Shown here: piece after piece, positions 1 to 64,000 of the stretch
Position numbering within the stretch: the first letter of the stretch is position 1
How the letters are laid out: every line of letters begins with the position of its first letter
Assembly (NCBI RefSeq): GCF_026339875.1
Contig: NZ_JAPEPZ010000002.1
Coordinates: 186,001 to 250,000 of the forward strand
DNA length: 64,000 nt
Reading direction: 5' to 3'
Origin: Streptomyces sp. NBC_01571
GTDB taxonomy: Bacteria > Actinomycetota > Actinomycetes > Streptomycetales > Streptomycetaceae
The notes under the pieces: generated by a model
The model's input: the letters and a program-made list of their open reading frames with translations, nothing else
Database searches by the model: none
Told to the model about the DNA's origin: nothing
Position numbers and translations under genes: made by a program

Positions 1-10
1 CCTCGCCGTC

Positions 11-721
11 ATGGCGTTGAGACCGAGCGCGCCCGGCGGTCGGGAGTGGCCGGGACACGCGCGGACGGCTCAGTTTCTGCTGACGCTGGCGAGCGGCGCC
101 GTCAACGCCCTCAGTTTCCTCGCACTGGGCGGGGTGTTCACGAGCGTCATGACGGCCAATTCCGCGCTGCTGGGACTGGCCCTGGGCAACGGGCACCTCT
201 CGCTGGCCAACCTCGCGGCTCTCGCCATCGCGGCGTACCTGGTGGGGGCTGCCGCGGGAAGCTGGATCACGGCCGCGACGGGCCGCGTACCGCTCACCGG
301 GGTGACCGGCGCCCTGCTGGCGGAGAGCGTGCTGTTGTGGGCGGTGTTCGCCTCCTGGCTCTTTCTGGACGGCGCGCCGGGGACGACGGCTCGTGCGGTC
401 CTGCTCGCTGTGGGCGCCGTGTCGATGGGCTGCCAGAGCGGCAGCGTCCGAGTGGTGGCCGGCAGCAGTGTGACGACCGCCTACATCACCGGCGCTCTGA
501 CGGGGCTCGTGGCTCAGGCGACGGTCGAAAGAAAGCTGCAGCGGCACAACGCGCTGGTCATCCTGCTGCTGCCGGTCGGTGCCGCGGTGGGGGGTGCGGC
601 GGTGCGCTGGGCCCATCTCCTCGCGCCGGCGGTTCCTGCCGTTCTGGTGACGGCCGCGCTGTTGGCGACCGTGCTACGGCGACGGTCGGCGCCCGACGAC
701 GGGCCGCTCCAGGACGCGTGA
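11..721 (+). CDS. DUF1275 (YoaK-like) integral membrane protein
   Basis: A 236-residue, very hydrophobic protein. About six membrane segments are visible, near residues 22-40, 44-60, 66-88, 98-120, 127-147 and 182-222. The sequence TAYITG (156-161) and the stretch VMTANSALLGLALG (46-59) match the pattern of the DUF1275/YoaK family. No reaction is established for this family; a transport-like role is often assumed. The frame is open to the left window edge, so the true start could lie upstream of the ATG used here. The next gene, 128 bases downstream, is an unrelated oxidoreductase. The family call is good; function is unknown. Confidence 0.8.
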   Translation: MALRPSAPGGREWPGHARTAQFLLTLASGAVNALSFLALGGVFTSVMTANSALLGLALGNGHLSLANLAALAIAAYLVGAAAGSWITAATGRVPLTGVTGALLAESVLLWAVFASWLFLDGAPGTTARAVLLAVGAVSMGCQSGSVRVVAGSSVTTAYITGALTGLVAQATVERKLQRHNALVILLLPVGAAVGGAAVRWAHLLAPAVPAVLVTAALLATVLRRRSAPDDGPLQDA

Positions 722-849
722 TCCCGTGGCTTCGGACGCGCAGCGGTCACGGAGGACCGGCCCGTCCGGGCACGCAGGACAATCCGGACGGGCGCACATA
801 GCATGAAACATCGGAGCCTGCGGAGTCCGACCTTTCCACCTATTGCAGG

Positions 850-3207
850 GTGATGGATATGACTGCCTCGGATGTGAACGAGTCGGCGCCTGCCGAACCC
901 GAGGAACCACCCCGGACGCCCGACGGCGGCATGGGGCCGAGCACGGACAAGAAGCCGTCGCAGGTGCACTACCACCACCCCGCGGCCGGATGGGGCGCAG
1001 CCAAGAGCGTCACCCACGTCCTCGTGAAGGAAAGAGCCCTGGTCGACGGGCCACGCGCGATCTTCAGGATGAACCACGAGAACACCGGTTTCGACTGTCC
1101 GGGGTGCGCCTGGCCCGACGACACCAAGGGGCTCAAGCTCGACATCTGCGAGAACGGCATCAAACACGTCACCTGGGAGATGACCCCGAAGCGGGTCGGC
1201 GCGGACTTCTTCGCGGCCCACACTGTCTCGGAGCTTTCCACCTGGACGGACTTCGCGTTGGAGGACCAGGGCCGCCTCAGCGAGCCCCTCGTCTACGACG
1301 CCGCCGTCGACCGTTACGTCCCCATCGACTGGCAGGAGGCCTTCGACCTGATCGGAGGCGAACTGCGAGCCCTGGACAGCCCGAACCAGGCAGCCTTCTA
1401 CACGTCCGGCCGGCTGGGCAACGAGGCCACCTTCCTGTACCAGCTCATGGCACGCGAATTCGGCACCAACAACCTCCCCGACTGCTCGAACATGTGCCAC
1501 GAAGCCTCCGGCCGCGCTCTGCAGGCCGCCCTCGGCACCGGCAAGGGAACCGCCGACCTCAAGGACTGGGAGACCGCGGACGCCCTGTTCATCATGGGTG
1601 TCAACGCCGCCTCCAACGCCCCTCGCATGCTGACCGCGCTTGCCGAGGCCTACCGGCGCGGCGCGCAGATCGTTCACATCAACCCGCTGGTGGAAGCGGC
1701 CGCCACCCGCACCATCGTGCCGCACGACATCACGGACATGGTCCTGTTCAAGTCGACGCGGACGAGCACGCTCAACCTTCAGGTCCGCGCGGGCGGGGAC
1801 ATGGCTCTGATGCGGGGTATCGCCAAGGCCGTGCTGGAGGAGTCCGAGCACGATCCCAAGGCCCTGGACCGTGAGTTCATCGACCGTCACACCCATGGCT
1901 TCGACGCGTACCGGGCCGTCTGCGAGGCCACACCGTGGGAGGAACTGGAGCTCCAGTCCGGACTGACCCGTGCCGAGATCCTCAAGGCGGCGGACGTCTA
2001 CTCCCGCGCCGACCGCACCCTGATCAGCTGGTGCCTGGGCGTCTCCCAGCACGAACACGGCGTCGACACCATCCGCGAGATCGTCAACGTACTGCTGCTG
2101 AGGGGCAATCTGGGCCGTGAAGGTGCCGGCCCCTCCCCCGTGCGCGGCCACAGCAACGTCCAGGGCAACCGGACGTGCGGGATCGACCACCGGCCCACCG
2201 AGGTGTTCCTCCGGCGGCTCGACGACGTCTGCGGGATCGACGCGCCGCGTCCGCACGGCATGGACACGGTCGCCACGGTCGCGGGCATGCACGCGGGGAA
2301 GGTGAAGGTGTTCGTCGGCATGGGAGGCAACTTCGCCCTGGCGGCCCCGGACACCGCCTACACCGCCGAGGGCCTCGCGCACTGTGCCCTCACCGTGCAC
2401 GTCAGCACCAAACTCAACCGCAGCCACCTCGTCCACGGGAAGAAGGCCCTCATCCTGCCGTGCCTGGGCCGCACCGAGAAGGACCACCAGCGACACGGCG
2501 TGCAGGCCACCTCGGTCGAGGACTCGATGAGCATGGTGCATCTCTCGCTGGGCATGAAGCGGCCCGCCTCACCCGACCTGTTGTCCGAACCGGCCATCAT
2601 CGCCGGCATGGCCCGCGCGACCCTCCCGGACAGCAGCACACCGTGGGAGCACTACATCGAGGACTACGACCGCATCCGCGACACCATGGCCCGGGTGCTG
2701 GACGGCTTCGAGGACTTCAACCGCCGAGTGCGGCTCCCCCTGGGCTTCCGCATCCGCCAGCCCGCCCGCGAACTCGTCTTCCTCACCCCCACCGGACGCG
2801 CCGAGTTCTCGGCGGCCCCGCTGACCGACGTCGTCCCCGAGGACGGCACCCTGATCCTGCAGACCATGCGGTCCCACGACCAGTGGAACACCACGATCTA
2901 CTCCGACGACGACCGCTACCGGGGCATCAAGAACCTGCGCACGCTGGTCTTCATGAACCGGGCCGACATGCGCGCCCGGCACATCAAGGACGGAAGCCTC
3001 GTCGACATCACCGCGACGGCCAAGGACGGTTCCCGGCGCACGCTCCGCCAGTACCACGCCCTTCCCTACGACGTGCCCCGGAGCTGCGCGGCCGGCTACA
3101 TGCCGGAGATGAACGCCCTCATCGGGGCGAGCGACTACAGCATCCAGAGTGACCAGCCGTTGATGAAGAGCCTCAAGGTGACGATCACGCCGAGCCGGAC
3201 GACCTGA
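850..3207 (+). CDS. FdhF/YdeP family molybdopterin oxidoreductase
   Basis: A 785-residue protein of the molybdopterin (DMSO reductase) superfamily, closest in layout to YdeP-type formate-dehydrogenase-like proteins. The N-terminal 60 residues are Pro/Glu-rich and probably disordered. A CPGC motif is at 83-86 and the conserved motif CSNMCHEASG at 212-221, where family members place Mo-cofactor or Fe-S ligands. The C-terminal part has the dinucleotide-binding domain typical of the family (residues about 660-780). There is no signal peptide, so it is cytoplasmic. The GTG at 850 is used; ATG at 853 or 859 is equally possible and no strong ribosome site decides. No FdhD or partner subunit lies beside it, so substrate is unknown. 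Confidence 0.88.
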   Translation: MMDMTASDVNESAPAEPEEPPRTPDGGMGPSTDKKPSQVHYHHPAAGWGAAKSVTHVLVKERALVDGPRAIFRMNHENTGFDCPGCAWPDDTKGLKLDICENGIKHVTWEMTPKRVGADFFAAHTVSELSTWTDFALEDQGRLSEPLVYDAAVDRYVPIDWQEAFDLIGGELRALDSPNQAAFYTSGRLGNEATFLYQLMAREFGTNNLPDCSNMCHEASGRALQAALGTGKGTADLKDWETADALFIMGVNAASNAPRMLTALAEAYRRGAQIVHINPLVEAAATRTIVPHDITDMVLFKSTRTSTLNLQVRAGGDMALMRGIAKAVLEESEHDPKALDREFIDRHTHGFDAYRAVCEATPWEELELQSGLTRAEILKAADVYSRADRTLISWCLGVSQHEHGVDTIREIVNVLLLRGNLGREGAGPSPVRGHSNVQGNRTCGIDHRPTEVFLRRLDDVCGIDAPRPHGMDTVATVAGMHAGKVKVFVGMGGNFALAAPDTAYTAEGLAHCALTVHVSTKLNRSHLVHGKKALILPCLGRTEKDHQRHGVQATSVEDSMSMVHLSLGMKRPASPDLLSEPAIIAGMARATLPDSSTPWEHYIEDYDRIRDTMARVLDGFEDFNRRVRLPLGFRIRQPARELVFLTPTGRAEFSAAPLTDVVPEDGTLILQTMRSHDQWNTTIYSDDDRYRGIKNLRTLVFMNRADMRARHIKDGSLVDITATAKDGSRRTLRQYHALPYDVPRSCAAGYMPEMNALIGASDYSIQSDQPLMKSLKVTITPSRTT

Positions 3208-3279
3208 GGCCGGCGCGTCGGCACACCACGGTGAGTCGGCTCGGTGAGTCGGCACGCCGGCACAACCCGGTGAGGTGAA

Positions 3280-3298
3280 GGCCACCCGTGCGGTGGCC
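3280..3298. terminator. hairpin between convergent genes
   Basis: A perfect 7-bp inverted repeat (GGCCACC / GGTGGCC, 5-base loop) lies between the oxidoreductase and the convergent membrane-protein gene. There is no T-tract, as is common for terminators in GC-rich actinobacteria. The flanks also carry several imperfect GGTGAGTCGGC and GCGGTGACCCG repeats. Confidence 0.45.
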
Positions 3299-3378
3299 CG
3301 CGCGGTGACCCGTGCGATGGGTGTGCGCGGTTGCGCCGTCCTGGTGCGCTGGTAACCCTGGTGCGGCGCCGTCGCCCC

Positions 3379-3870
3379 TCATCCGCCCTTGCGGCCGGCC
3401 GTGGGCATCATCCGCTCGACGACCGCCACCGTCACCACGGCGTAGGCGACGTGCGGGACGATGTCGGAGACCCAGTCGACGAGTGACCAGGTACGCGGGT
3501 CGGTGACCCGCAGAAGCGTCATGGGGCCATTGGTACCGACGAGGGCTCCGACGGCGGCCACCGCATAGTGGGTCGCGAGGCTCGGGCGCCACCCGGCGGC
3601 GCGGGCGACGCCGAGGAGTGCTCCCATGCCGAGTCCCGCGGCGTAGCCCGTCAGAGGGCCGAGGCCGGCCACCCGGTTGTCCTGCTTCTCCCCCTCACCC
3701 GGGATCGGGACGTGCAGCTTCTGCGAGAGCCTGCGCACGGTCACCTCCGGCGTGGAACTGGCGGCACGCCCGCGCAGCACCATGTCGCAGTAGCTCACGG
3801 CGTCGAGCACCGTGGTGCCCGCGGCGCCGGCCGCGGCGCCGTACATCAGTCCGCGTGTCAGGGTCGTCAT
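3379..3870 (-). CDS. small hypothetical membrane protein
   Basis: A 163-residue protein beginning MTTLTRGLMYG. The start at 3870 is chosen because a GAAAGG ribosome site precedes it and because glycine-rich hydrophobic sequence begins at once; upstream in-frame starts add only charged sequence. Hydrophobic segments lie near residues 6-22, 72-90, 98-113 and 135-152, with Gly/Ala packing motifs (GAAAGAAG, GAVVG-like). A soluble loop at 34-65 separates the first two. No known family is recognised with confidence; similar unnamed membrane proteins are common in Streptomyces. Convergent with the oxidoreductase. Confidence 0.65.
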   Translation of the reverse strand: MTTLTRGLMYGAAAGAAGTTVLDAVSYCDMVLRGRAASSTPEVTVRRLSQKLHVPIPGEGEKQDNRVAGLGPLTGYAAGLGMGALLGVARAAGWRPSLATHYAVAAVGALVGTNGPMTLLRVTDPRTWSLVDWVSDIVPHVAYAVVTVAVVERMMPTAGRKGG

Positions 3871-4092
3871 GGTGGACCTTTCGCCGGGCCCGATGAGGGA
3901 GAGGACACTCTTCCGACCCCCCGGGTATCCCATTCAACACCCATACCCCGTTCAGCACCTGTGGCGGTGAACGGCGTCGCTCACGGGCGACACAGGCTCC
4001 ACCGTCGACGCTGGACAGGTGGTCCGAGTCGCTCACCACTCGTCGCGAGACTAACGTCCTACGCATGAAATCGGGCGGAGGGGCGCCCTGCG

Positions 4093-4320
4093 ATGGTGAC
4101 CGTAAGTGATGCCTTCTACGGCGTTCTCCGGCAGCACGGGGTCAGCGCGGTCTTCGGTAACCCCGGCTCGAACGAGCTGTCCTTCCTGACGGGCCTGCCG
4201 GACGACATCCCCTATTACCTCGCTCTGCAGCCCTCGGTATGGCCGACGCCTACGCCCAGGGCCGGCACGAGCAGATGCCCCCTGATCGAGGTGCCGCAGA
4301 AGTAGCCCGGCAGCCGCAGG
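4093..4320 (+). pseudogene. benzoylformate decarboxylase-type ThDP enzyme, N-terminal remnant
   Basis: The first 45 codons encode VSDAFYGVLRQHG, VFGNPGSNELSFL and LPDDIPYYLALQ, the typical N-terminus of benzoylformate decarboxylase and related thiamine-diphosphate enzymes (the usual 'VFGNPG' motif; the family is about 530 residues). Near 4232-4239 the reading frame slips: the expected continuation GMADAYAQG appears in the next frame at about 4237-4263. The ORF stops at 4305. Its last residues, CPLIEVPQK, resemble the C-terminal PVLIEVP strand of the same family, so the relic may be the two ends left after a large internal deletion; that part is inference. Non-functional. Confidence 0.7.
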
Positions 4321-4538
4321 CTCCGGGCCGGACAGCACCCGCGGGCGGCGCGCCCGTGGCGCGGCAGACCTGCTGGTGGACGGTTGCCATCTGTTCATCC
4401 GGCGTCCCCTCCTGCGGGACGTACGGCGGCGTCCTGAAGGGCAGAGCTGGCGCAACGGCGCGAAGCCGGACAGCGTTCCGGTGAATCCGCGCGCAGGGGC
4501 ACACCGAGGAGCCGCGACAGCGGCAGGGGGGCGGACAG

Positions 4539-5663
4539 ATGGAGTTCACGAGAAGCGGACGGCTGCGCGCGAGCGGAAGACGCCGGACCGGATGGGGGCT
4601 CGCCGTCGGGGCCGGGGCGGTCGTGTGGGCGGTCCTGGCGAACGGCCAGGGCCGTGACTCGGCCTACCTCCTCATGGCCCTGGCCGCCCTGGGCGTCCTC
4701 ACCGGGATCCGGGAACTGCGCCGCGCCGCACACCCGTACAGCCTGCGCGTCGACGAACAGGGCATCACGCTGGTCGACGGAGGTCTCGGCTGGGGACAGA
4801 TCGAGGGCGTCGCCCTGCACTACAGGGCGGCGGTCCAAGTGGACAGTGACGACGGCACCACCGCTCCGCCACCGCCGCATCTCCACGTCTTTCCCACTGA
4901 CGGCGCGGAACTGCCGGGCCTGCGGGCATCCGTCGCCGGCGGCCGGCGCGTCTACGACGTGGCCGACGCCGCCGAACTCGACCATGGCGTGGGCGAGTTG
5001 ATCGAGGCCTTGACCCGGTACGCGGGCCCGCGCTTCGAAGGAGCGCCGCACGGGCTGCGCCGGGCGGTTGCACCCGGGCCCGTGACGTCGCAGGGCCCCG
5101 GCTTCGGGCCGCTGACCGACGCGGCCGGGTCCCCGCGGGCCGCGGAGGTCCCTGCCGTGGCGGCTCGTACGTTCACCGCACGTCGCAACTCCGGCGCCCG
5201 GCTGCTGCTGGCGCTCGCCCTCGCGGTCGCCGGGACGGCCTCGACGATCCCGCTGTTCACCGGCCATCTCCCATGGGGACCCGAACCGGCCGCCGCGCTC
5301 GCGCCGTTGGGCGCGACGCTGGGATGGTGTCTGAGCGTGCTGTCCTTCCGCAGGTGGCTGCGGCCCTTGCGTCTGCGGATCGGACCGGCCGGCCTGGCCG
5401 TACAGAACTTCGCCGCCCCTGAGGTGGCGATCGGCTGGGACCAGGTGGTGGCTGTCACCGTGGCCCGCAGACCGGGCGTGACCGAGAAGCATCCGTGGCT
5501 GTTGCTGTGGCCGGTCCCCGGCCACAGCTTCGACCTGCCCCACGACATCGCCGACGGCCACCGGACCTACCCCCTGGTCGAGTTGCGCCGGCTGCGCGAC
5601 AGCGACGAGGTGGAGCGGGCGGCACGGTGTTTCGCGGGCTCGCGCTACGCGGAACCGGCCTGA
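4539..5663 (+). CDS. membrane protein with two PH-like domains, function unknown
   Basis: A 374-residue protein. Two hydrophobic hairpins (about residues 21-57 and 224-268) are each followed by a soluble region. Both soluble parts carry the pattern 'LRV/LRI..(E)QGI/GPAGL..GWGQIEGV/GWDQVVAV' (residues about 66-95 and 280-310), which looks like a duplicated bacterial PH-like domain. This suggests an internal duplication of a two-TM plus PH unit. The start follows a G-rich ribosome site. No enzymatic motif is seen, and neither flank (two pseudogenes) helps. The fold assignment is my inference from pattern only. Confidence 0.65.
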   Translation: MEFTRSGRLRASGRRRTGWGLAVGAGAVVWAVLANGQGRDSAYLLMALAALGVLTGIRELRRAAHPYSLRVDEQGITLVDGGLGWGQIEGVALHYRAAVQVDSDDGTTAPPPPHLHVFPTDGAELPGLRASVAGGRRVYDVADAAELDHGVGELIEALTRYAGPRFEGAPHGLRRAVAPGPVTSQGPGFGPLTDAAGSPRAAEVPAVAARTFTARRNSGARLLLALALAVAGTASTIPLFTGHLPWGPEPAAALAPLGATLGWCLSVLSFRRWLRPLRLRIGPAGLAVQNFAAPEVAIGWDQVVAVTVARRPGVTEKHPWLLLWPVPGHSFDLPHDIADGHRTYPLVELRRLRDSDEVERAARCFAGSRYAEPA

Positions 5664-5773
5664 CGCATCCTGCCCGTCGCGCACCCTCCCCGCCGTCCGC
5701 CTCGCGATCCGCCCCGCCCGCGACCGGCCGGGGGACGCGCGACCGCCCCGCAGGCGCCCGTTGGGGTTCCTGT

Positions 5774-5995
5774 GTGCCGACGTACAGCATTGGCCAGGCC
5801 GCGCGCCTGCTGAGGGTGATTCCGGAGACCGTGCGCCGCTGGGCGGACGGGGGCCGGCTGCCCATGGGCAGGGACGGGTCGGGGAACCGGGTGGTCGACG
5901 GTGTGGGGCTCGCGCGGTTCGTCTCGAAGAGCGTCGCACCCAGGGCCTGCGCCACCCCGCCTCCACCTGACCGCGGCACTGCGTCGGGTTCATGA
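5774..5995 (+). pseudogene. truncated excisionase/ModE-type HTH regulator
   Basis: From the GTG at 5774 the sequence reads VPTYSIGQAARLL, ETVRRWADGGRLP, NRVVDGVGLARFV. This is a MerR/excisionase-like winged helix of the kind found at the N-terminus of TOBE-domain molybdate regulators in Streptomyces, normally about 130 residues. After about 55 residues the homology ends in Pro/Ala-rich sequence (VAPRACATPPPP) and a stop at 5995, so the molybdate-binding TOBE domain is missing. The next piece is the tail of a molybdenum hydroxylase, so a deletion probably fused the two. Confidence 0.6.
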
Positions 5996-6303
5996 CCTTG
6001 CCCGCGTCGGCCGTACGCGTCGACGCGCGCGGAGAGGTCGAGACGGCCGCGTTCCGCCGCTACCGCCTCCCCCAGTACGCCGACATCCCGCGCACCGAGG
6101 TGCACTTCATGGAGACGTCGGACGCCATCGGCCCGCTGCGCGCCAAGTCGATGAGCGAGAGCCCCTTCAACCCGGTCGCCCCGGCCTTCGCCAACGCCCT
6201 GCGGGACGCGACGGGCGTCCGTTTCACGGACCTTCCGCTCACCCGCGACCGGGTCTGGCCGGCCCTCCGCGAAGCCGGTATGACGGGCCGTCAAGGCGTG
6301 TAG
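5992..6303 (+). pseudogene. xanthine dehydrogenase/aldehyde oxidase Mo-subunit, C-terminal remnant
   Basis: Residues from about 9 onward (RGEVETAAFRRYRLPQ, ADIPRTEVHF, GPLRAKSMSESPFNPVAP, GVRFTDLPLTRDRVW) are the last 90 or so residues of the large molybdopterin-binding subunit of the xanthine dehydrogenase family (normally about 700-780 residues). The conserved GAKSMSE motif is present as RAKSMSE. The catalytic Glu sits in this C-terminal part in the family, but most of the cofactor-binding protein is absent. The ATG at 5992 overlaps the stop of the HTH remnant. No partner subunits adjoin; an orphan FAD subunit of the same enzyme class lies at 12485. Confidence 0.75.
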
Positions 6304-6772
6304 GAGAACAGGCGGTTGCCTCCTCCCCCGCTTGTGTTCATCTTCTGCACCCAGGGGAGGGTGACGAGGGGCGCCTTCTCGCACTCTCTGTCACGACAGG
6401 ACCCGCGGACGGCCGAGCGGACGCCTTCGGGGGCGTCGCCATCGCCTTCAACCTCTGATCACGGCCTTTCCGGTTCCCCGGCCGCACCGGGCACGTCCGG
6501 GCAGCTCACCCCGTACGGGCCGGGCCGCCGGCGTCCGGCGCGTCGTCGGAGTCTGTGAATAAGACGCGTCCAAGGGGTTGCCCGCGCATTGCCTCATGAC
6601 TTAAATCAAAGCCTGAACTAAGCAGCCCAGTAAGCCATTTCGTCTCCTCCGGGTCCCCTCGGCCGCAGCACGGATCTCGGCACGGAGGTCACCCTGGCGT
6701 GCCCCGTCACTGGTCGTGCACGGCCTCGGGAGGACCGCACGACCCGTCCCCTCCTTCGAACGGAGTGAACGC
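6304..6772. other. intergenic stretch, no gene supported
   Basis: 469 bases without a convincing gene. Short frames here have shadow-like composition. The only notable point is an A+T-rich patch around 6596-6640 upstream of the secreted beta-helix gene, where its promoter probably lies; no clean -35/-10 pair could be fixed. Confidence 0.4.
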
Positions 6773-9322
6773 ATGAGACTCAGATCCTTGGGGATCGCGC
6801 TCGCCGCAGCGGCGGCGCTCATCACCCTCCCCGCCCACTCGCCCGCTGCCGCGGCAGAGACACCCCTCTCCCAAGGCAGGACAGCCACCTCCTCGTCCGA
6901 CGAGAACGCCGGGACGCCCGCCGCGAACGCCGTCGACGGCAACACCGGGACCCGCTGGTCCTCGGCCGCCTCCGACGCACAGTGGCTGCAGGTCGACCTC
7001 GGAACAGCCGCCAGCCTCAGCAAGGTCGTCCTCAACTGGGAGACGGCCTACGGCAAGGACTACAAGATCCAGGTCTCCGACAACGGGAGTTCCTGGACCG
7101 ACGTCAAGTCCGTCACCGGCGGCGACGGCGGCACCGACACCCTCGACGTGGCCGGCCACGGACGCTACGTCCGGATGAGCGGCGTCACCCGGGCCACTCA
7201 GTACGGCTACTCTCTCTGGGAGTTCCAGGTCTTCGGCACCAGCGACACCGGCACTCCCCCCACGGGGAACTGCAACACCGCCAACGCCGCCAAGGGCAAG
7301 CCCGCCACCGCGTCGTCCACCGAGAACGCGGGGACGCCGGCCTCGAGCGCCTTCGACGACAACACCGGAACCCGTTGGTCCAGCCAGGCGTCCGACCCGC
7401 AGTGGGTCCAGGTGGACCTGGGCTCGGTCCAGGACATCTGCAAGGTCGACCTCAACTGGGAGGCCGCCTACGGCAAGGAGTTCACCATTCAGTCCTCGGC
7501 CAACGGCCAGGACTGGACGACTCTGAAGTCCGTCACCAACGGGACCGGCGGCACGGCCTCCTACGACGTCACCGGCTCGGGCCGCTACGTCCGCGTCAAC
7601 GGAACGGTCCGCGGCACCGCCTACGGCTACTCGCTCTGGGAGGTCGCCGTCCACACCGGCTCCACCGGCACCCCGCCGGTCGAGGGCGGCGGAGACCTCG
7701 GTCCCAACGTCATCGTCGTGGATCCCAGCACCCCCAATCTGCAGGCCAAGTTCGACCAGGTCTTCGCCCAGCAGGAGTCCAGCCAGTTCGGCTCCGGCCG
7801 CTACCAGTTCCTGCTGAAGCCGGGCACGTACAACGGCATCAACGCGCAACTCGGCTTCTACACCTCGATCTCCGGGCTCGGGCTCAACCCCGACGACACG
7901 CAGATCAACGGTGACATCACCGTGGACGCCGGCTGGTTCAACGGAAACGCCACGCAGAACTTCTGGCGCTCCGCGGAGAACCTGGCGATCAAGCCGGTCA
8001 ACGGCACCGACCGCTGGGCCGTCGCACAGGCGGCGCCGTTCCGCCGGATCCACGTTGAGGGCGGGCTCAACCTCGCCCCGAACGGCTACGGCTGGGCGTC
8101 CGGCGGCTACATCGCCGACTCGAAGATCGACGGCACGGTCGGCCCGTACTCGCAGCAGCAGTGGTACACCCGGGACAGCTCGGTCGGCGGCTGGACGAAC
8201 GGCGTCTGGAACATGACCTTCTCCGGTGTCCAGGGCGCGCCGGCGACCAACTTCGACAGTGGCCCCTACACCACTCTGGACAACACGCCGGTCTCCCGCG
8301 AGAAGCCGTTCCTGTACCTGGACGGCAGCACCTACAAGGTGTTCGTGCCCGGTAAGCGGACCAACGCCCGCGGTGTGTCCTGGCCCGCCAACGCCGGCGG
8401 CACCTCGCTGCCGCTGGACCAGTTCTACGTCGTCAAGCCCGGCGCGACCGCCGCGACCATCAACACGGCGCTCGCCCAGGGCCTCAACCTCCTCTTCACG
8501 CCCGGCGTGTACCACCTCGACCAGACCATCAACGTGACCCGCGCCAACACCGTCGTGCTCGGGCTGGGACTTGCCACCATCGTTCCCGACAACGGCGTCG
8601 ACGCCATGCACGTCGCCGACGTCGACGGCGTCCGGCTGGCCGGGTTCCTCATCGACGCGGGCTCCACCAGGTCCGACACGCTGCTGCAGATCGGTCCGGC
8701 GGGCAGCTCGGCCGACCACGCCGCCAACCCGACCACCATGCAGGACGTGTTCGTCCGCATCGGCGGTGCCGGACCCGGTCTGGCCACCAACTCCGTGGTG
8801 GTCAACAGTGACGACGCCATCATCGACCACACCTGGCTCTGGCGCGCCGACCACGGCACCGGGGTCGGCTGGGAGACGAACCGGGCCGACTACGGTCTGG
8901 TGGTGAACGGCGACGACGTCCTCACCACCGGTCTGTTCGTGGAGCACTTCAACAAGTACGACGTGCTCTGGAACGGCGAACGCGGCCGGACGATCTTCTT
9001 CCAGAACGAGAAGGCCTACGACGTGCCGAACGCCGCCGCCGTCACCCATGACGGCATCGTCGGCTACGCCGCCTACAAGGTCGCGGACACGGTCAACGTG
9101 CACGAGGCCTGGGGTCTGGGCAGCTACTGCAACTTCACGTCCGATCCGACGATCGTCCAGCAACACGGCTTCCAGGTCCCCGTCAAGACGGGCATCAAGA
9201 TGCACGACATCCTGGTGATCTCGCTCGGCGGCAAGGGTCAGTACGCCCACGTCATCAACAACACGGGCGCACCCACCTCGGGGACGGACACCGTCCCGTC
9301 CAAGATCACTCTGTTCCCCTGA
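6773..9322 (+). CDS. secreted protein: two F5/8-type C (discoidin) domains plus beta-helix
   Basis: An 849-residue exported protein. The start at 6773 follows GGAGTGA and gives a standard signal peptide (Arg-rich n-region, hydrophobic 7-20, AAAA cleavage near 28). Two tandem discoidin/CBM32-like domains follow (about 32-155 and 165-297), each with the motif GTRWSS and ending YSLWE. The remainder (about 305-849) is a long right-handed beta-helix-like region, rich in Asn/Gly, with NFWRSAENLAI, LFTPGVYHLDQTI and IIDHTWLWRADHG. In Streptomyces such proteins are often labelled 'adenylyl cyclase' or 'coagulation factor 5/8 domain protein'. The architecture instead suggests an extracellular polysaccharide-acting enzyme related to GH55-like or pectate-lyase folds. 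Substrate unknown. Confidence 0.85.
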   Translation: MRLRSLGIALAAAAALITLPAHSPAAAAETPLSQGRTATSSSDENAGTPAANAVDGNTGTRWSSAASDAQWLQVDLGTAASLSKVVLNWETAYGKDYKIQVSDNGSSWTDVKSVTGGDGGTDTLDVAGHGRYVRMSGVTRATQYGYSLWEFQVFGTSDTGTPPTGNCNTANAAKGKPATASSTENAGTPASSAFDDNTGTRWSSQASDPQWVQVDLGSVQDICKVDLNWEAAYGKEFTIQSSANGQDWTTLKSVTNGTGGTASYDVTGSGRYVRVNGTVRGTAYGYSLWEVAVHTGSTGTPPVEGGGDLGPNVIVVDPSTPNLQAKFDQVFAQQESSQFGSGRYQFLLKPGTYNGINAQLGFYTSISGLGLNPDDTQINGDITVDAGWFNGNATQNFWRSAENLAIKPVNGTDRWAVAQAAPFRRIHVEGGLNLAPNGYGWASGGYIADSKIDGTVGPYSQQQWYTRDSSVGGWTNGVWNMTFSGVQGAPATNFDSGPYTTLDNTPVSREKPFLYLDGSTYKVFVPGKRTNARGVSWPANAGGTSLPLDQFYVVKPGATAATINTALAQGLNLLFTPGVYHLDQTINVTRANTVVLGLGLATIVPDNGVDAMHVADVDGVRLAGFLIDAGSTRSDTLLQIGPAGSSADHAANPTTMQDVFVRIGGAGPGLATNSVVVNSDDAIIDHTWLWRADHGTGVGWETNRADYGLVVNGDDVLTTGLFVEHFNKYDVLWNGERGRTIFFQNEKAYDVPNAAAVTHDGIVGYAAYKVADTVNVHEAWGLGSYCNFTSDPTIVQQHGFQVPVKTGIKMHDILVISLGGKGQYAHVINNTGAPTSGTDTVPSKITLFP

Positions 9323-9355
9323 CGAACCGTCGGGGCCGCTGAACACCTGACCGCA

Positions 9356-9390
9356 GGCCCGTGGTCCGCCCTGGTGGCGGGCCACGGGCC
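9356..9390 (+). terminator. strong hairpin after beta-helix gene
   Basis: Inverted repeat: GGCCCGTGG (9356-9364) and CCGCC (9366-9370) pair with GGCGG (9376-9380) and CCACGGGCC (9382-9390), with one mismatch and a 5-base loop. It lies 34 bases after the stop codon of the secreted protein; no T-tract. Confidence 0.65.
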
Positions 9391-9472
9391 CATGGTGTTC
9401 ACAGGGGCCGCATCGCGGGACCCGGCCGACGTCGGCTGCGGGGCCGGCGTCGCGGAGCGGTCCTCGACGCGG

Positions 9473-9598
9473 TCACCGGACGGGAAGGCCACCGGCACGG
9501 ACCAGGCCGCTCTGATAGGCGAAGACGACGAGTCGGGCGTGGTCACGCGCGCCGAGCTTCACCATCGCCCGGTTGACATGGGTCTTGGCGGTCAGGGG
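9473..9598 (-). pseudogene. LuxR-type HTH C-terminal remnant
   Basis: On the minus strand this encodes LTAKTHVNRAMVKLGARDHA followed by RLVVFAYQSGLVRA and a stop. This is the recognition helix and C-terminal end of a NarL/LuxR-family response regulator. The homology stops abruptly at about 9598, exactly where a multicopper oxidase remnant begins on the other strand. No receiver domain or start exists. Confidence 0.75.
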
Positions 9599-10044
9599 GA
9601 GACGTACAGCCGCTCGCCGATCCTCGTCAACGGGGCGCCCTGGCCCGAGCTCGAGGTCGACGCGGTCCGGTACCGGTTCCGGATGCTCAACGCCTCCGAC
9701 GCCCGCCGCCACGAGCTGGCGCTCGACCCCGCACCCCGCCGCGGCGGGTCGTTCACCCGGATCGGATCGGACCAGGGACTGCTGGCAGCGCCGCTGCGGC
9801 ACACCACTCTTCCGATCGCGCCGGCGGAGCGGTTCGATGCGGTCATCGACTTCTTCTCTCCCGCAACGGCGGGCCGCCGGGTCCGGCCGACCACGGGTGG
9901 AAGGACACCATCGATCTCCGGCCCAAGCAGTACGTCGACATGGCCGTCCGGTTCGACGACCACGCCGGCCGGTACCTGCTGCACTGCCACAACCTCGAAC
10001 ACGAGGACATGGCGATGACGGCGACCTTCCGGACCAGCTGCTGA
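9596..10044 (+). pseudogene. multicopper oxidase remnant with internal deletion
   Basis: The first part encodes YSRSPILVNGAPWPELEVD, YRFRMLNASDARRHELALD and PIAPAERFDAVIDF, typical of the second cupredoxin domain of bilirubin-oxidase/CotA-like multicopper oxidases. At about 9888 the frame shifts to GPADHGWKDTIDLRP, DMAVRFDD and RYLLHCHNLEHEDMAM, the C-terminal copper-binding signature, ending at a TGA at 10042-10044. The N-terminal domain and roughly the middle third are absent, so this cannot be a functional enzyme. It abuts a LuxR relic upstream and an MMPL relic downstream. Confidence 0.8.
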
Positions 10045-10053
10045 GGAGCACCC

Positions 10054-10560
10054 GTGCGCACATTCGCGCACTTCACGCCGTGCCACCGCCGGTGGGTGGT
10101 CGGTTTCTGGCTGGTCGTCCTGCCGGCCAGGGGCACCGCGGCCGGGCGGCCGCCCTCCGCCTGTCGTCGGCCTTCTCGCCGCCCGGCCAGGAGGGTTCCG
10201 ATACCCGGGCCGCGCCGGCCCGCGCGTAGGGCGTCTCGGCCGATCCGGAGTACCTGCCGGCGCTCGCCGCGCCGGCCGTCCGCACGGTCGCTCGCGCGGA
10301 CGGCCGGCGCGGAGTGGATCCGTGCGAGGGGCGGCGGCCACGTGCTCGACTGCGGTGGCACCGGCGATCCGGGCCTCCTGACCGAGGGCGGGCACGGTAC
10401 GTTCCTGCTCGTCTACGGACCGCAGCCGACGGGCTTGGACGACCCGCCGGCGGATCACGTGGACCGCACGGTCCAGGCGGAGACGGCGGGCGGGGCGGCA
10501 TCCGCGACGGGTCCACGCCGGTGCGGTGAGGCGAGCACGAGCGGGGAAACGTCCGCCGGG
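10054..10560 (+). pseudogene. MMPL/RND transporter N-terminal remnant, frameshifted
   Basis: Starts as VRTFAHFTPCHRRWVVGFWLVVL, the usual N-terminal membrane segment of MMPL-family exporters. It then slips frame: RLSSAFSPPGQEGSDT is in frame 3 at about 10155-10205. Later DCGGTGDPGLLTEGGHGTFLLVYGP and GLDDPPADHV return in frame 1 at about 10345-10465. These correspond to the first extracytoplasmic domain of the family (normally over 700 residues). The rest of the transporter is missing. Confidence 0.7.
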
Positions 10561-10692
10561 GTACGCGCGGGTGCGGTGAGACGAACGGCGCACGCACCGC
10601 GGGGTCCACCTGGGTGGGGTCACCCACGGAGGAACGGGTGCCCGAGGCGGCGCGGGGATGTCAGCGGACGGCGATGTCGACGAGGGCCGGGG

Positions 10693-10884
10693 TCAGCGGT
10701 CGGCGATGTCCTCGCGCAGGCCGTCGGAGAACTCCCACCACGACAGGGGAAGCCAGTCGCCGTTGACGAAGGCGTCGACCGTGGCGCCCCGACCGCGGAC
10801 AGTCACGGTCGTCCCGGGAGGGTACGTGGTGCCGGACAGGCCGGGCACGGCGACAAGCAGGGTTCCGAGTCTCTGTGCTGACAC
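10693..10884 (-). CDS. small conserved-looking hypothetical protein
   Basis: A 63-residue frame with a GTG start at 10884 preceded by an AAGGGAGAG-type ribosome site. The product (MSAQRLGTLLVAVPG, TVTVRGRGATVDAFVNGDW) has alternating hydrophobic residues suggesting a small beta-barrel or SH3-like fold and an acidic C-terminus (GLREDIADR). No family is recognised. The coding call rests on the ribosome site, the GC-rich third positions and a good start distance from the divergent dehydrogenase gene. Confidence 0.5.
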   Translation of the reverse strand: MSAQRLGTLLVAVPGLSGTTYPPGTTVTVRGRGATVDAFVNGDWLPLSWWEFSDGLREDIADR

Positions 10885-11058
10885 CTTTCGCTCTCCCTTT
10901 CCATTCTCTCGCTACGGCAGCGGAATGCCATTCATGGCGACATTACCGGCTTGTCCGATCGGGCAGACCGGACAATCATGAGAGATGGGTCACGCGACAA
11001 ATCGGCGGGGCGGCGGGGGTGACATCCGGACGCGCATTTCCCGACGGAGGTGACAGCA

Positions 11059-12192
11059 GTGAAGGCCGTTGTGTACAAGGGACCGTTCACCGTGGCGGTC
11101 GAAGAGGTCGAAAGGCCCGGCATCCAGCACCCGAACGATGCGATCGTACGCATCACCTCCACCGCGATATGCGGGTCGGACCTGCATATGTACGAGGGTC
11201 GCACCGCTGCCGAGCCCGGCATCGTCTTCGGCCACGAGAACATGGGAATCATCGAGGAGATCGGCCAGGGCGTCACCGCGCTCAAGAAGGGCGACCGGGT
11301 GGTCATGCCCTTCAACGTCGCCTGTGGATTCTGCACCAACTGCGTCGAGGGATTCACGGGATACTGTCTCACCGTCAATCCCGGTTTCGCGGGCGGCGCT
11401 TACGGCTATGTCGCCATGGGACCGTACAAGGGCGGTCAGGCCGATTATCTCCGCGTCCCCTACGCCGACTTCAACTGCCTGAAGCTCCCGCCGGGAGAGG
11501 AACACGAGAGCGACTTCATCCTGCTCGCCGACATCTTCCCCACCGGCTACCACGGCTGTGAACTCGCACAGGTCCGACCTGGCGAGAGCGTCGCGGTCTA
11601 CGGCGGAGGACCGGTTGGGCTCATGGCCGCGTACTCGGCACTGATACGCGGCGCGAAGAAGGTGTTCGTCGTGGACCGCATCCCCGAACGGCTGCAGAAG
11701 GCCGAGGAGATCGGCGCGGTTCCTATCAACTTCGCCGAGGGCGACCCGGTCGAGCAGATCAAGGACCGGACCGAGGGCGTCGGAACCGACAAGGGCGTGG
11801 ACGCCGTCGGCTACCAGGCCACGGCGCACGGCACGGATCGCGAGGAGCCGGCGACCGTCCTCAACTCGCTCGTGGGGACGGTCCGGGCGACCGGAGCGGT
11901 CGGCGTACCCGGGCTCTATGTCCCGTCCGACCCCGGCGGCCCGGACGAGCAGGCCAAACACGGCATGCTCCTCGTGGCGATCGGCAAGCTCTTCGAGAAG
12001 GGTTTGAGGATCGGGACGGGCCAGTGCAACGTGAAGCGCTACAACCGCTTCCTGCGCGACATGATCATCGAGGGGCGGGCGAAGCCCAGCTTCGTCGTCT
12101 CGCATGAAATGCCCCTGGACCAGGCGCCGTCGGCGTACGACAAGTTCGACAAGCGGATCGAGGGCTACACGAAGGTCGTGCTGCACCCGTAG
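11059..12192 (+). CDS. fdhA: glutathione-independent formaldehyde dehydrogenase (zinc MDR family)
   Basis: A 377-residue zinc-dependent medium-chain dehydrogenase. The GTG at 11059 is chosen because GGAGG (11046-11050) sits 8 bases upstream; a GTG at 11050 overlaps that site. Catalytic zinc ligands are C38, H59 and E60 (ICGSDLH, GHENMG). The structural zinc cysteines are C89, C92, C95 and C103. The Rossmann motif GGGPVGL follows at about 177-183. The long insertion with HGTDREEPATVLNSLV matches the glutathione-independent formaldehyde dehydrogenase type, which oxidises formaldehyde to formate with tightly bound NAD. Monocistronic, ended by a strong hairpin. Some members are alcohol/aldehyde dismutases, so exact substrate is inferred. 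Confidence 0.88.
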   Translation: MKAVVYKGPFTVAVEEVERPGIQHPNDAIVRITSTAICGSDLHMYEGRTAAEPGIVFGHENMGIIEEIGQGVTALKKGDRVVMPFNVACGFCTNCVEGFTGYCLTVNPGFAGGAYGYVAMGPYKGGQADYLRVPYADFNCLKLPPGEEHESDFILLADIFPTGYHGCELAQVRPGESVAVYGGGPVGLMAAYSALIRGAKKVFVVDRIPERLQKAEEIGAVPINFAEGDPVEQIKDRTEGVGTDKGVDAVGYQATAHGTDREEPATVLNSLVGTVRATGAVGVPGLYVPSDPGGPDEQAKHGMLLVAIGKLFEKGLRIGTGQCNVKRYNRFLRDMIIEGRAKPSFVVSHEMPLDQAPSAYDKFDKRIEGYTKVVLHP

Positions 12193-12238
12193 TCCCGGAG
12201 TCCCGGCACACCGACGGGACCCGTCCGCAAGGGAAGGA

Positions 12239-12274
12239 CGAGAGGCTGGAGCCGCATGCGGCCCCAGCCTCTCG
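12239..12274 (+). terminator. terminator hairpin after fdhA
   Basis: CGAGAGGCTGG (12239-12249) and GCCGC pair with GCGGC and CCAGCCTCTCG (12264-12274), with one A/C mismatch and a two-base AT loop. It lies 46 bases past the fdhA stop. Confidence 0.8.
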
Positions 12275-12484
12275 GCGTGCCGCCCGCGAAGGTGCCGCAC
12301 CGGCCGCCCGACCGCGGTGGCCGGATCTGTCGTGCGCCGGCATGCGAGGAGCGCAGCAGGTGAAACGATGAGCCCTGCATGCGCCCCCGTGTCCCTGGGG
12401 AGAATGCGCGAATACCAGCGCTCGTACGGTTGAGCTGCCGCGTTCCACCATCGCCAACTCCCCAGGAAAGCAGGGTCGGCTGCC

Positions 12485-13207
12485 ATGCTGCTGCGTCTGC
12501 CCACGTCCGTGTCCGAAGCACAGGAGTGCATGGCCGAGGGGGCGGAACCGATAGGCGGCGCGACACTGGTCTGGGCCACCTGGCAGCGGGACGGCTTCCC
12601 GGAGCGGGCCATGTCGCTGCGCAACCTGCCGGAGGCCAACGCGATCGGGCCCCGGTCGCTCGGCTCCGCCGTGGTGCTGAACCGGATCGACGACCGTGTG
12701 CCGGAGGTGTTGCGGCGGGCGGCGGGCTCGGTGGGGACCGGAGCCGTCCGCCGGACGGCCACCGTGGGGGGCAACCTCGTCGGCAGCACGCTGCGCTGTC
12801 TGCTGCCCGCGGCACTCGTCCTGGACGCAGGTGCGACGGTGCTGGAACCGGACAGGGTGTACGAGACCGACCTGGCCGAAGTGATCGCCAAGCACCATCT
12901 CCTGCTCAGCCTCCACTGGCGAGAACCCATGGTCAGCGGCTACCACAAGGCGTCCGGCGATGCGGGCGGTCCGCCGCCCCTCGTCGTCGCCACCGCCGTG
13001 CACGCCGACGACGACGGACGCCACCGCCTGAGGGTCGCGGTCCGGGACGGCTACGACGTCCTCTGCGAGAGCGTCGAGTGCGACACGGACTCCGCTCAGG
13101 TGCTCCACACCCTGGACCGTACGGACATCGGCGCACTCCACTCCACGGCTTCGGAGTCGGTCCGCGAACAGGTCACGGCCGTCCTGGCCCGTGTCACCGA
13201 CCGGTGA
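12485..13207 (+). CDS. molybdenum-hydroxylase FAD-binding subunit (CoxM/XdhB-like), orphan
   Basis: A 240-residue protein with the FAD_binding_5 pattern of the medium subunit of xanthine dehydrogenase, CO dehydrogenase and relatives: PIGGATLVWATWQRDG (residues 22-37) and ATVGGNLVGSTLRCLLPAAL (94-113). It is shorter than usual (family about 280-330) because the C-terminal domain is reduced. Such subunits pass electrons from a molybdopterin subunit via 2Fe-2S clusters, yet neither partner is nearby; only a xanthine dehydrogenase tail remnant exists at 5992. The start is the first ATG with homology; ribosome site weak. It may be functional with an unlinked partner, or be a leftover. Confidence 0.75.
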   Translation: MLLRLPTSVSEAQECMAEGAEPIGGATLVWATWQRDGFPERAMSLRNLPEANAIGPRSLGSAVVLNRIDDRVPEVLRRAAGSVGTGAVRRTATVGGNLVGSTLRCLLPAALVLDAGATVLEPDRVYETDLAEVIAKHHLLLSLHWREPMVSGYHKASGDAGGPPPLVVATAVHADDDGRHRLRVAVRDGYDVLCESVECDTDSAQVLHTLDRTDIGALHSTASESVREQVTAVLARVTDR

Positions 13208-13243
13208 TCCGGAGCTCTCGACTGTCCACGGACCGACCGGAGT

Positions 13244-13750
13244 TCACATCTCGTCGGCCGGAAGCGCGTACAGGTGGGGAAGGTTGACCACGATCGCCTC
13301 CTGGGTGCTGCGGGCGATGACGACCACCGCTTCGTCGTCGGGGTCGGGGTTCTCCTCCCGGTGCGGTACGAACGGCGGGACGAAGATGTAGTCGCCCGGG
13401 GAGGTGCGCAGCCGTACCTCCTCCGGCTCGCTGCCCGAGTCGTCGAGGAAGACGAACTCGGGATGTCCGCTCACCACGTAGATGGCGGTCTCGGATTCTC
13501 CGTGATGGTGGTCGGAGGAGGACGTGGCAGGCGCCACGTGCGTCTGGCCCATCCACAGCTTCTCGGAACCCACGTTCTTCCCGCTTACGGCCGCGAACCT
13601 GCGCATGCCGCCGCTCTGGGCGGTGTCGCCGTCCAGGGAGTCGGACCGGATGTGGTGCAGACGGGTGCGCAGCGGTGCCGCCGGGCGGCCCGCGGTGTCG
13701 TGGAGATGAGGGTGAAAGCCTTCACCAGGGGTCGTCGACGGCTCGCTCAT
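13244..13750 (-). CDS. cupin-domain protein
   Basis: A 168-residue single-cupin protein. Metal-binding motif 1 appears as SSSDHHHGESETAIYVVSG (residues about 78-96), and motif 2 as PGDYIFVPPFVPHREENPD. Such proteins are small metal-dependent dioxygenases, isomerases or sensors. It is divergent from the Rrf2 regulator; a conserved 16-base motif shared with the transporter operon lies in the 138-base spacer, so it is probably part of the same regulon. Convergent with the FAD subunit gene. Substrate unknown. Confidence 0.8.
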   Translation of the reverse strand: MSEPSTTPGEGFHPHLHDTAGRPAAPLRTRLHHIRSDSLDGDTAQSGGMRRFAAVSGKNVGSEKLWMGQTHVAPATSSSDHHHGESETAIYVVSGHPEFVFLDDSGSEPEEVRLRTSPGDYIFVPPFVPHREENPDPDDEAVVVIARSTQEAIVVNLPHLYALPADEM

Positions 13751-13784
13751 GGCCGGGACGCTAGAGCGGGCCGGAAAAGGATGT

Positions 13785-13800
13785 CAAGTGGTGTCCATTG
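13785..13800 (+). promoter_or_regulatory. candidate Rrf2 operator (copy 1)
   Basis: The 16-mer CAAGTGGTGTCCATTG differs at one base from CAATTGGTGTCCATTG at 15285-15300 upstream of the transporter operon. Both copies sit in control regions around the Rrf2 gene. The cupin start is about 35 bases away and the Rrf2 start about 90. Assignment to Rrf2 is inference from position and repetition. Confidence 0.5.
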
Positions 13801-13888
13801 CCGTTCACCTGCGGCAACGTTCCCGCAATGCAGGGCGCGAGCCGTTCGACGCCCTTCGCGCCGCAGGCTCCTCGGGCATGATGTGCGC

Positions 13889-14323
13889 ATGCATATTTCC
13901 GCGAAGGCGGACTACGCCATGCGGGCGCTGCTGGAGCTCGCCCGTGAACCCGCCCGTCCGCTCACCTGCGAGGCCATCGCCTCTTCGCAGGAGATCCCGT
14001 TCCGGTTCCTGAAGTCCGTGGTGGGCGAGCTGCGCAGAGCGGGCCTGGTGCGCAGTCAGCGTGGCTGCGAAGGCGGTTACTGGCTCGGCAGGCCCGCGGA
14101 GGAGATCACCCTGCTGGACGTCGCGCGCGCCGTCGACGGCGAGTTGATCACCCTGCGCGGCGCGCCGCTCGACGGCCTCGACTATCCCGGTCCGGCGGCG
14201 GGCCTGCCGGATGTGTGGCGCGAGGTCGAAGCGGGCGCGGCCGCGGTCCTGGGCGGGGTGACCCTGAGGTCGTTGCTGCCCGGGGCAGCGGCCGGCGGGC
14301 TGGCCCGGACGGGCGCCGCGTGA
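13889..14323 (+). CDS. Rrf2-family transcriptional regulator
   Basis: A 144-residue Rrf2 protein. The ATG gives the canonical N-terminus MHISAKADYAMRALLELA with winged helix SQEIPFRFLKSVVGELRRAGLV and the RSQRGCEGGYWLGRPAEEITLLDV signature. Only C27 and C60 are present, so the three-cysteine Fe-S cluster of IscR/NsrR types is absent. That points to the CymR-like subgroup, which in Bacillus controls sulfur metabolism. Its stop overlaps the GTG of the DsbA-like gene (GTGA), and the cysteine-leader transporter operon follows. I infer it is the local regulator of sulfur acquisition. Confidence 0.88.
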   Translation: MHISAKADYAMRALLELAREPARPLTCEAIASSQEIPFRFLKSVVGELRRAGLVRSQRGCEGGYWLGRPAEEITLLDVARAVDGELITLRGAPLDGLDYPGPAAGLPDVWREVEAGAAAVLGGVTLRSLLPGAAAGGLARTGAA

Positions 14324-15219
14324 CCGGCTCGCCGGTGCCGCCGGTGGTCGAAGTGGTGGAGTACACCGACCCGTTGTGCCCGTGGGCCTGGGGATCCGAG
14401 CCCGTCTTCCGCAAGTTGCGGGCGGCGCTGGCCGGCCGGGTGCGCTGGCGGCGGGCGTACGCCATCCTCTTCGACCACGACGACGACCCGCCGCCCGACC
14501 CGGCGGCGGAGACCGCCTGGTACGCGCGCTACGTCGAGGAGATCAGCGCGCACAGCCACGCCCCGCGCGCCCTGCGGCTCAGCCGTGTGGCGGCCAGCTC
14601 CTGGCCCTCTTCCCTGGTCGCCAAGGCCGCCGAACTCCAGGGCGGTGACGTGGCCGAGCGGGTGCTGCGACGGCTGCGGGAGACAGTCTTCGTCCTCGGG
14701 GAACCGGCGGACACCGCCGCACTGGCACTGTCCGCGGTACGCGGCACGCCGGGACTCGACCTGCGGCGGCTGACCGCCGAGGCCGCCTCCGAGACGGTGC
14801 TGGAGCAGGTGCGCGCCGACCGGGCTGAGGCCCGTCGGCCGGTGCCCGAGGTGCTGGCGCCGGGGGGCGGGTCACCGCATCCCGGCGCCGCCAAGGAGAC
14901 CGCCGACGGCGGGCGCCGGTACGCGCTGCCAACCCTGCTGGTCCGGTCCCCCGCGGGGTGTCGCGCGGTGCCCGGCTGGCGGTCCTTCGAGGAGTACGCC
15001 GCCGCCGTCGACGCGTTCCGTCCCGGGCTGCTGAGGGTCCCCGCACGGCTCTCCCCGGCGGACGCGCTGGAGCGCTACCGGAGCCTGACGGACCCCGAGC
15101 GGCGGCTGCTCACGGACGGTGCGTGGCCGCCGGCGCACGCCGTGCGGGTGGACACCGGCAACGGCCCGTTGTGGCTGCACCCCGATGAGGCCGCCGTGCA
15201 TCCCGCCGCCGGCCGCTGA
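14320..15219 (+). CDS. DsbA/FrnE-like thioredoxin-fold protein
   Basis: A 299-residue cytoplasmic protein with the N-terminal strand VVEVVEYTDPLCPWAWGSEP. The active-site Cys is C20, but the motif is CPWA rather than CPHC, leaving a single cysteine as in many FrnE/2-hydroxychromene isomerase-like members. A helical insertion (about 40-180) and the cis-Pro loop region (RYALPTLLV, about 200-208) follow. It overlaps the Rrf2 stop by four bases, so it is translationally coupled to the regulator. A thiol-redox or glutathione/mycothiol-conjugate role fits the sulfur-themed neighbourhood, but this is inference. Confidence 0.8.
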   Translation: MTGSPVPPVVEVVEYTDPLCPWAWGSEPVFRKLRAALAGRVRWRRAYAILFDHDDDPPPDPAAETAWYARYVEEISAHSHAPRALRLSRVAASSWPSSLVAKAAELQGGDVAERVLRRLRETVFVLGEPADTAALALSAVRGTPGLDLRRLTAEAASETVLEQVRADRAEARRPVPEVLAPGGGSPHPGAAKETADGGRRYALPTLLVRSPAGCRAVPGWRSFEEYAAAVDAFRPGLLRVPARLSPADALERYRSLTDPERRLLTDGAWPPAHAVRVDTGNGPLWLHPDEAAVHPAAGR

Positions 15220-15278
15220 GCACTCCCCCCTGCCCCGCGCGTCTCTGATCTGCGATCAGTGACCGTCCCGCCGAATGA

Positions 15279-15300
15279 GACACCAATTGGTGTCCATTGA
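15279..15300. promoter_or_regulatory. perfect palindromic operator with motif copy 2
   Basis: GACACCAATTGGTGTC (15279-15294) is a perfect 16-base palindrome. Its right half extends into CATTG, giving the 16-mer shared with 13785-13800. A TTGACA hexamer (15297-15302) directly adjoins it. A promoter here would start transcription just ahead of the leader peptide, although the -10 is not clear (GAGGCT at 15310 or CAGGAT at 15321 are options). Confidence 0.6.
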
Positions 15301-15333
15301 CAGCCGGTCGAGGCTGCCCCCAGGATGTGCAGC

Positions 15334-15408
15334 ATGCTCACGACGCACCCCGGTGTGGTGTGCCGCTACGTGGACCTGCGGCGCACCAGCAGCGCACTCT
15401 GTCGCTGA
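15334..15408 (+). CDS. cysteine-containing leader peptide (attenuator uORF)
   Basis: A 24-codon ORF: ATG at 15334, AGGA ribosome site at 15322-15325, stop TGA at 15406-15408. The product ends VVCRYVDLRRTSSALCR. This matches the widespread actinobacterial 'putative leader peptide' pattern (RR/CR-x-VDL-x-R-x-SSALC-R) found upstream of cysteine and sulfur-assimilation genes. Two cysteine codons (TGC at codon 10, TGT at codon 24) could sense cysteinyl-tRNA. The C-rich leader and the transporter operon lie directly downstream. In mycobacteria related cysteine uORFs act as attenuators; the same role here is inferred. Confidence 0.8.
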   Translation: MLTTHPGVVCRYVDLRRTSSALCR

Positions 15409-15809
15409 CCTTCCGCCGCCCCCGGCCCGCAGGCGCCTGACCGCCGCTCTCGGCACCGGCCGCCCGCCACACGCCCGAGCCGCGTCCGTCCCCCTGCGTC
15501 CGCGCCTCCGCCTCAGCGCCTCCGTGCACCGTCGCACGCCTTCTCCGTCTCCGGGCCCGCCTCCGCGGACCCCCGACATTCCCTGCCCTGGGCGCCGCGC
15601 ATCCCGATTGTGCGCGGTCGCCTCCCCCGGTATGCCCGCCCGGGTCCCGGTCGACGGTGCGTACGGGCGTCGAGCCGGGCCCCGCGCCCTGCTCCCTCGC
15701 CTGCGCTCCTGTTCCCTGCGCCTTCTCCCTCTCGCTGCCTCCGCTCCGCCCGTCGCGCTCCGCTCCTTCCGCCGCGGGCCGGGCCGGGGCCCACCACAGG
15801 AAGAAAACG
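15409..15809 (+). promoter_or_regulatory. long C-rich, G-poor operon leader (possible Rho-dependent attenuator)
   Basis: 401 bases without a supported gene between the leader peptide and the binding-protein gene. The strand is strikingly pyrimidine-rich: in 15421-15540 a hand count gives 66 C and 33 G of 120. Unstructured C-over-G RNA is what Rho utilisation sites look like, so premature termination when the leader peptide is fully translated is plausible. Frames through it have no recognisable protein content. Confidence 0.5.
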
Positions 15810-17384
15810 ATGCCCGCTCAACTCACCACCCAGCGCCGCAGACTGGCTCTCCCTTCAGCCCGACGGACCCGCGGCCCGCGCACCGCCGCCCTCGCCACCG
15901 CCTTCGTCGCACTGCTCGCACCCGCCCTCAGCGCGTGCGGCGGTGACACCGCAGCCGCGGGTGGCGGTGCCACGTTGAAGTGGACGTCCTCGTACTTCCC
16001 GACCCACTGGGACCCGGTGGTCGGGGGCAGTGGTGCCCAGTTCCGCGAACTCGCCCTCACCTACGCCTCGTTGACCCGTACGGACGAGACGGGCAAGGCC
16101 GTTCCCGACCTCGCCAGGAGCTGGGAGTACAACGCGAAGGGTGACGAGATCACCTTCCATCTGCGCCCCGGCCTGAAGTTCAGTGACGGTCAGCCGGTCG
16201 ACGCCGCCGCCGTCAAGGCGGCCATCGAACGGGCCCAGAAGCAGAAGAACTCGGCACTCTTCGGCGACCTGACCTCCATCAAGTCGGTGGACGCCGAAGG
16301 ACTGGACGCGGTCCTTCACCTGACCCAGGTCGACTACCAGATCCCTCAGTTGCTCGGTGAGCGTGTGTTGCAGATCGCCAGTCCCCAGGCGGCGAAGAAC
16401 CCCGCGAAGCTGGACCAGAACCCGGTCGGCGCCGGTCCGTTCACCGTCACGCAGCTGATCCCGGGGACCAAGGCGGTCCTCAGGAAGAACCCGGACTACT
16501 GGGACGCGAAGAACATCCACATCGACAACGTCGAACTGACCTCCGCTCCGGACGCCTCCACGGTCGTCTCCGGTCTGCAGACCGGCGTCTACAACTTCGC
16601 CGACCTGGACCCGAGTCAGGCGTCGGCCGCCAGGAAGGCCGGCCTCGACGTCTTCGTACAGCCGGGCTTCAACGCCTCGAACCTCAGCCTGAACATCAAC
16701 AAGGCGCCGTTCGACAACGGCAAGGTCGTCGACGCCGTCCGCCACGCGATCAACCGTCAGGAGTTCGTGGACAAGCTGACGTTCGGTTACGGCGAGGTCA
16801 CCGACCAGCCGTTCCCCAAGGGGTACGTGGCCTACGACCCGAAGTCCGAGGCCGACTACCCCTACGATCCGGCGAAGTCGAAGCAGTTGCTCTCCGAGGC
16901 GGGCTACGAGGCGGGCGACATCAAGCTCGACCTGGTGATCCCCGCGGACGACCCGCAGGCGGAGATCGTCCAGTCGCAGTTGGCCAAGGTCGGCATCACG
17001 GTCACCATCAAGGTCGACAAGAACTGGGCCACCCCGTTCTTCGCGAAGAACCTGAAGTTCTCGCTGTACGGGACCACCGGCCGTGACTCCGCGGCGCAGA
17101 CCCTGACCGCCCACTTCGGTCCCAACGGCCCGCTGAACCTCAGTTCGCCCTACGAGCCGGCCGGTTTCGAGGCAGCCATCGCCAAGGTCCGCCAGACCCC
17201 ACTGGACTCGCCGGACTACGCCAAGGTGCTGCAGGCGGCGACCCGGGCGGGTCTGAAGAGCAGGGCCCTCGTCTTCACGTACTCGCAGCCGAACCTCATC
17301 GCCAAGAGCAAGTCGATCTCGGACCTGCCGAAGAACCCGGCCCACATCGACTGGACCGGCGTGACCATCTCCCGCGGCAACTGA
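15810..17384 (+). CDS. ABC transporter substrate-binding lipoprotein (SBP_bac_5)
   Basis: A 524-residue family-5 solute-binding protein (DppA/OppA/NikA type). The start follows AGGAAG at 15799. A lipoprotein signal ends LLAPALSACGG with lipid-attachment C43. Family features include LTYASLTRTDETGKAVPDLARSW (about 72-94), HLRPGLKFSDGQPV and GAGPFTV. It delivers the substrate to the two permeases encoded directly downstream. Family-5 proteins bind peptides, nickel-chelates or many other organics. With two flavin monooxygenases in the operon and a cysteine leader upstream, an organosulfur compound is the likely ligand; this is inference. Confidence 0.92.
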   Translation: MPAQLTTQRRRLALPSARRTRGPRTAALATAFVALLAPALSACGGDTAAAGGGATLKWTSSYFPTHWDPVVGGSGAQFRELALTYASLTRTDETGKAVPDLARSWEYNAKGDEITFHLRPGLKFSDGQPVDAAAVKAAIERAQKQKNSALFGDLTSIKSVDAEGLDAVLHLTQVDYQIPQLLGERVLQIASPQAAKNPAKLDQNPVGAGPFTVTQLIPGTKAVLRKNPDYWDAKNIHIDNVELTSAPDASTVVSGLQTGVYNFADLDPSQASAARKAGLDVFVQPGFNASNLSLNINKAPFDNGKVVDAVRHAINRQEFVDKLTFGYGEVTDQPFPKGYVAYDPKSEADYPYDPAKSKQLLSEAGYEAGDIKLDLVIPADDPQAEIVQSQLAKVGITVTIKVDKNWATPFFAKNLKFSLYGTTGRDSAAQTLTAHFGPNGPLNLSSPYEPAGFEAAIAKVRQTPLDSPDYAKVLQAATRAGLKSRALVFTYSQPNLIAKSKSISDLPKNPAHIDWTGVTISRGN

Positions 17385-17415
17385 CATCCGTCCACTACAG
17401 AGAGGGGGCAACTCC

Positions 17416-18444
17416 ATGACGACGACAGCGGTACCGGCCGCGCCTGCCCGGCGTCGCGGGGTCGCCGTGACCAGGGTGCGGCACACGCTGGGCCGTGTCC
17501 TGGTCGCCCTCGCCCGGTCGATCGCGATCTTCGTGCCCGTCTTCCTGGTCGCGACGTTCGTGACGTTCGCGCTACGGTCGCTGAGCGGACTCAGCCCGGC
17601 GCGGATCCAGCTGGGCGAAGAGGCGACTCCCGAGGCGATCCACCGGGTCGAGTCCCAGTGGGGGCTGGACCGGCCCTTCCTGGTCCAGTACTGGGACTGG
17701 TTCAGCGGTGTCCTGCACGGACAGCTCGGCGCCAGCTGGACCAACGGCGCCGACATCTCCACGCTCATCGGCCTGGGCCTGGAAGTGAGCCTCTCCGTCG
17801 CGACGTTCGCGCTCGTCATCGGCGTACTCGTCGGTTTCGTCCTGGGTACGGTGGCGGCGCTGCGGCGCACCACATGGGTCGACCGCGCGATCACGGGCTT
17901 CGTCACCCTCATCTCGGTGATGCCGGCCTTCGTCGTCGGCATCGTGCTGGTCGCGGTCTTCGCGGTCGGGCTCCATGTGTTCCCCTCCGCCGGCTACATC
18001 CCGGCACGGCAGGGAATCGGCCCGTGGCTCGCGCACATCACCCTCCCGGCGATCGCGCTGAGCTTCGACGTCGTCGCGGACGTCGCCCGCCAGCTCCGCG
18101 GCAGTCTCGTCGCGGCCTACCGGGAGAACTACGTGACGGGCGCGGTGGTTCGCGGACTGGGCACACGCCGGATCTTCCTCGTGCACGTGCTGCGCAACGG
18201 CATCGGACCGGCGCTCGCCACCCTCGGCCTGAAGTTCCCCGCGCTCGTCGGGGCCTCGGTCGTCACCGAGTGGATCTTCGGCCTGCAGGGCTTCGGCAGG
18301 TTCGCCAACGACTCCGCCCAGGCCGGCGACGTACCGGCCGTGCAGGGCGTCCTCGTGGTGTCGATCGTCCTCGTCGTCCTGTTCAACCTGATCGTCAACC
18401 TGGTGCTGGCGCGCGTGACGCCGGCCTCCCGGCGGGGGGTATGA
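17416..18444 (+). CDS. ABC transporter permease, DppB-like
   Basis: A 342-residue inner-membrane permease. An N-terminal cytoplasmic stretch is followed by six membrane segments (first near residues 35-55), with a long extracellular loop after the first as usual for DppB types. The EAA-type coupling motif reads YVTGAVVRGLGTRRIFLVHV (about 237-256). A GAGAGGGGG ribosome site precedes the ATG. The stop overlaps the next permease start (ATGA), showing translational coupling. Confidence 0.92.
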   Translation: MTTTAVPAAPARRRGVAVTRVRHTLGRVLVALARSIAIFVPVFLVATFVTFALRSLSGLSPARIQLGEEATPEAIHRVESQWGLDRPFLVQYWDWFSGVLHGQLGASWTNGADISTLIGLGLEVSLSVATFALVIGVLVGFVLGTVAALRRTTWVDRAITGFVTLISVMPAFVVGIVLVAVFAVGLHVFPSAGYIPARQGIGPWLAHITLPAIALSFDVVADVARQLRGSLVAAYRENYVTGAVVRGLGTRRIFLVHVLRNGIGPALATLGLKFPALVGASVVTEWIFGLQGFGRFANDSAQAGDVPAVQGVLVVSIVLVVLFNLIVNLVLARVTPASRRGV

Positions 18445-19334
18445 CCATGGTGCGCCACGTCCTCTCCCTCGCGTCCGGCCGGATCGCCGTCGCCATCCTG
18501 ACCGTGATCGCCCTGTTCGCGGTCCTCGGACCGTTGCTCGCCCCGCAGAACCCCCTCGCCACCAGCGACCACACGCTCGCGGCCGCGTCGGGCGCGCACT
18601 GGCTCGGTACGGACTACCTGGGCCGTGACGTGCTGAGCCGGCTGCTCGACGGCTCCCGTGTCAGTGTGCTCGGCTCGCTCGAAGTCGCCCTGATGGCACT
18701 GGTGGTCGGCGCGATCCCCGGCATGCTGTCGGTCTACCTCGGCCGGGTCTTCGAGTGGGTCACCCTCCGGCTGGCCGACACCCTGGTCGCGCTGCCGTTC
18801 CTGCTCTTCGCGGTCGCGGTGATCGCGCTGCTCGGCAACGGCATCACCCAAGCCATGTTCGTCACGGGCGCGTTGGTCTCCCCGCTCTTCTACCGGGTGG
18901 CCCGCGCCGCCACGCTGGCCGTCGCCCGCTCGCAGTACGTGGAGGCCGCGCTGATCTCCGGTGCCTCGATCGGCTGGATCGTACGGCGCCATGTGTGGGT
19001 CAAGGTGCTCCCGCCGATCGCCGTCGCACTCGCCCAGACCATCGGCGTCGGCTTCATCATCGTGTCGAGCCTGACGTTCCTCGGCATCGGGGTCCAGCCT
19101 CCCGCGCCCACCTGGGGCGGCCTGCTCGCCTCGGACCTCGGCTACCTCAGCTACCAGCCGTGGGCGCCCCTCGCCCCCGCGGTTCTGATCATGGTGACGG
19201 TCTGGGCCAGCAACCTGCTCGCCGATGCGATCCGCGACGTCTCCGGCGAGGCGGGCCGGGCGTTCGTCAACAACCGCAAGGCTCGCGCCAACCGCCTCGA
19301 CAAGTCAGAGCCCGTTCCCACCGGAGGTGCGTGA
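18441..19334 (+). CDS. ABC transporter permease, DppC-like
   Basis: A 297-residue permease starting MTMVRHVLSLASG. It has the DppC hallmark HWLGTDYLGRDVLSRLLDGS (about 53-72) and the EAA loop YVEAALISGASIGWIVRRH (about 166-184). Six membrane segments. It overlaps the previous gene by four bases and the next by one (TGATG). With DppB it forms the transmembrane channel. Confidence 0.92.
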   Translation: MTMVRHVLSLASGRIAVAILTVIALFAVLGPLLAPQNPLATSDHTLAAASGAHWLGTDYLGRDVLSRLLDGSRVSVLGSLEVALMALVVGAIPGMLSVYLGRVFEWVTLRLADTLVALPFLLFAVAVIALLGNGITQAMFVTGALVSPLFYRVARAATLAVARSQYVEAALISGASIGWIVRRHVWVKVLPPIAVALAQTIGVGFIIVSSLTFLGIGVQPPAPTWGGLLASDLGYLSYQPWAPLAPAVLIMVTVWASNLLADAIRDVSGEAGRAFVNNRKARANRLDKSEPVPTGGA

Positions 19335-20287
19335 TGACGACGCTGTCCCAGAACGCCGCCCGCGAAAGGACCCACGGTGCCGCGGCCGCCGACGCGCCCG
19401 GTACGACGGGTGCGACCGGTACGACCTCTGCGACCGGTACACCGGGTACGCCCGGTGCGACCGGTGCCACAGCCGCCCCCGTGCTCGCCGTCCGCGGGAT
19501 GCACATCAGTGACCTGGCCGGCGACCGTGAGATCGTGCACGGGGTGAGCTTCGAGCTCACCCCCGGCAAGGCCGTCGGCATCGTCGGTGAGTCCGGCAGC
19601 GGAAAGACCCTCACCTGCCGCGCCGCGCTCGGCATCCTGCCCCCGCACTTCGAGGTCACCAGCGGCTCGATCGAGATCACCGGCACCGACATCGCGACCC
19701 TGACCCCGCCGCAGTGGACGGCTCTGCGTGGAGCCACGATCAGCGCGGTCTTCCAGGATCCGGCGTCCTACCTGAACCCCTCGATCCGAGTGGGCCCTCA
19801 GATCGCCGAGGTCGTCCGGGTCAAGAAAGGACTGAAGCGGCGGGAGGCGCGCCATCGCGCCGTCGAGCTGCTGCGGGCGGTGCAGTTGCGCGACCCGGAA
19901 CTGGTCTACGGCCAGTACACCCACGAGCTCTCGGGAGGCATGCTCCAGCGCGTCCTGATCGCGGCGGCGATCGCCGCCGATCCGCGGATCCTCATCGCCG
20001 ACGAGGCCACGACGGCACTCGACGTCACGGTCCAGGCCGAAATCCTCGATCTGCTGGCCGAGTTGCGCCGGCGCGCGGGTCTCGCCCTGGTGGTCGTCTC
20101 CCACGACCTGGCCGTCGTCGCCCAGCTCTGCGACGAGGTCCTCGTGCTGCGTCGGGGCGAGGTCGTGGAGCACGGCCCGACCGAGGCGGTGCTCCACCGT
20201 CCACGGCACGAGTACACCCAGTTGCTCATCGCCGAACACGAGCAGTACGGCCTGGAGAAGTTCCTCACGCCGACGGAGGCCTCATGA
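19334..20287 (+). CDS. ABC transporter ATP-binding protein, DppD-like
   Basis: A 317-residue nucleotide-binding protein. Walker A GESGSGKT (about 87-94), Q-loop FQDP, signature LSGGM (with Met in place of Gln), Walker B ILIADEATTALD and the H-loop SHDLAVV are intact. Residues 22-48 are an odd Gly/Thr/Ala linker built from degenerate GTAC-CGGTGCGACCG repeats in the DNA, absent from usual DppD proteins; it probably forms a flexible N-terminal tail. Confidence 0.92.
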   Translation: MTTLSQNAARERTHGAAAADAPGTTGATGTTSATGTPGTPGATGATAAPVLAVRGMHISDLAGDREIVHGVSFELTPGKAVGIVGESGSGKTLTCRAALGILPPHFEVTSGSIEITGTDIATLTPPQWTALRGATISAVFQDPASYLNPSIRVGPQIAEVVRVKKGLKRREARHRAVELLRAVQLRDPELVYGQYTHELSGGMLQRVLIAAAIAADPRILIADEATTALDVTVQAEILDLLAELRRRAGLALVVVSHDLAVVAQLCDEVLVLRRGEVVEHGPTEAVLHRPRHEYTQLLIAEHEQYGLEKFLTPTEAS

Positions 20288-21147
20288 CCGCCGCACTCAC
20301 CCCGGACGAGTCCGCCGGCACCAACCAGGACGCCGTCCTCGAGGTCACCGGCCTGGACGTGCACTACGGCCTGCGCCGCCGGCGCCGTCGCGCCCTGCAC
20401 GGACTCTCGCTGAGCGTCGCGCCGGGCGAGACCGTCGGGGTCATCGGCGAGACGGGGTCGGGCAAGTCCACCTTCGCCCGTACCGTGCTCGGCCTGGTCC
20501 GCGCTTCGGCGGGCCGGATCGTCATCGGCGGCGAGGACGTCAGCGCGTACGGCCCACGCCAGTGGCGCGGTCTGCGCCGGCGCGGTGTGGTCCAGTACGT
20601 CTTCCAGGACCCGCTGCGCAGCCTCGACCCCGACCTGACCGTCGAGGAGTCCCTGGTCGAGCCGCTGCTCGTGCAGGGGGTCGCGCGGACGGAGGCGGCC
20701 GACAGGGTCCGTACCTTCCTCGCCCGCGTGCGCCTCTCGGAGGAGCTGCTCGACCGGCTGCCCGGGGAGCTCTCCGGGGGCCAGCGGCAGCGGGTCGCGG
20801 TGGCCCGGGCGCTGGTCACCGAGCCGCGGCTGGTCATTCTCGACGAGCCCGTCAGCGCTCTGGACTCCGCGAACCGCGTCCAGGTCCTGCAGATCCTCAA
20901 GGAACTCCGCGCCGCCGGCGTGGCCCTCGTCTTCATCTCGCACGACCTCGGGTCCGTCGCCGGGATCGCCGACCGCATCGCGGTGCTCTACCAGGGCGAA
21001 CTCGTCGAGGTCGGTGCCGCCCGGGACGTCATCACCCACCCGCGGCACGACTACACCCGTCTGCTCGTCAGCTCCGCGCCCACCCTGCGGACTGCCTCGG
21101 CCGACCGGGCCGAGCGCGACGCGCTGCGTGCCCTGCTGCACGCCTGA
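20284..21147 (+). CDS. ABC transporter ATP-binding protein, DppF-like
   Basis: A 287-residue second ATPase. Walker A GETGSGKS (about 59-66), signature LSGGQRQR, Walker B LVILDEPVSALD and H-loop SHDLGSV are all present. A basic RRRRRR stretch lies near residues 32-37. It starts with a four-base overlap on DppD. It makes the transporter complete (one binding protein, two permeases, two ATPases). Confidence 0.92.
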   Translation: MTAALTPDESAGTNQDAVLEVTGLDVHYGLRRRRRRALHGLSLSVAPGETVGVIGETGSGKSTFARTVLGLVRASAGRIVIGGEDVSAYGPRQWRGLRRRGVVQYVFQDPLRSLDPDLTVEESLVEPLLVQGVARTEAADRVRTFLARVRLSEELLDRLPGELSGGQRQRVAVARALVTEPRLVILDEPVSALDSANRVQVLQILKELRAAGVALVFISHDLGSVAGIADRIAVLYQGELVEVGAARDVITHPRHDYTRLLVSSAPTLRTASADRAERDALRALLHA

Positions 21148-21265
21148 GCGCGGCACGGAACCCAAGAACCACTCCACCGGGGATCTCCCGAACCCACGGT
21201 TCCCGGAACCAGCGATCCACAGAACTCAGATCCTCAGAGCCTCAGAAGCACGGAGAGGAACACCC

Positions 21266-22606
21266 ATGTCCCGCACCCTTCACCTCGCGCTGCACCCCTA
21301 CGGTGTCGGCGGCCCCGGCCAGCACGGTCTGTGGAAGGACCCGCGCGTCGCGAAGAACGCGAGCATCGACATCAACTACTACATCGCGCAGGCCAAGGCG
21401 GCCGAACACGCGCTCTTCGACGCCCTGTTCATCGTCGACAGCCAGTTCATCAACTCCACCTACCCGGCGCACTACCTGAACCGGCTGGAGCCGCTCACGC
21501 TGTTGTCGGCGGTCGCCACCCACACCCGGCACATCGGCCTGGTGGGCACAGCGAGCTCGACGTACAACTCGCCCTTCAATCTCGCCCGTCGGTTCGCCTC
21601 CCTCGACCACATCAGCGGCGGCCGCGCGGGCTGGAACGTCGTCACCAGTTTCGACACCGGAACGTCCAGGAACTTCGGGCTCGACGAGCACCTCGACTAC
21701 ACCACGCGCTACGGCCGCGCGCTGGAGTTCGTCCAGGTCGCCAGGGGTCTGTGGGACTCCTACGAGGACGACGCGTTCCCGGCCGACGTGGAGCGCAACG
21801 TCTTCCTCGACCCGGCCAAGCTGCACGCGCTCGACCACGAGGGCGAACACTTCAAGATCGCCGGGCCGCTCAACCTCTCCCGCTCTCCGCAGGGCCAGCC
21901 GGTGATCTTCCAGGCGGGTGTCTCCGCGGAGGGGCGCGACCTCGCGGCGCGGGTCGCCGAGGGCATCTACGCGCCGGGCGGCAGCCTGCAGCAGGCGCAG
22001 GAGTACTACGCGGACATCAAGTCGCGCACCGCGTCGTACGGCCGCGACCCCGAGCACATCAAGATATTCATCCACGGCGGCCCGGTCGTCGCCTCCACCG
22101 ACGAGGCGGCCAGGCGGCGCGAGCAGGAGATCTTCGAGGAGGACAACGACTTCGACCGCAACCTCGCGCTCCTCGGCCGTTCCTTCGGCGCCTACGACTT
22201 CAGCGGGCACGACCTGGACGCGCCGTTCCCGGACGTCGCGCACCTCGCCGAGAAGGGCGGCCGTACCGGCGCCACCAAGCTCATCGAGCGCGCCCGGACA
22301 GAGAATCTGACGCTACGTCAAGTGGCGCAGTCGGTCAGCGAGTTCCGCCGCTCGCCGTTCGTCGGGGCGCCGACGACGGTCGCCGACACCATCGAGCAGT
22401 GGTTCGCCGCGGGTACCTTCGACGGCATCAACCTCGCCTTCCGCACCGACGACGACCTGGAACTCTTCGTCGACGGTGTCGTGCCGATCCTGCAGAAGCG
22501 GGGCCTGTTCCGCACCGAGTACGCGGCCGACACCCTGCGCGGCAACCTCGGCCTGCCGGTCCCGGCCAACCGTCACACCCGCGAGCCCCAGCTCGTGAAC
22601 GGCTGA
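21266..22606 (+). CDS. LLM class FMN-dependent monooxygenase (NtaA/SnaA/DszA type)
   Basis: A 446-residue luciferase-like monooxygenase. Start supported by GGAGAGGA. Motifs of the long NtaA/SoxA/DszA subfamily: LIVDSQFINS-like strand near 58-65, RLEPLTLLSAVA, IGLVGTASSTYNSPFNLARR (about 91-110), LDHISGGRAGWNVVTS (about 113-128) and SRSPQGQPVIFQAG. These enzymes use reduced FMN and O2 to oxygenate substrates such as nitrilotriacetate, sulfones or sulfonates, and need a separate flavin reductase, which is the last gene of this cluster. The 118-base gap from DppF still allows a single operon. Confidence 0.9.
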   Translation: MSRTLHLALHPYGVGGPGQHGLWKDPRVAKNASIDINYYIAQAKAAEHALFDALFIVDSQFINSTYPAHYLNRLEPLTLLSAVATHTRHIGLVGTASSTYNSPFNLARRFASLDHISGGRAGWNVVTSFDTGTSRNFGLDEHLDYTTRYGRALEFVQVARGLWDSYEDDAFPADVERNVFLDPAKLHALDHEGEHFKIAGPLNLSRSPQGQPVIFQAGVSAEGRDLAARVAEGIYAPGGSLQQAQEYYADIKSRTASYGRDPEHIKIFIHGGPVVASTDEAARRREQEIFEEDNDFDRNLALLGRSFGAYDFSGHDLDAPFPDVAHLAEKGGRTGATKLIERARTENLTLRQVAQSVSEFRRSPFVGAPTTVADTIEQWFAAGTFDGINLAFRTDDDLELFVDGVVPILQKRGLFRTEYAADTLRGNLGLPVPANRHTREPQLVNG

Positions 22607-22616
22607 GGGCAGGATC

Positions 22617-23492
22617 ATGACCGGACTGTCGGATACGGGTGGGCGCGACGTCCACACCGTCCGGTTCCCGCTCGCCACGCCACCGACGGCGGTGGACGTG
22701 CTGATCGTCGGCGCGGGTCCCGTCGGCCTGTCGGCGGCGGTCGAGTTGACCGCCCGGGGCGTCCGGGGCGCCGTCGTCTGGAAACTGGCCGCGGTGGTCA
22801 GGGGCCACGCGCCCACGACACTGCTCGACTCCTACGACCAGGAGCGCCGCAGGCACAACTGGAGGGTCGCCGACCACTCCCTCGAACGCTCGCGGCGCGC
22901 GCAGCGGACCCTCGCGGAACTCCGCGAGGGCGGCACTCCGGACGACGCGGATCTGAGCCCCGAGGCCTTCCGGCGCCGGAGCGAGATCGGAGAGCGACTG
23001 GGCCGGGACCGCTCCGGCGCGGCGGGCGTCGCCTACGACGAGCGCTGCGACGCCTCGACCGCCATCCGGTACGAACCCGGCCAGCTCGACTCCGAGCCCC
23101 GCTGGCGCGCGGACGTCTACGAGGACGACCCGCGGCCGGGGCACCGGGCGCCCGACGGACTCATCGATCCGTACGGGGGCACGCTCCACGACCGCGTCGG
23201 CGACTCGTTCGCCCTGCTCGTCCTGACCGAGGACCGCAGTGTCGAGCGGGCCTTCGTCCTGGAGGCCGCGGCGCGCTCGCTGCCGTTCACGGTGATCCAC
23301 CTGACCGATCCCGAGGCCCGCGCGGTCTACGGCACCGGCCATGTGCTCGTACGTCCCGACCGGCACGTCGCCTGGCGCGGCACGGAGCTTCCCGACGCGG
23401 GTGCGGCCGCGGTCCTCGACCGGGTACTGGGCGGCGCCCGCGACGGGACGGTGACGCCCGGTCTCGTCGCGGCGGGCGCGGCCGGCCGATGA
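22617..23492 (+). pseudogene. FAD monooxygenase (PheA/TfdB type) with in-frame internal deletion
   Basis: A 291-codon uninterrupted frame that joins both ends of an aromatic-ring-hydroxylase-like protein. Residues 27-50 carry the N-terminal FAD Rossmann motif (VLIVGAGPVGLSAAVEL). The sequence then jumps at about residue 52 to WKLAAVVRGHAP and LLDSYDQERRRHN, which in full-length homologues (about 530-590 residues) lie some 250 residues further on. The substrate domain and the second FAD motif (GD...P) are lost. The C-terminal thioredoxin-like domain (about 195-285) is intact. It keeps its place in the operon, 10 bases after the LLM gene, so polarity is maintained although catalysis is unlikely. 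Confidence 0.75.
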
Positions 23493-23574
23493 GCGGGCCC
23501 GGCCACCTCGGCATCGATCCCCCTCCCCCGTGACCGGGGAACGACACGGTCCGATCCCTGAAAGGCGAGCACTC

Positions 23575-24603
23575 ATGACCCCCCTGACACCGCGGTTCAG
23601 ACTCGGCTTCCTCACCCACGTCCAGGGCCGCGGCGACGACCTGGCGCGGACGTACCGGAACGCGCAGGAGCTCTTCGTCGTCGCCGACGAACTCGGCTTC
23701 GACACCGGCTGGGTGGCCCAGCACCATGTGCCGGCCGGTGGTGGCGGCCTCTCCTCGCCGTGGACGTTCCTCGCCCACGCCGCCGCGCGGACCAGGCGGA
23801 TCCGCCTCGGCACCGCCATCACCGTCCTCCCGCTGGAGGACCCGGTCCGGCTCGCCGAGGACGTCGCCGTCGTCGACACGCTCAGCGGCGGGCGCGTCGA
23901 GATCGGTGTGGGCAGCGGCTACAGCGACACGGAGTACGCCGCGTTCGGCCAGGACGTCGCCCGCAAGCGCGAGTTGACCAGCGAGAAGCTGGGCGTGCTG
24001 CGCCGGGCGCTGGCCGGCGAGGAGGTGCGTACACCCGGTTTCCGCATCCAGCCGACGCCCGGTGACTTCACGGACCGGATCTGGCAGGGGGTCTTCAGCG
24101 GCCCCGGCGCGCGGCACGCCGCCGGCGGCGGCTCGAACCTCCTGCTCAACCGCGCGGCGTACGGCTTCGACGCTCCCACCGACGAGGTGCAGCGCCCCTG
24201 GGCGGACGCGTTCCTCGACGCCTGGGAGAAGCCGCGCCGTCCACGGATCGGGCTGTCCCGGTTCGTGTTCCCGGCGAAGGACAGACGCACGGCTCTTCGG
24301 CAGATCGGCGACGACGTCCACCGGGCGGCTCTTCGCCATGGGGAGAGCGCCGCCTTCCCGAAGGACCTGGGCGTGGACGAGGCACTGCGTCGCTTCCACT
24401 CCTTCTACGGCCATCCCGACGAGATCACCGCCGCGCTCCGCGAGGAGAAGGTGCTGCCGGTCGCGACCGACCTGATCACCCAGTTCAACCCCGCCGTCCC
24501 CGACCACGACGCCGCGATCCGTGCCCTTGAGCTCATCGCGACCGAAGTGGCGCCCGCCCTGGGCTGGAAGCCCGCGACCGTGCCCGACCTCGCAGGAGCG
24601 TGA
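23575..24603 (+). CDS. LLM class flavin-dependent oxidoreductase (short type)
   Basis: A 342-residue luciferase-like flavoprotein beginning MTPLTPRFRLGFLTHVQGRG. Motifs: DTGWVAQHHVPAGGGG (about 41-56), RLGTAITVLPLEDPVRLAEDVAVVD (about 78-102) and LSGGRVEIGVGSGY (about 103-116). A GAAAGG site precedes the ATG. It shares little with the longer LLM enzyme upstream, so the operon likely makes two sequential oxygenations or acts on two substrates. One base separates its stop from the next gene. Confidence 0.88.
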   Translation: MTPLTPRFRLGFLTHVQGRGDDLARTYRNAQELFVVADELGFDTGWVAQHHVPAGGGGLSSPWTFLAHAAARTRRIRLGTAITVLPLEDPVRLAEDVAVVDTLSGGRVEIGVGSGYSDTEYAAFGQDVARKRELTSEKLGVLRRALAGEEVRTPGFRIQPTPGDFTDRIWQGVFSGPGARHAAGGGSNLLLNRAAYGFDAPTDEVQRPWADAFLDAWEKPRRPRIGLSRFVFPAKDRRTALRQIGDDVHRAALRHGESAAFPKDLGVDEALRRFHSFYGHPDEITAALREEKVLPVATDLITQFNPAVPDHDAAIRALELIATEVAPALGWKPATVPDLAGA

Positions 24604-24604
24604 G

Positions 24605-25435
24605 ATGACCCAGTACACCGACTACTACGGCCCCGAAGGCCTCCGGACCCGCGGCACGATCGTCGTGGTGCCAGGTCGCGGCGAGGGCCGGGCCGCCTAT
24701 GCCCGGTTCGGCAGGCGGCTCGCGGCCGACGCCTACCGCGTCCGCGTCGTCGACGCCCCGCGCATCGACGCCGACGATCTGACCGGCTCGCTGGCGCGGT
24801 TCGGCGCCGGGATCGCCGCGGCCGTCGGGGGTACCGCGGCCGAGGACGGGGTGGTCCGTCCTGTCGTCCTCGTCGGGGCCGACACCGGCGCCGCCGCCGT
24901 AGCCGCGCTCCTCGGCCAGGGGGAGTCACCTGTCGTCCGGTTGCCGGAGGCCGTCGTTCTCGCGGGACTGCCGGGACGCGGTGCCGACACCGACGACACC
25001 GACGGCACCGACGGCTCGGGGAACACCGGCAACACGGGCGCTGCGGAGGGTGCGGGGCGATCGTGGGAGGACGAACTCGATGTCCGTACCTTCTGCCCGG
25101 CCCACCGAGCAGTCCTCACCGACGACTCCGGGACACAGCGGGGCTCGCTCGGCACCGCGGTGCCGGATGCGCTGCTCGACGCGGCCCACCAGGGCGACAT
25201 CGCCGTCCCCACCCTGATCCTCGTCGGCGACGCCGATCCGCTCGCGGACCGCGACGCTCTCACCCGCACCGCGAAGTCCCTGTCGCGCGGCCGCCTGGCG
25301 GTGGTCCGGGACGCCCACCACGACGTCCTCAACGACCTGCAGCACCGCTCGGTGGCGGCCGAGGTCGTCACGTTCCTGGAAACGGTCCGCAACACGCTGG
25401 TGCCCGTCGTCACGGTGGAGTCGAGCGCGTGGTGA
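24605..25435 (+). CDS. alpha/beta-hydrolase fold protein with Asp at the nucleophile elbow
   Basis: A 276-residue alpha/beta-hydrolase. Core strands: GTIVVVPGRGEG (17-28, oxyanion region) and VVLVGADTGAAAVAAL (87-102). The elbow is Gly91-Ala-Asp93-Thr-Gly95 instead of G-x-S-x-G. The acid loop is LILVGDADPLADRD and the histidine DAHHDV near the C-terminus. Residues 128-145 form a low-complexity Asp/Thr/Gly insertion from ACACCGACG-type DNA repeats. Asp at the elbow occurs in haloalkane dehalogenases and epoxide hydrolases; it may also mean loss of esterase activity. It overlaps no gene but is one base from the LLM gene, so it is co-translated. Confidence 0.8.
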   Translation: MTQYTDYYGPEGLRTRGTIVVVPGRGEGRAAYARFGRRLAADAYRVRVVDAPRIDADDLTGSLARFGAGIAAAVGGTAAEDGVVRPVVLVGADTGAAAVAALLGQGESPVVRLPEAVVLAGLPGRGADTDDTDGTDGSGNTGNTGAAEGAGRSWEDELDVRTFCPAHRAVLTDDSGTQRGSLGTAVPDALLDAAHQGDIAVPTLILVGDADPLADRDALTRTAKSLSRGRLAVVRDAHHDVLNDLQHRSVAAEVVTFLETVRNTLVPVVTVESSAW

Positions 25436-25498
25436 CGGCCGGCCCCGTCGGTGAGCGCCCCTGGCGGCCCGCTACCGCGAACCCGTGCCGTGCGGCGC

Positions 25499-25524
25499 GG
25501 TCCGTCCGGCCCGCCGGACGGACC
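25499..25524. other. perfect intra-operon hairpin
   Basis: GGTCCGTCCGGC (25499-25510) and GCCGGACGGACC (25513-25524) form a 12-bp perfect stem around CC. It lies between the hydrolase and the flavin reductase. It may attenuate or stabilise the transcript rather than end it, since the reductase seems to belong to the cluster. Confidence 0.5.
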
Positions 25525-25559
25525 GGATCCGCCACCCCGACCCGCCGAAAGGAAACGGT

Positions 25560-26075
25560 ATGACCGCCCCTCTGCACCGCGACGCGCCACCGCCGCCGGT
25601 GGCTCCCGACGGCGCGGACCTTCTCCGCGACACCCTGCGCCGGCACGCGGCCGGGGTCACGGTGATCACCTTCCCCGGCCCCGTCGGCTTCACCGCCACA
25701 TCGTTCACCTCCGTCTCGCTGCGCCCGGCCCTGGTGTCGTTCTGCGTCGGCGTCGAAGCCTCCAGCGCCCCCGCAGCCCGCCGCGCGGACCGGTTCGCGG
25801 TCCATGTGCTCGGCACGGCCAACGCCGGTCTGGCGAGCCGGTTCGCCCGCAGTGGCGTGGACCGTTTCGCCGGCGTCCCCTGGTGGGCCCAGGCGGACGG
25901 TCTGCCCGTGCTCGACGGGGTCACCGCCTGGCTCTCCGCGCGGATCACCCTCCGTCAGACCGTCGGCGACCACCTGCTGGTCGTCGGCGAGGTCGACGCG
26001 GGCGCCGCCGCCGCGGAAACCACGGCACTCGTGCACCACAATGGATCGTTCGCCTCGGCGCACCCTCTGGCATGA
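25560..26075 (+). CDS. flavin reductase (FMN-binding, HpaC/SsuE-like partner)
   Basis: A 171-residue flavin reductase-like split-barrel protein. The core RDTLRRHAAGVTVITF, VGFTATSFTSVSLRPALVSFCVG (about 42-64), FAVHVLGTANAGLASRFA and the C-terminal GDHLLVVGEV (about 136-145) match short-chain NAD(P)H:FMN reductases. It would supply reduced FMN to the two LLM monooxygenases upstream. Start supported by GAAAGGAAACGGT. It is the last gene of the block. Confidence 0.9.
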   Translation: MTAPLHRDAPPPPVAPDGADLLRDTLRRHAAGVTVITFPGPVGFTATSFTSVSLRPALVSFCVGVEASSAPAARRADRFAVHVLGTANAGLASRFARSGVDRFAGVPWWAQADGLPVLDGVTAWLSARITLRQTVGDHLLVVGEVDAGAAAAETTALVHHNGSFASAHPLA

Positions 26076-26162
26076 CCGTGCCCCCGGCGGCTCCCCCGCA
26101 GGCGGCCGACGGCTTCCGTGCCGCCGGCCGCCCGGGAGGGACTCAGGCCGCATGGGAGTGAC

Positions 26163-26905
26163 TCAGGCAGCGAATCCACCGTCCACGGCGATCGTGGCAC
26201 CGGTGACGTACCGGCCCGCGTCGCCCGCGAGGTGGGCCACGGTCGCGGCGACGTCCGACGGCCGCCCGTAGTGGCCGAGCGCGGTGAGACCCCTCTGGAT
26301 GTCGGCGCCCGGACCGTCGGAGGGGTTCATGTCCGTCTCCGTCGGGCCCGGGTGGACCAGGTTGGCGGTGATACCCGTGGACCCAGCTCGCGGGCCAGTG
26401 ATCTGGTGAGGCCGATCAACGCGGTCTTGCTGGTCGCGTACAGGGAGCCACCGGGGAAGGCGACCCGCTCGGCCATGCAACTGCCGATGTTGATGATGCG
26501 CCCGCCCCCGGCCATGTACCGGACCGCCGCCTGGGACGCGACGAACGGCGCCCGTACGTTGATGTGCAGGACCCGGTCGATGTCGTCCAGTGACAGGTCC
26601 TCGACGGGTCCCAGCACTCCGATCCCCGCGTTGTTGATGACGATGTCGAGCCGTCCGAACTCGGCGGCGACCCGGTCCACCGCCTCGCGCACCGCCGTCG
26701 GGTCCGCACCGTCGGCCCGGACGGCCTCGGCCCTGCGGCCCATGTCCCTGATCCGGCCGGCCACCTCCGCCGCGCGGTCCGCGCTGTCCCGGTAGGTCAG
26801 TGCGACGTCGGCCCCGTCCTCGGCCAGCCTGAGCGCCACAGCCTCACCGATCCCCCGGCTTCCGCCCGTCACGATGGCCACCTTGCCGTCAAGCTTCGCA
26901 GTCAT
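26163..26905 (-). pseudogene. SDR family oxidoreductase with single-base frameshift
   Basis: The frame from ATG 26905 gives a classic short-chain dehydrogenase (KVAIVTGGSRGIGEAV, NNAGIGVLGP, catalytic YATSK) up to LARELGPR. It then slips: the continuation GITANLVHPGPTETDMNP, GRPSDVAATVAHLAG and VTGATIAVDGGFAA lies in the next frame down to 26163. One G is missing from a G run at minus-strand 26374-26376 (CCACGGGTATCACC where CGGGG would restore CGG-GGT-ATC). Everything else is intact, so this is either a very recent mutation or a base-calling error. Confidence 0.8.
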
Positions 26906-27457
26906 GTCTTCGCTCAACTCTCTTTCTCATTAGCCGACTTGTCGATGCTCCCCGGCGGACCATGAGGTGTCCGGCGGCATTCCGACGTCGTGCTGGGGGC
27001 ATCTCGAAGAGGTACGGCACGACCAGGCGGGGTCCAGGTCCCCGCCGGGGGACGCGCCTCCGCACGCACGCTCCTCGTCGGCGGTCGTCACGGCGACGGC
27101 CGTCACGTCGGCGTCGTCACGGCGGCGGTCCTCACGTCGGTGAACCGGGGACCGTCGTGTGTGCGTCCGGCAGCGCTCCATGCCCGACGACGTACACGCC
27201 GCAGGCCCTCCGTGGTCGGCGGTCGGCACGGTACAGCGTCCTCACCGGGCCGAACGCCCCCTCCGCCCGGGCCGGGCCGGCGGGGTATGAACGAGGGCCG
27301 GAGGGGGTCTGCCGGATCATGGAGAACACCGGCAGTGACAAGATGGCCTGGTGGCACCCGCATCCGCGTGGTGCCGCCCACCGCTGTCCCGACCGGTCAC
27401 GGCCGCCGGGAAGCGGTCCGGCGCTGGGGGGAGCTCATGATGCGGGAAGGCAAGCGT
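26906..27457. other. intergenic region between divergent SDR and Ppx-like genes
   Basis: 552 bases without a supported gene. It contains imperfect repeats of ACGTCGG/GTCGTCACGG around 27080-27140. Frames through it extend the Ppx-like gene upstream but with shadow-like composition. No terminator or operator stands out. Confidence 0.35.
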
Positions 27458-28390
27458 ATGCGGCAGGCAGGGGTACTCGACGTGGGGTGCCACAGCGCGT
27501 TGCTGACGGTCGCGCGGCGGCCGAAGGGCGGGACGCTGGAACCTGTCCTCTCCCACAAGGTGCGGCTGCGACTGCACCAGAGCCTGGGACCGGACGGGCG
27601 GCTGCGCGAGTCGGGGGTCAGGAGCGTGCAGCGGGCGGTGACGGAGGCCGCCTCGGCGGACCCACAGCTGCGCCTGCCCGAGGTGTTCGCGTTCGCCACG
27701 TCCGTCATCCGGGACGCGCCCAACCGCGACGAGGTCATCGACCGGGTGGCACACGCCACCGGCATCCGCCTGCGGGTGCTGCCCGGTGAGGAGGAGGCGC
27801 GGCTGGCGTACGCGGCCGCCCGCAGATGGGCGGCGCCCACCGGCGGCCCCCTGCTCGTCCTGGACATCGGTGGCGGCACCCTGGAGATCGCCTCCGGTAC
27901 CGCGGACCAGCCCCGCACCGTGTTGTCGCTGCCGTTGGGAGCCCGCACGGTCACCCGCGAGTGGCTTCCCGGCGGCACCGCCCCCTCCAAGCGCCGGCTG
28001 GCCGAGCTGCGGCGGCATCTGCGGCGTTCCCTGAGCTCGCTCCCCGACCTGCCCCAGGCGGAGCCGGGCGGGCAGGTCCTGGCGTGTTCCAAGACCTTCA
28101 CCCAGTTGTCCCGGCTCGCCGCGGCCGGGAAGAACCGGCCGCCCCGCACGCCGCAGCGCCTGACGCTGCCCGCGCTGCGGACGACGGTTCCGCTCCTGGC
28201 CGCCTCGACCCCGAAGCGGCGCGGCAGACTGCCCGGCATCTCCCCGCACCGCGCCGAGCAGTCGCTGGCCGGAGCCCTGATCGCCGAGGCCCTCATGGAA
28301 ACCTGTGGGGTCGACAGCGTCACCATCTGCCCCTGGTCCACCCGCGAAGGACTGCTCCTGGAACGCCTCGGCGGCGCCCGCACCGACTGA
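27458..28390 (+). CDS. Ppx/GppA-family phosphatase-like protein with altered N-motif
   Basis: A 310-residue member of the exopolyphosphatase/pppGpp phosphohydrolase family (ASKHA fold). It starts MRQAGVLDVG after GGAAGG; ATG 27440 after GGAG is an alternative. The phosphate-1 loop is DVGCHSALL instead of the usual DxGSNSxRL. The remaining motifs are good: ATSVIRDAPNRDEVIDRV (about 82-99), VLPGEEEARLAY and LVLDIGGGTLEIASG (about 136-150). The family hydrolyses polyphosphate or pppGpp. The changed first loop leaves activity uncertain. Monocistronic; FUSC gene follows after 208 bases. Confidence 0.8.
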   Translation: MRQAGVLDVGCHSALLTVARRPKGGTLEPVLSHKVRLRLHQSLGPDGRLRESGVRSVQRAVTEAASADPQLRLPEVFAFATSVIRDAPNRDEVIDRVAHATGIRLRVLPGEEEARLAYAAARRWAAPTGGPLLVLDIGGGTLEIASGTADQPRTVLSLPLGARTVTREWLPGGTAPSKRRLAELRRHLRRSLSSLPDLPQAEPGGQVLACSKTFTQLSRLAAAGKNRPPRTPQRLTLPALRTTVPLLAASTPKRRGRLPGISPHRAEQSLAGALIAEALMETCGVDSVTICPWSTREGLLLERLGGARTD

Positions 28391-28598
28391 CGCGGCTCCT
28401 CGGGCACGCCGGTCGGAGAGGAGCCGAACGACGGCACGGGACACCCGGCCGCGGCCGGTGTTGATCACGCACGCGCCGCTCGCACCGGGCCGAGTCCAGT
28501 TCGCGCCCGCGCCTACGTTCGCGTTCGCATGGCGTTCCGCACGGGGCAGCCGTCAGACTTGCTGAGGCGGACTGCCTCGGCGACGGGAGGTGCGGCGC

Positions 28599-30893
28599 GT
28601 GCGAAGACCGGGCCGTGTCACTCTCGGCCGCGCCATGTCCTGGCTGCGGGCCCACGATCCCGAGCTGGCGGCCACCCGCCGCGCCGTGCGGACCGCGATC
28701 GTGATGCCCGCCCTCTTCGCCCTGTGCGGTCAGGTGATCGGCTCGCCCGCGATGGCGACCTTCGCGGCGTTCGGTTCGTTCTCGATGCTCCTGCTGGTGG
28801 ACTTCACCGGCCCCATGGTGCAGCGGCTGCAGGCGCACGCGGGGCTCGCGGTGGCGTGGGCGGTCCTCATCAGTCTGGGCACGCTCGTCGCCCACCGGAT
28901 CTGGCTCGCGGTCGCCGTCATGGTCGTCGTCGGCTTCCTGGTGCTCTTCGCGGGCGCCATCAGCTCTGTCCTCGCGGGCGCGTCCACCGCGCTCCTGCTG
29001 GCCTTCATTCTCCCGGTCACCTCACCCGCTCCGCTGTCCCAGCTCCCCGACCGGCTCGCCGGTGCGGGACTGGCGGCGGCCGCGGCCATGCTCGCCGTCT
29101 CCCTGCTGTGGCCCCGGCCTGCCGCGGACCCGCTCAGCGCACCCGCGGCACGGGTCTGCCGCGCCGCCGCGGAGCAACTGCGAGCCGACGCGTCCTGGCT
29201 GGCCGGCGGCCCCGGCATGGCGGGCGTCGGCCAGTGCCGCATCACCGCCCACCGGGCCGCCGCCGCCGCCGCCGACCTGCGCGGCGTCTTCGACACCACG
29301 CCCTATCGGCCCACCGGTCTGTCGACCAGCTCACGCGCCATCGTCCGTCTGGTCGACGAACTGACCTGGCTCAGCGACGTCCTCGCCGACAGCGTGCCCC
29401 CTCTCGACGGCCGCCCGGCGTGCGACCCCGACGCCCACGCCGTACGACGGGCCGCCGCGCGTGTCCTGGACGAGGCGGCAGGACTGCTCGACGTCCCGAT
29501 GAACCCCCGGGACGCACTGCGCGCCGCCTCAAACGACCTGGGTGCGGCGATGGCCGGTATGGAGCGCCACGCCACCGGCAGGCTGAGCGGGCACCAGGCG
29601 GGAGCCGCGACACCGTCGCGGGTGCATCCGGTCATCGGAAGGCTGGACCTGTCGTTCCGCGCGCAGGAGCTGGGGTTCGCGACGCTGCAGATCGCGAACA
29701 ACGTGGACCTGGCCGCGTCCGCGGAGCGGCGCAGCTGGCACGACCGCCTGCTCGGCCGCGAGCCCGGGACCCTCACCGAACCACTGATGTCGGCGCGTGA
29801 GCGGGCCGCCACGCACCTTCGGCCGCAGTCGGTCTGGCTGCACAACAGCCTCCGCGGCGCGCTCGGCCTCGGCATCGCGGTCTCCCTCACCCAACTGACC
29901 AGCCTCCAGCACTCGTTCTGGGTCCTGCTGGGAACCCTGTCGGTGCTGCGCTCGAACGCCCTCAACACCGGTCAGAACGCGATGCGCGCCGTGCTGGGCA
30001 CCCTGGCGGGTTCGATCATCGGAGCCGGGTTGCTGCAGCTCATCGGCCACCACAGCACCGTGCTGTGGATCCTGCTGCCTCTCGCCGTGCTCATCGCCGG
30101 CATCGCCCCCGCCGCGATCTCCTTCGCGGCGGGCCAGGCCGCGTTCACCGTCACCGTCGTCATCCTGTTCAACATCGGCCAGAACCCCGACTGGCACATC
30201 GTCCTGCTGCGGATCCAGGACATCGCCGTCGGCTGCGCCGTGAGCGTGCTGATGGCCCTGTTCCTCTGGCCACGCGGCGCGACGGCCGCTGTCGACCGCG
30301 CCCTCGCCGAGGCGTACACGGACAGTGCCCGCTACCTCGCCGGAACGGTGGCGTACGCCGTGGGCCGGTGCGGGTCCGGCCCCGCGCCTACGGCCGGCCC
30401 TCCCGTCGAGGAAGGCCGTGCGGCGGCCGCCGCCGCACGGCGGCTCGACGACGCCTTCCGCAGCTACCTCGCCGAACGCGGCGCCAAACCGACGCCCCTC
30501 GCCGACATGACCACGCTCGTCACCGGCATCGTCGGACTGCGCCTGGCCGGGGACGCCGTCCTGGGACTGTGGCAGCGCGCCGGCGACGAGGACGCCGGTA
30601 CGGACCGGGCCGAGGCGCGTCTCGTGATCCTGGGCACCGCCGGCCATGTGACCGGCTGGTACCGGGATCTGGCCGCCGCACTGGGCCGGGCCGCTCCCGT
30701 GCCGGAACCGCTGCCCCGCAATCCCACGGCCGAGAGACGGCTCGTCGACTCCCTGCGTCGCGACCTGACCGACGAGCGGGGGCAGTCCACCGCCACGGCC
30801 GTCCGCATCATCTGGACCGCCGACCACCTCGATGTGGCCCGCCGGCTCCAACCGAACCTGGCGGCCGCGGCGGCACCCCACCCCGCGTCCTGA
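28599..30893 (+). CDS. FUSC-family inner membrane exporter-like protein
   Basis: A 764-residue protein. The GTG at 28599 is preferred because GGGAGG (28585-28590) is 8 bases upstream; GTG 28590 overlaps it. Two blocks of about six membrane segments (about residues 27-180 and 415-560) are separated by and followed by cytoplasmic regions, the usual FUSC/aromatic-acid-exporter layout. Typical segments: PAMATFAAFGSFSMLLLVDF, HSFWVLLGTLSVLRSNALN (with the conserved RxxALxTGQNA motif). The family is linked to efflux of aromatic acids or fusaric acid-like compounds. No membrane-fusion partner is nearby. Confidence 0.87.
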   Translation: MRRPGRVTLGRAMSWLRAHDPELAATRRAVRTAIVMPALFALCGQVIGSPAMATFAAFGSFSMLLLVDFTGPMVQRLQAHAGLAVAWAVLISLGTLVAHRIWLAVAVMVVVGFLVLFAGAISSVLAGASTALLLAFILPVTSPAPLSQLPDRLAGAGLAAAAAMLAVSLLWPRPAADPLSAPAARVCRAAAEQLRADASWLAGGPGMAGVGQCRITAHRAAAAAADLRGVFDTTPYRPTGLSTSSRAIVRLVDELTWLSDVLADSVPPLDGRPACDPDAHAVRRAAARVLDEAAGLLDVPMNPRDALRAASNDLGAAMAGMERHATGRLSGHQAGAATPSRVHPVIGRLDLSFRAQELGFATLQIANNVDLAASAERRSWHDRLLGREPGTLTEPLMSARERAATHLRPQSVWLHNSLRGALGLGIAVSLTQLTSLQHSFWVLLGTLSVLRSNALNTGQNAMRAVLGTLAGSIIGAGLLQLIGHHSTVLWILLPLAVLIAGIAPAAISFAAGQAAFTVTVVILFNIGQNPDWHIVLLRIQDIAVGCAVSVLMALFLWPRGATAAVDRALAEAYTDSARYLAGTVAYAVGRCGSGPAPTAGPPVEEGRAAAAAARRLDDAFRSYLAERGAKPTPLADMTTLVTGIVGLRLAGDAVLGLWQRAGDEDAGTDRAEARLVILGTAGHVTGWYRDLAAALGRAAPVPEPLPRNPTAERRLVDSLRRDLTDERGQSTATAVRIIWTADHLDVARRLQPNLAAAAAPHPAS

Positions 30894-30990
30894 CCGGTGC
30901 CCTCGAGTGGGCCACCCCGCGGCGCAGTCGTCCGCGGGGGCGGGGCGGTCCGAACCCCGCGCCCGGGACAGCGGCGGACGCGAAGGCCAC

Positions 30991-31608
30991 TCAGCCCGTG
31001 CACAGAGTCGCGACCGCGGTGCGGCGGAGCGTTTCCTCGGCCCGCTCCCAGGGCCAGCCGTTCTCGACCACCAGCGTGCGCCAGCCGGTCGGGCCGAACC
31101 AGAACCACAGGAGATCGGCCGTCTCGTCGACCGGGCCGGGAGGCGCTGGGTCCAGGGTGTGCAGGTGGCGGGCGGCGGCGCGCAGGGCGAGCCGGTAGTC
31201 CGCGGTGGCGCGCTCCCACAGCGCCTCACCGTTCTCGTGCACGGGCAGCGCCTTGCGGATCGCCTCGTGCACCGTGAACTGCTTCTCGTTGCCCAGGCGC
31301 GTGCCGTGTGCCAGCGCCTTCAGCACCGCCTCGGGTGTCGGCAGGGCGAGCACCTGCCGCATGGCCTGCTCGTAGCCGGAGTCGACCACGCCCTGGTCGA
31401 CGATCCGGTCCAGGATGTCGCTCTTGCTGCCGACACTCGCGAAGACGGTCTTCGCGGAGACACCGGCCGCCGCCGCGATGTCCGCGACGGTCACCCGCCC
31501 ATAGCCACGTCCGGCGAACAGTTCGGCGGCGCGCTGCAGGATCAGCGCGCGCGTCCGGGCGGCGGCCTGCTCCCGCAGCGGAGAGACGTAGGGGCGTTTG
31601 GAGGGCAT
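30991..31608 (-). CDS. TetR/AcrR-family regulator
   Basis: A 205-residue TetR protein. The HTH is ALILQRAAELFAGRGYGRV, VADIAAAAGVSAKTVFASVGSKSDIL (about 20-66). The C-terminal ligand domain is unrecognised, with Trp-rich sequence near 165-185 (LLWFWFGPTGW). It is divergent from a SnoaL-like gene with a 179-base spacer holding an imperfect inverted repeat beside the start, and is convergent with the FUSC gene. It may control either neighbour; self-control is likely. Confidence 0.88.
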   Translation of the reverse strand: MPSKRPYVSPLREQAAARTRALILQRAAELFAGRGYGRVTVADIAAAAGVSAKTVFASVGSKSDILDRIVDQGVVDSGYEQAMRQVLALPTPEAVLKALAHGTRLGNEKQFTVHEAIRKALPVHENGEALWERATADYRLALRAAARHLHTLDPAPPGPVDETADLLWFWFGPTGWRTLVVENGWPWERAEETLRRTAVATLCTG

Positions 31609-31616
31609 TCGGACAT

Positions 31617-31655
31617 CCTAGTCAATGTCATCACACCGTTTCCCTATTCATTAGG
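31617..31655. promoter_or_regulatory. imperfect inverted repeat, possible TetR operator
   Basis: CCTAGTCAATG (31617-31627) and TATTCATTAGG (31645-31655) are inverted repeats matching at 8 of 11 positions, in the unusually A+T-rich spacer just upstream of the TetR start. The wide 17-base separation makes this only a tentative operator. Confidence 0.3.
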
Positions 31656-31787
31656 TGCCCTGTAACCTCAATCATCGTTCGGCGGGCACACCCGGCGTGG
31701 AACGCGCGCCGCCTCGGTCCCCCGGACAGAACGACGTCGCTGCACAGATCGCACAGCCGGTGAGAACCGGTGAAAGGTACGGACGCA

Positions 31788-32366
31788 ATGGGCATGGACA
31801 CCACGGGCCTGGCCCACGGGCTCTTCCGCATCCTCGAGACCGGGGATCCGGCACTGGCCGCCGAGGTGGTGGGCGAGGACTTCCACAACCGCGAAGCGGC
31901 CGTGGCGCCCGCCGCCTGCTCGATCCCGGGACCGGCGGGGGTCCTCGCCTCGAGCGCGTGGATGCGGTCCGCCTTCAGCGACCTGCGCTTCCCCGTGCTC
32001 GGCACCGCCGGGAACGACGAGCAGGTCTGGGTACGGCTGCGGATGCGGGGCCGCCACACCGGCCCGTTCGTCCGTTTCCGCGACGGCGCCCTCGACCAGG
32101 CCGTACCTCCCACCGGGCGTGAGATCGACTTCGAACAGATCCATGTGCTCGACCTGCGGGACGGCAAGGTGGTCGGACACGAGGCGGTACGCGACGACAT
32201 CACCATGCTCGGACAGCTCGGCGTGTTCCCCCCGTCCCCGGCCACCGCCCTGCGCATGGTCGCCTGGAAGGTGACCGGACGCGCCGCACGCGCGGCCGCC
32301 GACATCACCACACGGGCGGCCGAGGCGGCGGCCCGGCGGCCGGGTGGGCGGGCCGAGAGCCGCTGA
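31788..32366 (+). CDS. SnoaL-like/ester cyclase-type protein
   Basis: A 192-residue protein with a SnoaL-like alpha+beta-barrel pattern (NTF2 fold): LFRILETGDPALAAEVVGEDFHNREAA (about 9-35), FSDLRFPVLGTAGNDEQVWVRLRMRGRHTG-type strands and DFEQIHVLDLRDGKVVGHEAVRDD (about 114-137). Such proteins act as polyketide cyclases, small hydratases or stress proteins. The C-terminal 30 residues are Ala/Arg-rich (RAARAAADITTRAAEAAARR). ATG 31788 is taken with AAAGG 10 bases upstream; a GTG at 31770 is possible. Substrate unknown. Confidence 0.78.
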   Translation: MGMDTTGLAHGLFRILETGDPALAAEVVGEDFHNREAAVAPAACSIPGPAGVLASSAWMRSAFSDLRFPVLGTAGNDEQVWVRLRMRGRHTGPFVRFRDGALDQAVPPTGREIDFEQIHVLDLRDGKVVGHEAVRDDITMLGQLGVFPPSPATALRMVAWKVTGRAARAAADITTRAAEAAARRPGGRAESR

Positions 32367-32407
32367 GCCGGACGCCGCACCGTAGGCTGGCCGACGCCTG
32401 CGTCCTC

Positions 32408-32925
32408 TCAGGGGCTCGGGCCCAGGGAGGACCGGGCGTCACCCGCCGCACGGGCCCGACCCGCCGCACGGACACCTTTCACCGCCGTCCTCGGTGTCGG
32501 CTCAGGCGGACGCCGGTGCTCCTTGAAGAAGCCGGTCAGCTTCGCCAGGGCGGTCGGCACGTACGCGTCCTTGTCGTACGGGTCGATGTGGGTGGCGCCC
32601 TCGCCCCGGAAGAGCTCCTTCGGCTCCCGTGCCTTCCCGATCGCCTCACGGCTGAAGTAGGCGGTGTCCGCCTCGGTTCCGGCGATCATCAGCAGCGGCC
32701 GCGGCGCGACGAGATGGATAAGGCCGAAGGAGGAGTACTGCGCGATCTGGTGGGTCACGGCGCTCCTGATGTCCTCCGCCCGCGCGAACGGGTTCTCCAG
32801 GCCCCGCGGCTCCCCTTCGCTGTCGCCCTGATAGGCGGTGTCGAAGGCCAGCGCGACGAAGCCCTCCGCGGCCAGCTCCTCCGCGTAGAGACCGGCCGTC
32901 TGCTCGCTCACGCCCGGGCCGCGCA
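32408..32925 (-). pseudogene. alpha/beta-hydrolase remnant, nucleophile region deleted
   Basis: The minus-strand frame encodes GVSEQTAGLYAEELAAEGFVA, LAFDTAYQGDSEGEPRGLENP and AEDIRSAV. It then jumps straight to THQIAQYSSFGLIHLVAPRP and LLMIAGTEADTAYFSREA. In full homologues these flank a segment with the nucleophile elbow (a GxCxGG-type or GxSxG motif), which is missing here. The N-terminal part is also missing: at about 32920 the sequence gives way to the tail of an oppositely oriented XRE regulator. Non-functional. Confidence 0.72.
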
Positions 32926-33142
32926 CGACGTCGCGCACAAGACCTGCGGCACCAAGACACTGCACCGCCCCGTCGTCCGAGCCCTCACTGTCGACTGGGA
33001 GATGCTCGGCTGCACCACCGACCCGGACCAGCAGCTCATGGTGATGACCGCGGCCGCCGGATCCGACTCCCACGAGGCACTCCACTTCCTCGCGTCCTGG
33101 TCGGGCCCCGCACCGTCCCGCAGGGAGAACCCGACGAGTTGA
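32909..33142 (+). pseudogene. MmyB-type XRE regulator, C-terminal remnant
   Basis: The plus-strand frame reads HARAAHDVAHKTCGTKTLHRP, LTVDWEMLGCTTDPDQQLMVM and GSDSHEALHFLASW then a stop at 33142. This is the end of the MmyB-like ligand-binding domain found in Streptomyces XRE regulators (compare the complete gene at 54819). The HTH and most of the domain are absent. Its left end coincides with the truncated hydrolase, so one deletion joined both genes. Confidence 0.72.
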
Positions 33143-33270
33143 CGGGCCGCCGTCCCGAGCCGCCGACCCGCCGCATCGAACACCGAAGCGCGCTGGAGGA
33201 AGGCCGACCCCGTGAACAACACCAAGGCGGTGAGGGCCGAGCTTCTTTCGGAATGCGGCAGGATGAGGCC

Positions 33271-33597
33271 ATGAGCGTAGTCAAGATCAACGTACTGACC
33301 GTCCCCGCCGAGCAGCGGGAGACGCTGGAGAAGCGCTTCGCCTCCCGTGCCCATGCCGTGGAGAACTCCGACGGCTTCGAGTGGTTCGAACTCCTCCGCC
33401 CGGTCGAGGGCACCGACAGCTACCTCGTCTACACCCGCTGGCGTGACGAGGCGTCCTTCCAGGCCTGGATGGAGGGGCCCATGAAGGCGGCCCACCAAGG
33501 TGCCGGCGAGGGCGGTGAGCGCCCCAAGCCGGCCGCCGCCGGGTCCACGCTGTGGTCGTTCGACGTCGTGCAGCAGGCGGCACCGAAGACCGCGTAG
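33271..33597 (+). CDS. antibiotic biosynthesis monooxygenase (ABM) domain protein
   Basis: A 108-residue ferredoxin-fold ABM protein: SVVKINVLTVPAEQRETLEK, RAHAVENSDGFEWFELLRPVEG, YLVYTRWRDEASFQAWMEG. This is the HmoA/HmoB-like subgroup associated with haem degradation or small-molecule oxygenation; the conserved FxWFELLRP strand is visible. The ATG follows GGATGAGG. Single gene between pseudogenes and a convergent glycerol kinase. Substrate unknown. Confidence 0.82.
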   Translation: MSVVKINVLTVPAEQRETLEKRFASRAHAVENSDGFEWFELLRPVEGTDSYLVYTRWRDEASFQAWMEGPMKAAHQGAGEGGERPKPAAAGSTLWSFDVVQQAAPKTA

Positions 33598-33625
33598 CCG
33601 GACCCCGGCACTCTGCACCGCGGTC

Positions 33626-33649
33626 AGCCGGCGAGTGGGTGAGCCGGCT
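33626..33649. terminator. hairpin between convergent genes
   Basis: AGCCGGC (33626-33632) and GCCGGCT (33643-33649) form a perfect 7-bp stem between the ABM gene and the convergent glycerol kinase gene. Could terminate either strand. Confidence 0.5.
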
Positions 33650-33721
33650 TTCCAGTGAGTGATGCGGACCGGCAGTCGGTGAGTTCCGCGCCGGCTGCCG
33701 GCATCGTCCGCCCGACCCCCG

Positions 33722-35236
33722 TCAAGTGGAGCCCGGTGGTTTGATCCACCCCAGGGACCGCTCGACGGCCCGCTGCCAGTTGTCGTACTCCGCCTCACGG
33801 TGCGCGGGGTCCATGTTCGGCAGCCACTGGCCGGCCCGGTGCCAGTTGCGGCGCAGGATCTCCAGGTCCGGCCAGTAGCCGGCGGCCAGGCCCGCCGCGT
33901 AGGCGGCGCCCAGGGAGACCGTCTCGGCCACCATCGGCCGCACCACCGGCACGTCGAGCACGTCGGCCACGAACTGCATGAGCAGGTTGTCCGCTGTCAT
34001 ACCGCCGTCGACCTTGAGCTGCTTCAGGGCCACCGAGGAGTCGGCGTTCATGGCGTCGACGACCTCCCGGGTCTGCCAGCCGGTGGCCTCCAGGACGGCC
34101 CGGGCCAGATGTCCCCTGGTGATGTACGAGGTGAGTCCGACGATGACCCCGCGCGCGTCGCTGCGCCAGCGGGGTGCGAACAGACCGGAGAAGGCAGGGA
34201 CGATGTAGCAGCCGCCGTTGTCCTCGACCGTCCGCGCGAGGGTCTCGATCTCCGGCGCGCTGTTGATCAGTCCCAGGCGGTCACGGAACCACTGGACCAG
34301 TGAGCCGGTGACCGCGATCGAACCCTCCAGTGCGTAGACCGGAGGCTCGTCCCCGATCTTGTAGGCGACGGTCGTGAGGAGTCCGTGCCGCGACCGCACG
34401 ACGTCGGTACCGGTGTTGAGCAGCAGGAAGCTGCCCGTTCCGTAGGTGCACTTCGCCTCACCCGGGGAGAAACAGGTCTGGCCGAACAGGGCCGCCTGCT
34501 GGTCACCGAGCGCGGCGGTGATGCGGACGCCCGGGAGAAGCGAACGGGCCTCCCCGTAACTCTCGGCGGAGGAGCGGATCTCCGGAAGCATGGGGCGGGG
34601 GACCCCGAAGAACGCGAGAAGCTCGTCGTCCCACTTCAGCGTACGGATGTTCATCAGCATGGTGCGGCTGGCGTTCGTCGCGTCCGTGATGTGCAGGCCG
34701 CCGTCCGCACCACCGGTGATGTTCCAGATCAGCCAGCTCTCCATCGTGCCGAACAGCACCTCGCCGTCCCTGGCCCGCCGCTCCAGTCCGTTGACATGGT
34801 CGAACAGCCAGCGGATCCGCAGCGCCGAGAAATAGGTAGAGGGAGGCAGACCGCAGCGCTCGAGGAAGAAGTCGTCTCCGGGGTCGATCCTGAGGTCCTC
34901 GACGAGCGGCGCCGTACGGGTGTCCTGCCAGACGATGGCCCTGCCCAGCGGGGCACCCGTCCGCCGGTCCCAGACCACCGTCGTCTCCCGCTGGTTCGCG
35001 AGACCGATGGCGGCCACCTCCGCCGCGCCGACACCCTCGTCCGACAGGGCCTCCGGGACGATGCGCTGCAGGTTGCGCCAGATCTCGACGGCGTCGTGCT
35101 CGACCCATCCGGGGCGCGGGAAGTGCTGCTGGTGCTCACGCTGGGCGACCGACACCAACCGCCCATGGTGGTCGAACAGGATGCATCGGGTGGAGTTGGT
35201 GCCCTGATCGATGGACATTACATACCGTTCAACCAT
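33722..35236 (-). CDS. glpK: glycerol kinase
   Basis: A 504-residue FGGY-family kinase that phosphorylates glycerol to glycerol-3-phosphate. Motifs: [15 protein letters not shown] (usual DQGTTSTR), [44 protein letters not shown] and the C-terminal ATP motif [21 protein letters not shown]. The start at 35236 gives the family N-terminus [12 protein letters not shown]; upstream codons add non-conserved sequence. It is 41 bases downstream of an IclR regulator on the same strand, like the gylR-gyl operon of Streptomyces. However, neither glpF before it nor glpD after it is present here. Confidence 0.95.
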
Positions 35237-35277
35237 GATCGGCTTCTGCCTTCCGATGTGTCGGTGAGGCGGTGGTG

Positions 35278-36045
35278 TCACCAGCGAGCTGCCCCCAGCT
35301 CTCTGGAAATGGCCCGTGCGGCTTCCCGAAGGAGGGTGACCAACCTCGGCCGGGGAACGCCGTGACCGTCGCAGATCCTCTCGACCGGGCCGGACAGGCC
35401 GATCGCGCCGACCACCAGTCCGCCGTGCCCCCGGATCGGCGAGGCGATGCCGGCCTCACCCATGGTCATTTCCTGGACCTCGGCACCCCAGCCGAGGTCC
35501 CGGATCTCGGTCAGCGCCCGGGTGAGCCGCTCCGGAGTGACCAGCGTGTGCCGGGTGTACGCCTCGAGACCGGCTTCCAGTACCGGCTCCACGGTCACGG
35601 CCCCGAAGGCCAGCAACACCTTGCCGAGCGAGGAGGCGTGCAGCGGCAGCAGCGAGCCCACGTCCAGGGTCTGGAGCGTGTCGTCCGGCCGGAACACGTG
35701 GTGGACGACGAGGACCATGCCCTCCAGGGGCGTGCCCAGGCGGACCGATTCCCCACTGCGCGCGGCGAGCGCGTCGGCCCAGTTGATGGAGCGCGACCGC
35801 AGCTCGTTGATGTCGAGGTAACTGGTGCCGAGGTGCAGCAGGGCGGCTCCGAGCTGGTACTTCCCGGTCTCCGCGTCCTGTTCCACGAAGTCCACGTGCT
35901 GGAGTGTGCGCAGGATGCCGTGGGCGGTGCCTTTGGCCAGCCCGAGCGAGGCCGCCACCTCGCCCAGCCCGAGTCGGCGAGGCTCACCGGCGAGCAGACG
36001 CAAGATCGCAGCCGCCCGTTCGATCGACTGGACTGGGCCGGCCAT
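35278..36045 (-). CDS. IclR-family regulator, GylR-like
   Basis: A 255-residue IclR protein. The N-terminal winged helix is [43 protein letters not shown] (residues 7-55). The effector domain follows ([45 protein letters not shown]). Position directly before glpK fits GylR, the glycerol-responsive repressor/activator of Streptomyces gyl operons. Cotranscription with glpK is likely. Confidence 0.9.
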
Positions 36046-36244
36046 GATCCGAGCCTATTACCGCTGTGGAGGGTCCGCTTGACGTGCGGGGAGTCGATGC
36101 GAACGCTGCCCCGGATGCGGCGTTCGGTAATGCCGACCGCCGTTCATTGACCCACCTCATTTCGGTCCTTAACGTGCTCTGAGGCCCGGCAACGCGCTGA
36201 GGTTCCGGCAACCGGCCGACAGCGCTCACCCCGGAGGAGTAGAG

Positions 36245-36685
36245 ATGGCGCTACAGCTCAATACGAGGCTTCGCGAGACGAAGCTTCGCGAGGCAGTCGA
36301 GTACGTCTTTCCGCTGCCGCCTGTCGCTGGGGCCGTCTCGGCCGTCCGACGACGCGCGGGCACGGTCCTCACCGACTGGAACGTGTCTCCGGGGATCTTC
36401 GAGGACGCGCTGCTGGTGGTGTCGGAACTCCTCACCAACGCGATCGTGCACGCTCTGCCCCCGGCGGAGCTGCGACTGTCCTGGATCCGGGGCAACGGAT
36501 TCGACACCCTGCGGGTCGAGGTCACCGACGCGGGGCCCGCGCGCGCCGCCGGGGAGGATCTCGAAGGGATCGACCCCGACGAGCACGGCCGCGGCGAGGA
36601 GATCGTCAAGGCCCTGGCGGCCCGCTACGGCATACGGTTCCATCCCGGTGGAGTGACCCGGTGGGCCGATCTCGTCGCGGCGTGA
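36245..36685 (+). CDS. RsbW/anti-sigma-like HATPase domain protein
   Basis: A 146-residue protein with a GHKL ATPase fold: DALLVVSELLTNAIVHA (N-box, about 57-73), VEVTDAGPARA (G1), GRGEEIVKALAARYG (G2, about 115-129). Many such short proteins in Streptomyces are anti-sigma or regulatory kinases that bind STAS-domain antagonists. Start follows GGAGGAG. It is convergent with an SpoIIE-type phosphatase gene, a frequent partner type in partner-switching systems; no STAS gene is in view. Confidence 0.85.
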   Translation: MALQLNTRLRETKLREAVEYVFPLPPVAGAVSAVRRRAGTVLTDWNVSPGIFEDALLVVSELLTNAIVHALPPAELRLSWIRGNGFDTLRVEVTDAGPARAAGEDLEGIDPDEHGRGEEIVKALAARYGIRFHPGGVTRWADLVAA

Positions 36686-36833
36686 ACAGGAGCGGGCGTA
36701 CGTGAGAGCGCGTGGCGGGAGGCCCGCGCTCACGAGGAGCCCGTCGCTCAACGCCCCCATCCACGCAGAACCCGTCGCTCGGCGTCTCCGTTCACGGAGA
36801 GGGGATCGCGACCGGCGTCGTACCGCGGCGCGG

Positions 36834-38156
36834 TCAGAAGTGGTCGGAGCCCACACCCGTGGGACGAGAGACCACCAGATCTGAAGCGGCCCGACCCGAC
36901 ACCGGCCGACCTGACCCGGCCGGATCGAATGCGATCGCACCGGACGCGGCCGAAGCAGAGGCGGCCGGTTCCGGCGCGCCCGGAACAGCGGCTGCCGGTT
37001 CGGCACCGGGCGCTCGGGAAGCGGACGGCTTGCGCAGCAGGAGCAGCGCGGCGTCGTCGTGCAGTCGGCCCCCCACGTACGTCAGCAGTTCGTCGTGGAG
37101 CGCGTCGAGGGTGCTCGCCGGCTCTTCGGACACATGGCGCGCCAGTCCCTCGGCCAGCGGATAGAACTCGCGATCGTGGTTGCGGGCCTCGGTGACCCCG
37201 TCGGTGTAGAGCAGCAGCTGGTCCCCGTCGTCGAAGGGCAGCACGTGGAGGCTGGGGACCTCGCCCGAGAGGGCGCGCAGTCCCAGGGGCGGGGCCGGGT
37301 GGTTGGGCTCGACCGGCACGACGCTCCCGGACGCGCGTACCAGCAGCGGAGGAGCGTGCCCGCAGTTGACGACCTCCAGATGTCCCGCCTGCCCGTATCC
37401 GGCGACCACGGCCGTGACGAAGTCGTCCCCGCCGAGATTGCGGGCCAGGCTCCGCTCGATCCTGCTGACGACGGCGAGCAGATCGGGCTCGTCGTAGGCG
37501 GCCTCGCGGAAGACCCCGAGCACGAGCGCGGCGGTCCCCACGGCCGGCAGTCCCTTGCCGCGCACGTCGCCGACGATCAGTCTGACGCCGTACGGGGTGG
37601 ACACCAGGGCGTAGAGATCTCCGCCGATCCGGGCCTCCGCCGCGGCGGCGCTGTAGCGGACGGCCACCTGAAAGGGGCCGACGGTCTCCGGTATCGGCGT
37701 GAGCAGGGCGTGCTGGGCGGCCTCAGCGACCGAGCGAACTGCGGCGAGCACCCGTTCCCGGCGTCCGCGCAGTGAGCTGGCCAGGCCGCTCGCCAGGGTG
37801 ACGGCCGACAGCGCGGACAGCAGGGCCGCCAGTTCTCCGGCGGGTACGCCGTCCCTGATGCCGAGCCTCGCGCCCAGTACGGCGGCGAGGAGACCGATGG
37901 AGAACACTCCGCGCGGCCCGTTGGTCGTGGCGGCCAGCGCGGGGGCGGCCGCGAGCAGTGACAGCCAGATCATGCCGGCTCCGCCGACGACGTCGACGAG
38001 CACGATGACGAAGACGAACAGCAGGGGCAGTACGGGTACTCCGGCGGCGAGCTGGGCGGTGGCGCGCCGTTGGGCGAATGCCCTGAGGGGCGCTAGTCGA
38101 TCCCTGGTCGGCCGCAACGGCCTGTGGGCGCCACCATGGTCTCGGGCATGACTCAT
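36834..38156 (-). CDS. membrane-anchored SpoIIE/PP2C-type serine phosphatase
   Basis: A 440-residue protein. Four membrane segments lie near residues 37-115 (LPLLFVFVIVLVDVVGGAGM, MIWLSLLAAAPALAATT). The PP2C-SpoIIE domain (about 150-365) has IGGDLYALV, VGDVRGKGLPA, NCGHAPPLLV and LLLYTDGVTEARN, so the Mg/Mn ligands Asp and Gly are intact. Family members dephosphorylate STAS anti-anti-sigma proteins. The last 60 or so residues are a low-complexity Ala/Pro/Gly/Ser tail ending VGSDHF. The start at 38156 (MSHARDHGG) is a choice; an upstream frame adds 12 residues. Convergent with the HATPase gene. Confidence 0.87.
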   Translation of the reverse strand: MSHARDHGGAHRPLRPTRDRLAPLRAFAQRRATAQLAAGVPVLPLLFVFVIVLVDVVGGAGMIWLSLLAAAPALAATTNGPRGVFSIGLLAAVLGARLGIRDGVPAGELAALLSALSAVTLASGLASSLRGRRERVLAAVRSVAEAAQHALLTPIPETVGPFQVAVRYSAAAAEARIGGDLYALVSTPYGVRLIVGDVRGKGLPAVGTAALVLGVFREAAYDEPDLLAVVSRIERSLARNLGGDDFVTAVVAGYGQAGHLEVVNCGHAPPLLVRASGSVVPVEPNHPAPPLGLRALSGEVPSLHVLPFDDGDQLLLYTDGVTEARNHDREFYPLAEGLARHVSEEPASTLDALHDELLTYVGGRLHDDAALLLLRKPSASRAPGAEPAAAVPGAPEPAASASAASGAIAFDPAGSGRPVSGRAASDLVVSRPTGVGSDHF

Positions 38157-38256
38157 GTTTCGTCCGCAGTCCTCACCTGTGTGCCGGATCACATTCCCGG
38201 TATGTCCGTTTCATCCAGGAAACGCGTTCCGTCCGAGCCTCACAAGGAGACAGATT

Positions 38257-39015
38257 TCAGATAGTGAGAGAGAGACTTCTGGTGACGCGGTTTGCGATCG
38301 GGATGAGCCGTGTCACGACATCCTCGAGCCGGGAGACCCGCTCCGCCGGCAGCGAGACGCCGAGCGAGCCCAGGGTGTCCCCGCAGTAGACCGGCACGGC
38401 GACGCAGACGGTGCCGAGGGCGTACTCCTCCAGGTCGGTGACGGCCGGAGCCACCGGTGAGGAGTCGAGCCGCCTGAGCAGCTCCGAGGAACTGGTCACG
38501 GTCCGCGGTGTGAGGTCGGCGAGGCCGTGCCGGGAGAGGTAGTCGTTGCGGGCGTCGTCGTCCAGTTCCCGCAGTACGGACTTGCCCAGGGCGGTGGCGT
38601 GGCCGGCGTCCTCGAATCCCACCCAGAGGTCGACCCGGGGTGCCCGGGGGCCGTCGACGATCTCCGCGACCCGGATCTCGCCCTCCTCGTAGAAGGTGAG
38701 GTAGGCGGGGGTCGCGAGCTCGTCCCGCAGTGCGGCGAGCGTGGGACGGATCCGGCTCAGCAGTGTCTGGCCACGGGCGGTGCTGTGCAGCGCCTGCAGT
38801 TTGTCCCCGAGGATGAAGCCGCCGTCGTCCAGCTTCCGTATGTATCCGTCGTGCACCAGCGTCCGCAGCAGGTGGTACGCGGTGGCCAGCGGCAGCCCGG
38901 TCTCGCGCGCCAACTGCTTCGCGGGAGCGCCGTTCTCGTGCGCGCTCACGGCCTCCAGCAGTCGGAAGGCCCGCTGCACGGACGCGATGAGCGTGGGGCC
39001 GTCGTGAGCACCCAT
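38257..39015 (-). CDS. IclR-family regulator
   Basis: A 252-residue IclR protein beginning MGAHDGPTLIASVQRAFRLLEAVSAHENG. The HTH is APAKQLARETGLPLATAYHLLRTLVHDG (about 28-55), followed by an effector domain with ATALGKSVLRELDDDARNDYL and VAVPVYCGDTLGSLGVSLPAERV. The start at 39015 is preferred since upstream frame residues are non-conserved, though no clear ribosome site is present. It is next to a Fur regulator on the same strand; target unknown. Confidence 0.87.
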   Translation of the reverse strand: MGAHDGPTLIASVQRAFRLLEAVSAHENGAPAKQLARETGLPLATAYHLLRTLVHDGYIRKLDDGGFILGDKLQALHSTARGQTLLSRIRPTLAALRDELATPAYLTFYEEGEIRVAEIVDGPRAPRVDLWVGFEDAGHATALGKSVLRELDDDARNDYLSRHGLADLTPRTVTSSSELLRRLDSSPVAPAVTDLEEYALGTVCVAVPVYCGDTLGSLGVSLPAERVSRLEDVVTRLIPIANRVTRSLSLTI

Positions 39016-39147
39016 AGGACCAGCGTGCGCCGAGTGTGCGGCGCGGGCAACACCCCCTCGCCCGTTCGCGGCTCCGACGGCGCGACGGGGTACCTCAGGT
39101 GTCGTCGGCCGCCGTGGCACGCCCGCCGCGGATCAGCGGGACGACCG

Positions 39148-39558
39148 TCAGGCGCAGGAGGGGCACAGCCCGCGGTACGTGACCTCGACCTCGGACACCT
39201 GGAAGCCGAAACGTTCCACCGCGGGGAGGTCGGCCAGCGGGTCGCCGGTCGGGTGGACGTCCCGGATGGTGCCGCAGTTGGAGCACACCAGGTGCTGGTG
39301 GGCGTGGTGGGCGTTGGGGTCGTAGCGCTTGGCGCGGCCGTCCGTCGCGACCTCTATGACCTCACCGAGGGAGACCATCTCACCCAGGGTGTTGTACACG
39401 GTGGCCCGGGAGATCTCGGGCAGTCGCTGCGCGGCGCGGGCGTGCACCTCGTCGGCGGTGAAGTGGACGTGATCGCCGTCGAGGACCTCCGCGACGACAC
39501 GTCGCTGGGAGGTCATCCGCCAGCCACGTGCTCGCAGTCGCTCCAGCAGGTCACTCAT
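39148..39558 (-). CDS. Fur-family peroxide-type regulator, CatR/FurA-like
   Basis: A 136-residue Fur-family repressor divergent from katG, the arrangement of CatR/FurA/FurS in actinobacteria. HTH: MTSQRRVVAEVLDGDHVHFTA, SRATVYNTLGEMV (about 51-63). Metal centre HHAHQHLVC and structural zinc cysteine pairs C92/C95 and C132/C135. It presumably senses peroxide by metal-catalysed oxidation and represses katG and itself. The ATG follows AGGTGA. Its promoter lies in the A+T-rich stretch 39560-39620. Confidence 0.9.
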   Translation of the reverse strand: MSDLLERLRARGWRMTSQRRVVAEVLDGDHVHFTADEVHARAAQRLPEISRATVYNTLGEMVSLGEVIEVATDGRAKRYDPNAHHAHQHLVCSNCGTIRDVHPTGDPLADLPAVERFGFQVSEVEVTYRGLCPSCA

Positions 39559-39563
39559 ATCGG

Positions 39564-39609
39564 TTCACCTATTCAGGTTCGGCGGGATACCCGAATTTTA
39601 CCAGTGAAC
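39564..39609. promoter_or_regulatory. A+T-rich control region with inverted repeats, possible Fur site
   Basis: GTTCAC (39564-39569) and GTGAAC (39604-39609) are inverted repeats flanking a TTCGG...CCGAA repeat and an A+T stretch (CGAATTTTACC). This is the most likely place for CatR/Fur autoregulation. No published box could be matched with certainty. Confidence 0.35.
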
Positions 39610-39646
39610 GTCCGGGCTCCTATTGGATACGGGTTTGGCGCGCTTC

Positions 39647-39674
39647 TTGACTAAGACTCTGTCCATCGTAGGAT
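39647..39674 (+). promoter_or_regulatory. katG promoter (vegetative type)
   Basis: TTGACT (39647-39652), 16-base spacer, TAGGAT (39669-39674): a strong match to the main Streptomyces sigma consensus, facing katG. It implies a transcript leader of about 415 bases. Confidence 0.6.
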
Positions 39675-39848
39675 CGGTTCTGGCGCTGGCCAAGGGACAG
39701 GAAGACTCCAAAACGGCATGAGACAGAGATGTGACGGGACCACCGCCGGGAAGCTGCGCGGTGCCGGCCTGAGGATGGCGGCCGCCCGCGTCGCACGGCT
39801 CGCGGCCGTCCGGGAGTGTGACCACCTCGGCATCGGGGCGGCCACGTC

Positions 39849-39872
39849 CGGGGCGCGCGATCGCGCGCCCCG
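39849..39872. other. 24-bp perfect palindrome in the katG leader
   Basis: CGGGGCGCGCGA and its exact complement meet at 39860/39861 with no spacer. In RNA this forms a very stable hairpin about 225 bases before the katG start. It may be a regulatory structure or a protein-binding site. The remaining leader (39675-40096) has no supported gene. Confidence 0.5.
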
Positions 39873-40063
39873 CATCTCCCCTCGGGCCGCTGGCGGGGAT
39901 CTCCCCACCCTCGGCGCGACAGGGCCCGTTCGCCGCACAGGACCGGCCCGCACGCCGGCGCCCCGTGCGAACCCGTACGACGATCACGGCCTCCCGCCCG
40001 ACGATGCCTGGGGGCGTGCGCCGGGGCCCCTGCCCCGGCTGTTCCCCCACCCGCAGCACCTGA

Positions 40064-42328
<2,265 letters not shown>

Positions 42329-42336
42329 CGCATGAC

Positions 42337-42373
42337 GTCCGGGCCGGCCGGCACCGCGCCGGCCGGCCCGGAC
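42337..42373 (+). terminator. katG terminator
   Basis: GTCCGGGCCGGCCGG (42337-42351) pairs perfectly with CCGGCCGGCCCGGAC (42359-42373) around a 7-base loop, nine bases after the katG stop. Confidence 0.85.
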
Positions 42374-42485
42374 CCCTCTCGGGGGCCCCGGTGCCGACAC
42401 CGTCCCGGGGCTTCCGCGGACGCGGAAGCGCCGGGGCAGCCGCGCACGGGTGAGGGACGACGGAGAATCATGGTGTGATGACGTC

Positions 42486-42878
42486 GTGAGCCGGGCCACC
42501 GAAGACACCAACCGCCGCATGCTGCGGGCACGGGACGCGATGGACCGCGCGTACGCGCAGCCGCTGGACGTCGCGGCCCTGGCCCGGATCGCCCACGTGT
42601 CCCAGGCCCACTTCACCCGCACCTTCCGGACCACGTTCGGCGAGACACCGCACCGCTACCTGCAGCGACGCCGGGTCGAGCGGGCGATGTTCCTGCTGCG
42701 GGAGACCGACCGCAGCGTGACGGACATCTGCTTCGCGGTCGGCTTCGGCAGCCCCGGAACGTTCAGCCGCACGTTCCACGACATCGTCGGCCGGTCACCG
42801 AGGACGTACCGCAGGGAAGCGACCCCCGCGAACGTGCCGACGTGCTTCACCATGGCGTGGATGCGGCCCACCGGCTGA
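42486..42878 (+). CDS. short AraC-family regulator (HTH domain only)
   Basis: A 130-residue protein that is essentially an AraC DNA-binding domain: LDVAALARIAHVSQAHFTRTFRTTFGETPHRYLQRRRVERAMFLL and VTDICFAVGFGSPGTFSRTFHDIVGRSPRTYRRE span residues about 29-112. No effector domain. GTG 42486 is used; GGAGAA lies about 20 bases upstream, so the start is uncertain. A VOC-family protein gene follows on the same strand after 148 bases, a pairing common in Streptomyces, where the VOC protein is the probable target. Confidence 0.85.
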   Translation: MSRATEDTNRRMLRARDAMDRAYAQPLDVAALARIAHVSQAHFTRTFRTTFGETPHRYLQRRRVERAMFLLRETDRSVTDICFAVGFGSPGTFSRTFHDIVGRSPRTYRREATPANVPTCFTMAWMRPTG

Positions 42879-43026
42879 CTCACTGAGCCGCAACTCTTCG
42901 GCGACAACGGTCCCCGCGATGGTTCGGACCCCCTCTCCCCCGGCCGCCCGCAGCCCGCCTCCGCAGGCCGTCGACTGAGCAGTTTTGGACAAGTTTCCGC
43001 CCGGGCCGCCCGGTAGCGTGACGTAC

Positions 43027-43434
43027 ATGTTCAACGCCATCACGCACTCACAGATCTACGTCCTCGACCAGGACGAGGCCCTCGACTTCTACGTGGGCAA
43101 GCTCGGCCTCGAGGTCAACTCCGATGTCGACTTCGGCTTCATGCGCTGGTTGACCGTCAACGTCCCGGGACACCCCGAGCGGCAGATCCTGCTGGAGAAG
43201 CCGGGCCCCCCGGCCCTCTCCGAGGAGACGGCGCAGCAGGTCCGGGAGCTGGTGACCAAGGGCGCGACCGGCGGCTCGCTCATCTTCAGCACGGACGACT
43301 GCCGCAAGACGTACGAGACACTGCTCGGCCGGGGCGTCGAGTTCACCGAGGAGCCCACCGAGCGTCCGTACGGCATCGACTGCGGCCTCCGCGACCCCTT
43401 CGGCAACAACATCCGTTTCACCCAGCCGGCCTAG
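43027..43434 (+). CDS. VOC-family (glyoxalase/bleomycin-resistance fold) protein
   Basis: A 135-residue vicinal-oxygen-chelate protein with the duplicated beta-alpha-beta-beta-beta pattern: HSQIYVLDQDEALDFYVGKLGLEV (about 6-29) and FSTDDCRKTYETLLGRGVEF, YGIDCGLRDPFGNNIRF (about 86-132). Potential metal ligands are H6, E51-like Glu and the Asp/Gly near the end. Such proteins are dioxygenases, lyases or antibiotic binders. Placed after an AraC regulator that likely controls it. Confidence 0.85.
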   Translation: MFNAITHSQIYVLDQDEALDFYVGKLGLEVNSDVDFGFMRWLTVNVPGHPERQILLEKPGPPALSEETAQQVRELVTKGATGGSLIFSTDDCRKTYETLLGRGVEFTEEPTERPYGIDCGLRDPFGNNIRFTQPA

Positions 43435-43566
43435 GGTCCGTCCGGCGGATCAGGTTGCGGGAGAGCATCGGCGCCTGATCAACACAGGCGGGCGTGCCAT
43501 TCCCCGCGTCTGCGGCATGATCCGCCGGACAGGCCCCCGTGCTGCGCCGCCCGGGCCGCCGGGACC

Positions 43567-44727
43567 CTATCCCTCTCGGACGACGCCTCTGTCCTGCTCG
43601 GTCACGGGCGGCTTCGACTTTCCGCCCCGGCGGCGCAGCAGCAGTTCCCGGGCAGGGTTCTCCACTCCCTCGTACAGGAGCCAGGCCAGCCCCAGTGCCA
43701 CGGTGAACGCCACGGCGGTGGCGGTCAGTCCGGCCGCCACACCGAAGTGCGGGGACTTCCCGAGCAGGTTGATACCGGCCCGCAGGACGAGCAGATGAAT
43801 CATGTAGAAGGCGAAGGAGAGTTCACCGAGCCGCACCAGCCGTCGGTGCCGCCACAGTGAGGGCCGCCCCCGCAGGTCGGCGACGGCCGCCGCCGGGATC
43901 AGCAGCGCGAAGCCGATGATGGTGCAGGTGGTGGCCGAGTACCCGGGGGTGACCTGGGGAACGAGGAAGTAGCCGATGATCGTCAGGGCGAGTGAGGCCT
44001 CCATGCCGGGCCCGCGCCAGCGTCCCAGGAACACCAGACGGGCGACGGCGGCACCGAGGACGAATTCGGGGAGGCGGGCCGCGGGAAAGGAGTACACCGG
44101 CTGGCTCAGCCAGTGGTGCGCGTCCGACCAGGCCAGGGCCAGCACCGCCAGCACCGACAGCCCGGCGACGACGGTCACTGCTCGCGCCTCGAGCCGGCGC
44201 AGTCCCAGCGCCAGCAGCGGGAAGACCGCGTAGAAGAAGGCCTCGCAGGCGAGCGACCAGCTGACGGGGTCGAGTGTCTGCCACCACGGGCGCCACCAGG
44301 AGTGCGTCAGCAGCACATTCGCCAGCGCCGAGTTCAGGGTCGGCCTCATCTGGCCGGACAGGGTGAATCCCATGAGCAGCGCGATCGCGGCGGTGACGAG
44401 GTGGACCGGGTAGATCCGGGCGACGCGCCGCCGCCAGAAGGCCACGGCGCGGTCGCGCGGCCGTGCCGACCACATCAGCACGAAGCCGGAGAGGACGAAG
44501 AAGAACGAGACGCCGTTGGCGCCCGCCCCGAATCCCCACGCCACGATGCGGCCGCCGGTGCCCCCGAAGTAGCCGAAGTTGTGCACGTGCAGCCCGAAGA
44601 CCAGCACCGCCGCCACCCAGCGCAGTCCGGTGAGCGAGGGCAGCGAGGGCGGTCGAGCCGTGGGGGCGGACTCGGTCGTGGTCGCTGTCGGGGCCGGCGC
44701 CCAGGTCGTCCCGGTCGCCGATGTCAT
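43567..44727 (-). CDS. acyltransferase-3 family membrane protein
   Basis: A 386-residue membrane O-acyltransferase. Motif LTGLRWVAAVLVFGLHVHNFG (about 31-51) has the catalytic His; FFFVLSGFVLMW (about 75-86), ARIYPVHLV (about 103-111) and SWSLACEAFFYAVFPLL are standard. About ten membrane segments. Residues 1-27 are a Thr/Ala/Pro-rich cytoplasmic tail. It probably transfers acyl groups onto an extracytoplasmic sugar or lipid. Divergent from the SRPBCC gene; no partner nearby. Confidence 0.9.
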   Translation of the reverse strand: MTSATGTTWAPAPTATTTESAPTARPPSLPSLTGLRWVAAVLVFGLHVHNFGYFGGTGGRIVAWGFGAGANGVSFFFVLSGFVLMWSARPRDRAVAFWRRRVARIYPVHLVTAAIALLMGFTLSGQMRPTLNSALANVLLTHSWWRPWWQTLDPVSWSLACEAFFYAVFPLLALGLRRLEARAVTVVAGLSVLAVLALAWSDAHHWLSQPVYSFPAARLPEFVLGAAVARLVFLGRWRGPGMEASLALTIIGYFLVPQVTPGYSATTCTIIGFALLIPAAAVADLRGRPSLWRHRRLVRLGELSFAFYMIHLLVLRAGINLLGKSPHFGVAAGLTATAVAFTVALGLAWLLYEGVENPARELLLRRRGGKSKPPVTEQDRGVVREG

Positions 44728-45169
44728 CGCGTCACCTGCCGAGGGGTGTTCGTGGAAAGCATGAAGGAGAGCGTTACCTGTTCGTCATGTTTCATTCCGG
44801 CCTCGTGGGGAGCGTCACACCAGCCTCCGCGAGCCCGGACGGCTCCACTCGGTCCGCGGGAGGCGTGATGCCGCTCGGCGGCCCCACCGGCCCGGCCATG
44901 ACGTACCCGCCCGGGGGCCGGCGTCCGGGACAGGACGTTCACAGGTGGGGTCGAAGCCACTTACGTGCATCCAGCCATTACTACCCTTTGCGGACCTGCC
45001 GGGGTCAAACCGGGCTCTCTCGGGTGTGTCGGACCTCGGGAGACGGTGATCGGCGGGACCGACTCCGGCAACGGGACGCGCTGGTGGGACGGGGCCCGTA
45101 GGCTGAGGCCGCTCGGCAGACTCGCGTGTACTCAGCCGGAACCCCAGCGATCGCAGCACAGGAGGAACC
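44728..45169. other. divergent intergenic region
   Basis: 442 bases between the divergent acyltransferase and SRPBCC genes. No gene is supported. Promoters for both presumably lie here; an A+T-richer patch (CCATTACTACCC, about 44974-44990) is the only notable point. Confidence 0.35.
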
Positions 45170-45616
45170 GTGGCCGGTCAGTTCGAGGCGACAGCCGAGA
45201 TCAACCGCCCCGTCGAGGAGGTCTTCGCCTTCCTGGCCGAGGGCACGAACGACCCGAAGTTCAGCCCCAGGGTGCAGGAGATCAAGAAGACGCCGGAGGG
45301 CCCGACGGCAGTGGGCACGGTCTTCACGAGCACGGTCAAGGACGCGGGCATGAAGACGGGCCGGCAGTTCCGGATCACCGAGTTCGACCCGCCTCGGCGG
45401 ATCCGGTGGACGGAGATCTCGAAGAACGTCGTGACGGCCGACCAGGGTGGCTACGACCTGGAGTCCACCGGCGCGGGCACGACCCACGTCAGGATCTTCA
45501 ACGTCCTCGAGGGCCACGGCATCGGGAAGCTTCTGGTGGGCCTCGCGCTGAGTGCGGCGCGCAAGGACGCGGACGCGTTCGGCCGGCGGATCAAGGCTGC
45601 GGTGGAGGCGTCCTGA
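45170..45616 (+). CDS. SRPBCC-family (polyketide cyclase/dehydrase-like) protein
   Basis: A 148-residue START/SRPBCC protein: FEATAEINRPVEEVFAFLAEG (about 4-24), VQEIKKTPEGPTAVGTVF, FRITEFDPPRRIRWTEI and a C-terminal amphipathic helix (LVGLALSAARKDADAFGRRI). The fold binds hydrophobic ligands. GTG start with AGGAGGA immediately upstream. No pathway context. Confidence 0.85.
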   Translation: MAGQFEATAEINRPVEEVFAFLAEGTNDPKFSPRVQEIKKTPEGPTAVGTVFTSTVKDAGMKTGRQFRITEFDPPRRIRWTEISKNVVTADQGGYDLESTGAGTTHVRIFNVLEGHGIGKLLVGLALSAARKDADAFGRRIKAAVEAS

Positions 45617-45842
45617 GGGACGGAAGAATTCCTGAGGGAGGGAAGACCCCTTGCGGTGATCCGCGAACCCGGATCGTCCGCCCGGGGTCCTGGTCCTCTT
45701 TCCGAGGTTCCGGCGCCGTGCGGCGGTAGGGGCGGCGTGCGTCGCGGCGGCGGTGTGTACGGCCGCCGGGGCGGTGCCGTCAGCGGTGACGCGATCACCT
45801 CCGCACAGCGCGCCCGTCACCGCGCTCATGTCCGCTCAGGGA

Positions 45843-46238
45843 CTACTCGCTGCCTTCGCTGATGTAGCTCTCGTACCCGTCGTCGCTGAGCAGACGGTCG
45901 AGTTCACTCTTGTCGGTGAACTTGATCTCGATCAGCCAGCCGTCGCCGTAGGGCTCCTCGTTGACCCTCTCGGGGCTGTCGCCGAGCTCATCGTTGAGGG
46001 CGGTCACCTCTCCCGAAACCGGTGCGTAGACCTCGGTCACCGCCTTGACCGACTCGAGGGTGCCGAACGGCTCGCCCGCGGAGAAGCCGTTCCCCAGGGT
46101 GGGCAGCTCCGCGAAGACGATGTCCCCGAGTTCCTTCTGGGCGTGGTCGGTGATGCCGACACGCACCACGCCCTCACCCGTCACCCGCACCCATTCGTGG
46201 TCCCTGGTGTACTTCAGCTCGTTCGGGACGTTCGACAT
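45843..46238 (-). CDS. gcvH: glycine cleavage system H protein
   Basis: A 131-residue lipoyl carrier of the glycine cleavage complex (with GcvP, GcvT, Lpd). Lipoylation site K65 lies in GTLESVKAVTEVYAPVSGEV, and the fold starts KYTRDHEWVRV. It shuttles the aminomethyl group. The start follows GAAGGAG. gcvT and gcvP are not adjacent here, and no glycine riboswitch is recognised upstream. The separate location is common in Streptomyces. Confidence 0.95.
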   Translation of the reverse strand: MSNVPNELKYTRDHEWVRVTGEGVVRVGITDHAQKELGDIVFAELPTLGNGFSAGEPFGTLESVKAVTEVYAPVSGEVTALNDELGDSPERVNEEPYGDGWLIEIKFTDKSELDRLLSDDGYESYISEGSE

Positions 46239-46423
46239 GGTGACTCCTTCGGGGCTGTCGTATGCCGAACGGTCACGTCGGTGGGGCCAGTCTGCGCGTG
46301 CCCGTCCGGCCGCCCGTGCATCTCCACCCGAACGGCCCGCAGAGACCGTGTTGGTGCGCTCCGTGCCGGTGAACGCTCACCCGTCGAGTGGCCCGCACCA
46401 CTTCCCGGGCGTTCCATCGAAGG

Positions 46424-47383
46424 GTGACCCCAACGCGTATCGACGTGCACGCCCACCTGTGGACCGCGGGGTACCTCGACCGTCTCGAACGGCTGGGGAA
46501 GTCCGACACGGGTACTCAGCGCGGGATCGGCGCCGACGCGAAGGAGGCCGATCTGGAGGCCCGCTTCGCGCTGATGGACCGGGCGGGCATCGACTTCCAG
46601 GTGCTGTCCACGGCCCCGCAGTCCCCGCACCTGCCCGGGGAGTCGGACGCCGTGGCGCCGGCCGAGGCGGCGAACGACTCGTACGCGGAGCTGGTGGCCC
46701 GGTTCCCCGAACGCTTCCGGGCCTTCGCCGCGTTGCCCCTCCCCCATGTCGACGCGGCTCTGCGCGAGCTCGCCCGCGCCCTCGACGACCTGGGGGCGGT
46801 CGGTGTCGGCGTGACCACGACCGTGCTCGGCCGCACACTCGCCGATCCCCTCTTCCACCCTCTCTACGAGGAGCTGGACCGGCGCGGTGCCGTGCTGTAC
46901 GTCCACCCGGCCGGAGAGGGCGCCGCCAGCCCGCTGATCACCGAGCACGACCTGACATGGATGGTCGGGGCGCCGGTCGAGGACACGGTGGCGATCATGC
47001 ACCTGATCCTGGCGGGACTCCCCGCGCGCTATCCGCGGATGCGCGTCCTGGCGTCGCACCTGGGCGGAGCGATGCCGCTGCTGCCCCGCCGGCTGGACAA
47101 CCATCTGGCCTTCGAGTCCCCCGGCACGCCCGAACCGCCCTCGGTGGCCGCCCGGCGCCTCTGGTACGACACGGTCAGCCATGCGCACCCGCCCGCACTG
47201 GTCGCCGCGGTGGCTTCCTTCGGGGCGGACCGCATCGTGCTCGGTACGGACTTCCCGTACGAGGACGGGGAGGTGTTCGTGCGGGCCGTGGACCACATCG
47301 CCGACTCGGGGCTGAGCCCGGAGGAGGTCACGATGATCCTCGACACCAACGCGGCGGACCTGCTCGGCCTGTCCGCGCCGTGA
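46424..47383 (+). CDS. amidohydrolase-2 family (ACMSD-like) hydrolase/decarboxylase
   Basis: A 319-residue metal-dependent amidohydrolase: RIDVHAHLW (metal HxH, about 5-13), ALYVHPAGEG-like His near 163, VLASHLGGAMPL (His about 211) and VLGTDFPYEDGE (catalytic Asp about 276). This is the aminocarboxymuconate-semialdehyde decarboxylase-like subgroup, whose members decarboxylate or hydrolyse aromatic acids. The GTG at 46424 sits just before conserved sequence without a well-spaced ribosome site; an in-frame GTG at 46388 is possible. Ended by the hairpin at 47415. Confidence 0.85.
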   Translation: MTPTRIDVHAHLWTAGYLDRLERLGKSDTGTQRGIGADAKEADLEARFALMDRAGIDFQVLSTAPQSPHLPGESDAVAPAEAANDSYAELVARFPERFRAFAALPLPHVDAALRELARALDDLGAVGVGVTTTVLGRTLADPLFHPLYEELDRRGAVLYVHPAGEGAASPLITEHDLTWMVGAPVEDTVAIMHLILAGLPARYPRMRVLASHLGGAMPLLPRRLDNHLAFESPGTPEPPSVAARRLWYDTVSHAHPPALVAAVASFGADRIVLGTDFPYEDGEVFVRAVDHIADSGLSPEEVTMILDTNAADLLGLSAP

Positions 47384-47414
47384 CGTGCCGACCCGGCTTC
47401 CCGGTAACAACAAG

Positions 47415-47446
47415 AACCCCGTCTCCGGAAGGCCGGAGACGGGGTT
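47415..47446. terminator. bidirectional terminator, 14-bp perfect stem
   Basis: AACCCCGTCTCCGG (47415-47428) pairs perfectly with CCGGAGACGGGGTT (47433-47446), loop AAGG. On the minus strand it is followed by CTTGTTGTT, making it an intrinsic terminator for the tRNA gene; it also ends the convergent amidohydrolase. Confidence 0.9.
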
Positions 47447-47449
47447 GTG

Positions 47450-47522
47450 TGGAGCGCCGGGCAGGCCTTGCACCTGCATCTTCCCGCAGGAAGCGGGACG
47501 TCTTTCCTTGGACCACCAACGC
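47450..47522 (-). tRNA. tRNA-Gly, anticodon TCC
   Basis: Folds as a 73-nt tRNA with encoded CCA. Acceptor GCGTTGG/CCGGCGC (two G-T wobbles). Three-bp D stem GTC/GAC with loop CAAGGAAA, anticodon stem TCCCG/CGGGA with loop CTTCCTG (anticodon TCC, reading GGA/GGG), 4-nt variable loop and T stem GCAGG/CCTGC. The T loop is TGCAAGG: T54 and C56 are kept but position 55 is G instead of T. A strong terminator follows at 47415-47446, so it is an independently expressed gene. Manual folding; the unusual T loop is described in the findings. Confidence 0.88.
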
Positions 47523-47645
47523 ACTGAGCGGCGACCGGAGTTCGGCCGGGAAGCTCATGATCGAGCATAGCGCAGTCCCCGTCTCCCGGGAAACCGGGGG
47601 GGCGGACCCGCAGAGGAGTGCGTCGACGGCGGTCGAGGGCGGAGG

Positions 47646-49097
47646 TCATGGCTCCCGGTGGTCGTGGGCGGCCGATTCCAAAGCCGTGAGCTCTTCTTCG
47701 GCGATGCGTGTCTCGGCCTCGACGTCGATCGAGCGGGTGAACAGCCAGTAGAGCACCGCGGCGACGGGCAGCCCGATGAACAAGGAGATGTCCGCGCCGC
47801 CGAGCGCATGCGCGGCGGGTCCGACGTAGAGCGTGCCGACGGAGAAGAACGGCACCATGACGGCGAAGCCTACGAGGTAGGCGACGATGCCGTGCCAGCC
47901 CCAACGACCGTAGATTCCACGGGGGTTGAAGATCTCGGCGACCGCGTAGTGGCCGCGGCGCACCACGTAGTAGTCCATGAGGTTCACGGAGGTCCACGGG
48001 ATGAACAGGTAGAGCACCAGCAGCAGGAAGTCGTTGAAGTTCTCCAGGAAGTGGGCGGTCGCGGCCAGCGCACCCACCACGGAGAGCGCGGCGGTGAGTC
48101 CGAGTGTCACGAGCCGTACGGCGATGGTCGGCCGCACTCTCCTGAACGAGTCGATCGCGCTGATGAGGGTGAGGGAGCCGCCGTACATGTTCAGCGCGGT
48201 CACCGAGACCAGGCCGAGGGCGGCGAACAGCAGCACGATCGCGCCGAACCCGCTGAAGACCTTGTCACCCGCCGCGTTGATGGAGCGGATCGTCTCGAAG
48301 TCCTTGCCCGCCCACCCGGCGAGCAGTGCGCCGAGGGTCATCAGCCAGATACCGCCGAGCGCCGACCCGAAGTAGGTCCAGTAGAACGTCTTGCGGACGG
48401 TCACGTCGGGCGGGAGGTAGCGGGAGTAGTCCGAGACGTAGATGGCCCAGCTGATCTGGTAGCCGGCGACCACGCCGAACTGCGCGAGGAACGGCGTCCA
48501 CTTGAAGCCGCCGAGGTCGAAGGAGCCGGCGGGATAGTGCAGGGTGACCAGGATGCCGACCGTGAAGACCCCGAAGATGACGAGGAAGGCGTAGGTGAGG
48601 ACCCGCTCGGCACGGTGGATGACGTCGTAGCCCACCAGGGCGATGACGAACGCGATGAGCGTGACGACGACGACCCACGGCTTGACTCCGCCGTGCAGCG
48701 TGCTGTGCAGGGCCTCGCCGGCCAGGATCGTGTTGAAGACGTTGAATCCGGCGTACTGCACGTAGGCGAACAGCCACACCAACAGGGCTCCGACGTAGCC
48801 GAACTGCGGCCGGGACTGGATCATCTGCGGCAGTCCCAGTTGTGGGCCCTGCGCGGAGTGGAACGCCATGAAGAACGTTCCGAGAATGGTGCCCGCGGCG
48901 ATCGCGATCAGCGACCAGAGGAGGTTCCCGCCCCCGGTGATGCTGATGAGGCCCACCGCCAGTGTGGCGATCTGCGCGTTGGACATGAACCACAGGGGCC
49001 CCAGGTGCCACAGCTTTCCATGCCGCTCGTCCAGGGGGACGTAGTCGATGGAACGGATTTCCAGACCCGATACCCGTGGCTGCGAGGACGTCGACAC
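47646..49097 (-). CDS. NCS1-family purine/cytosine-type permease
   Basis: A 483-residue transporter with about 12 membrane segments. Family motifs: SIDYVPLDERHGKLWHLGPLWF (N-terminal signature, about 16-37), GPQLGLPQMIQSRPQFGYVG (about 83-102) and SDYSRYLPPD (about 222-231). It imports a nucleobase or related compound by cation symport; exact substrate not predictable. GTG start with AAGGAGG 5 bases upstream. The C-terminus is acidic. Single gene. Confidence 0.92.
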   Translation of the reverse strand: MSTSSQPRVSGLEIRSIDYVPLDERHGKLWHLGPLWFMSNAQIATLAVGLISITGGGNLLWSLIAIAAGTILGTFFMAFHSAQGPQLGLPQMIQSRPQFGYVGALLVWLFAYVQYAGFNVFNTILAGEALHSTLHGGVKPWVVVVTLIAFVIALVGYDVIHRAERVLTYAFLVIFGVFTVGILVTLHYPAGSFDLGGFKWTPFLAQFGVVAGYQISWAIYVSDYSRYLPPDVTVRKTFYWTYFGSALGGIWLMTLGALLAGWAGKDFETIRSINAAGDKVFSGFGAIVLLFAALGLVSVTALNMYGGSLTLISAIDSFRRVRPTIAVRLVTLGLTAALSVVGALAATAHFLENFNDFLLLVLYLFIPWTSVNLMDYYVVRRGHYAVAEIFNPRGIYGRWGWHGIVAYLVGFAVMVPFFSVGTLYVGPAAHALGGADISLFIGLPVAAVLYWLFTRSIDVEAETRIAEEELTALESAAHDHREP

Positions 49098-49434
49098 GAG
49101 CGCCTCCTTCGAGGGGGTTCACCGAGCGATGAGATCATTCATCATCTGTCGCCACGATCATGCCCCGAGCCGTACGGGTCAGGAAGGAGCCGGGCCGGGA
49201 AGCGCATCACGCACCGGGTCCGTGCCTCCGGCCGACGCGTACGTGGTGGCCATGGTTCGGGCTGGTCGTCCGAAGAGCTCCATGGGTTTCGTCAAGGGAA
49301 TTCTGAAGCCGCCCGGCGGCGTGCCGGCCCGGATCGCTCACGGGCCGGCACGTCATCCGTTGGTCCCACACCTTTTTCCTCGCCCCGCGCGATCGCCGTT
49401 CTCGCCGCGCGCCGGGGCATGGAAAGGGACCGTG
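49098..49434. other. intergenic region upstream of permease, no gene seen
   Basis: 337 bases. Contains a small A+T-rich patch (ATGAGATCATTCATCATC, about 49126-49145) in promoter position for the permease. The rest is featureless GC-rich sequence. Confidence 0.35.
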
Positions 49435-49842
49435 TCAGCGCGGGGGTGTCGCCTGGAGGCCCGGGTAGCAGTTCTGCACCGGGTCCGTCTCGCTGTAGAT
49501 CGCGGTGTCCTTCATGAACCCCAGTTGCCCGTTGTCGGCGACGGTCATCAGCCAGCGGGTCGGGTGCGGCCCGCCGACCCATGCCTGGCCGTCCTCCTTG
49601 CAGTAGAACCAGCTCGGGTTGGAGTACATGTGGCCGACGATCTTGTCGGGGTCCGGGTAGGAGTGGTTGTTGCCGATGATTCCGTAGACGGCCGCGCCCG
49701 AGACGTTGTTGCAGTACCACCTGATGCCGTCATTGGTCCAGCAGCCCGCGGCGGCGTGCGCGGACGGGACCGCCACCGCGCCGAATCCGACGGCCAGCGC
49801 CGCGGTCGTCAGCGCCGTACCGAGCTTCTTGTGAACACGCAT
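49435..49842 (-). CDS. small secreted protein, function unknown
   Basis: A 135-residue exported protein. Signal peptide MRVHKKLGTALTTAALAVGFG with AHA-A cleavage near residue 30; start follows GGGGGA. The mature part (about 105 residues) has four cysteines (GCWTND, RWYCNN, FYCKED, QNCYPG), so two disulfides are likely, and aromatic-rich strands (NPSWFYCKEDGQAWVGG). No family recognised; similar small Streptomyces secreted proteins are annotated as hypothetical. Confidence 0.8.
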   Translation of the reverse strand: MRVHKKLGTALTTAALAVGFGAVAVPSAHAAAGCWTNDGIRWYCNNVSGAAVYGIIGNNHSYPDPDKIVGHMYSNPSWFYCKEDGQAWVGGPHPTRWLMTVADNGQLGFMKDTAIYSETDPVQNCYPGLQATPPR

Positions 49843-50062
49843 ATGTTCCCCCGGAGTTGTCGTCCACCGAGCGGTGAACGGTCACGTGCGCCGATGGACG
49901 ACGCATGCGACCACTATGGCGAGCACCGACGCCACGGGGCGATCACTTCGATCCTGATGGAATCCTGGCTCGTGTCCCCGGGCGCCGCCACGGGACCTCC
50001 CCGAGCCGGAGCCGGTACTCACCCACGCTTCGGCCAGGAAGGCGCGTCACCGTCCCGCCGCG

Positions 50063-50731
50063 TCACTCGGCTCCGAGCCGGTTGATCTCCGGGCTGTGCA
50101 GCACCGACGGGCCGTCGCCCTTGAGTGCGACGACGGCGATCATCGCACGGCCCAGGTGCTCGGTCGTCGTCACGTACTTGGGGGCCAGCCTGCGGAGAAC
50201 GGGGTACAGCCACGACGTGAGCCGGTACATCAGACGGTAGCCCGACGTCCTGGAGACGGCTCCGTTGCGCGGCTGGATGTAGCCGGGTCGGAACAGGTAG
50301 GTGTGGAACGGCATGGCCAACAACGCGTTCTCCGTACGGCCCTTGACCCGCGCCCACATCGAACGCCCCGACTCCGTACTGTCCGTCCCCTCCCCCGACA
50401 CGTAAGTGAAGGTCAGGCCGGGGTTGTTCACGCTCACGGCGCGGGCGGCGGCCAGCGTGAAGCCGTACGTGATCCGGGTGTACTCCCCCTCGTCCCGGCC
50501 TGCCGAGGAGACGCCCAGGCAGAAGAAGCAGGCGTCCAGGCCCTCCAACTCGGCCTGGACCGCGCCGAAGTCGGTGAAGTCCGTGTGCACGACCTCCCGT
50601 ACCTTCGGATGCTCCACCTCCAGTGGCGTACGCACGACGAGCACGACCTCGTCGACCCTTCCGTCCTGGAGGCAGGCGTGCAGCACGCCCTGCCCCACCA
50701 TTCCGGAGGCTCCGAAAACGGCCACGCGCAT
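50063..50731 (-). CDS. NAD(P)-binding epimerase-like protein (atypical SDR)
   Basis: A 222-residue atypical short-chain dehydrogenase. The N-terminal Rossmann motif is VAVFGASGMVGQGVL (residues 3-17), then ACFFCLGVSSAGRDEGEY and TFTYVSGEGTD. The YxxxK pair of classic SDRs is not obvious, consistent with the HTATIP2/oxidoreductase-like group. A TetR gene lies just upstream on the same strand, 31 bases away, so the two probably form an operon. Confidence 0.85.
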   Translation of the reverse strand: MRVAVFGASGMVGQGVLHACLQDGRVDEVVLVVRTPLEVEHPKVREVVHTDFTDFGAVQAELEGLDACFFCLGVSSAGRDEGEYTRITYGFTLAAARAVSVNNPGLTFTYVSGEGTDSTESGRSMWARVKGRTENALLAMPFHTYLFRPGYIQPRNGAVSRTSGYRLMYRLTSWLYPVLRRLAPKYVTTTEHLGRAMIAVVALKGDGPSVLHSPEINRLGAE

Positions 50732-50762
50732 GATTGCTCCCGGGTGGGGTGTGAGACGGCGG

Positions 50763-51437
50763 TCAGGAAGCCGTACGGGTGAGGGTGCCGGCGATGAGGG
50801 TCGCCACCATCTCCTGCAGGGTGGAGGCGAAGTCCATGCGCAGTGCCGCGAGCGACGGGTCCGCTTCGTAGGCGGCGAGCATCCCCGGGGAAGGCCGGGC
50901 GTGGGTCCAGACGGCGCCGACCATCATGAAGGCCTGTGCACTGAACGGCCTTGCTCCGTCGCCCAGTTCGGGCAGGTACTGACGTGCGAGGCCGGCCAGT
51001 GCGTCGACGTTGCCGATGGCCGCCCTCTTGTACCGGGCGGCGACCGCCGCGGACACGTTGTGTTCCAGGACGCCGGCCTGCGCGCTGAGCAGATCGCACA
51101 GCACCCGGCGCTCCGCGAGCGAGCGGGTGAACACCGCCGCGAACGCGTCACCCCGCTGCCGTACCGCATGCTCCGGACCGACGCCGGCGGCGAGCAGGTC
51201 GGGCAGTTCGCCCATCAACCGCGTCCAGGCGGTGTCCAGCAGTTCGAGCAGGATCGCCTCGCGGGACTCGAAGTACCGCAGCACGTTCGACTTGGCCAGC
51301 CCGACGCGTCGGCTCAGCTCATTGAGGCTGACCTCGCCGACCGGCATCTCGTCGAGCATCGCGGCCGCGGTGTCGAGGATCGCCTGTCGGCGGATCTCAC
51401 GCTGCTCCTCGCTGCGCGCACGCTGGAAAGTCGTCAT
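50763..51437 (-). CDS. TetR-family regulator
   Basis: A 224-residue TetR protein: REIRRQAILDTAAAMLDEMPVGEV, LNELSRRVGLAKSNVLRYFESREAILLELL (HTH about 15-68). The C-terminal half contains the TetR_C motif EHNVSAAVAARYKRAAIGNVDALAGL. It is divergent from an SDR gene; the intervening region has a good operator (51452-51484). The gene likely represses itself with the downstream epimerase-like gene, and the divergent SDR. Confidence 0.9.
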   Translation of the reverse strand: MTTFQRARSEEQREIRRQAILDTAAAMLDEMPVGEVSLNELSRRVGLAKSNVLRYFESREAILLELLDTAWTRLMGELPDLLAAGVGPEHAVRQRGDAFAAVFTRSLAERRVLCDLLSAQAGVLEHNVSAAVAARYKRAAIGNVDALAGLARQYLPELGDGARPFSAQAFMMVGAVWTHARPSPGMLAAYEADPSLAALRMDFASTLQEMVATLIAGTLTRTAS

Positions 51438-51451
51438 GCGGCCATGTTACA

Positions 51452-51484
51452 GACTGTCGGTCTTTTGACATCAGACCGGCGGTC
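51452..51484. promoter_or_regulatory. TetR operator overlapping the SDR -35
   Basis: GACTGTCGGTCT (51452-51463) and AGACCGGCGGTC (51473-51484) are inverted repeats with 10 of 12 matching positions and a 9-base centre. The -35 of the SDR promoter (51465) lies inside the centre. GGCGGTCC-type half-sites recur at about 51509 and 51528. Confidence 0.65.
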
Positions 51485-51493
51485 CCTTACGGT
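51465..51493 (+). promoter_or_regulatory. SDR gene promoter
   Basis: TTGACA (51465-51470), 17 bases, TACGGT (51488-51493): a strong vegetative-type promoter directed to the SDR gene at 51625, giving a leader of about 125 bases. Covered by the operator, so TetR binding should block it. Confidence 0.65.
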
Positions 51494-51624
51494 GAACACA
51501 GAAGAGACCGGCGGTCCGCAATCGGTCCGGCGGTCCCGGCCGACCCGGCATACCCGGCGGGCCTGGCCGTCCGCGGGCCGGTCACAGCGGAACAGTCCCG
51601 CGCACCCCCCTCCACCAGGAAGAA

Positions 51625-52467
51625 ATGAGAACGCCCATGCCCAAGGTCTGGTTCGTCACCGGAAGCTCCCGCGGTCTGGGCCGCGCCATCGTCGAGACGG
51701 CTCTGGAAGCCGGCGACCAGGTGGTGGCCACCGCTCGCGAGTCCGCCCGGCTCGACGACCTCGTGGCCCGCCACGGCGATCGGATCCTTCCGCTGACCCT
51801 CGACGTCACCAGCGACGACGACGTCCGGAGCGCCGTTCGGGAGGGCCTCGAAGCCTTCGGCCGCTACGACGTCGTCGTCAACAACGCCGGCTACGGCGAC
51901 ATCGCCTCCGTCGAGGACGTCACCCTGGACGCCTTCCGCGCCCAGATCGACACGAACTTCTACGGCGTCGTGCAGGTCACCAAGGCCGTGCTGCCCGCCC
52001 TTCGCTTGCAGGGCTTCGGGCACATCTTCCAGGTCTCCTCCGTGGGCGGCCGGGTCGGCTCGGCGGGGCTGAGCGCCTACCAGAGCGCGAAATGGGCGGT
52101 CGGCGGCTTCTCCACCGTCCTCGCCCAGGAAGTAGCCCCGCTCGGCATCAAGGTCACCGTGCTGGAGCCCGGCGGCATGCGCACCGACTGGGCCGGATCG
52201 TCCATGACCATCCCGCCGGTCAGCGAGCCCTATCAGCAGACGGTGGGCACCTTCGCCGACATGATCAGGGGCAGCTCGACGTCCAACTCGGCGGAGTCCG
52301 ACCCCGTCAAGGTCGCCCACGTGGTACACGACCTCGCCGGACGGCAGGACGCCCCCGTCCGGATCGTGCTCGGCGCCCAGGCCTACGAGATCGCCCAGGC
52401 CGCCTCCCGGGCCATCACCGAGTCCGACGAGAAGTGGCGCGAGGTGTCCGAGTCCGTCTCCGACTGA
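51625..52467 (+). CDS. SDR family oxidoreductase
   Basis: A 280-residue classical short-chain dehydrogenase. TGSSRGLGRAI (cofactor loop, about 12-22), NNAGYGDIASVE (about 86-97), VSSVGGRVG and catalytic YQSAK (about 154-158). The two ATGs (51625 after AGGAAG, and 51637 giving MPKVWFVTG) compete; the first has the closer ribosome site. Regulated by the divergent TetR through the operator at 51452. Substrate unknown. Confidence 0.9.
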   Translation: MRTPMPKVWFVTGSSRGLGRAIVETALEAGDQVVATARESARLDDLVARHGDRILPLTLDVTSDDDVRSAVREGLEAFGRYDVVVNNAGYGDIASVEDVTLDAFRAQIDTNFYGVVQVTKAVLPALRLQGFGHIFQVSSVGGRVGSAGLSAYQSAKWAVGGFSTVLAQEVAPLGIKVTVLEPGGMRTDWAGSSMTIPPVSEPYQQTVGTFADMIRGSSTSNSAESDPVKVAHVVHDLAGRQDAPVRIVLGAQAYEIAQAASRAITESDEKWREVSESVSD

Positions 52468-52524
52468 CCGCGCGCTCCCGCGGGTCCGGCGGTCAGCAGT
52501 CAGCGGCTACCGGCTCCCGGGATT

Positions 52525-52543
52525 CCTCAGGCGTTTCCTGAGG
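52525..52543. terminator. hairpin between convergent SDR and RTX genes
   Basis: CCTCAGG (52525-52531) and CCTGAGG (52537-52543), 7-bp stem with CGTTT loop, lying between the convergent genes; no T-tract. Confidence 0.5.
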
Positions 52544-52692
52544 GGCTGATCGGCCGCCCTGGGCAGCGCCGTCGACTCGGCGTACGCATCAGCGAAAGTC
52601 AGAAAGTCATCGGCGAAAGGCAACTGCGAAGCCGCGGTTCACGTCCGGGGAACCGCACGGATCGCGACGCAATTCCCCTGACGGCGGAACTG

Positions 52693-53550
52693 TCAGTCCT
52701 GATGGACGATATTCCTGCCCGGGCCGCCGGAAAGCGTGTCCGCGCCGGGACCGCCGTACAGTTCGTCGTCGCCGCTGTTCCCGTACAGTTCGTCGTCGCC
52801 GCTGTTCCCGTACAGGATGTCGTTGCCCTTTCCGCCGTACAGCGAGTCGTCGCCGGTACCGCCGTAGATCGTGTCGTTGCCGTCGTCACCGTTGAGGATC
52901 TGGTCGGCGGCGCCGCCCCGGAGCACGTCGTTGCCGTTGCCGCCGCTCACGATGTTGTCCCCGCCGTCGGCGTTGACCGTGTCGTTGCCGTCACCGGCGA
53001 AGACGGACGCGAGCTTGCCGACCGTGATGGTGTCGTCGCCGGTCCCGCCGACGACCTCGTTGCCGTCGAGTCCGGTGGTGTCGGTCAGCCTGTCGTTGCC
53101 CGCGCCGAGGTCGATCCGGTTGAAGTAGTAGACCTGGCCTGTGGAGTTGTGGGAGGTGACGGTGTCGTTGCCGTCGCCGAGGCTCATCTCCAGGGCGGCG
53201 TACGGGTCCTGGCTCTCCAGCGCGGCGACCGTGCAGGAGACCTTGGTGCGGTCCGTAGCGACCGGGTGGGAGCAGCCGTGCCCCGCGTCGATCGGCACGA
53301 TGTCGTCGATCACATAGGTGATGGCCTCGTGCCCGATGGTGTACGACTCGGCGATGGTCACCTTGTTGGTCTGGCCGGCGGCGGCCTTGTAGGTGAGCTG
53401 CCAGTCGTAGTCGTTGACAGCGGCCATGGCCGACGAGGCCGCGGCTCCGGCCGTGGTGGCCAGGGCGACCGGACCGGTCAGTCCCGCGCCGATAACCAGC
53501 GCGAGGGCCGAGGCGCGTAAAGCCCGACGGCTTATGGGGTAAGAGGGCAT
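52693..53550 (-). CDS. secreted RTX-repeat (calcium-binding) protein
   Basis: A 285-residue exported protein. Start follows GGAGG; the Tat/Sec-like N-terminus has SRRALRASALALVIGAG and cleavage near 43. Residues about 45-125 form an unassigned domain with a Cys pair (GCSHP, VSCTV). From about 126 RTX nonapeptides GGxGxDxUx appear: GDGNDTVTS, GAGNDRLTD, GGTGDDTITV, GNGNDVLRG, GGTGDDSLYG, GGKGNDILYG, then two identical GNSGDDELY repeats. In Gram-negatives RTX proteins are type I secreted; here a signal peptide implies Sec/Tat export and folding on external Ca2+. Function unknown. Confidence 0.85.
   Translation of the reverse strand: MPSYPISRRALRASALALVIGAGLTGPVALATTAGAAASSAMAAVNDYDWQLTYKAAAGQTNKVTIAESYTIGHEAITYVIDDIVPIDAGHGCSHPVATDRTKVSCTVAALESQDPYAALEMSLGDGNDTVTSHNSTGQVYYFNRIDLGAGNDRLTDTTGLDGNEVVGGTGDDTITVGKLASVFAGDGNDTVNADGGDNIVSGGNGNDVLRGGAADQILNGDDGNDTIYGGTGDDSLYGGKGNDILYGNSGDDELYGNSGDDELYGGPGADTLSGGPGRNIVHQD
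52756..52809 (-). repeat. 27-bp exact tandem duplication within the RTX region
   Basis: 52756-52782 and 52783-52809 are identical (27 bases each), encoding two identical nonapeptides (GNSGDDELY) in the RTX block. Recent slippage-type expansion in the gene. Confidence 0.9.
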
Positions 53551-53992
53551 TGCATGGCCTCCAAGAGGCGGTTGTGGTTCCTGACAACACACGTTTGACC
53601 CGTGGGGCACGTAATTGGTTGCCCTGTCTTTCACACGGAATAAATTCCGGTACGACCCGCGCAACGGAAAATCAGCAGGAAAAGGAGGGTGACGTCGGGG
53701 TGAGGATCGCAATAACGGAACATGAACGGCAGCACCCCTGACGAGAGTTGGCCGACGAGGGCCGGCACATGGGGTGGTACTGCTGTTGCCACCCTCGCGT
53801 CTGGCGGCCACCGCGTTTCCCGGAGGATGATCGAACACGCGGCACGACGGCATCCGGCGACGACCTCGACCACCGTCCTCGCACTTCGGTGATCCAGACG
53901 GAGCCGGGGCGCCGTGACCGCGCTGATCCTCTCGGAGAGCCCCCCCTCGAAGTGCGCTCCTCGTCCGCCGACCGCGCAGAACGGACACCCTC
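53551..53992. other. divergent intergenic region (RTX and cupin genes)
   Basis: 442 bases. Contains an inverted repeat CGGAAT-AA-ATTCCG (53636-53649) in promoter position for the RTX gene. It also holds a 13-codon GTG frame (53700-53741) after a textbook AAAGGAGG ribosome site, whose product VRIAITEHERQHP looks like the first strand of a response regulator. No longer gene is supported; the small frame may be a relic. Confidence 0.4.
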
Positions 53993-54460
53993 GTGACCAT
54001 GGCCTACCTCGCACAGCCCGATCAGCAGCAGAAGCTCGAATGGCTCGACGGCGGGGAGTTCGCCGTACTCCTGGACAGCGCGGCCACCGGCGGGCAGTTG
54101 ACCGTCGGACGGTTCTCCGTCGGCAAGGGCGAAGCCCCTCCGTACCACCTGCACACGCGCGAGGACGAGGTCTTCATGCTGGTCAAGGGCAGCGCTCTGC
54201 TGTGGTGCGACGACGAGGAGATGGAACTGTCGGAGGGCGGCATCGTCTTCCTGCCCCGCAACGTCCCGCACGGGTACCGGATCACGTCGGACACCGCCGA
54301 CCTGCTGATGATCTGCACCCCCGGCGGCATCGAGGGCATGTTCCGGCACGTGGGACGGGACCTGACGACCCCTCGCCCCGAGGGCTTCGAGATCTCCGAG
54401 GCCCGTATGGCGGAGGCCGCCGACACGTACGGTCAGGTCATCGTCGGTCCGCCGCGCTGA
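53993..54460 (+). CDS. cupin-domain protein (quercetin-dioxygenase-like)
   Basis: A 155-residue cupin. Metal motif 1: PPYHLHTREDEVFMLVKGSALLW (about 49-71) with His and Glu ligands; motif 2: IVFLPRNVPHGYRI (about 84-97). Such cupins are often quercetinase-like or regulatory. GTG 53993 and ATG 53999 are both possible; no clear ribosome site. Its stop is immediately followed by an alpha/beta-hydrolase remnant. Confidence 0.85.
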   Translation: MTMAYLAQPDQQQKLEWLDGGEFAVLLDSAATGGQLTVGRFSVGKGEAPPYHLHTREDEVFMLVKGSALLWCDDEEMELSEGGIVFLPRNVPHGYRITSDTADLLMICTPGGIEGMFRHVGRDLTTPRPEGFEISEARMAEAADTYGQVIVGPPR

Positions 54461-54773
54461 CCCGCGCCCGCTCTTCGACGACCTGACCGGCCTGCCGCCC
54501 CCGCTCGTCCAGGTCGGCTCGCACGAGATCCTGCTCGACGACACCACCGGGCTCGCCGCCCGCGCCGCCGCACGCGACGTGCGCGTCGAGTTGCAGGTCC
54601 GGCCCCAAGTCCCGCATGTGTTCCAGGCGTTCGCGGCAATGCTCGACGAAGAAGACGCGGCGCCGCGTTCGGCGGCGGTCTTCATCCGGGCGCACTGGGC
54701 CGTCTCCGCCACACCTCCCGTCGGCACGGGCGACCAGGAGGAAACGGCGCGCAAAGAACGTGTTTCGCCCTGA
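54461..54773 (+). pseudogene. alpha/beta-hydrolase-3 (HSL-type) C-terminal remnant
   Basis: In one frame, not opened by any start, the sequence reads RPLFDDLTGLPPPLVQVGSHE, ILLDDTTGLAARAAARDVRVE and LQVRPQVPHVFQAFAAMLDE, then FIRAHW and on to a stop at 54773. This is the last 90 or so residues of a hormone-sensitive-lipase-type esterase, with the catalytic Asp (ILLDD) and His (PHVFQ). The oxyanion HGGG and the nucleophile GDSAG parts are absent. It directly follows the cupin stop codon. Confidence 0.7.
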
Positions 54774-54818
54774 CCGAACCAACCCCTCGTTCGCGCCGGG
54801 CGTTCGATGATGATCCGT

Positions 54819-55718
54819 ATGGCAACGACGCATCACTTCGGTACCGCACTGCGGGGTTGGCGCGAACGCCTCTCACCGCTGGACGGCGGTCTGGAGGCCG
54901 AGGCGCACCGGCGCATACCAGGACTGCGCCGTGAGGAACTCGCCCGACTGGCGGGCCTGTCGGTGGACTACGTGGTCCGGCTGGAGCAGGGCCGCGCCCG
55001 CCACCCCTCGGCCCAGGTCGTGACCGCCCTGGCGAGAGCCCTGCGACTGGACCCGTCCGAGCGCGACCACCTGTTCCGGTGCGCCCGTCTCGCACCGCCT
55101 GCGGACGGGAACGTGTCCACGCACGTGCCGCCGCGGGTGTACCGGCTCGTCCGTCAGCTGACGGACGCGCCCGTCGCGGTCTTCGCCGCGGACTGGACGA
55201 TCATCGGCTGGAACGGGATGTGGTCCGTCACGGTCGGCGACCCCCGTACGTACGACTGGGACGAGGGCAGTCTCGTCGCCGGGATGTTCCGTGCGCACGG
55301 CGGCCGGAAGCCGCGCGCCGTCGCGGCGTGGCCTGTGCGGTCGTGGAGCGGCGACGCGGCCGAGGAGGAGGCCCTTGTCGCCGACCTGCGGGTGACGGCG
55401 GCCGCCCATCCCGCAGACGCGCGCCTGGCCTCGTTCGTCGAACGCATGCTGGGAAGCAGTCCGCGTTTCTCACATCTGTGGTTCAACGGCACCGCCCGCG
55501 CCCTCGTCGGTGACCGCAAGACCGTCGAGCATCCTGTGGTGGGTGACATCGCCCTCGAGCTGGACGTCCTGATGGTCGCCGGTTCCGATCTCCGGATCGT
55601 CACGTACGCGGCCAGGGCCGCGACCGACGCGCGGAAACTCGACACCCTGCGTACGTCCTGCCGGCCGCGCCGCGACGGTGCACCCCGTCCCGGCTCCGAA
55701 CTCTCCCGCCCGGGTTAG
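54819..55718 (+). CDS. XRE-family regulator with MmyB-like ligand-binding domain
   Basis: A 299-residue regulator. HTH: RRIPGLRREELARLAGLSVDYVVRLEQGRARHPS spans about 28-61, with the conserved RIPGLRREELA box. MmyB domain (about 95-270): VYRLVRQLTDAPVAVFAADWTIIGWN, SLVAGMFRAHGG, RFSHLWF, KTVEHPVVGDIALELDVLMVAG. In Streptomyces such proteins often control an adjacent oxidoreductase. Here the neighbours are a hydrolase remnant and Dps, so the target is unclear. The ATG at 54819 is one of three candidates (54807, 54810, 54819); no ribosome site decides. Confidence 0.88.
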   Translation: MATTHHFGTALRGWRERLSPLDGGLEAEAHRRIPGLRREELARLAGLSVDYVVRLEQGRARHPSAQVVTALARALRLDPSERDHLFRCARLAPPADGNVSTHVPPRVYRLVRQLTDAPVAVFAADWTIIGWNGMWSVTVGDPRTYDWDEGSLVAGMFRAHGGRKPRAVAAWPVRSWSGDAAEEEALVADLRVTAAAHPADARLASFVERMLGSSPRFSHLWFNGTARALVGDRKTVEHPVVGDIALELDVLMVAGSDLRIVTYAARAATDARKLDTLRTSCRPRRDGAPRPGSELSRPG

Positions 55719-55907
55719 GTCCGCGGCTCTCCAGCCGGTCCCTTGCTGCGGCCGCGGCGCCGGTTCCGTCGAGGACCACGTCCATTGCGGCAGGACGTCC
55801 GGCTTCGGCGGCTTTCCCTCCCACCACTTGGTGCGGGGCCGGGTTCCGTGCGGGAACGCGTAAGGGCCCGGTGGAACGGCGAGGCCAGGCCGCTTCGGGG
55901 ACCGGTG

Positions 55908-56414
55908 TCAGACGGATCGATTTTCCGCGCTGACCATCCAGGCGTGCTTCTCCAGCGAGTCGATGATCCCGTGCAGCAGGTCGGCCGTGGCGGGATCCTC
56001 GCTGTCGACCTGGTCGTGGTGGGTGCGCAGCGTGTCGACGGTGGCGCGCAGGCGTGCGGTGACGAGGTCGACGACGGCGCGCACACTCTGCTCGCCCTCC
56101 GGGAACGCGGGGAGGGTCGTGGTCGCCGCCACGGTGTCGGTACGGCCGTCAGGGAACGCCGCCAGCGCCCGCATGCGTTCGGCGATGGTGTCGGCCGCTT
56201 CCCGCGCGTCGTCGACGACCTGGTCCAGTTGCAGGTGGAGGTCCCGGAAGTTGTGACCGACCACGTTCCAGTGGGCCTGCTTCCCCTGGAGGTGCAGTTC
56301 GACCAGGTCCACCACGACCTGCTGCAACGCCTGGGCAAGCTGCGGCGAGGCCGTGAACCCGGCGGTATCGGTCTCCGAACGCCGGGAGCCCCCAGGGGCA
56401 GAGGAAACGGTCAT
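55908..56414 (-). CDS. dps: Dps ferritin-like DNA-protecting protein
   Basis: A 168-residue Dps. Ferroxidase ligands H48 (QAHWNVVG), H60 (RDLHLQ), D75 and E79 (ADTIAERM) fit the inter-subunit iron site. The fold then runs RTHHDQVDSEDPATADLLHGIIDSLEKH. It binds DNA and stores iron in a dodecamer during stress. A short N-terminal tail (about 20 residues, Ser/Arg-containing) is typical. Start supported by GGAGAG. Confidence 0.93.
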   Translation of the reverse strand: MTVSSAPGGSRRSETDTAGFTASPQLAQALQQVVVDLVELHLQGKQAHWNVVGHNFRDLHLQLDQVVDDAREAADTIAERMRALAAFPDGRTDTVAATTTLPAFPEGEQSVRAVVDLVTARLRATVDTLRTHHDQVDSEDPATADLLHGIIDSLEKHAWMVSAENRSV

Positions 56415-57029
56415 GGCATCTCTCCTTCGAGAGCACAAGGGAGTGGGCCCCTGGAGACAGGAGGCCCGTTGGCTGACGCCTCCCAACCTACGAAGAAGTC
56501 TCCGCGCCGCAACCGGGGTTCGGCCGCCTGCCCGTAACGGTTGCGTCGGCGCTTTCCTGCCGGGCATGCCCCGCGCAGTCGTCGCCTTTCCGGCTCCGGC
56601 CGGCCGGGTGGCCGAGCGCCGCCCGTGCGATGACGACGCCTCTGAGCGGTCGCTGTCGGTGCGTACCCGCCTGGCCTTTCTCGACCGCGGCGCAGCATGG
56701 TCGCCGGATCGGACGCGCCCTTCCGGATCACGGCCCGGTACCTTCCGAAGGCGTGGCGCGCGATGGCTGCCCGACCGGCGGCCGGGGGAGGTCGGCCGCC
56801 CGGGCGCCGGGCCGGACACGCGGACGCGGCCAGGCACGCAGACGCGGGCCGACACGGAACTGCCGCGCGTCGCGGACCGTCAGGGAACAGCCGCGCGTCG
56901 CGGACCGGACGGGACCGCAGGACCGCGGTAGCAGGCGGTCGTACCGACTGTCGCACTCGCTGCCGCCCTGCTCCTGCTCCGGTGGCCCCAGCCAGGTGGC
57001 CGGGGCCGGAGCGACGGCCCGCACACGGA
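56415..57029. other. intergenic region, no gene supported
   Basis: 615 bases. Frames exist on both strands but all have shadow-like composition rich in Arg/Pro/Ala. An 18-base direct repeat (GCCGCGCGTCGCGGACCG) occurs at about 56863 and 56892. A hydrophobic run in one frame near 56945-56990 (VALAAALLLLRW) could be a relic membrane segment. No terminator or promoter can be fixed. Confidence 0.35.
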
Positions 57030-57893
57030 CTACGACGGCGGCTTCCTCAAGTAGTCGACGGCGGCGAGGTCGTCCCTGTCGTGGCCGGCCGCGACGGTCG
57101 CATCGAGGCGGTCCCGTACGGCCTCGAGCAGGGGGCTGGGGGTGGCGGCCGCCGCGGCCAGGTCGATGTCCTTCAGGGCGAGTTGCACCGCGAATCCGGG
57201 CGCGTACGAGGCGTCGTCCATGGCGCCCACCTTCTGCAACTCGTACGGCATGGCGAGCGGGCCGGCCTCGAGCACGCGGACGAACGTCGCGTGGTCGATG
57301 CCGAGCGCGTCGCACAGCGCGAGGACGTCGCTCATGGCGACCGTCGAGGCAGCCATCCAGGCGTTGACCACGAGCTTGACGGCACTGCCCTCGACGTCCG
57401 TCCCGACGTGGAGCACGGACGAGCCGAGATCGTCGAGCACGGGACGCGCCCGCGCAAGGACGTTTTCAGGGCCGGCAACCAGCCAGACGAGCCTGCCCTG
57501 CCGAGCGGGAGCGGTGCTTCCCGAGACCGGTGCGTCGAGGTACGCGACACCGTGATCACGAGCCAGGCCTGCCAGCACGCCGGCGTCCCTCGGTCCCACC
57601 GTGCTCGCCTGCACCCAGACGGCGTCGTCGTCGAGCCGGGCGATGACATCTGACATGACCTCCGTGACCGCGTCGCCGTCACGGAGCACAGTGATGACGA
57701 CGGACGCGCCGGAGACCGCATCTTCCAGCGCCCTCACCGCCGTGACTCCGGCCGCTTGCTCGGCAACCGCGCGGGCCCTTTCCTCCGTTCGGTTCCACAG
57801 CCGTACCTCGTGCCCGGTTTCGCCGAGACGCATCGCCATCGCGGCGCCGAGTGCGCCTGCGCCCAGAACAGCGACGGTGGAAGCCTGAGACAT
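57030..57893 (-). CDS. NAD(P)-dependent beta-hydroxyacid dehydrogenase-like protein
   Basis: A 287-residue member of the 6-phosphogluconate/3-hydroxyisobutyrate dehydrogenase family. Rossmann motif VAVLGAGALGAAMAMRLGETGHEV (8-31). Family box DAPVSGSTAPARQGRLVWLVAG (about 128-149, usual DAPVSGG). Catalytic Lys within GSAVKLVVNAWMAAS. The Lys-Leu-Asn pattern is kept, so reduction or oxidation of a small hydroxyacid or imine is likely. Start MSQAST follows AAAAGGGG. Confidence 0.9.
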   Translation of the reverse strand: MSQASTVAVLGAGALGAAMAMRLGETGHEVRLWNRTEERARAVAEQAAGVTAVRALEDAVSGASVVITVLRDGDAVTEVMSDVIARLDDDAVWVQASTVGPRDAGVLAGLARDHGVAYLDAPVSGSTAPARQGRLVWLVAGPENVLARARPVLDDLGSSVLHVGTDVEGSAVKLVVNAWMAASTVAMSDVLALCDALGIDHATFVRVLEAGPLAMPYELQKVGAMDDASYAPGFAVQLALKDIDLAAAAATPSPLLEAVRDRLDATVAAGHDRDDLAAVDYLRKPPS

Positions 57894-58471
57894 GGAAGAC
57901 CCCTTTTCTGTGCCCCCCGTCGGTCCGGTGGTACGTGGCGGGTCCAGGTCACGGCGACGCCGTAGGGGCCGGTACCGAGGGTGACCGTGGCGGCGACTGT
58001 GCGGGATGCCGGGTCGATGACGGTGAGGGCCTTCACCCCCTGGTGCCACCGCGATCGGATTCCGGCCCGGCCCGCGGGCCGCGCGACCGCGTGCGGCAGC
58101 CCAATCGGCGTCGGGATCGACGTCGGCGACCTGCCGCTTTCGCAAAACGCACTATATGGGACGTGTCTGCTCGCGCCACCGGAGAGACGGCCGACAGCTC
58201 CGACCACGGGCCGACGCCTGCGTGACCCTGAGAATCCGGCGCCGGGGCCGGACGTTCGTCCGAGTGGCGTCGGCGCTCGGGCCGGGGCGATTCTGTAGGG
58301 ACGGTCCGGTGGTGAACGAGGAAACGCCCGCCGCGACGAGAACCGTCACGGCGGTCCTGGACCGCCTGTGCGTGGTGAGGTGGGTCGTCCGTTGCCATGC
58401 GTTCCGGACCCGTACACCGCGTTGCCCGCATTCGGCGTGACCGCCGGATTCTCGTGGACGGGAGCAGCCCG
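57894..58471. other. intergenic region with propeller relic
   Basis: 578 bases between divergent dehydrogenase and SDR genes. Apart from the YVTN relic, no gene is supported. An A+T patch (GCACTATATGGG, 58149-58160) may hold a promoter. Confidence 0.35.
57948..58036 (-). pseudogene. YVTN beta-propeller repeat remnant
   Basis: About 30 codons on the minus strand read VKALTVIDPASRTVAATVTL then GTGPYGVAVT, one canonical YVTN/YncE-type propeller blade. Nothing comparable lies on either side, so this is a leftover of a larger surface propeller protein. Confidence 0.55.
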
Positions 58472-59239
58472 ATGAGCGGAAGACTGGCAGGCAGGAAGGC
58501 CCTGGTCACCGGTGGCGCACGAGGGATCGGCGCGGCGGTGGCCCGCAGGCTCGCCGATGACGGGGCGGACGTGGCGATCAACTACCGGAGCAACGGCGAC
58601 GCGGCGCAGGCGCTCGCCGCCGAGATCGGCGCCGACGGCCGCCGGACGGTCGCGATCAAGGCGGATGTCGGCGATCCGGACCAGATCCGGCGGCTGGCCG
58701 ACGAGGCCGCCGAAGCTCTTGGCGGGCTGGACATTCTGGTCAGCAACGCCGGAGTCGAGTACTTCGGCAGGCTGGCCGACGTCACTCCCGCCGACTTCGA
58801 CCGTGTCTTCGCCATCAACACCCGAGGCCAGTTCTTCGCCGTGCAGAACGCCGTACGGCACATGGGCGAGGGAGGAAGGATCGTCCTGACGTCGTCGCGG
58901 AGTGCCCACAAGGCGGTCTTCTACCACGCCCTCTATGCGTCGAGTAAGGCCGCCGTCGAATGCATGGCGCTCAACCTCAGTCCCGAACTGGGCCGGCGCG
59001 GCATCACCATCAACGCCATCGCGCCCGGGGGAACCGTCACGGACATGTCCACCGACGCGGCTTCCCACTACGTCCATCCCGACGTCGACACGGATTTCAA
59101 CACCCTTATCCGCACGGCCAGTTCGCTCGGCCGGATGGCCCAACCCTCCGAGATCGCCGCGGTCGTCTCGTTCCTGGTGTCCGACGACGCCTCGTTCATC
59201 ACCGGCCGGACCATCCAAGCCGACGGCGGCTGGTACTGA
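58472..59239 (+). CDS. SDR family oxidoreductase
   Basis: A 255-residue classical SDR close to 3-oxoacyl-ACP-reductase-like enzymes: ALVTGGARGIGAAVARRL (about 11-28), SNAGVEYFGRLADV, VLTSSRSAHKAVFYHALYASSKAAVE (catalytic YASSK near 158) and IAPGGTVTDM. The C-terminus FITGRTIQADGGWY is complete. Start ATG 58472 with GGGAG 8 bases upstream. Substrate unknown. Followed by 15-bp tandem repeats. Confidence 0.92.
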   Translation: MSGRLAGRKALVTGGARGIGAAVARRLADDGADVAINYRSNGDAAQALAAEIGADGRRTVAIKADVGDPDQIRRLADEAAEALGGLDILVSNAGVEYFGRLADVTPADFDRVFAINTRGQFFAVQNAVRHMGEGGRIVLTSSRSAHKAVFYHALYASSKAAVECMALNLSPELGRRGITINAIAPGGTVTDMSTDAASHYVHPDVDTDFNTLIRTASSLGRMAQPSEIAAVVSFLVSDDASFITGRTIQADGGWY

Positions 59240-59248
59240 TCCGGGAAA

Positions 59249-59290
59249 GGACAGGGCCGGGAAGGACAGGGCCGGGATGGACAGGGCCGT
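59249..59290 (+). repeat. 15-bp tandem direct repeats, about 3 copies
   Basis: GGACAGGGCCGGGAA at 59249-59263, with one change at 59264-59278 and a partial copy at 59279-59290, directly after the SDR stop. The rest of the 279-base gap up to 59518 has no recognisable gene. Confidence 0.85.
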
Positions 59291-59518
59291 GCGATGGAGT
59301 CTCAGGTGGTCGGGGGACGTGGCCGACCGGGACGTCGCCCGCGTCAGGGTCTCCGCCTCGCCCGACCTGGAGGCTGTTTCCACGGGCCCCGGCGGCGCTG
59401 ATCCACGGCTGATCCAACCCAGCGCGGGGCCACCTCGACCTGGTAGGTCCCGTCCGGCACCTACGGGGACCCTGGCCGGCGGCCCTTCAACCGCGTACCG
59501 GCATGCGGTTCACCGCGT

Positions 59519-60010
59519 TCACGCCGTCACCTTGGCCATGAACGCGGCGATGTTGGACACCGTTCGCTGGACCTTCTCCTCCAGCGTGAGCGACTCGTGC
59601 AGGCGTCCGCCGACGCCCGCGTCCTTCTTGCCGCGCATGTACAGCGAGCAGGCGAGGTCGCTGCACATGTAGGCGCCCACCGAGTTGCCCTGCTGCCCCG
59701 CCTTGCCCGCCTTCGGGGCCACCATCAGGGACACACCCCCGGTGTGGGTGGTCAGGCACATCGAGCACATGCTGCGGCGCGTCTGCTGGGCGCCGGGACC
59801 GGGACAGCGCAGCGCGAGGGCCTTGAGGCCGCCGTCGAGCGGGCTGACGAGGTAGGCGCGGTCGGGGGCCTGGGGGTCCCGCCAGCCGAGATAGTCCAGG
59901 TCCTCCCAGGGTCGGTCGGCCAGGTCGCGCGGGACGGACAGACGCTTGGCCTCGCCCTTGGTGCAGTTCACGAACGCGGCACGGATCTCTTGCTCAGTCA
60001 GCGGTTCCAT
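59519..60010 (-). CDS. FBP-domain protein (FusB-like, EF-G-binding zinc protein)
   Basis: A 163-residue protein with the FBP domain (fibronectin-binding-protein/FusB-type). N-terminal helix PLTEQEIRAAFVNCTKGEAKRLSVPRD, then DYLGWRDPQAPDRAYLVSPLDG and a four-cysteine zinc site: CSMC (about 82-85) and C-x5-C (MCSDLACSL, about 115-120). FusB/FusC proteins bind EF-G and can rescue it from fusidic acid. Many actinobacterial FBP proteins are uncharacterised relatives. It is divergent from a TetR regulator with a perfect palindrome between the starts, so it is probably inducible. Confidence 0.88.
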   Translation of the reverse strand: MEPLTEQEIRAAFVNCTKGEAKRLSVPRDLADRPWEDLDYLGWRDPQAPDRAYLVSPLDGGLKALALRCPGPGAQQTRRSMCSMCLTTHTGGVSLMVAPKAGKAGQQGNSVGAYMCSDLACSLYMRGKKDAGVGGRLHESLTLEEKVQRTVSNIAAFMAKVTA

Positions 60011-60024
60011 GGGAGTAAAGTAAA

Positions 60025-60045
60025 TTGCCTAAGATGGTTAGGCAA
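60025..60045. promoter_or_regulatory. perfect TetR operator between FBP and TetR genes
   Basis: TTGCCTAA (60025-60032) and TTAGGCAA (60038-60045) are exact inverted repeats around GATGG, in the 64-base A+T-rich spacer between the divergent starts. Textbook TetR-type geometry; it should control both genes. Confidence 0.8.
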
Positions 60046-60074
60046 ATCATTTAGTGACTCTGACTGGTGGGTGA

Positions 60075-60677
60075 ATGGTCATGGCAAGAGCCGGGCTGAC
60101 CGCGGAACGGCTGACGCTGGCGGGTGCGGAGCTGGCCGACGAGGTCGGCTTCGACAAGGTGACCGTCGCGGCGCTCGCCCGGCACTTCGGCGTGAAGGAC
60201 GCGAGTCTGTACTCGCACCTGAAGAACTCGCACGACCTGAAGGTCAGGATCGCCCTGCTGGCCTTGGGGGAACTGGCCGACCGGGTCGCCGCCGCCCTGG
60301 CCGGGAGGGCCGGCAAGGACGCCCTCGCGGCCTTCGCGAACGCCTACCGGGACTACGCGCGAGAGCACCCCGGCCGCTACGCCGCGGCGCAGCTGAGGCT
60401 CGATCCGGAGACGGCGGCCGCCAGCGCCGGGGTCAGGCACGCGCGGATGACAAGGGCGATCCTGCGCGGCTACGACCTGACGGAACCGGACCAGACCCAC
60501 GCGGTCCGGCTGCTGGGCAGCACCTTCCACGGCTACGTCACCCTGGAGATGAGCGGAGGGTTCAGTCACAGCGCCCCCGACTCCCAGGAATCCTGGGCGT
60601 GGGTCGTGGACGCTCTCGACACCTTGCTGCGCAACTGGTCCGCGCCCGCGCAGAGCCCCTCTCGCCCACCGGCCTGA
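60075..60677 (+). CDS. TetR-family regulator
   Basis: A 200-residue TetR protein: RLTLAGAELADEVGFDKVTVAALARHFGVKDASLYSHLKNSHDLKVRIA (HTH about 12-60). C-terminal domain of the TetR_C_33/WHG type (YRDYAREHPGRYAAAQL, LLGSTFHGYVTLEM). ATG 60075 is used; 60081 is equally possible. It should bind the palindrome at 60025 and repress itself and the divergent FBP gene. An esterase gene lies 168 bases downstream. Confidence 0.9.
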   Translation: MVMARAGLTAERLTLAGAELADEVGFDKVTVAALARHFGVKDASLYSHLKNSHDLKVRIALLALGELADRVAAALAGRAGKDALAAFANAYRDYAREHPGRYAAAQLRLDPETAAASAGVRHARMTRAILRGYDLTEPDQTHAVRLLGSTFHGYVTLEMSGGFSHSAPDSQESWAWVVDALDTLLRNWSAPAQSPSRPPA

Positions 60678-60786
60678 CCCCACGGGCAGAGCGCCACCGG
60701 CCGCCGCCGTCCAGGACGGCACAAGGCCTTTCGTGACCCGCCGGACACACCAGACACACCGACGCGCCAGAAGCGCCAGACGCACA

Positions 60787-60818
60787 GCCGCACCGCCGCA
60801 CCGCCGCACCGCCGCACC
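60787..60818 (+). repeat. 8-bp tandem repeat, four copies
   Basis: GCCGCACC occurs four times in a row (60787-60818) in the leader just before the esterase gene, preceded by degenerate CAGACACACC/CGCCAGA repeats. Slippage-prone; no coding function. Confidence 0.85.
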
Positions 60819-60845
60819 GACTCGAACAGGCACAGGCCCCGGACC

Positions 60846-62030
60846 ATGAGCAACGACAGCACCCTGACCACCACGCCCCTCACCGCGGACCTCCTGCGTG
60901 GCGCCCTCGAACTCGAGCGGACCGAGCACGGTGTACTGCCCCACCGGCTGCCCGCCCGCGCCCGCGCCCAGTGCACCGACGGCCAGCTGGCCATGGCGGA
61001 GGCCCAACCCTCCGGCGTGCGGCTGGTTCTGCGGACCCGGGCCACCGTCGTCGAGCTGGACACACTGCCCACCAAACGCGCCTACGTGGGTGCCCCGGCG
61101 CGTCCGGACGGGGTGTACGACCTGCTTGTCGACGGCCGCCTGGCCGGTCGCGCGAGCGTGGCGGGCGGCAACGTCCTCACCATCGACATGACCACCGGAT
61201 CCACGAGAACCGAACCGGGCCCGGTCGGCACCCTCCGCTTCGCCGATCTGCCCGCCGGTGTGAAGGACGTCGAGATCTGGCTGCCGCACAACGAGACCAC
61301 GGAGCTGATCGCCCTGCGTTCCGACGCCCCCGTCGAGCCGGTGCCGGACCGGGGCCGCGCGGTGTGGCTGCACCACGGCAGTTCGATCAGCCACGGCTCC
61401 GACGCGGCGAGCCCCACCACCACCTGGCCCGCGCTGGCCGCAGCCCTCGGCGGCGTCGAGCTGGTCAACCTCGGGCTGAGCGGCAGCGCCCTGCTCGACC
61501 CGTTCACGGCACGCGCGCTGCGGGACACCCCCGCGGACCTGATCAGCGTCAAGATCGGCATCAACCTCGTCAACACCGACCTGATGCGGCTGCGCGCGTT
61601 CACTCCGGCCGTCCACGGCTTCCTCGACACCGTCCGAGAGGGCCACCCGACCACTCCACTGCTGGTCGTGTCACCCATCCTGTGCCCCATCCACGAGGAC
61701 ACGCCCGGCCCCAGCGCCCCCGACTTCAGCGCACTGAGCGCCGGACAACTGCGTTTCCGCGCGGCGGGCGATCCCGCGGAAACCGCCGCCGGAAAGCTCA
61801 CCCTGCGCGTCATTAGGGCCGAACTCGACCGCATCGTCCGGCAGAGAGCGGCCGAGGACCCGAACCTGCGCCACATCGACGGCCGCGAGCTCTACGGCGA
61901 GGCGGACGCCGCGGAACTGCCGCTCCCCGACGAACTCCACCCGGACGCCACCACCCACCGCCGGATGGGCGAACGCTTCGCCGCGCTGGCCTTCTCCCCG
62001 GGCGGCCCGCTCGCCACCACGGGTGACTGA
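60846..62030 (+). CDS. SGNH/GDSL-type hydrolase with N-terminal beta domain
   Basis: A 394-residue two-domain esterase-like protein. Residues about 10-165 form a beta-rich N-terminal domain (jelly-roll-like, as in carbohydrate esterases). The SGNH domain begins WLHHGSSISHGSD (nucleophile S180 in a GSSI variant of GDSL). It continues LVNLGLSGSALLD (block II Gly), ISVKIGINLVN (block III, Asn) and LPDELHPDATTH (Asp/His pair near the C-terminus). No signal peptide, so probably cytoplasmic. Likely deacetylates or hydrolyses an ester; substrate unknown. Confidence 0.85.
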   Translation: MSNDSTLTTTPLTADLLRGALELERTEHGVLPHRLPARARAQCTDGQLAMAEAQPSGVRLVLRTRATVVELDTLPTKRAYVGAPARPDGVYDLLVDGRLAGRASVAGGNVLTIDMTTGSTRTEPGPVGTLRFADLPAGVKDVEIWLPHNETTELIALRSDAPVEPVPDRGRAVWLHHGSSISHGSDAASPTTTWPALAAALGGVELVNLGLSGSALLDPFTARALRDTPADLISVKIGINLVNTDLMRLRAFTPAVHGFLDTVREGHPTTPLLVVSPILCPIHEDTPGPSAPDFSALSAGQLRFRAAGDPAETAAGKLTLRVIRAELDRIVRQRAAEDPNLRHIDGRELYGEADAAELPLPDELHPDATTHRRMGERFAALAFSPGGPLATTGD

Positions 62031-62095
62031 ACGGCACGTGGAACCGCGGTACGGCATCGCCCACAAGGCGGCCTGGGCCTGCATCGGTTGGGGAA

Positions 62096-62126
62096 GGGCC
62101 GGCGACATCCCCGAAGTCGCCGGCCC
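62096..62126 (+). terminator. hairpin after esterase gene
   Basis: GGGCCGGCGAC (62096-62106) pairs perfectly with GTCGCCGGCCC (62116-62126), 9-base loop, 66 bases after the esterase stop. Confidence 0.7.
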
Positions 62127-62137
62127 AGGTGGCGCAC

Positions 62138-62184
62138 GCAGCTCGCCCTGACGGAACCGCGCGAACTCCGTCAGGACGAGCTGC
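62138..62184. other. second, larger hairpin
   Basis: GCAGCTCG-cc-CTGACGGA (62138-62155) pairs with TCCGTCAG-ga-CGAGCTGC (62167-62184), two perfect 8-bp helices with one internal 2x2 loop. It is stronger than needed for a terminator and may serve the convergent gene; the rest of 62185-62313 has no gene. Confidence 0.5.
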
Positions 62185-62313
62185 ATCACTGCGGGTCACC
62201 GCCCGGCCCGCCGCACGGACGTCGTCACCGGATGACCGTCAACTCGTTCTTCCCGACGGTCGGGCCGCGGGTGACGGGGGCACGCGTGACGAGGCGGGGA
62301 CGGGCGGAGCGGA

Positions 62314-62763
62314 TCAACGGGTCGTGGTGACCCGGTGCTCCTTCAGGGCACTGCAGTTGGAGCCGGTGACCTGCACGTACACGTTGTCGATGTTGCCGCC
62401 CCAGTCGACACAGTAGGCCTTGCCGTAGACGGAGGCCGGGCCGGCGTACGACGTGTACCGGCCGTAGTCCTGGGCCCCCTCGTCGGTGGCGCCCACGTAG
62501 ATCCATGCCGACATGTCCTTGAGGGCACCCGGGGTGCTGCGGATGGTCGCGACGCAGTTCCTGCCGTTCGAGGAGTTGTACGTCAGGTAGACCGTCCCCA
62601 GCGACCCGACGGGCGCCGAGTTCACCGTCCGGTAGCTGCTTCCGCAGACCTTCTGCGGTGTGGTGTTGGCCGCGGCGGAGGCGGGTGCCGCCATCGCGGT
62701 CGCGGTCCCGACCGACAGCGCCGCCAACGCGGATGCGGTCAGGACAGCCCGGTTGAATCGCAT
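62314..62763 (-). CDS. secreted SapA-like protein (spore-associated protein A family)
   Basis: A 149-residue exported protein. Signal peptide MRFNRAVLTASALAALSVG with ASA cleavage near 30. Mature part has VCGSSYRTVNSAPVGSLGTVYLTYN, NCVATIRSTPGALKDMSAWI and YTSYAGPASVYGKAYCVDWGG, with four cysteines. This matches spore-associated protein A of Streptomyces (a small spore-surface protein) in layout and motifs. Start on the cat at 62761-62763 with AAGGGGGA-type site. Role on spores or aerial hyphae inferred. Confidence 0.8.
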   Translation of the reverse strand: MRFNRAVLTASALAALSVGTATAMAAPASAAANTTPQKVCGSSYRTVNSAPVGSLGTVYLTYNSSNGRNCVATIRSTPGALKDMSAWIYVGATDEGAQDYGRYTSYAGPASVYGKAYCVDWGGNIDNVYVQVTGSNCSALKEHRVTTTR

Positions 62764-62966
62764 ATTTCCCCCTTGTTGTTTTTGGAGTCGGTTGCTCCTG
62801 TCTGGTGTGACCCGCGACGCGTTCGGATGGTTGTACCTGTTCGCCGGAGACGTCAGACCCGGGTGGGGCGGACCGGAGTCTCGGAGGGCACCGCCGCCGG
62901 TTCGGACGGCCGTCCGGCAGGGGTTCGGGGCGGACACCGCTTCGTACGGACCACGTGGGGAAAGCC

Positions 62967-62998
62967 GTGCGGGGAAGGAGTCGACTCCTTCCCCGCAC
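62967..62998. terminator. 32-bp perfect palindrome, terminator of the metallophosphoesterase
   Basis: GTGCGGGGAAGGAGTC (62967-62982) and its exact complement GACTCCTTCCCCGCAC (62983-62998) abut without spacer. It lies 52 bases past the metallophosphoesterase stop on the minus strand. The other strand points toward the SapA-like gene's upstream region, so a terminator is the simplest reading. Confidence 0.65.
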
Positions 62999-63049
62999 TC
63001 ATGTCCGCGGGCTGCGCGGGCGATGCCCGGCACCCCGTGGCGGATCAGG

Positions 63050-64000
63050 TCACCGGACGACGACCTGGGCGCTGCCCGTGATGCCGCCGGAGGTCACCGA
63101 GACGGTGACGGTGCCGTGGCGGTGGGCGGTCAGGGCTCCGGTCGAGGGATCCACCGACGCCACCTGCGGGTTGCTGGAGTTCCAGAGGTGGGACGCCGGG
63201 TCCGCGACCGGAATGGTGAGCGGTGCGATGTTGTCACCGGCGATCTGGTCCCCGGTCGCGGTCAGGGTGACGTGGTCGCCCTCGGCGATGGGGTCCTTGG
63301 GGCCCTTGACGGTGATCGACGCGAGAGCGGGCTCGACCGTGTACTGCAGGTCTCCGTCGTCACCGATCCGGATCAGACCGAAGTGGTAGATACCGCCCTG
63401 GTCGGCCGGGGCGTAGGCGGGCATGCCGAGGTCCGCGAAGGCGAACTGCGGAATGCCGCCCTCGGCCGTCGTCACGCTCCGCCCCTCGGGGTCGAGGACC
63501 TGCTCGGAGAAGCCGCGCGCGTGACCGTACATCATGATCACGTGCTGCTTCGGGTGCGTCTCCTGGTAGCGCTGCACCAGCCGCAGGTACATGCGCGCCT
63601 CCCACCGGTCCGTGAACTGGCTGTTCGCGGCAGGGTGCGGGTCGTACGCCGGCATGTGCGTGATGACCAGCACGTCCTTGGCGGTGGTGTCCGTCAACTG
63701 CTGTACCAGCCACGGGTACTGTTCGCCCGCCGGGTCCTGGAACGGGTCCGAGGACTGCAGGCTGCCGTGCGAGTTGTCGGTGACGATCATCCGCGCCGCA
63801 CCCTGGGAGTAGCCGTAGTGGGTGTCGCCGAAGGTGTCGCTGTAGTTGCCGTTCTCGGCGTCCGCGCCCTGGGTGATCTCGTGGTTGCCGACGATGTCGC
63901 GCTCGGGGACGCCGAGGGCGTCCATCTTGGACTTGGCGAACTGCAGGTCCGCCGGCTTGCCGTCGTCGGACATGTCGCCGAGGAACTGGGCGGCGTCCGG
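63050..64000 (-). CDS. metallophosphoesterase with C-terminal Ig-like domain, 5' end outside window
   Basis: The frame is open to the right window edge, so the N-terminus (signal, first metal site) is missing. Visible parts: the GNHE motif (VGNHEITQGADAENGNYSD), DVLVITHMPAYDP and MMYGHARGFSEQ, the metal-binding motifs III-V of calcineurin-like phosphoesterases. The C-terminal 95 or so residues form a BIg2-like domain (ASITVKGPKDPIAEGDHVTLTATG, WNSSNPQVASVDPSTGALTAHRHGTVTVSV). Probably a secreted phosphatase or purple-acid-like enzyme. Ends before the palindrome at 62967. Confidence 0.87.
   Translation of the reverse strand, partial: PDAAQFLGDMSDDGKPADLQFAKSKMDALGVPERDIVGNHEITQGADAENGNYSDTFGDTHYGYSQGAARMIVTDNSHGSLQSSDPFQDPAGEQYPWLVQQLTDTTAKDVLVITHMPAYDPHPAANSQFTDRWEARMYLRLVQRYQETHPKQHVIMMYGHARGFSEQVLDPEGRSVTTAEGGIPQFAFADLGMPAYAPADQGGIYHFGLIRIGDDGDLQYTVEPALASITVKGPKDPIAEGDHVTLTATGDQIAGDNIAPLTIPVADPASHLWNSSNPQVASVDPSTGALTAHRHGTVTVSVTSGGITGSAQVVVR

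Follow-up and report, generated by a model that had tools for sequence, protein, structure and literature searches.

An unnamed gene cluster, conserved in Streptomyces, was found to place an importer and a set of flavin-dependent enzymes behind a candidate Rrf2 operator and a cysteine leader, and it probably serves organosulfur import and sulfur excision. We consider it fairly probable that the whole is best explained as a sulfur-scavenging operon with Rrf2 operator control, cysteine-leader attenuation, import and desulfurisation. Thirteen genes were counted in the cluster, which lies within the 64,000 nucleotides of DNA analyzed (the window). The order is a divergent cupin, Rrf2, a single-cysteine DsbA-like protein, the cysteine leader, an Opp/Dpp-type importer, LLM1, an internally deleted FAD monooxygenase, LLM2, a hydrolase, and a flavin reductase (Table 1). 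All of the genes named in an earlier sequence-only reading were present in the order given there, but that reading had missed the cupin and the 291-aa open reading frame (ORF) between the two LLMs.

Table 1. Positions and supporting model scores of the cluster features in the window
Feature	Position	Strand	Evidence or remark
Cupin	13244..13750	-	Left border of conserved cluster, divergent from rrf2; Pfam Cupin_2, 38.2 bits
Predicted cupin promoter	13758..13787	-	TTGACA (13787-13782), 18 nt, TAGCGT (13763-13758), ATG 7 nt on; read from sequence
Candidate autoregulatory operator GGATGTCAAGTGGTGTCCATTG	13779..13800	+	Cupin-rrf2 intergenic region; a single good half-site
Rrf2 family regulator, 144 aa	13889..14323	+	TIGR00738, 107.7 bits (cut-off 73.3)
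DsbA/YjbH-like protein	14320..15219	+	CPWAW site with single cysteine; Pfam Thioredoxin_5, 46.2 bits
Candidate operator GACACC-N4-GGTGTC plus CATTGACA	15279..15302	+	Overlaps -35 TTGACA (15297-15302)
-10 hexamer CAGGAT	15321..15326	+	18 nt after -35, 7 nt before leader ATG
Cysteine leader ORF MLTTHPGVVCRYVDLRRTSSALCR, then stop; 24 aa	15334..15408	+	UGU at codon 23; NF042934, 22.1 bits (cut-off 27)
C-rich, G-poor untranslated region	15409..15809	+	Candidate Rho-loading stretch; GC skew -0.28
Family-5 substrate-binding protein	15810..17384	+	Lipobox-like LSACGG; Pfam SBP_bac_5, 241 bits
Opp/Nik-type permease 1	17416..18444	+	NF045470, 209.5 bits (below cut-off 350)
Opp/Nik-type permease 2	18441..19334	+	NF045474, 191 bits (below cut-off 300)
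Opp/Nik-type ATPase 1	19334..20287	+	NF047576, 248.8 bits (below cut-off 385)
Opp-type ATPase 2	20284..21147	+	NF011659, 232.7 bits (below cut-off 540)
LLM1, NtaA/DmoA family FMN-dependent monooxygenase	21266..22606	+	TIGR03860, 493 bits (above cut-off 279.7)
Internally deleted group-A FAD monooxygenase, 291 aa	22617..23492	+	Between the two LLMs
LLM2, accessory	23575..24603	+	Nearest TIGR04027 (KPN_01858 family), 280.8 bits (below cut-off 412.9)
Alpha/beta hydrolase	24605..25435	+	Asp93 at nucleophile elbow; Asp211, His239 conserved
HpaC/FerA-type flavin reductase	25560..26075	+	Pfam Flavin_Reduct, 114.7 bits

Orthologous loci were gathered through the hydrolase. From 62 genomes with a hydrolase match, 34 loci were fetched and 33 contained the cluster; these and the window make up the 34-locus set. 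The Rrf2 gene and the same promoter are present in every member of this set. Orthologous operons devoid of both leader and Rrf2, which the sequence-only reading had named as counterevidence, numbered 0/33 among these hydrolase-chosen cluster loci. The cupin was found in 33 of the 34 loci, the fetched stretch of L076 ending at this point, and genes to its left had no match in orthologous loci. Its metal-ligand motifs, HHHGxSE and PHREEN, are intact; 33 cupins were aligned. The rrf2 and dsbA frames are broken in the L070 draft. Just downstream of the cluster, metY and metX were seen in L049, L063, and L215, those of L049 and L215 not being independent (identical MetY).

Desulfurisation is likely, as judged from the genes: for 23 of 24 close orthologs the reductase slot holds SsuE, and SsuD/SfnB-like enzymes occur in a sister subtype. 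The SsuE call (TIGR03567, cut-off of 164) was scored in L044 only, at 219.8 bits, and extended to the other 22 by homology to L044; the window itself has the HpaC/FerA type. With the same operator and leader, the sister subtype carries SfnB-like and SsuD-like genes in 9/9 loci. In L072, the only sister locus scored, three SsuD-like proteins reached 210, 221, and 397 bits (cut-off of 518) and the SfnB-like protein reached 105 bits (cut-off of 431), all below cut-off. This exchange of reductases and the sister subtype support the organosulfur role put forward earlier, as do the sulfur-type genes behind 6 of 10 sister leaders in the genome.

The closest solved relative of LLM1 is YtnJ/CmoJ (388 bits), with DszA at 245 bits. 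As candidates for the SsuD and SfnG equivalogs, LLM1 gave 48 bits (cut-off of 518) and 87 bits (cut-off of 383). The earlier statement that the enzymes are of types that release sulfite from sulfones or sulfonates is not supported in that form. A cluster serving sulfonates or sulfones, with sulfite released via SsuD/SfnG/Dsz-like chemistry, is nevertheless a reading that we tentatively entertain. SsuE in the close orthologs and the SfnB-like and SsuD-like genes behind the same operator and leader argue for it, whereas the scores of LLM1 argue against it. So does the binding protein, which is only 38 to 45% identical between subtypes, and therefore their substrates probably differ. The cluster shares with Ssu/Sfn systems a two-component FMNH2 monooxygenase logic, a likeness strengthened by SsuE and the sister enzymes, but differs in that LLM1 and LLM2 stay below the SsuD/SfnG and KPN_01858 cut-offs, respectively, and in having a peptide-type importer.

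Clusters for S-modified cysteines in B. subtilis have an importer and a redox protein, and cysteine genes there are under CymR (Rrf2) control. Like our cluster, ytmI/ytn and scm (yxe) encode a CmoJ/ScmK-type TIGR03860 monooxygenase. Shared too is a second flavoenzyme, in their case CmoO, placed upstream of CmoJ in the pathway by the available part of PMC10863075. Salvage of S-alkylcysteines (thioethers or sulfoxides) in the manner of ytn/CmoO-CmoJ appears doubtful here, even though LLM1 is closest to YtnJ/CmoJ, CmoJ cleaves N-acetyl-S-alkylcysteine sulfoxide (same part of PMC10863075), and the cluster has additional flavin monooxygenases and a protein of thioredoxin fold. The acetyltransferase and deacetylase that the B. 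subtilis clusters encode, according to the accessible portion of PMC12757645, are absent among the 13 genes; 6 of 24 close orthologs lack LLM2 as well as the FAD monooxygenase; and the sister subtype is SsuD-like. An Opp/Dpp-type importer, hydrolase, cupin, and cysteine leader further set our cluster apart from those of B. subtilis.

LLM2, whose closest PDB entry is 8k74, occurs in 14 of 24 close orthologs. The FAD monooxygenase lacks residues 55 to 343 of its 592-aa L044 homologue through an in-frame deletion and is probably inactive. Aspartate at the elbow of the hydrolase, as had been claimed, was borne out by a D-x-G-A motif that never varies among the 34 hydrolases aligned, 32 of which also fit the stricter [GA][AS]D[ST]GA. 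The structure model (mean pLDDT of 81.4) had lipase-like fold matches, with the elbow after strand 87-92 and before helix 94-104. Regarding the importer, a lipobox pattern was seen in 30 of 34 binding proteins. The "complete Dpp-type importer" of the sequence-only reading matched Opp/Dpp/Nik models, all with scores below the cut-offs.

Dual control by Rrf2 and a cysteine leader, as proposed in the earlier reading, is well supported as an architecture, and the operator, codon, and synteny tests point to more than chance. In all 34 loci (33 and the window), the palindrome runs into a TTGACA -35 element, a -10 element follows 17 to 18 nt on, and the start codon follows 6 to 7 nt later. Among 114 loci examined, 107 matched the pattern; the -35/-10 spacing was 17 to 18 nt in 107/107 of these, and the -10 element lay 6 to 7 nt from the leader ATG in 105/107. 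The 12-mer TGGTGTCCATTG has exactly two copies in the 11.5-Mb genome, one in the cupin-rrf2 element and one at 15288, that is, at the two promoters of the cluster. The cupin-rrf2 element was recognized by eye in 34 loci, its TGTCAA being visible in 34 intergenic regions, and the cupin transcript is probably leaderless.

With up to two mismatches, the operator was found in 60 of 297 Streptomycetaceae genomes (reversed control, 0/297). If our explanation is true, about one-fifth of the sampled family carries an undescribed organosulfur scavenging locus. Of 57 genomes with this Rrf2, 56 also have the operator; G071 has this Rrf2 and gave no operator match. In a phylum sample of 396, the reversed control also gave one match (G474). 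When 80 loci in named genomes were found via Rrf2, 77 had the operator (up to three mismatches) followed by a short cysteine-containing ORF; L192 had no recognizable operator. Operator and Rrf2 belong to one shared locus, so their co-occurrence does not prove binding. If our explanation is right, the palindrome is a candidate binding site for an actinomycete Rrf2 linked to cysteine. It is unlikely that the operator serves a different, global sulfur regulator and that Rrf2 is adjacent by chance. GAGAC, part of the left arm, does precede 6 of the 11 cysteine leaders of the genome, the window's included (p of about 3e-4, post hoc), but the full palindrome (up to one mismatch) is found in this genome at the cluster only, and among 240 genomes that lack this Rrf2, just 4 gave a match. 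A global role has been proposed for the CymR/Rrf2 of Rhodococcus qingshengii IGTS8 (available part of PMC8557817), a difference from the Rrf2 here.

The regulator had been termed CymR-like, which is correct at the level of the Rrf2 superfamily (Table 1; PF02082, 106.5 over 30 bits) but not for the CymR equivalog NF047409 (64 bits, cut-off of 195). As had been noted, it is free of the three C-terminal cluster cysteines of the IscR/NsrR type, yet Cys27 and Cys60, its only cysteines, are kept in all 34 aligned proteins; the paralogue L081 in the same listing has three cysteines spaced by six. The start of the DsbA-like ORF overlaps the rrf2 stop. Its product best matches PDB entry 6ghb (UPF0413 GK0824, 35.6 bits), and DPxCPW[AS]W is found in 33 of 34 such proteins.

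The leader probably starts at its second ATG (15334), since the first (15325) shares bases with the -10 hexamer and several relatives lack that ATG or have it in another frame. It is probably leaderless, since the ATG lies only 6 to 7 nt after the -10 element in a conserved geometry. It was intact in 33 of 34 loci; shifted forms were noted in L064 (frameshift) and L157, and divergent ones in L104, L111, and L185. As the score (22.8 bits in a second scoring) is below the NF042934 cut-off, its place in that family is one of motif and context only: it is a short ORF in front of a sulfur-type operon, and its peptide has DLxR, with a cysteine nine residues beyond the Asp. The DLxR...C motif is our own reading of the leaders in this genome. 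There, all 10 leaders with a Cys codon nine residues beyond the conserved Asp, the window's among them, use UGU at that position. UGU accounts for 51 of 464 cysteine codons (11%) in cluster genes of the 34-locus set; genes of the window itself use it more often (8/30). After the leader stop, C exceeds G in 34/34 loci (mean GC skew of -0.25) and in 11/11 genome leaders. The untranslated region of the window contained no intrinsic terminator-like site and no Rfam match. On composition only, Rho may be involved.

Cysteine-responsive leaderless short ORFs of mycobacteria are reportedly the subject of work by Canestrari in 2020. Such ORFs are referenced and discussed in the available text of PMC13236596, and cys leader peptides were predicted by Seliverstov in 2005 (PMC1262725, accessible part). 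Our leader resembles them in being probably leaderless, with a Cys codon near the stop, a sulfur operon downstream, and no intrinsic terminator found. It differs in having two separated cysteines and no cysteine run, in the DLxR...C motif with UGU, and in its combination with an operator on the -35 element. Nor was a sign of the Shine-Dalgarno masking of the mycobacterial model found: modeled accessibility was unchanged on covering the leader (means of 0.51 and 0.53 over 34 loci).

Gene content, operator/-35/-10/ATG geometry, UGU bias, the C-rich leader, and the exchange of flavin reductases were read directly from the DNA. From these we infer how repression by Rrf2, its signal, Rho, the substrate, and the order of steps may fit together. 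Under sulfur sufficiency, Rrf2 dimers on GACACC-N4-GGTGTC would cover the -35 element and keep the import and desulfurisation operon off, also holding off the cupin and rrf2-dsbA through the half-site. When sulfur is short, Rrf2 would release and a leaderless message would begin at the leader ATG. With adequate Cys-tRNA, the leader would be translated to its stop, exposing the C-rich stretch, and Rho would terminate transcription; with cysteine short, the ribosome would stall at the UGU next to the stop and transcription would continue into the importer. An organosulfur compound would then be taken up, the flavin reductase would provide FMNH2, and LLM1 would cleave the C-S bond. Pre-oxidation by LLM2 or the FAD monooxygenase would be optional, and the hydrolase would act on product or substrate. 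If true, the Rrf2 operator on the -35 element and the leaderless cysteine leader form a testable two-layer switch.

A variant that we regard as quite unlikely is cysteine repair in a mycothiol setting. Mercapturates, the N-acetyl-S-alkylcysteines exported in mycothiol detoxification, would be imported and dealkylated by LLM1 in CmoJ style; they are already acetylated, which would make an acetyltransferase superfluous and account for the lack of one. The overlapping Rrf2/DsbA-like pair (Cys27/Cys60; single-cysteine CPWAW) would act as a sensor of thiol state, layered with a UGU-codon, Rho-dependent leader that some ten further operons in the genome share.

Ten other leaders of the same kind were counted in this genome. 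Three precede sulfur genes scoring over model cut-offs (SfnG at 631.6 bits, cysteine dioxygenase, and cysteine synthase), and three precede sulfur-type genes that are below cut-offs or ambiguous (nitrite/sulfite reductase, SsuC-like permease, and sulfurtransferase-like). A substrate without sulfur (an aminopolycarboxylate, a polymer, or natural-product tailoring), the sulfur link being accidental, is very improbable. The NtaA name of TIGR03860, the match of LLM1 to EDTA monooxygenase (194 bits), and the activity on poly(acrylic acid) reported for the Klebsiella enzyme nearest LLM2 (accessible part of PMC11354265) could point to it. Against it stand a leader tied in kind to sulfur-type genes and intact in 33 of 34 loci, the SsuE of close orthologs, and metY/metX just downstream in three loci. 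Of the remaining sister leaders, three precede redox enzymes (NtaA-type LLM, flavin reductase, and 2OG oxygenase) and one precedes a gene without a Pfam match. If our explanation is right, the UGU codon signature would allow a cysteine leader regulon of Streptomyces to be tested directly by means of reporters.

The consecutive genes described in the sequence-only reading are real: the set running from Rrf2 to the flavin reductase was found in order at the interval, and the divergent cupin gene is a member of the same cluster. Downstream of the leader open reading frame (ORF), genes for a family-5 binding protein, two permeases, and two ATPases precede LLM1, a flavoprotein fragment, LLM2, an alpha/beta hydrolase, and a flavin reductase. 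The window covers bases 186001 to 250000 of its contig in an 11.5-Mb genome with relatives among the Streptomycetaceae. The reading we favor is an operon for organosulfur uptake and C-S bond cleavage, controlled by its own Rrf2 operator together with a cysteine leader. The dual control by Rrf2 and cysteine attenuation that was originally proposed is better supported than could be known at that point. Searches of open-licence papers, at the level of listings and the opening lines of abstracts, turned up no description of the cluster, operator, or leader.

Positions of the cluster, its control elements, and left-hand neighbors in the window
Feature	Position	Remark
Dehydrogenase	11050-12192	left-hand neighbor
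ORF	12485-13207	left of cupin
Cupin	13244-13750	divergent; intact metal motifs
Predicted cupin promoter	13758-13787	TTGACA-18-TAGCGT
Second cupin-rrf2 element	13804-13829	inverted repeat TGCGG...CCGCA
Rrf2	13889-14323	
DsbA-like protein	14320-15219	after Rrf2, before leader ORF
Candidate operator	15279-15302	GACACC-N4-GGTGTC
Leader ORF	15334-15408 (+)	24 aa
Binding protein	from 15810	
LLM1	21266-22606 (+)	NtaA family
Group-A FAD monooxygenase fragment	22617-23492	291 aa; in-frame internal deletion
LLM2	23575-24603 (+)	
Hydrolase	24605-25435 (+)	alpha/beta hydrolase

With the hydrolase serving as an independent bait, matches at an E value of ≤1e-10 were obtained in 62 of the 297 family genomes. 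Thirty-four matched regions were fetched (24 close and 10 weaker ones), and the gene cluster recurred in all of them except locus L073 (33/34). It is carried by about a fifth of the sampled Streptomycetaceae. The order cupin-rrf2-dsbA-binding protein-permeases-ATPases-LLM1-hydrolase was kept in the 24 close loci. The slot between LLM1 and the hydrolase varied among these: 8 loci had a full-length FAD monooxygenase and 14 had LLM2, with 4 of them having both, and 6 loci had neither. The FAD monooxygenase was unmatched in the remaining 16. The version in the window is without residues 55 to 343 of the 592-aa homologue in locus L044. The reductase slot was occupied by SsuE in 23 of the 24 loci, an assignment confirmed with the family model in L044 only (219.8 bits; cut-off, 164), and by the HpaC/FerA type of the window in L062. 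A sister subtype comprised nine loci, with transporter pieces that were 36 to 62% identical, and always included an SfnB-like dehydrogenase, SsuD-like LLMs, and an HpaC-type reductase (9/9). In L072, the sole sister locus scored, the SsuD-like and SfnB-like proteins all fell below the SsuD/SfnB cut-offs. Several genes in the L070 draft have broken frames.

When named genomes were scanned with the Rrf2 alignment, 80 of 121 relatives were retained, from Streptomyces, Kitasatospora, Actinacidiphila, and Streptacidiphilus. All 80 loci matched the cupin, rrf2, and dsbA, and 77 contained the operator within three mismatches; the other three were L173 and L177, located at contig edges, and L192, which had none. 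An Embleya sequence gave an 82.5% match to the promoter-leader stretch. In Streptomyces sp. NBC_01558 (L215; NZ_CP109366.1), the whole cluster resides under generic annotation names on a 678-kb linear plasmid, adjoining metY and metX. These two genes were rejected as constant partners, since besides L215 only L049 and L063 of the 33 loci had them. A widespread Rrf2-DsbA pair was likewise dismissed: the DsbA-like protein was matched in 14 of 296 phylum genomes, 10 of them non-Streptomycetes, and the loci of those 10 (approximately 3 to 4 kb) had no match to the Rrf2 of the window. The dehydrogenase and the ORF on the left were not retained as system parts, being unmatched in the 33 and 80 orthologous loci. 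By eye, this ORF resembles a molybdopterin-dehydrogenase FAD-binding subunit; no NCBIfam model matched it at an E value of ≤1e-20.

LLM1 is a clear member of TIGR03860 (493 bits). Among solved structures, it scored highest against Bacillus subtilis YtnJ (388 bits), which we take to be CmoJ, followed by 3sdo (362), 7e36_B (295), DszA (245), the LadA-type alkane monooxygenase (229), and DmoA (218). CmoJ cleaves N-acetyl-S-alkylcysteine sulfoxides (PMC10863075). In B. subtilis, the clusters additionally carry genes for acetyltransferases and deacetylases (PMC12757645), both of which are missing from the cluster in the window. LLM2 was nearest to TIGR04027 among models and to 8k74 among structures, a Klebsiella enzyme reported to be active on poly(acrylic acid) (PMC11354265). 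The elbow D-x-G-A of the hydrolase was kept in 34/34 loci, and Asp93, Asp211, His239, W-x2-EL, CPxHR, and HDxLND were kept in 33 aligned homologues. Its predicted model (mean pLDDT, 81.4; two of five models reached 81 and the rest 50 to 57) shows a lipase-like alpha/beta hydrolase in which an Asp occupies the nucleophile elbow. The fold search returned generic lipase-like alpha/beta hydrolases only, with no substrate indicated. The DsbA-like protein carries the site CPWAW, with a single cysteine; among solved structures, its best relative was 6ghb, a weak match.

Upstream of the leader, GGTGTCCATTGACA was present with at most one mismatch in all 34 loci (the window plus 33). On its 5' side stands GAGACACC in 33 loci and GAGACATC in L066, followed by four variable bases. 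The operator is the inverted repeat GACACC-N4-GGTGTC, the right arm of which continues into the -35 hexamer TTGACA. Allowing two mismatches, it was found in 60/297 family genomes, the reversed control in 0/297. The phylum sample yielded 7/396 genomes, including apparent chance matches in G407, G044, and G487, and one match for the reversed control (G474). Rrf2 orthologues, set at an E value of ≤3.1e-50 (next match, 2.5e-39), occurred in 57/297 family genomes, 56 of which contained the operator, G071 being the exception. An operator match in the absence of this Rrf2 was seen in four genomes: with two mismatches in G119 and in G044, which also lacked a leader, and with real leaders in G173 and G075. 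We infer that a protein bound at the candidate operator would be the neighboring Rrf2.

The 12-mer TGGTGTCCATTG has exactly two copies in the 11.5-Mb genome, 1.5 kb apart, one in the leader promoter and the other in the cupin-rrf2 gap. Two exact copies are unremarkable for a genome of this size; what counts is that they lie at both promoters of a single cluster. In the cupin-rrf2 copy, one half-site is good, and the opposite side coincides with the cupin promoter's TTGACA. Because operator copies sit on both promoters, a bound protein would block both.

Promoter geometry was evaluated for 107 pattern-matched promoters from 114 loci, corresponding to 89 distinct sequences since the 34-locus and 80-locus sets overlap. 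The -10 hexamer was located 17 or 18 nt 3' of TTGACA in 107/107, and the leader ATG 6 or 7 nt past it in 105/107, counts that are partly built in, as the pattern itself presets some of the -35 end and of the A..AT shape of the -10. It missed seven loci: L173 and L177 (contig edge), L192 (no operator), and L175, L176, L190, and L199 (operator with one to three mismatches). A simple promoter scan called no promoter, because it demands 9 of 12 consensus bases. The spacing from -10 to ATG would place the transcription start at the ATG, and the leader message is thus probably leaderless. Leaderless messages have been reported for several leader peptides of S. lividans (PMC8079986). The cupin promoter ends 7 nt 5' of its ATG, so that a leaderless message is probable for this gene as well. 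The cupin-rrf2 gap holds a second element, TTCACCTGCGGCAACGTTCCCGCAAT, whose conservation among subtype 1 loci was not shared by those of subtype 2. These intergenic regions were read by eye because the automatic pattern was too strict (93/114).

The cysteine leader was intact in 33/34 loci, being frameshifted in L064 (L157); divergent leaders occurred in L104, L111, and L185. A search of the window genome with NF042934, the NCBIfam putative leader peptide model, gave 13 matches at an E value of ≤1, of which two at 15 bits inside a 1,637-aa frame were set aside. Ten of the 11 leaders, all except L036, have a cysteine nine residues past a conserved Asp. Counted by position, its codon is UGU in 10/10, the window's leader included, compared with a background of 51/464 cysteine codons in cluster genes of the 34 loci and 8/30 in 17 window genes. 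CTC TGT CGC TGA closes the leader region in 34/34 fetched loci and was found in 74/80 other loci; some Kitasatospora-type leaders terminate in LCL instead. Such constancy would be difficult to account for if the decoding of this cysteine codon were unimportant.

From the leader stop to the binding-protein gene, 214 to 450 nt were C rich and G poor in 34/34 loci (mean skew, -0.25); only 0.16% of 1,272 400-nt windows in the window were equally skewed. The 250 nt past all 11 genome leaders were skewed likewise (mean, -0.23), with values down to -0.11, a level found in 12 to 19% of background windows. A Rho-dependent decision in this C-rich stretch would be the best remaining idea for the mechanism, and Rho-dependent control was suggested for mycobacterial cys operons (PMC1262725). 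Masking of the Shine-Dalgarno sequence was not supported, as folding of the 34 loci with and without a covered leader gave no systematic difference in the fold model. A classical intrinsic attenuator was dismissed, with no terminator-like site and no Rfam match downstream of the leader.

The 10 other leaders (among L031 to L041) open operons and, with the one in the window, form a candidate Streptomyces cysteine leader regulon. Sulfur-type genes follow six of the 10. Three lie in front of genes that exceed model cut-offs, namely, SfnG (631.6 bits against a cut-off of 383), cysteine dioxygenase, and a ThiS-like gene plus cysteine synthase. For another three, the genes behind the leader are below cut-offs or ambiguous: a nitrite/sulfite reductase (top NCBIfam name, nitrite reductase), an SsuC-like permease, and a sulfurtransferase-like protein. 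Three more are followed by redox enzymes that would fit such a role (an NtaA-type LLM, a flavin reductase, and a 2OG-Fe oxygenase), and one by a gene without a Pfam match.

Two loci combined operator and leader with a homologue of one cluster gene within the same 3 kb, an LLM1 homologue in L096 (G075:C104) and a flavin reductase homologue in L102 (G173:C6), with no binding-protein match in either stretch. They suggest that operator and leader travel together from one sulfur gene to another. In L086 (G141:C146:39533-39556), a second operator copy is accompanied by a decayed leader, and its 3-kb stretch lacks cluster genes; an ORF upstream of this copy resembles, by eye, a chitin-binding polysaccharide monooxygenase. 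GAGAC was found 41 to 64 nt upstream of 6/11 cysteine leaders (L032, L034, L037, L038, L040, and L041) against a background of about 10% in a post hoc test and may be where a global sulfur regulator binds.
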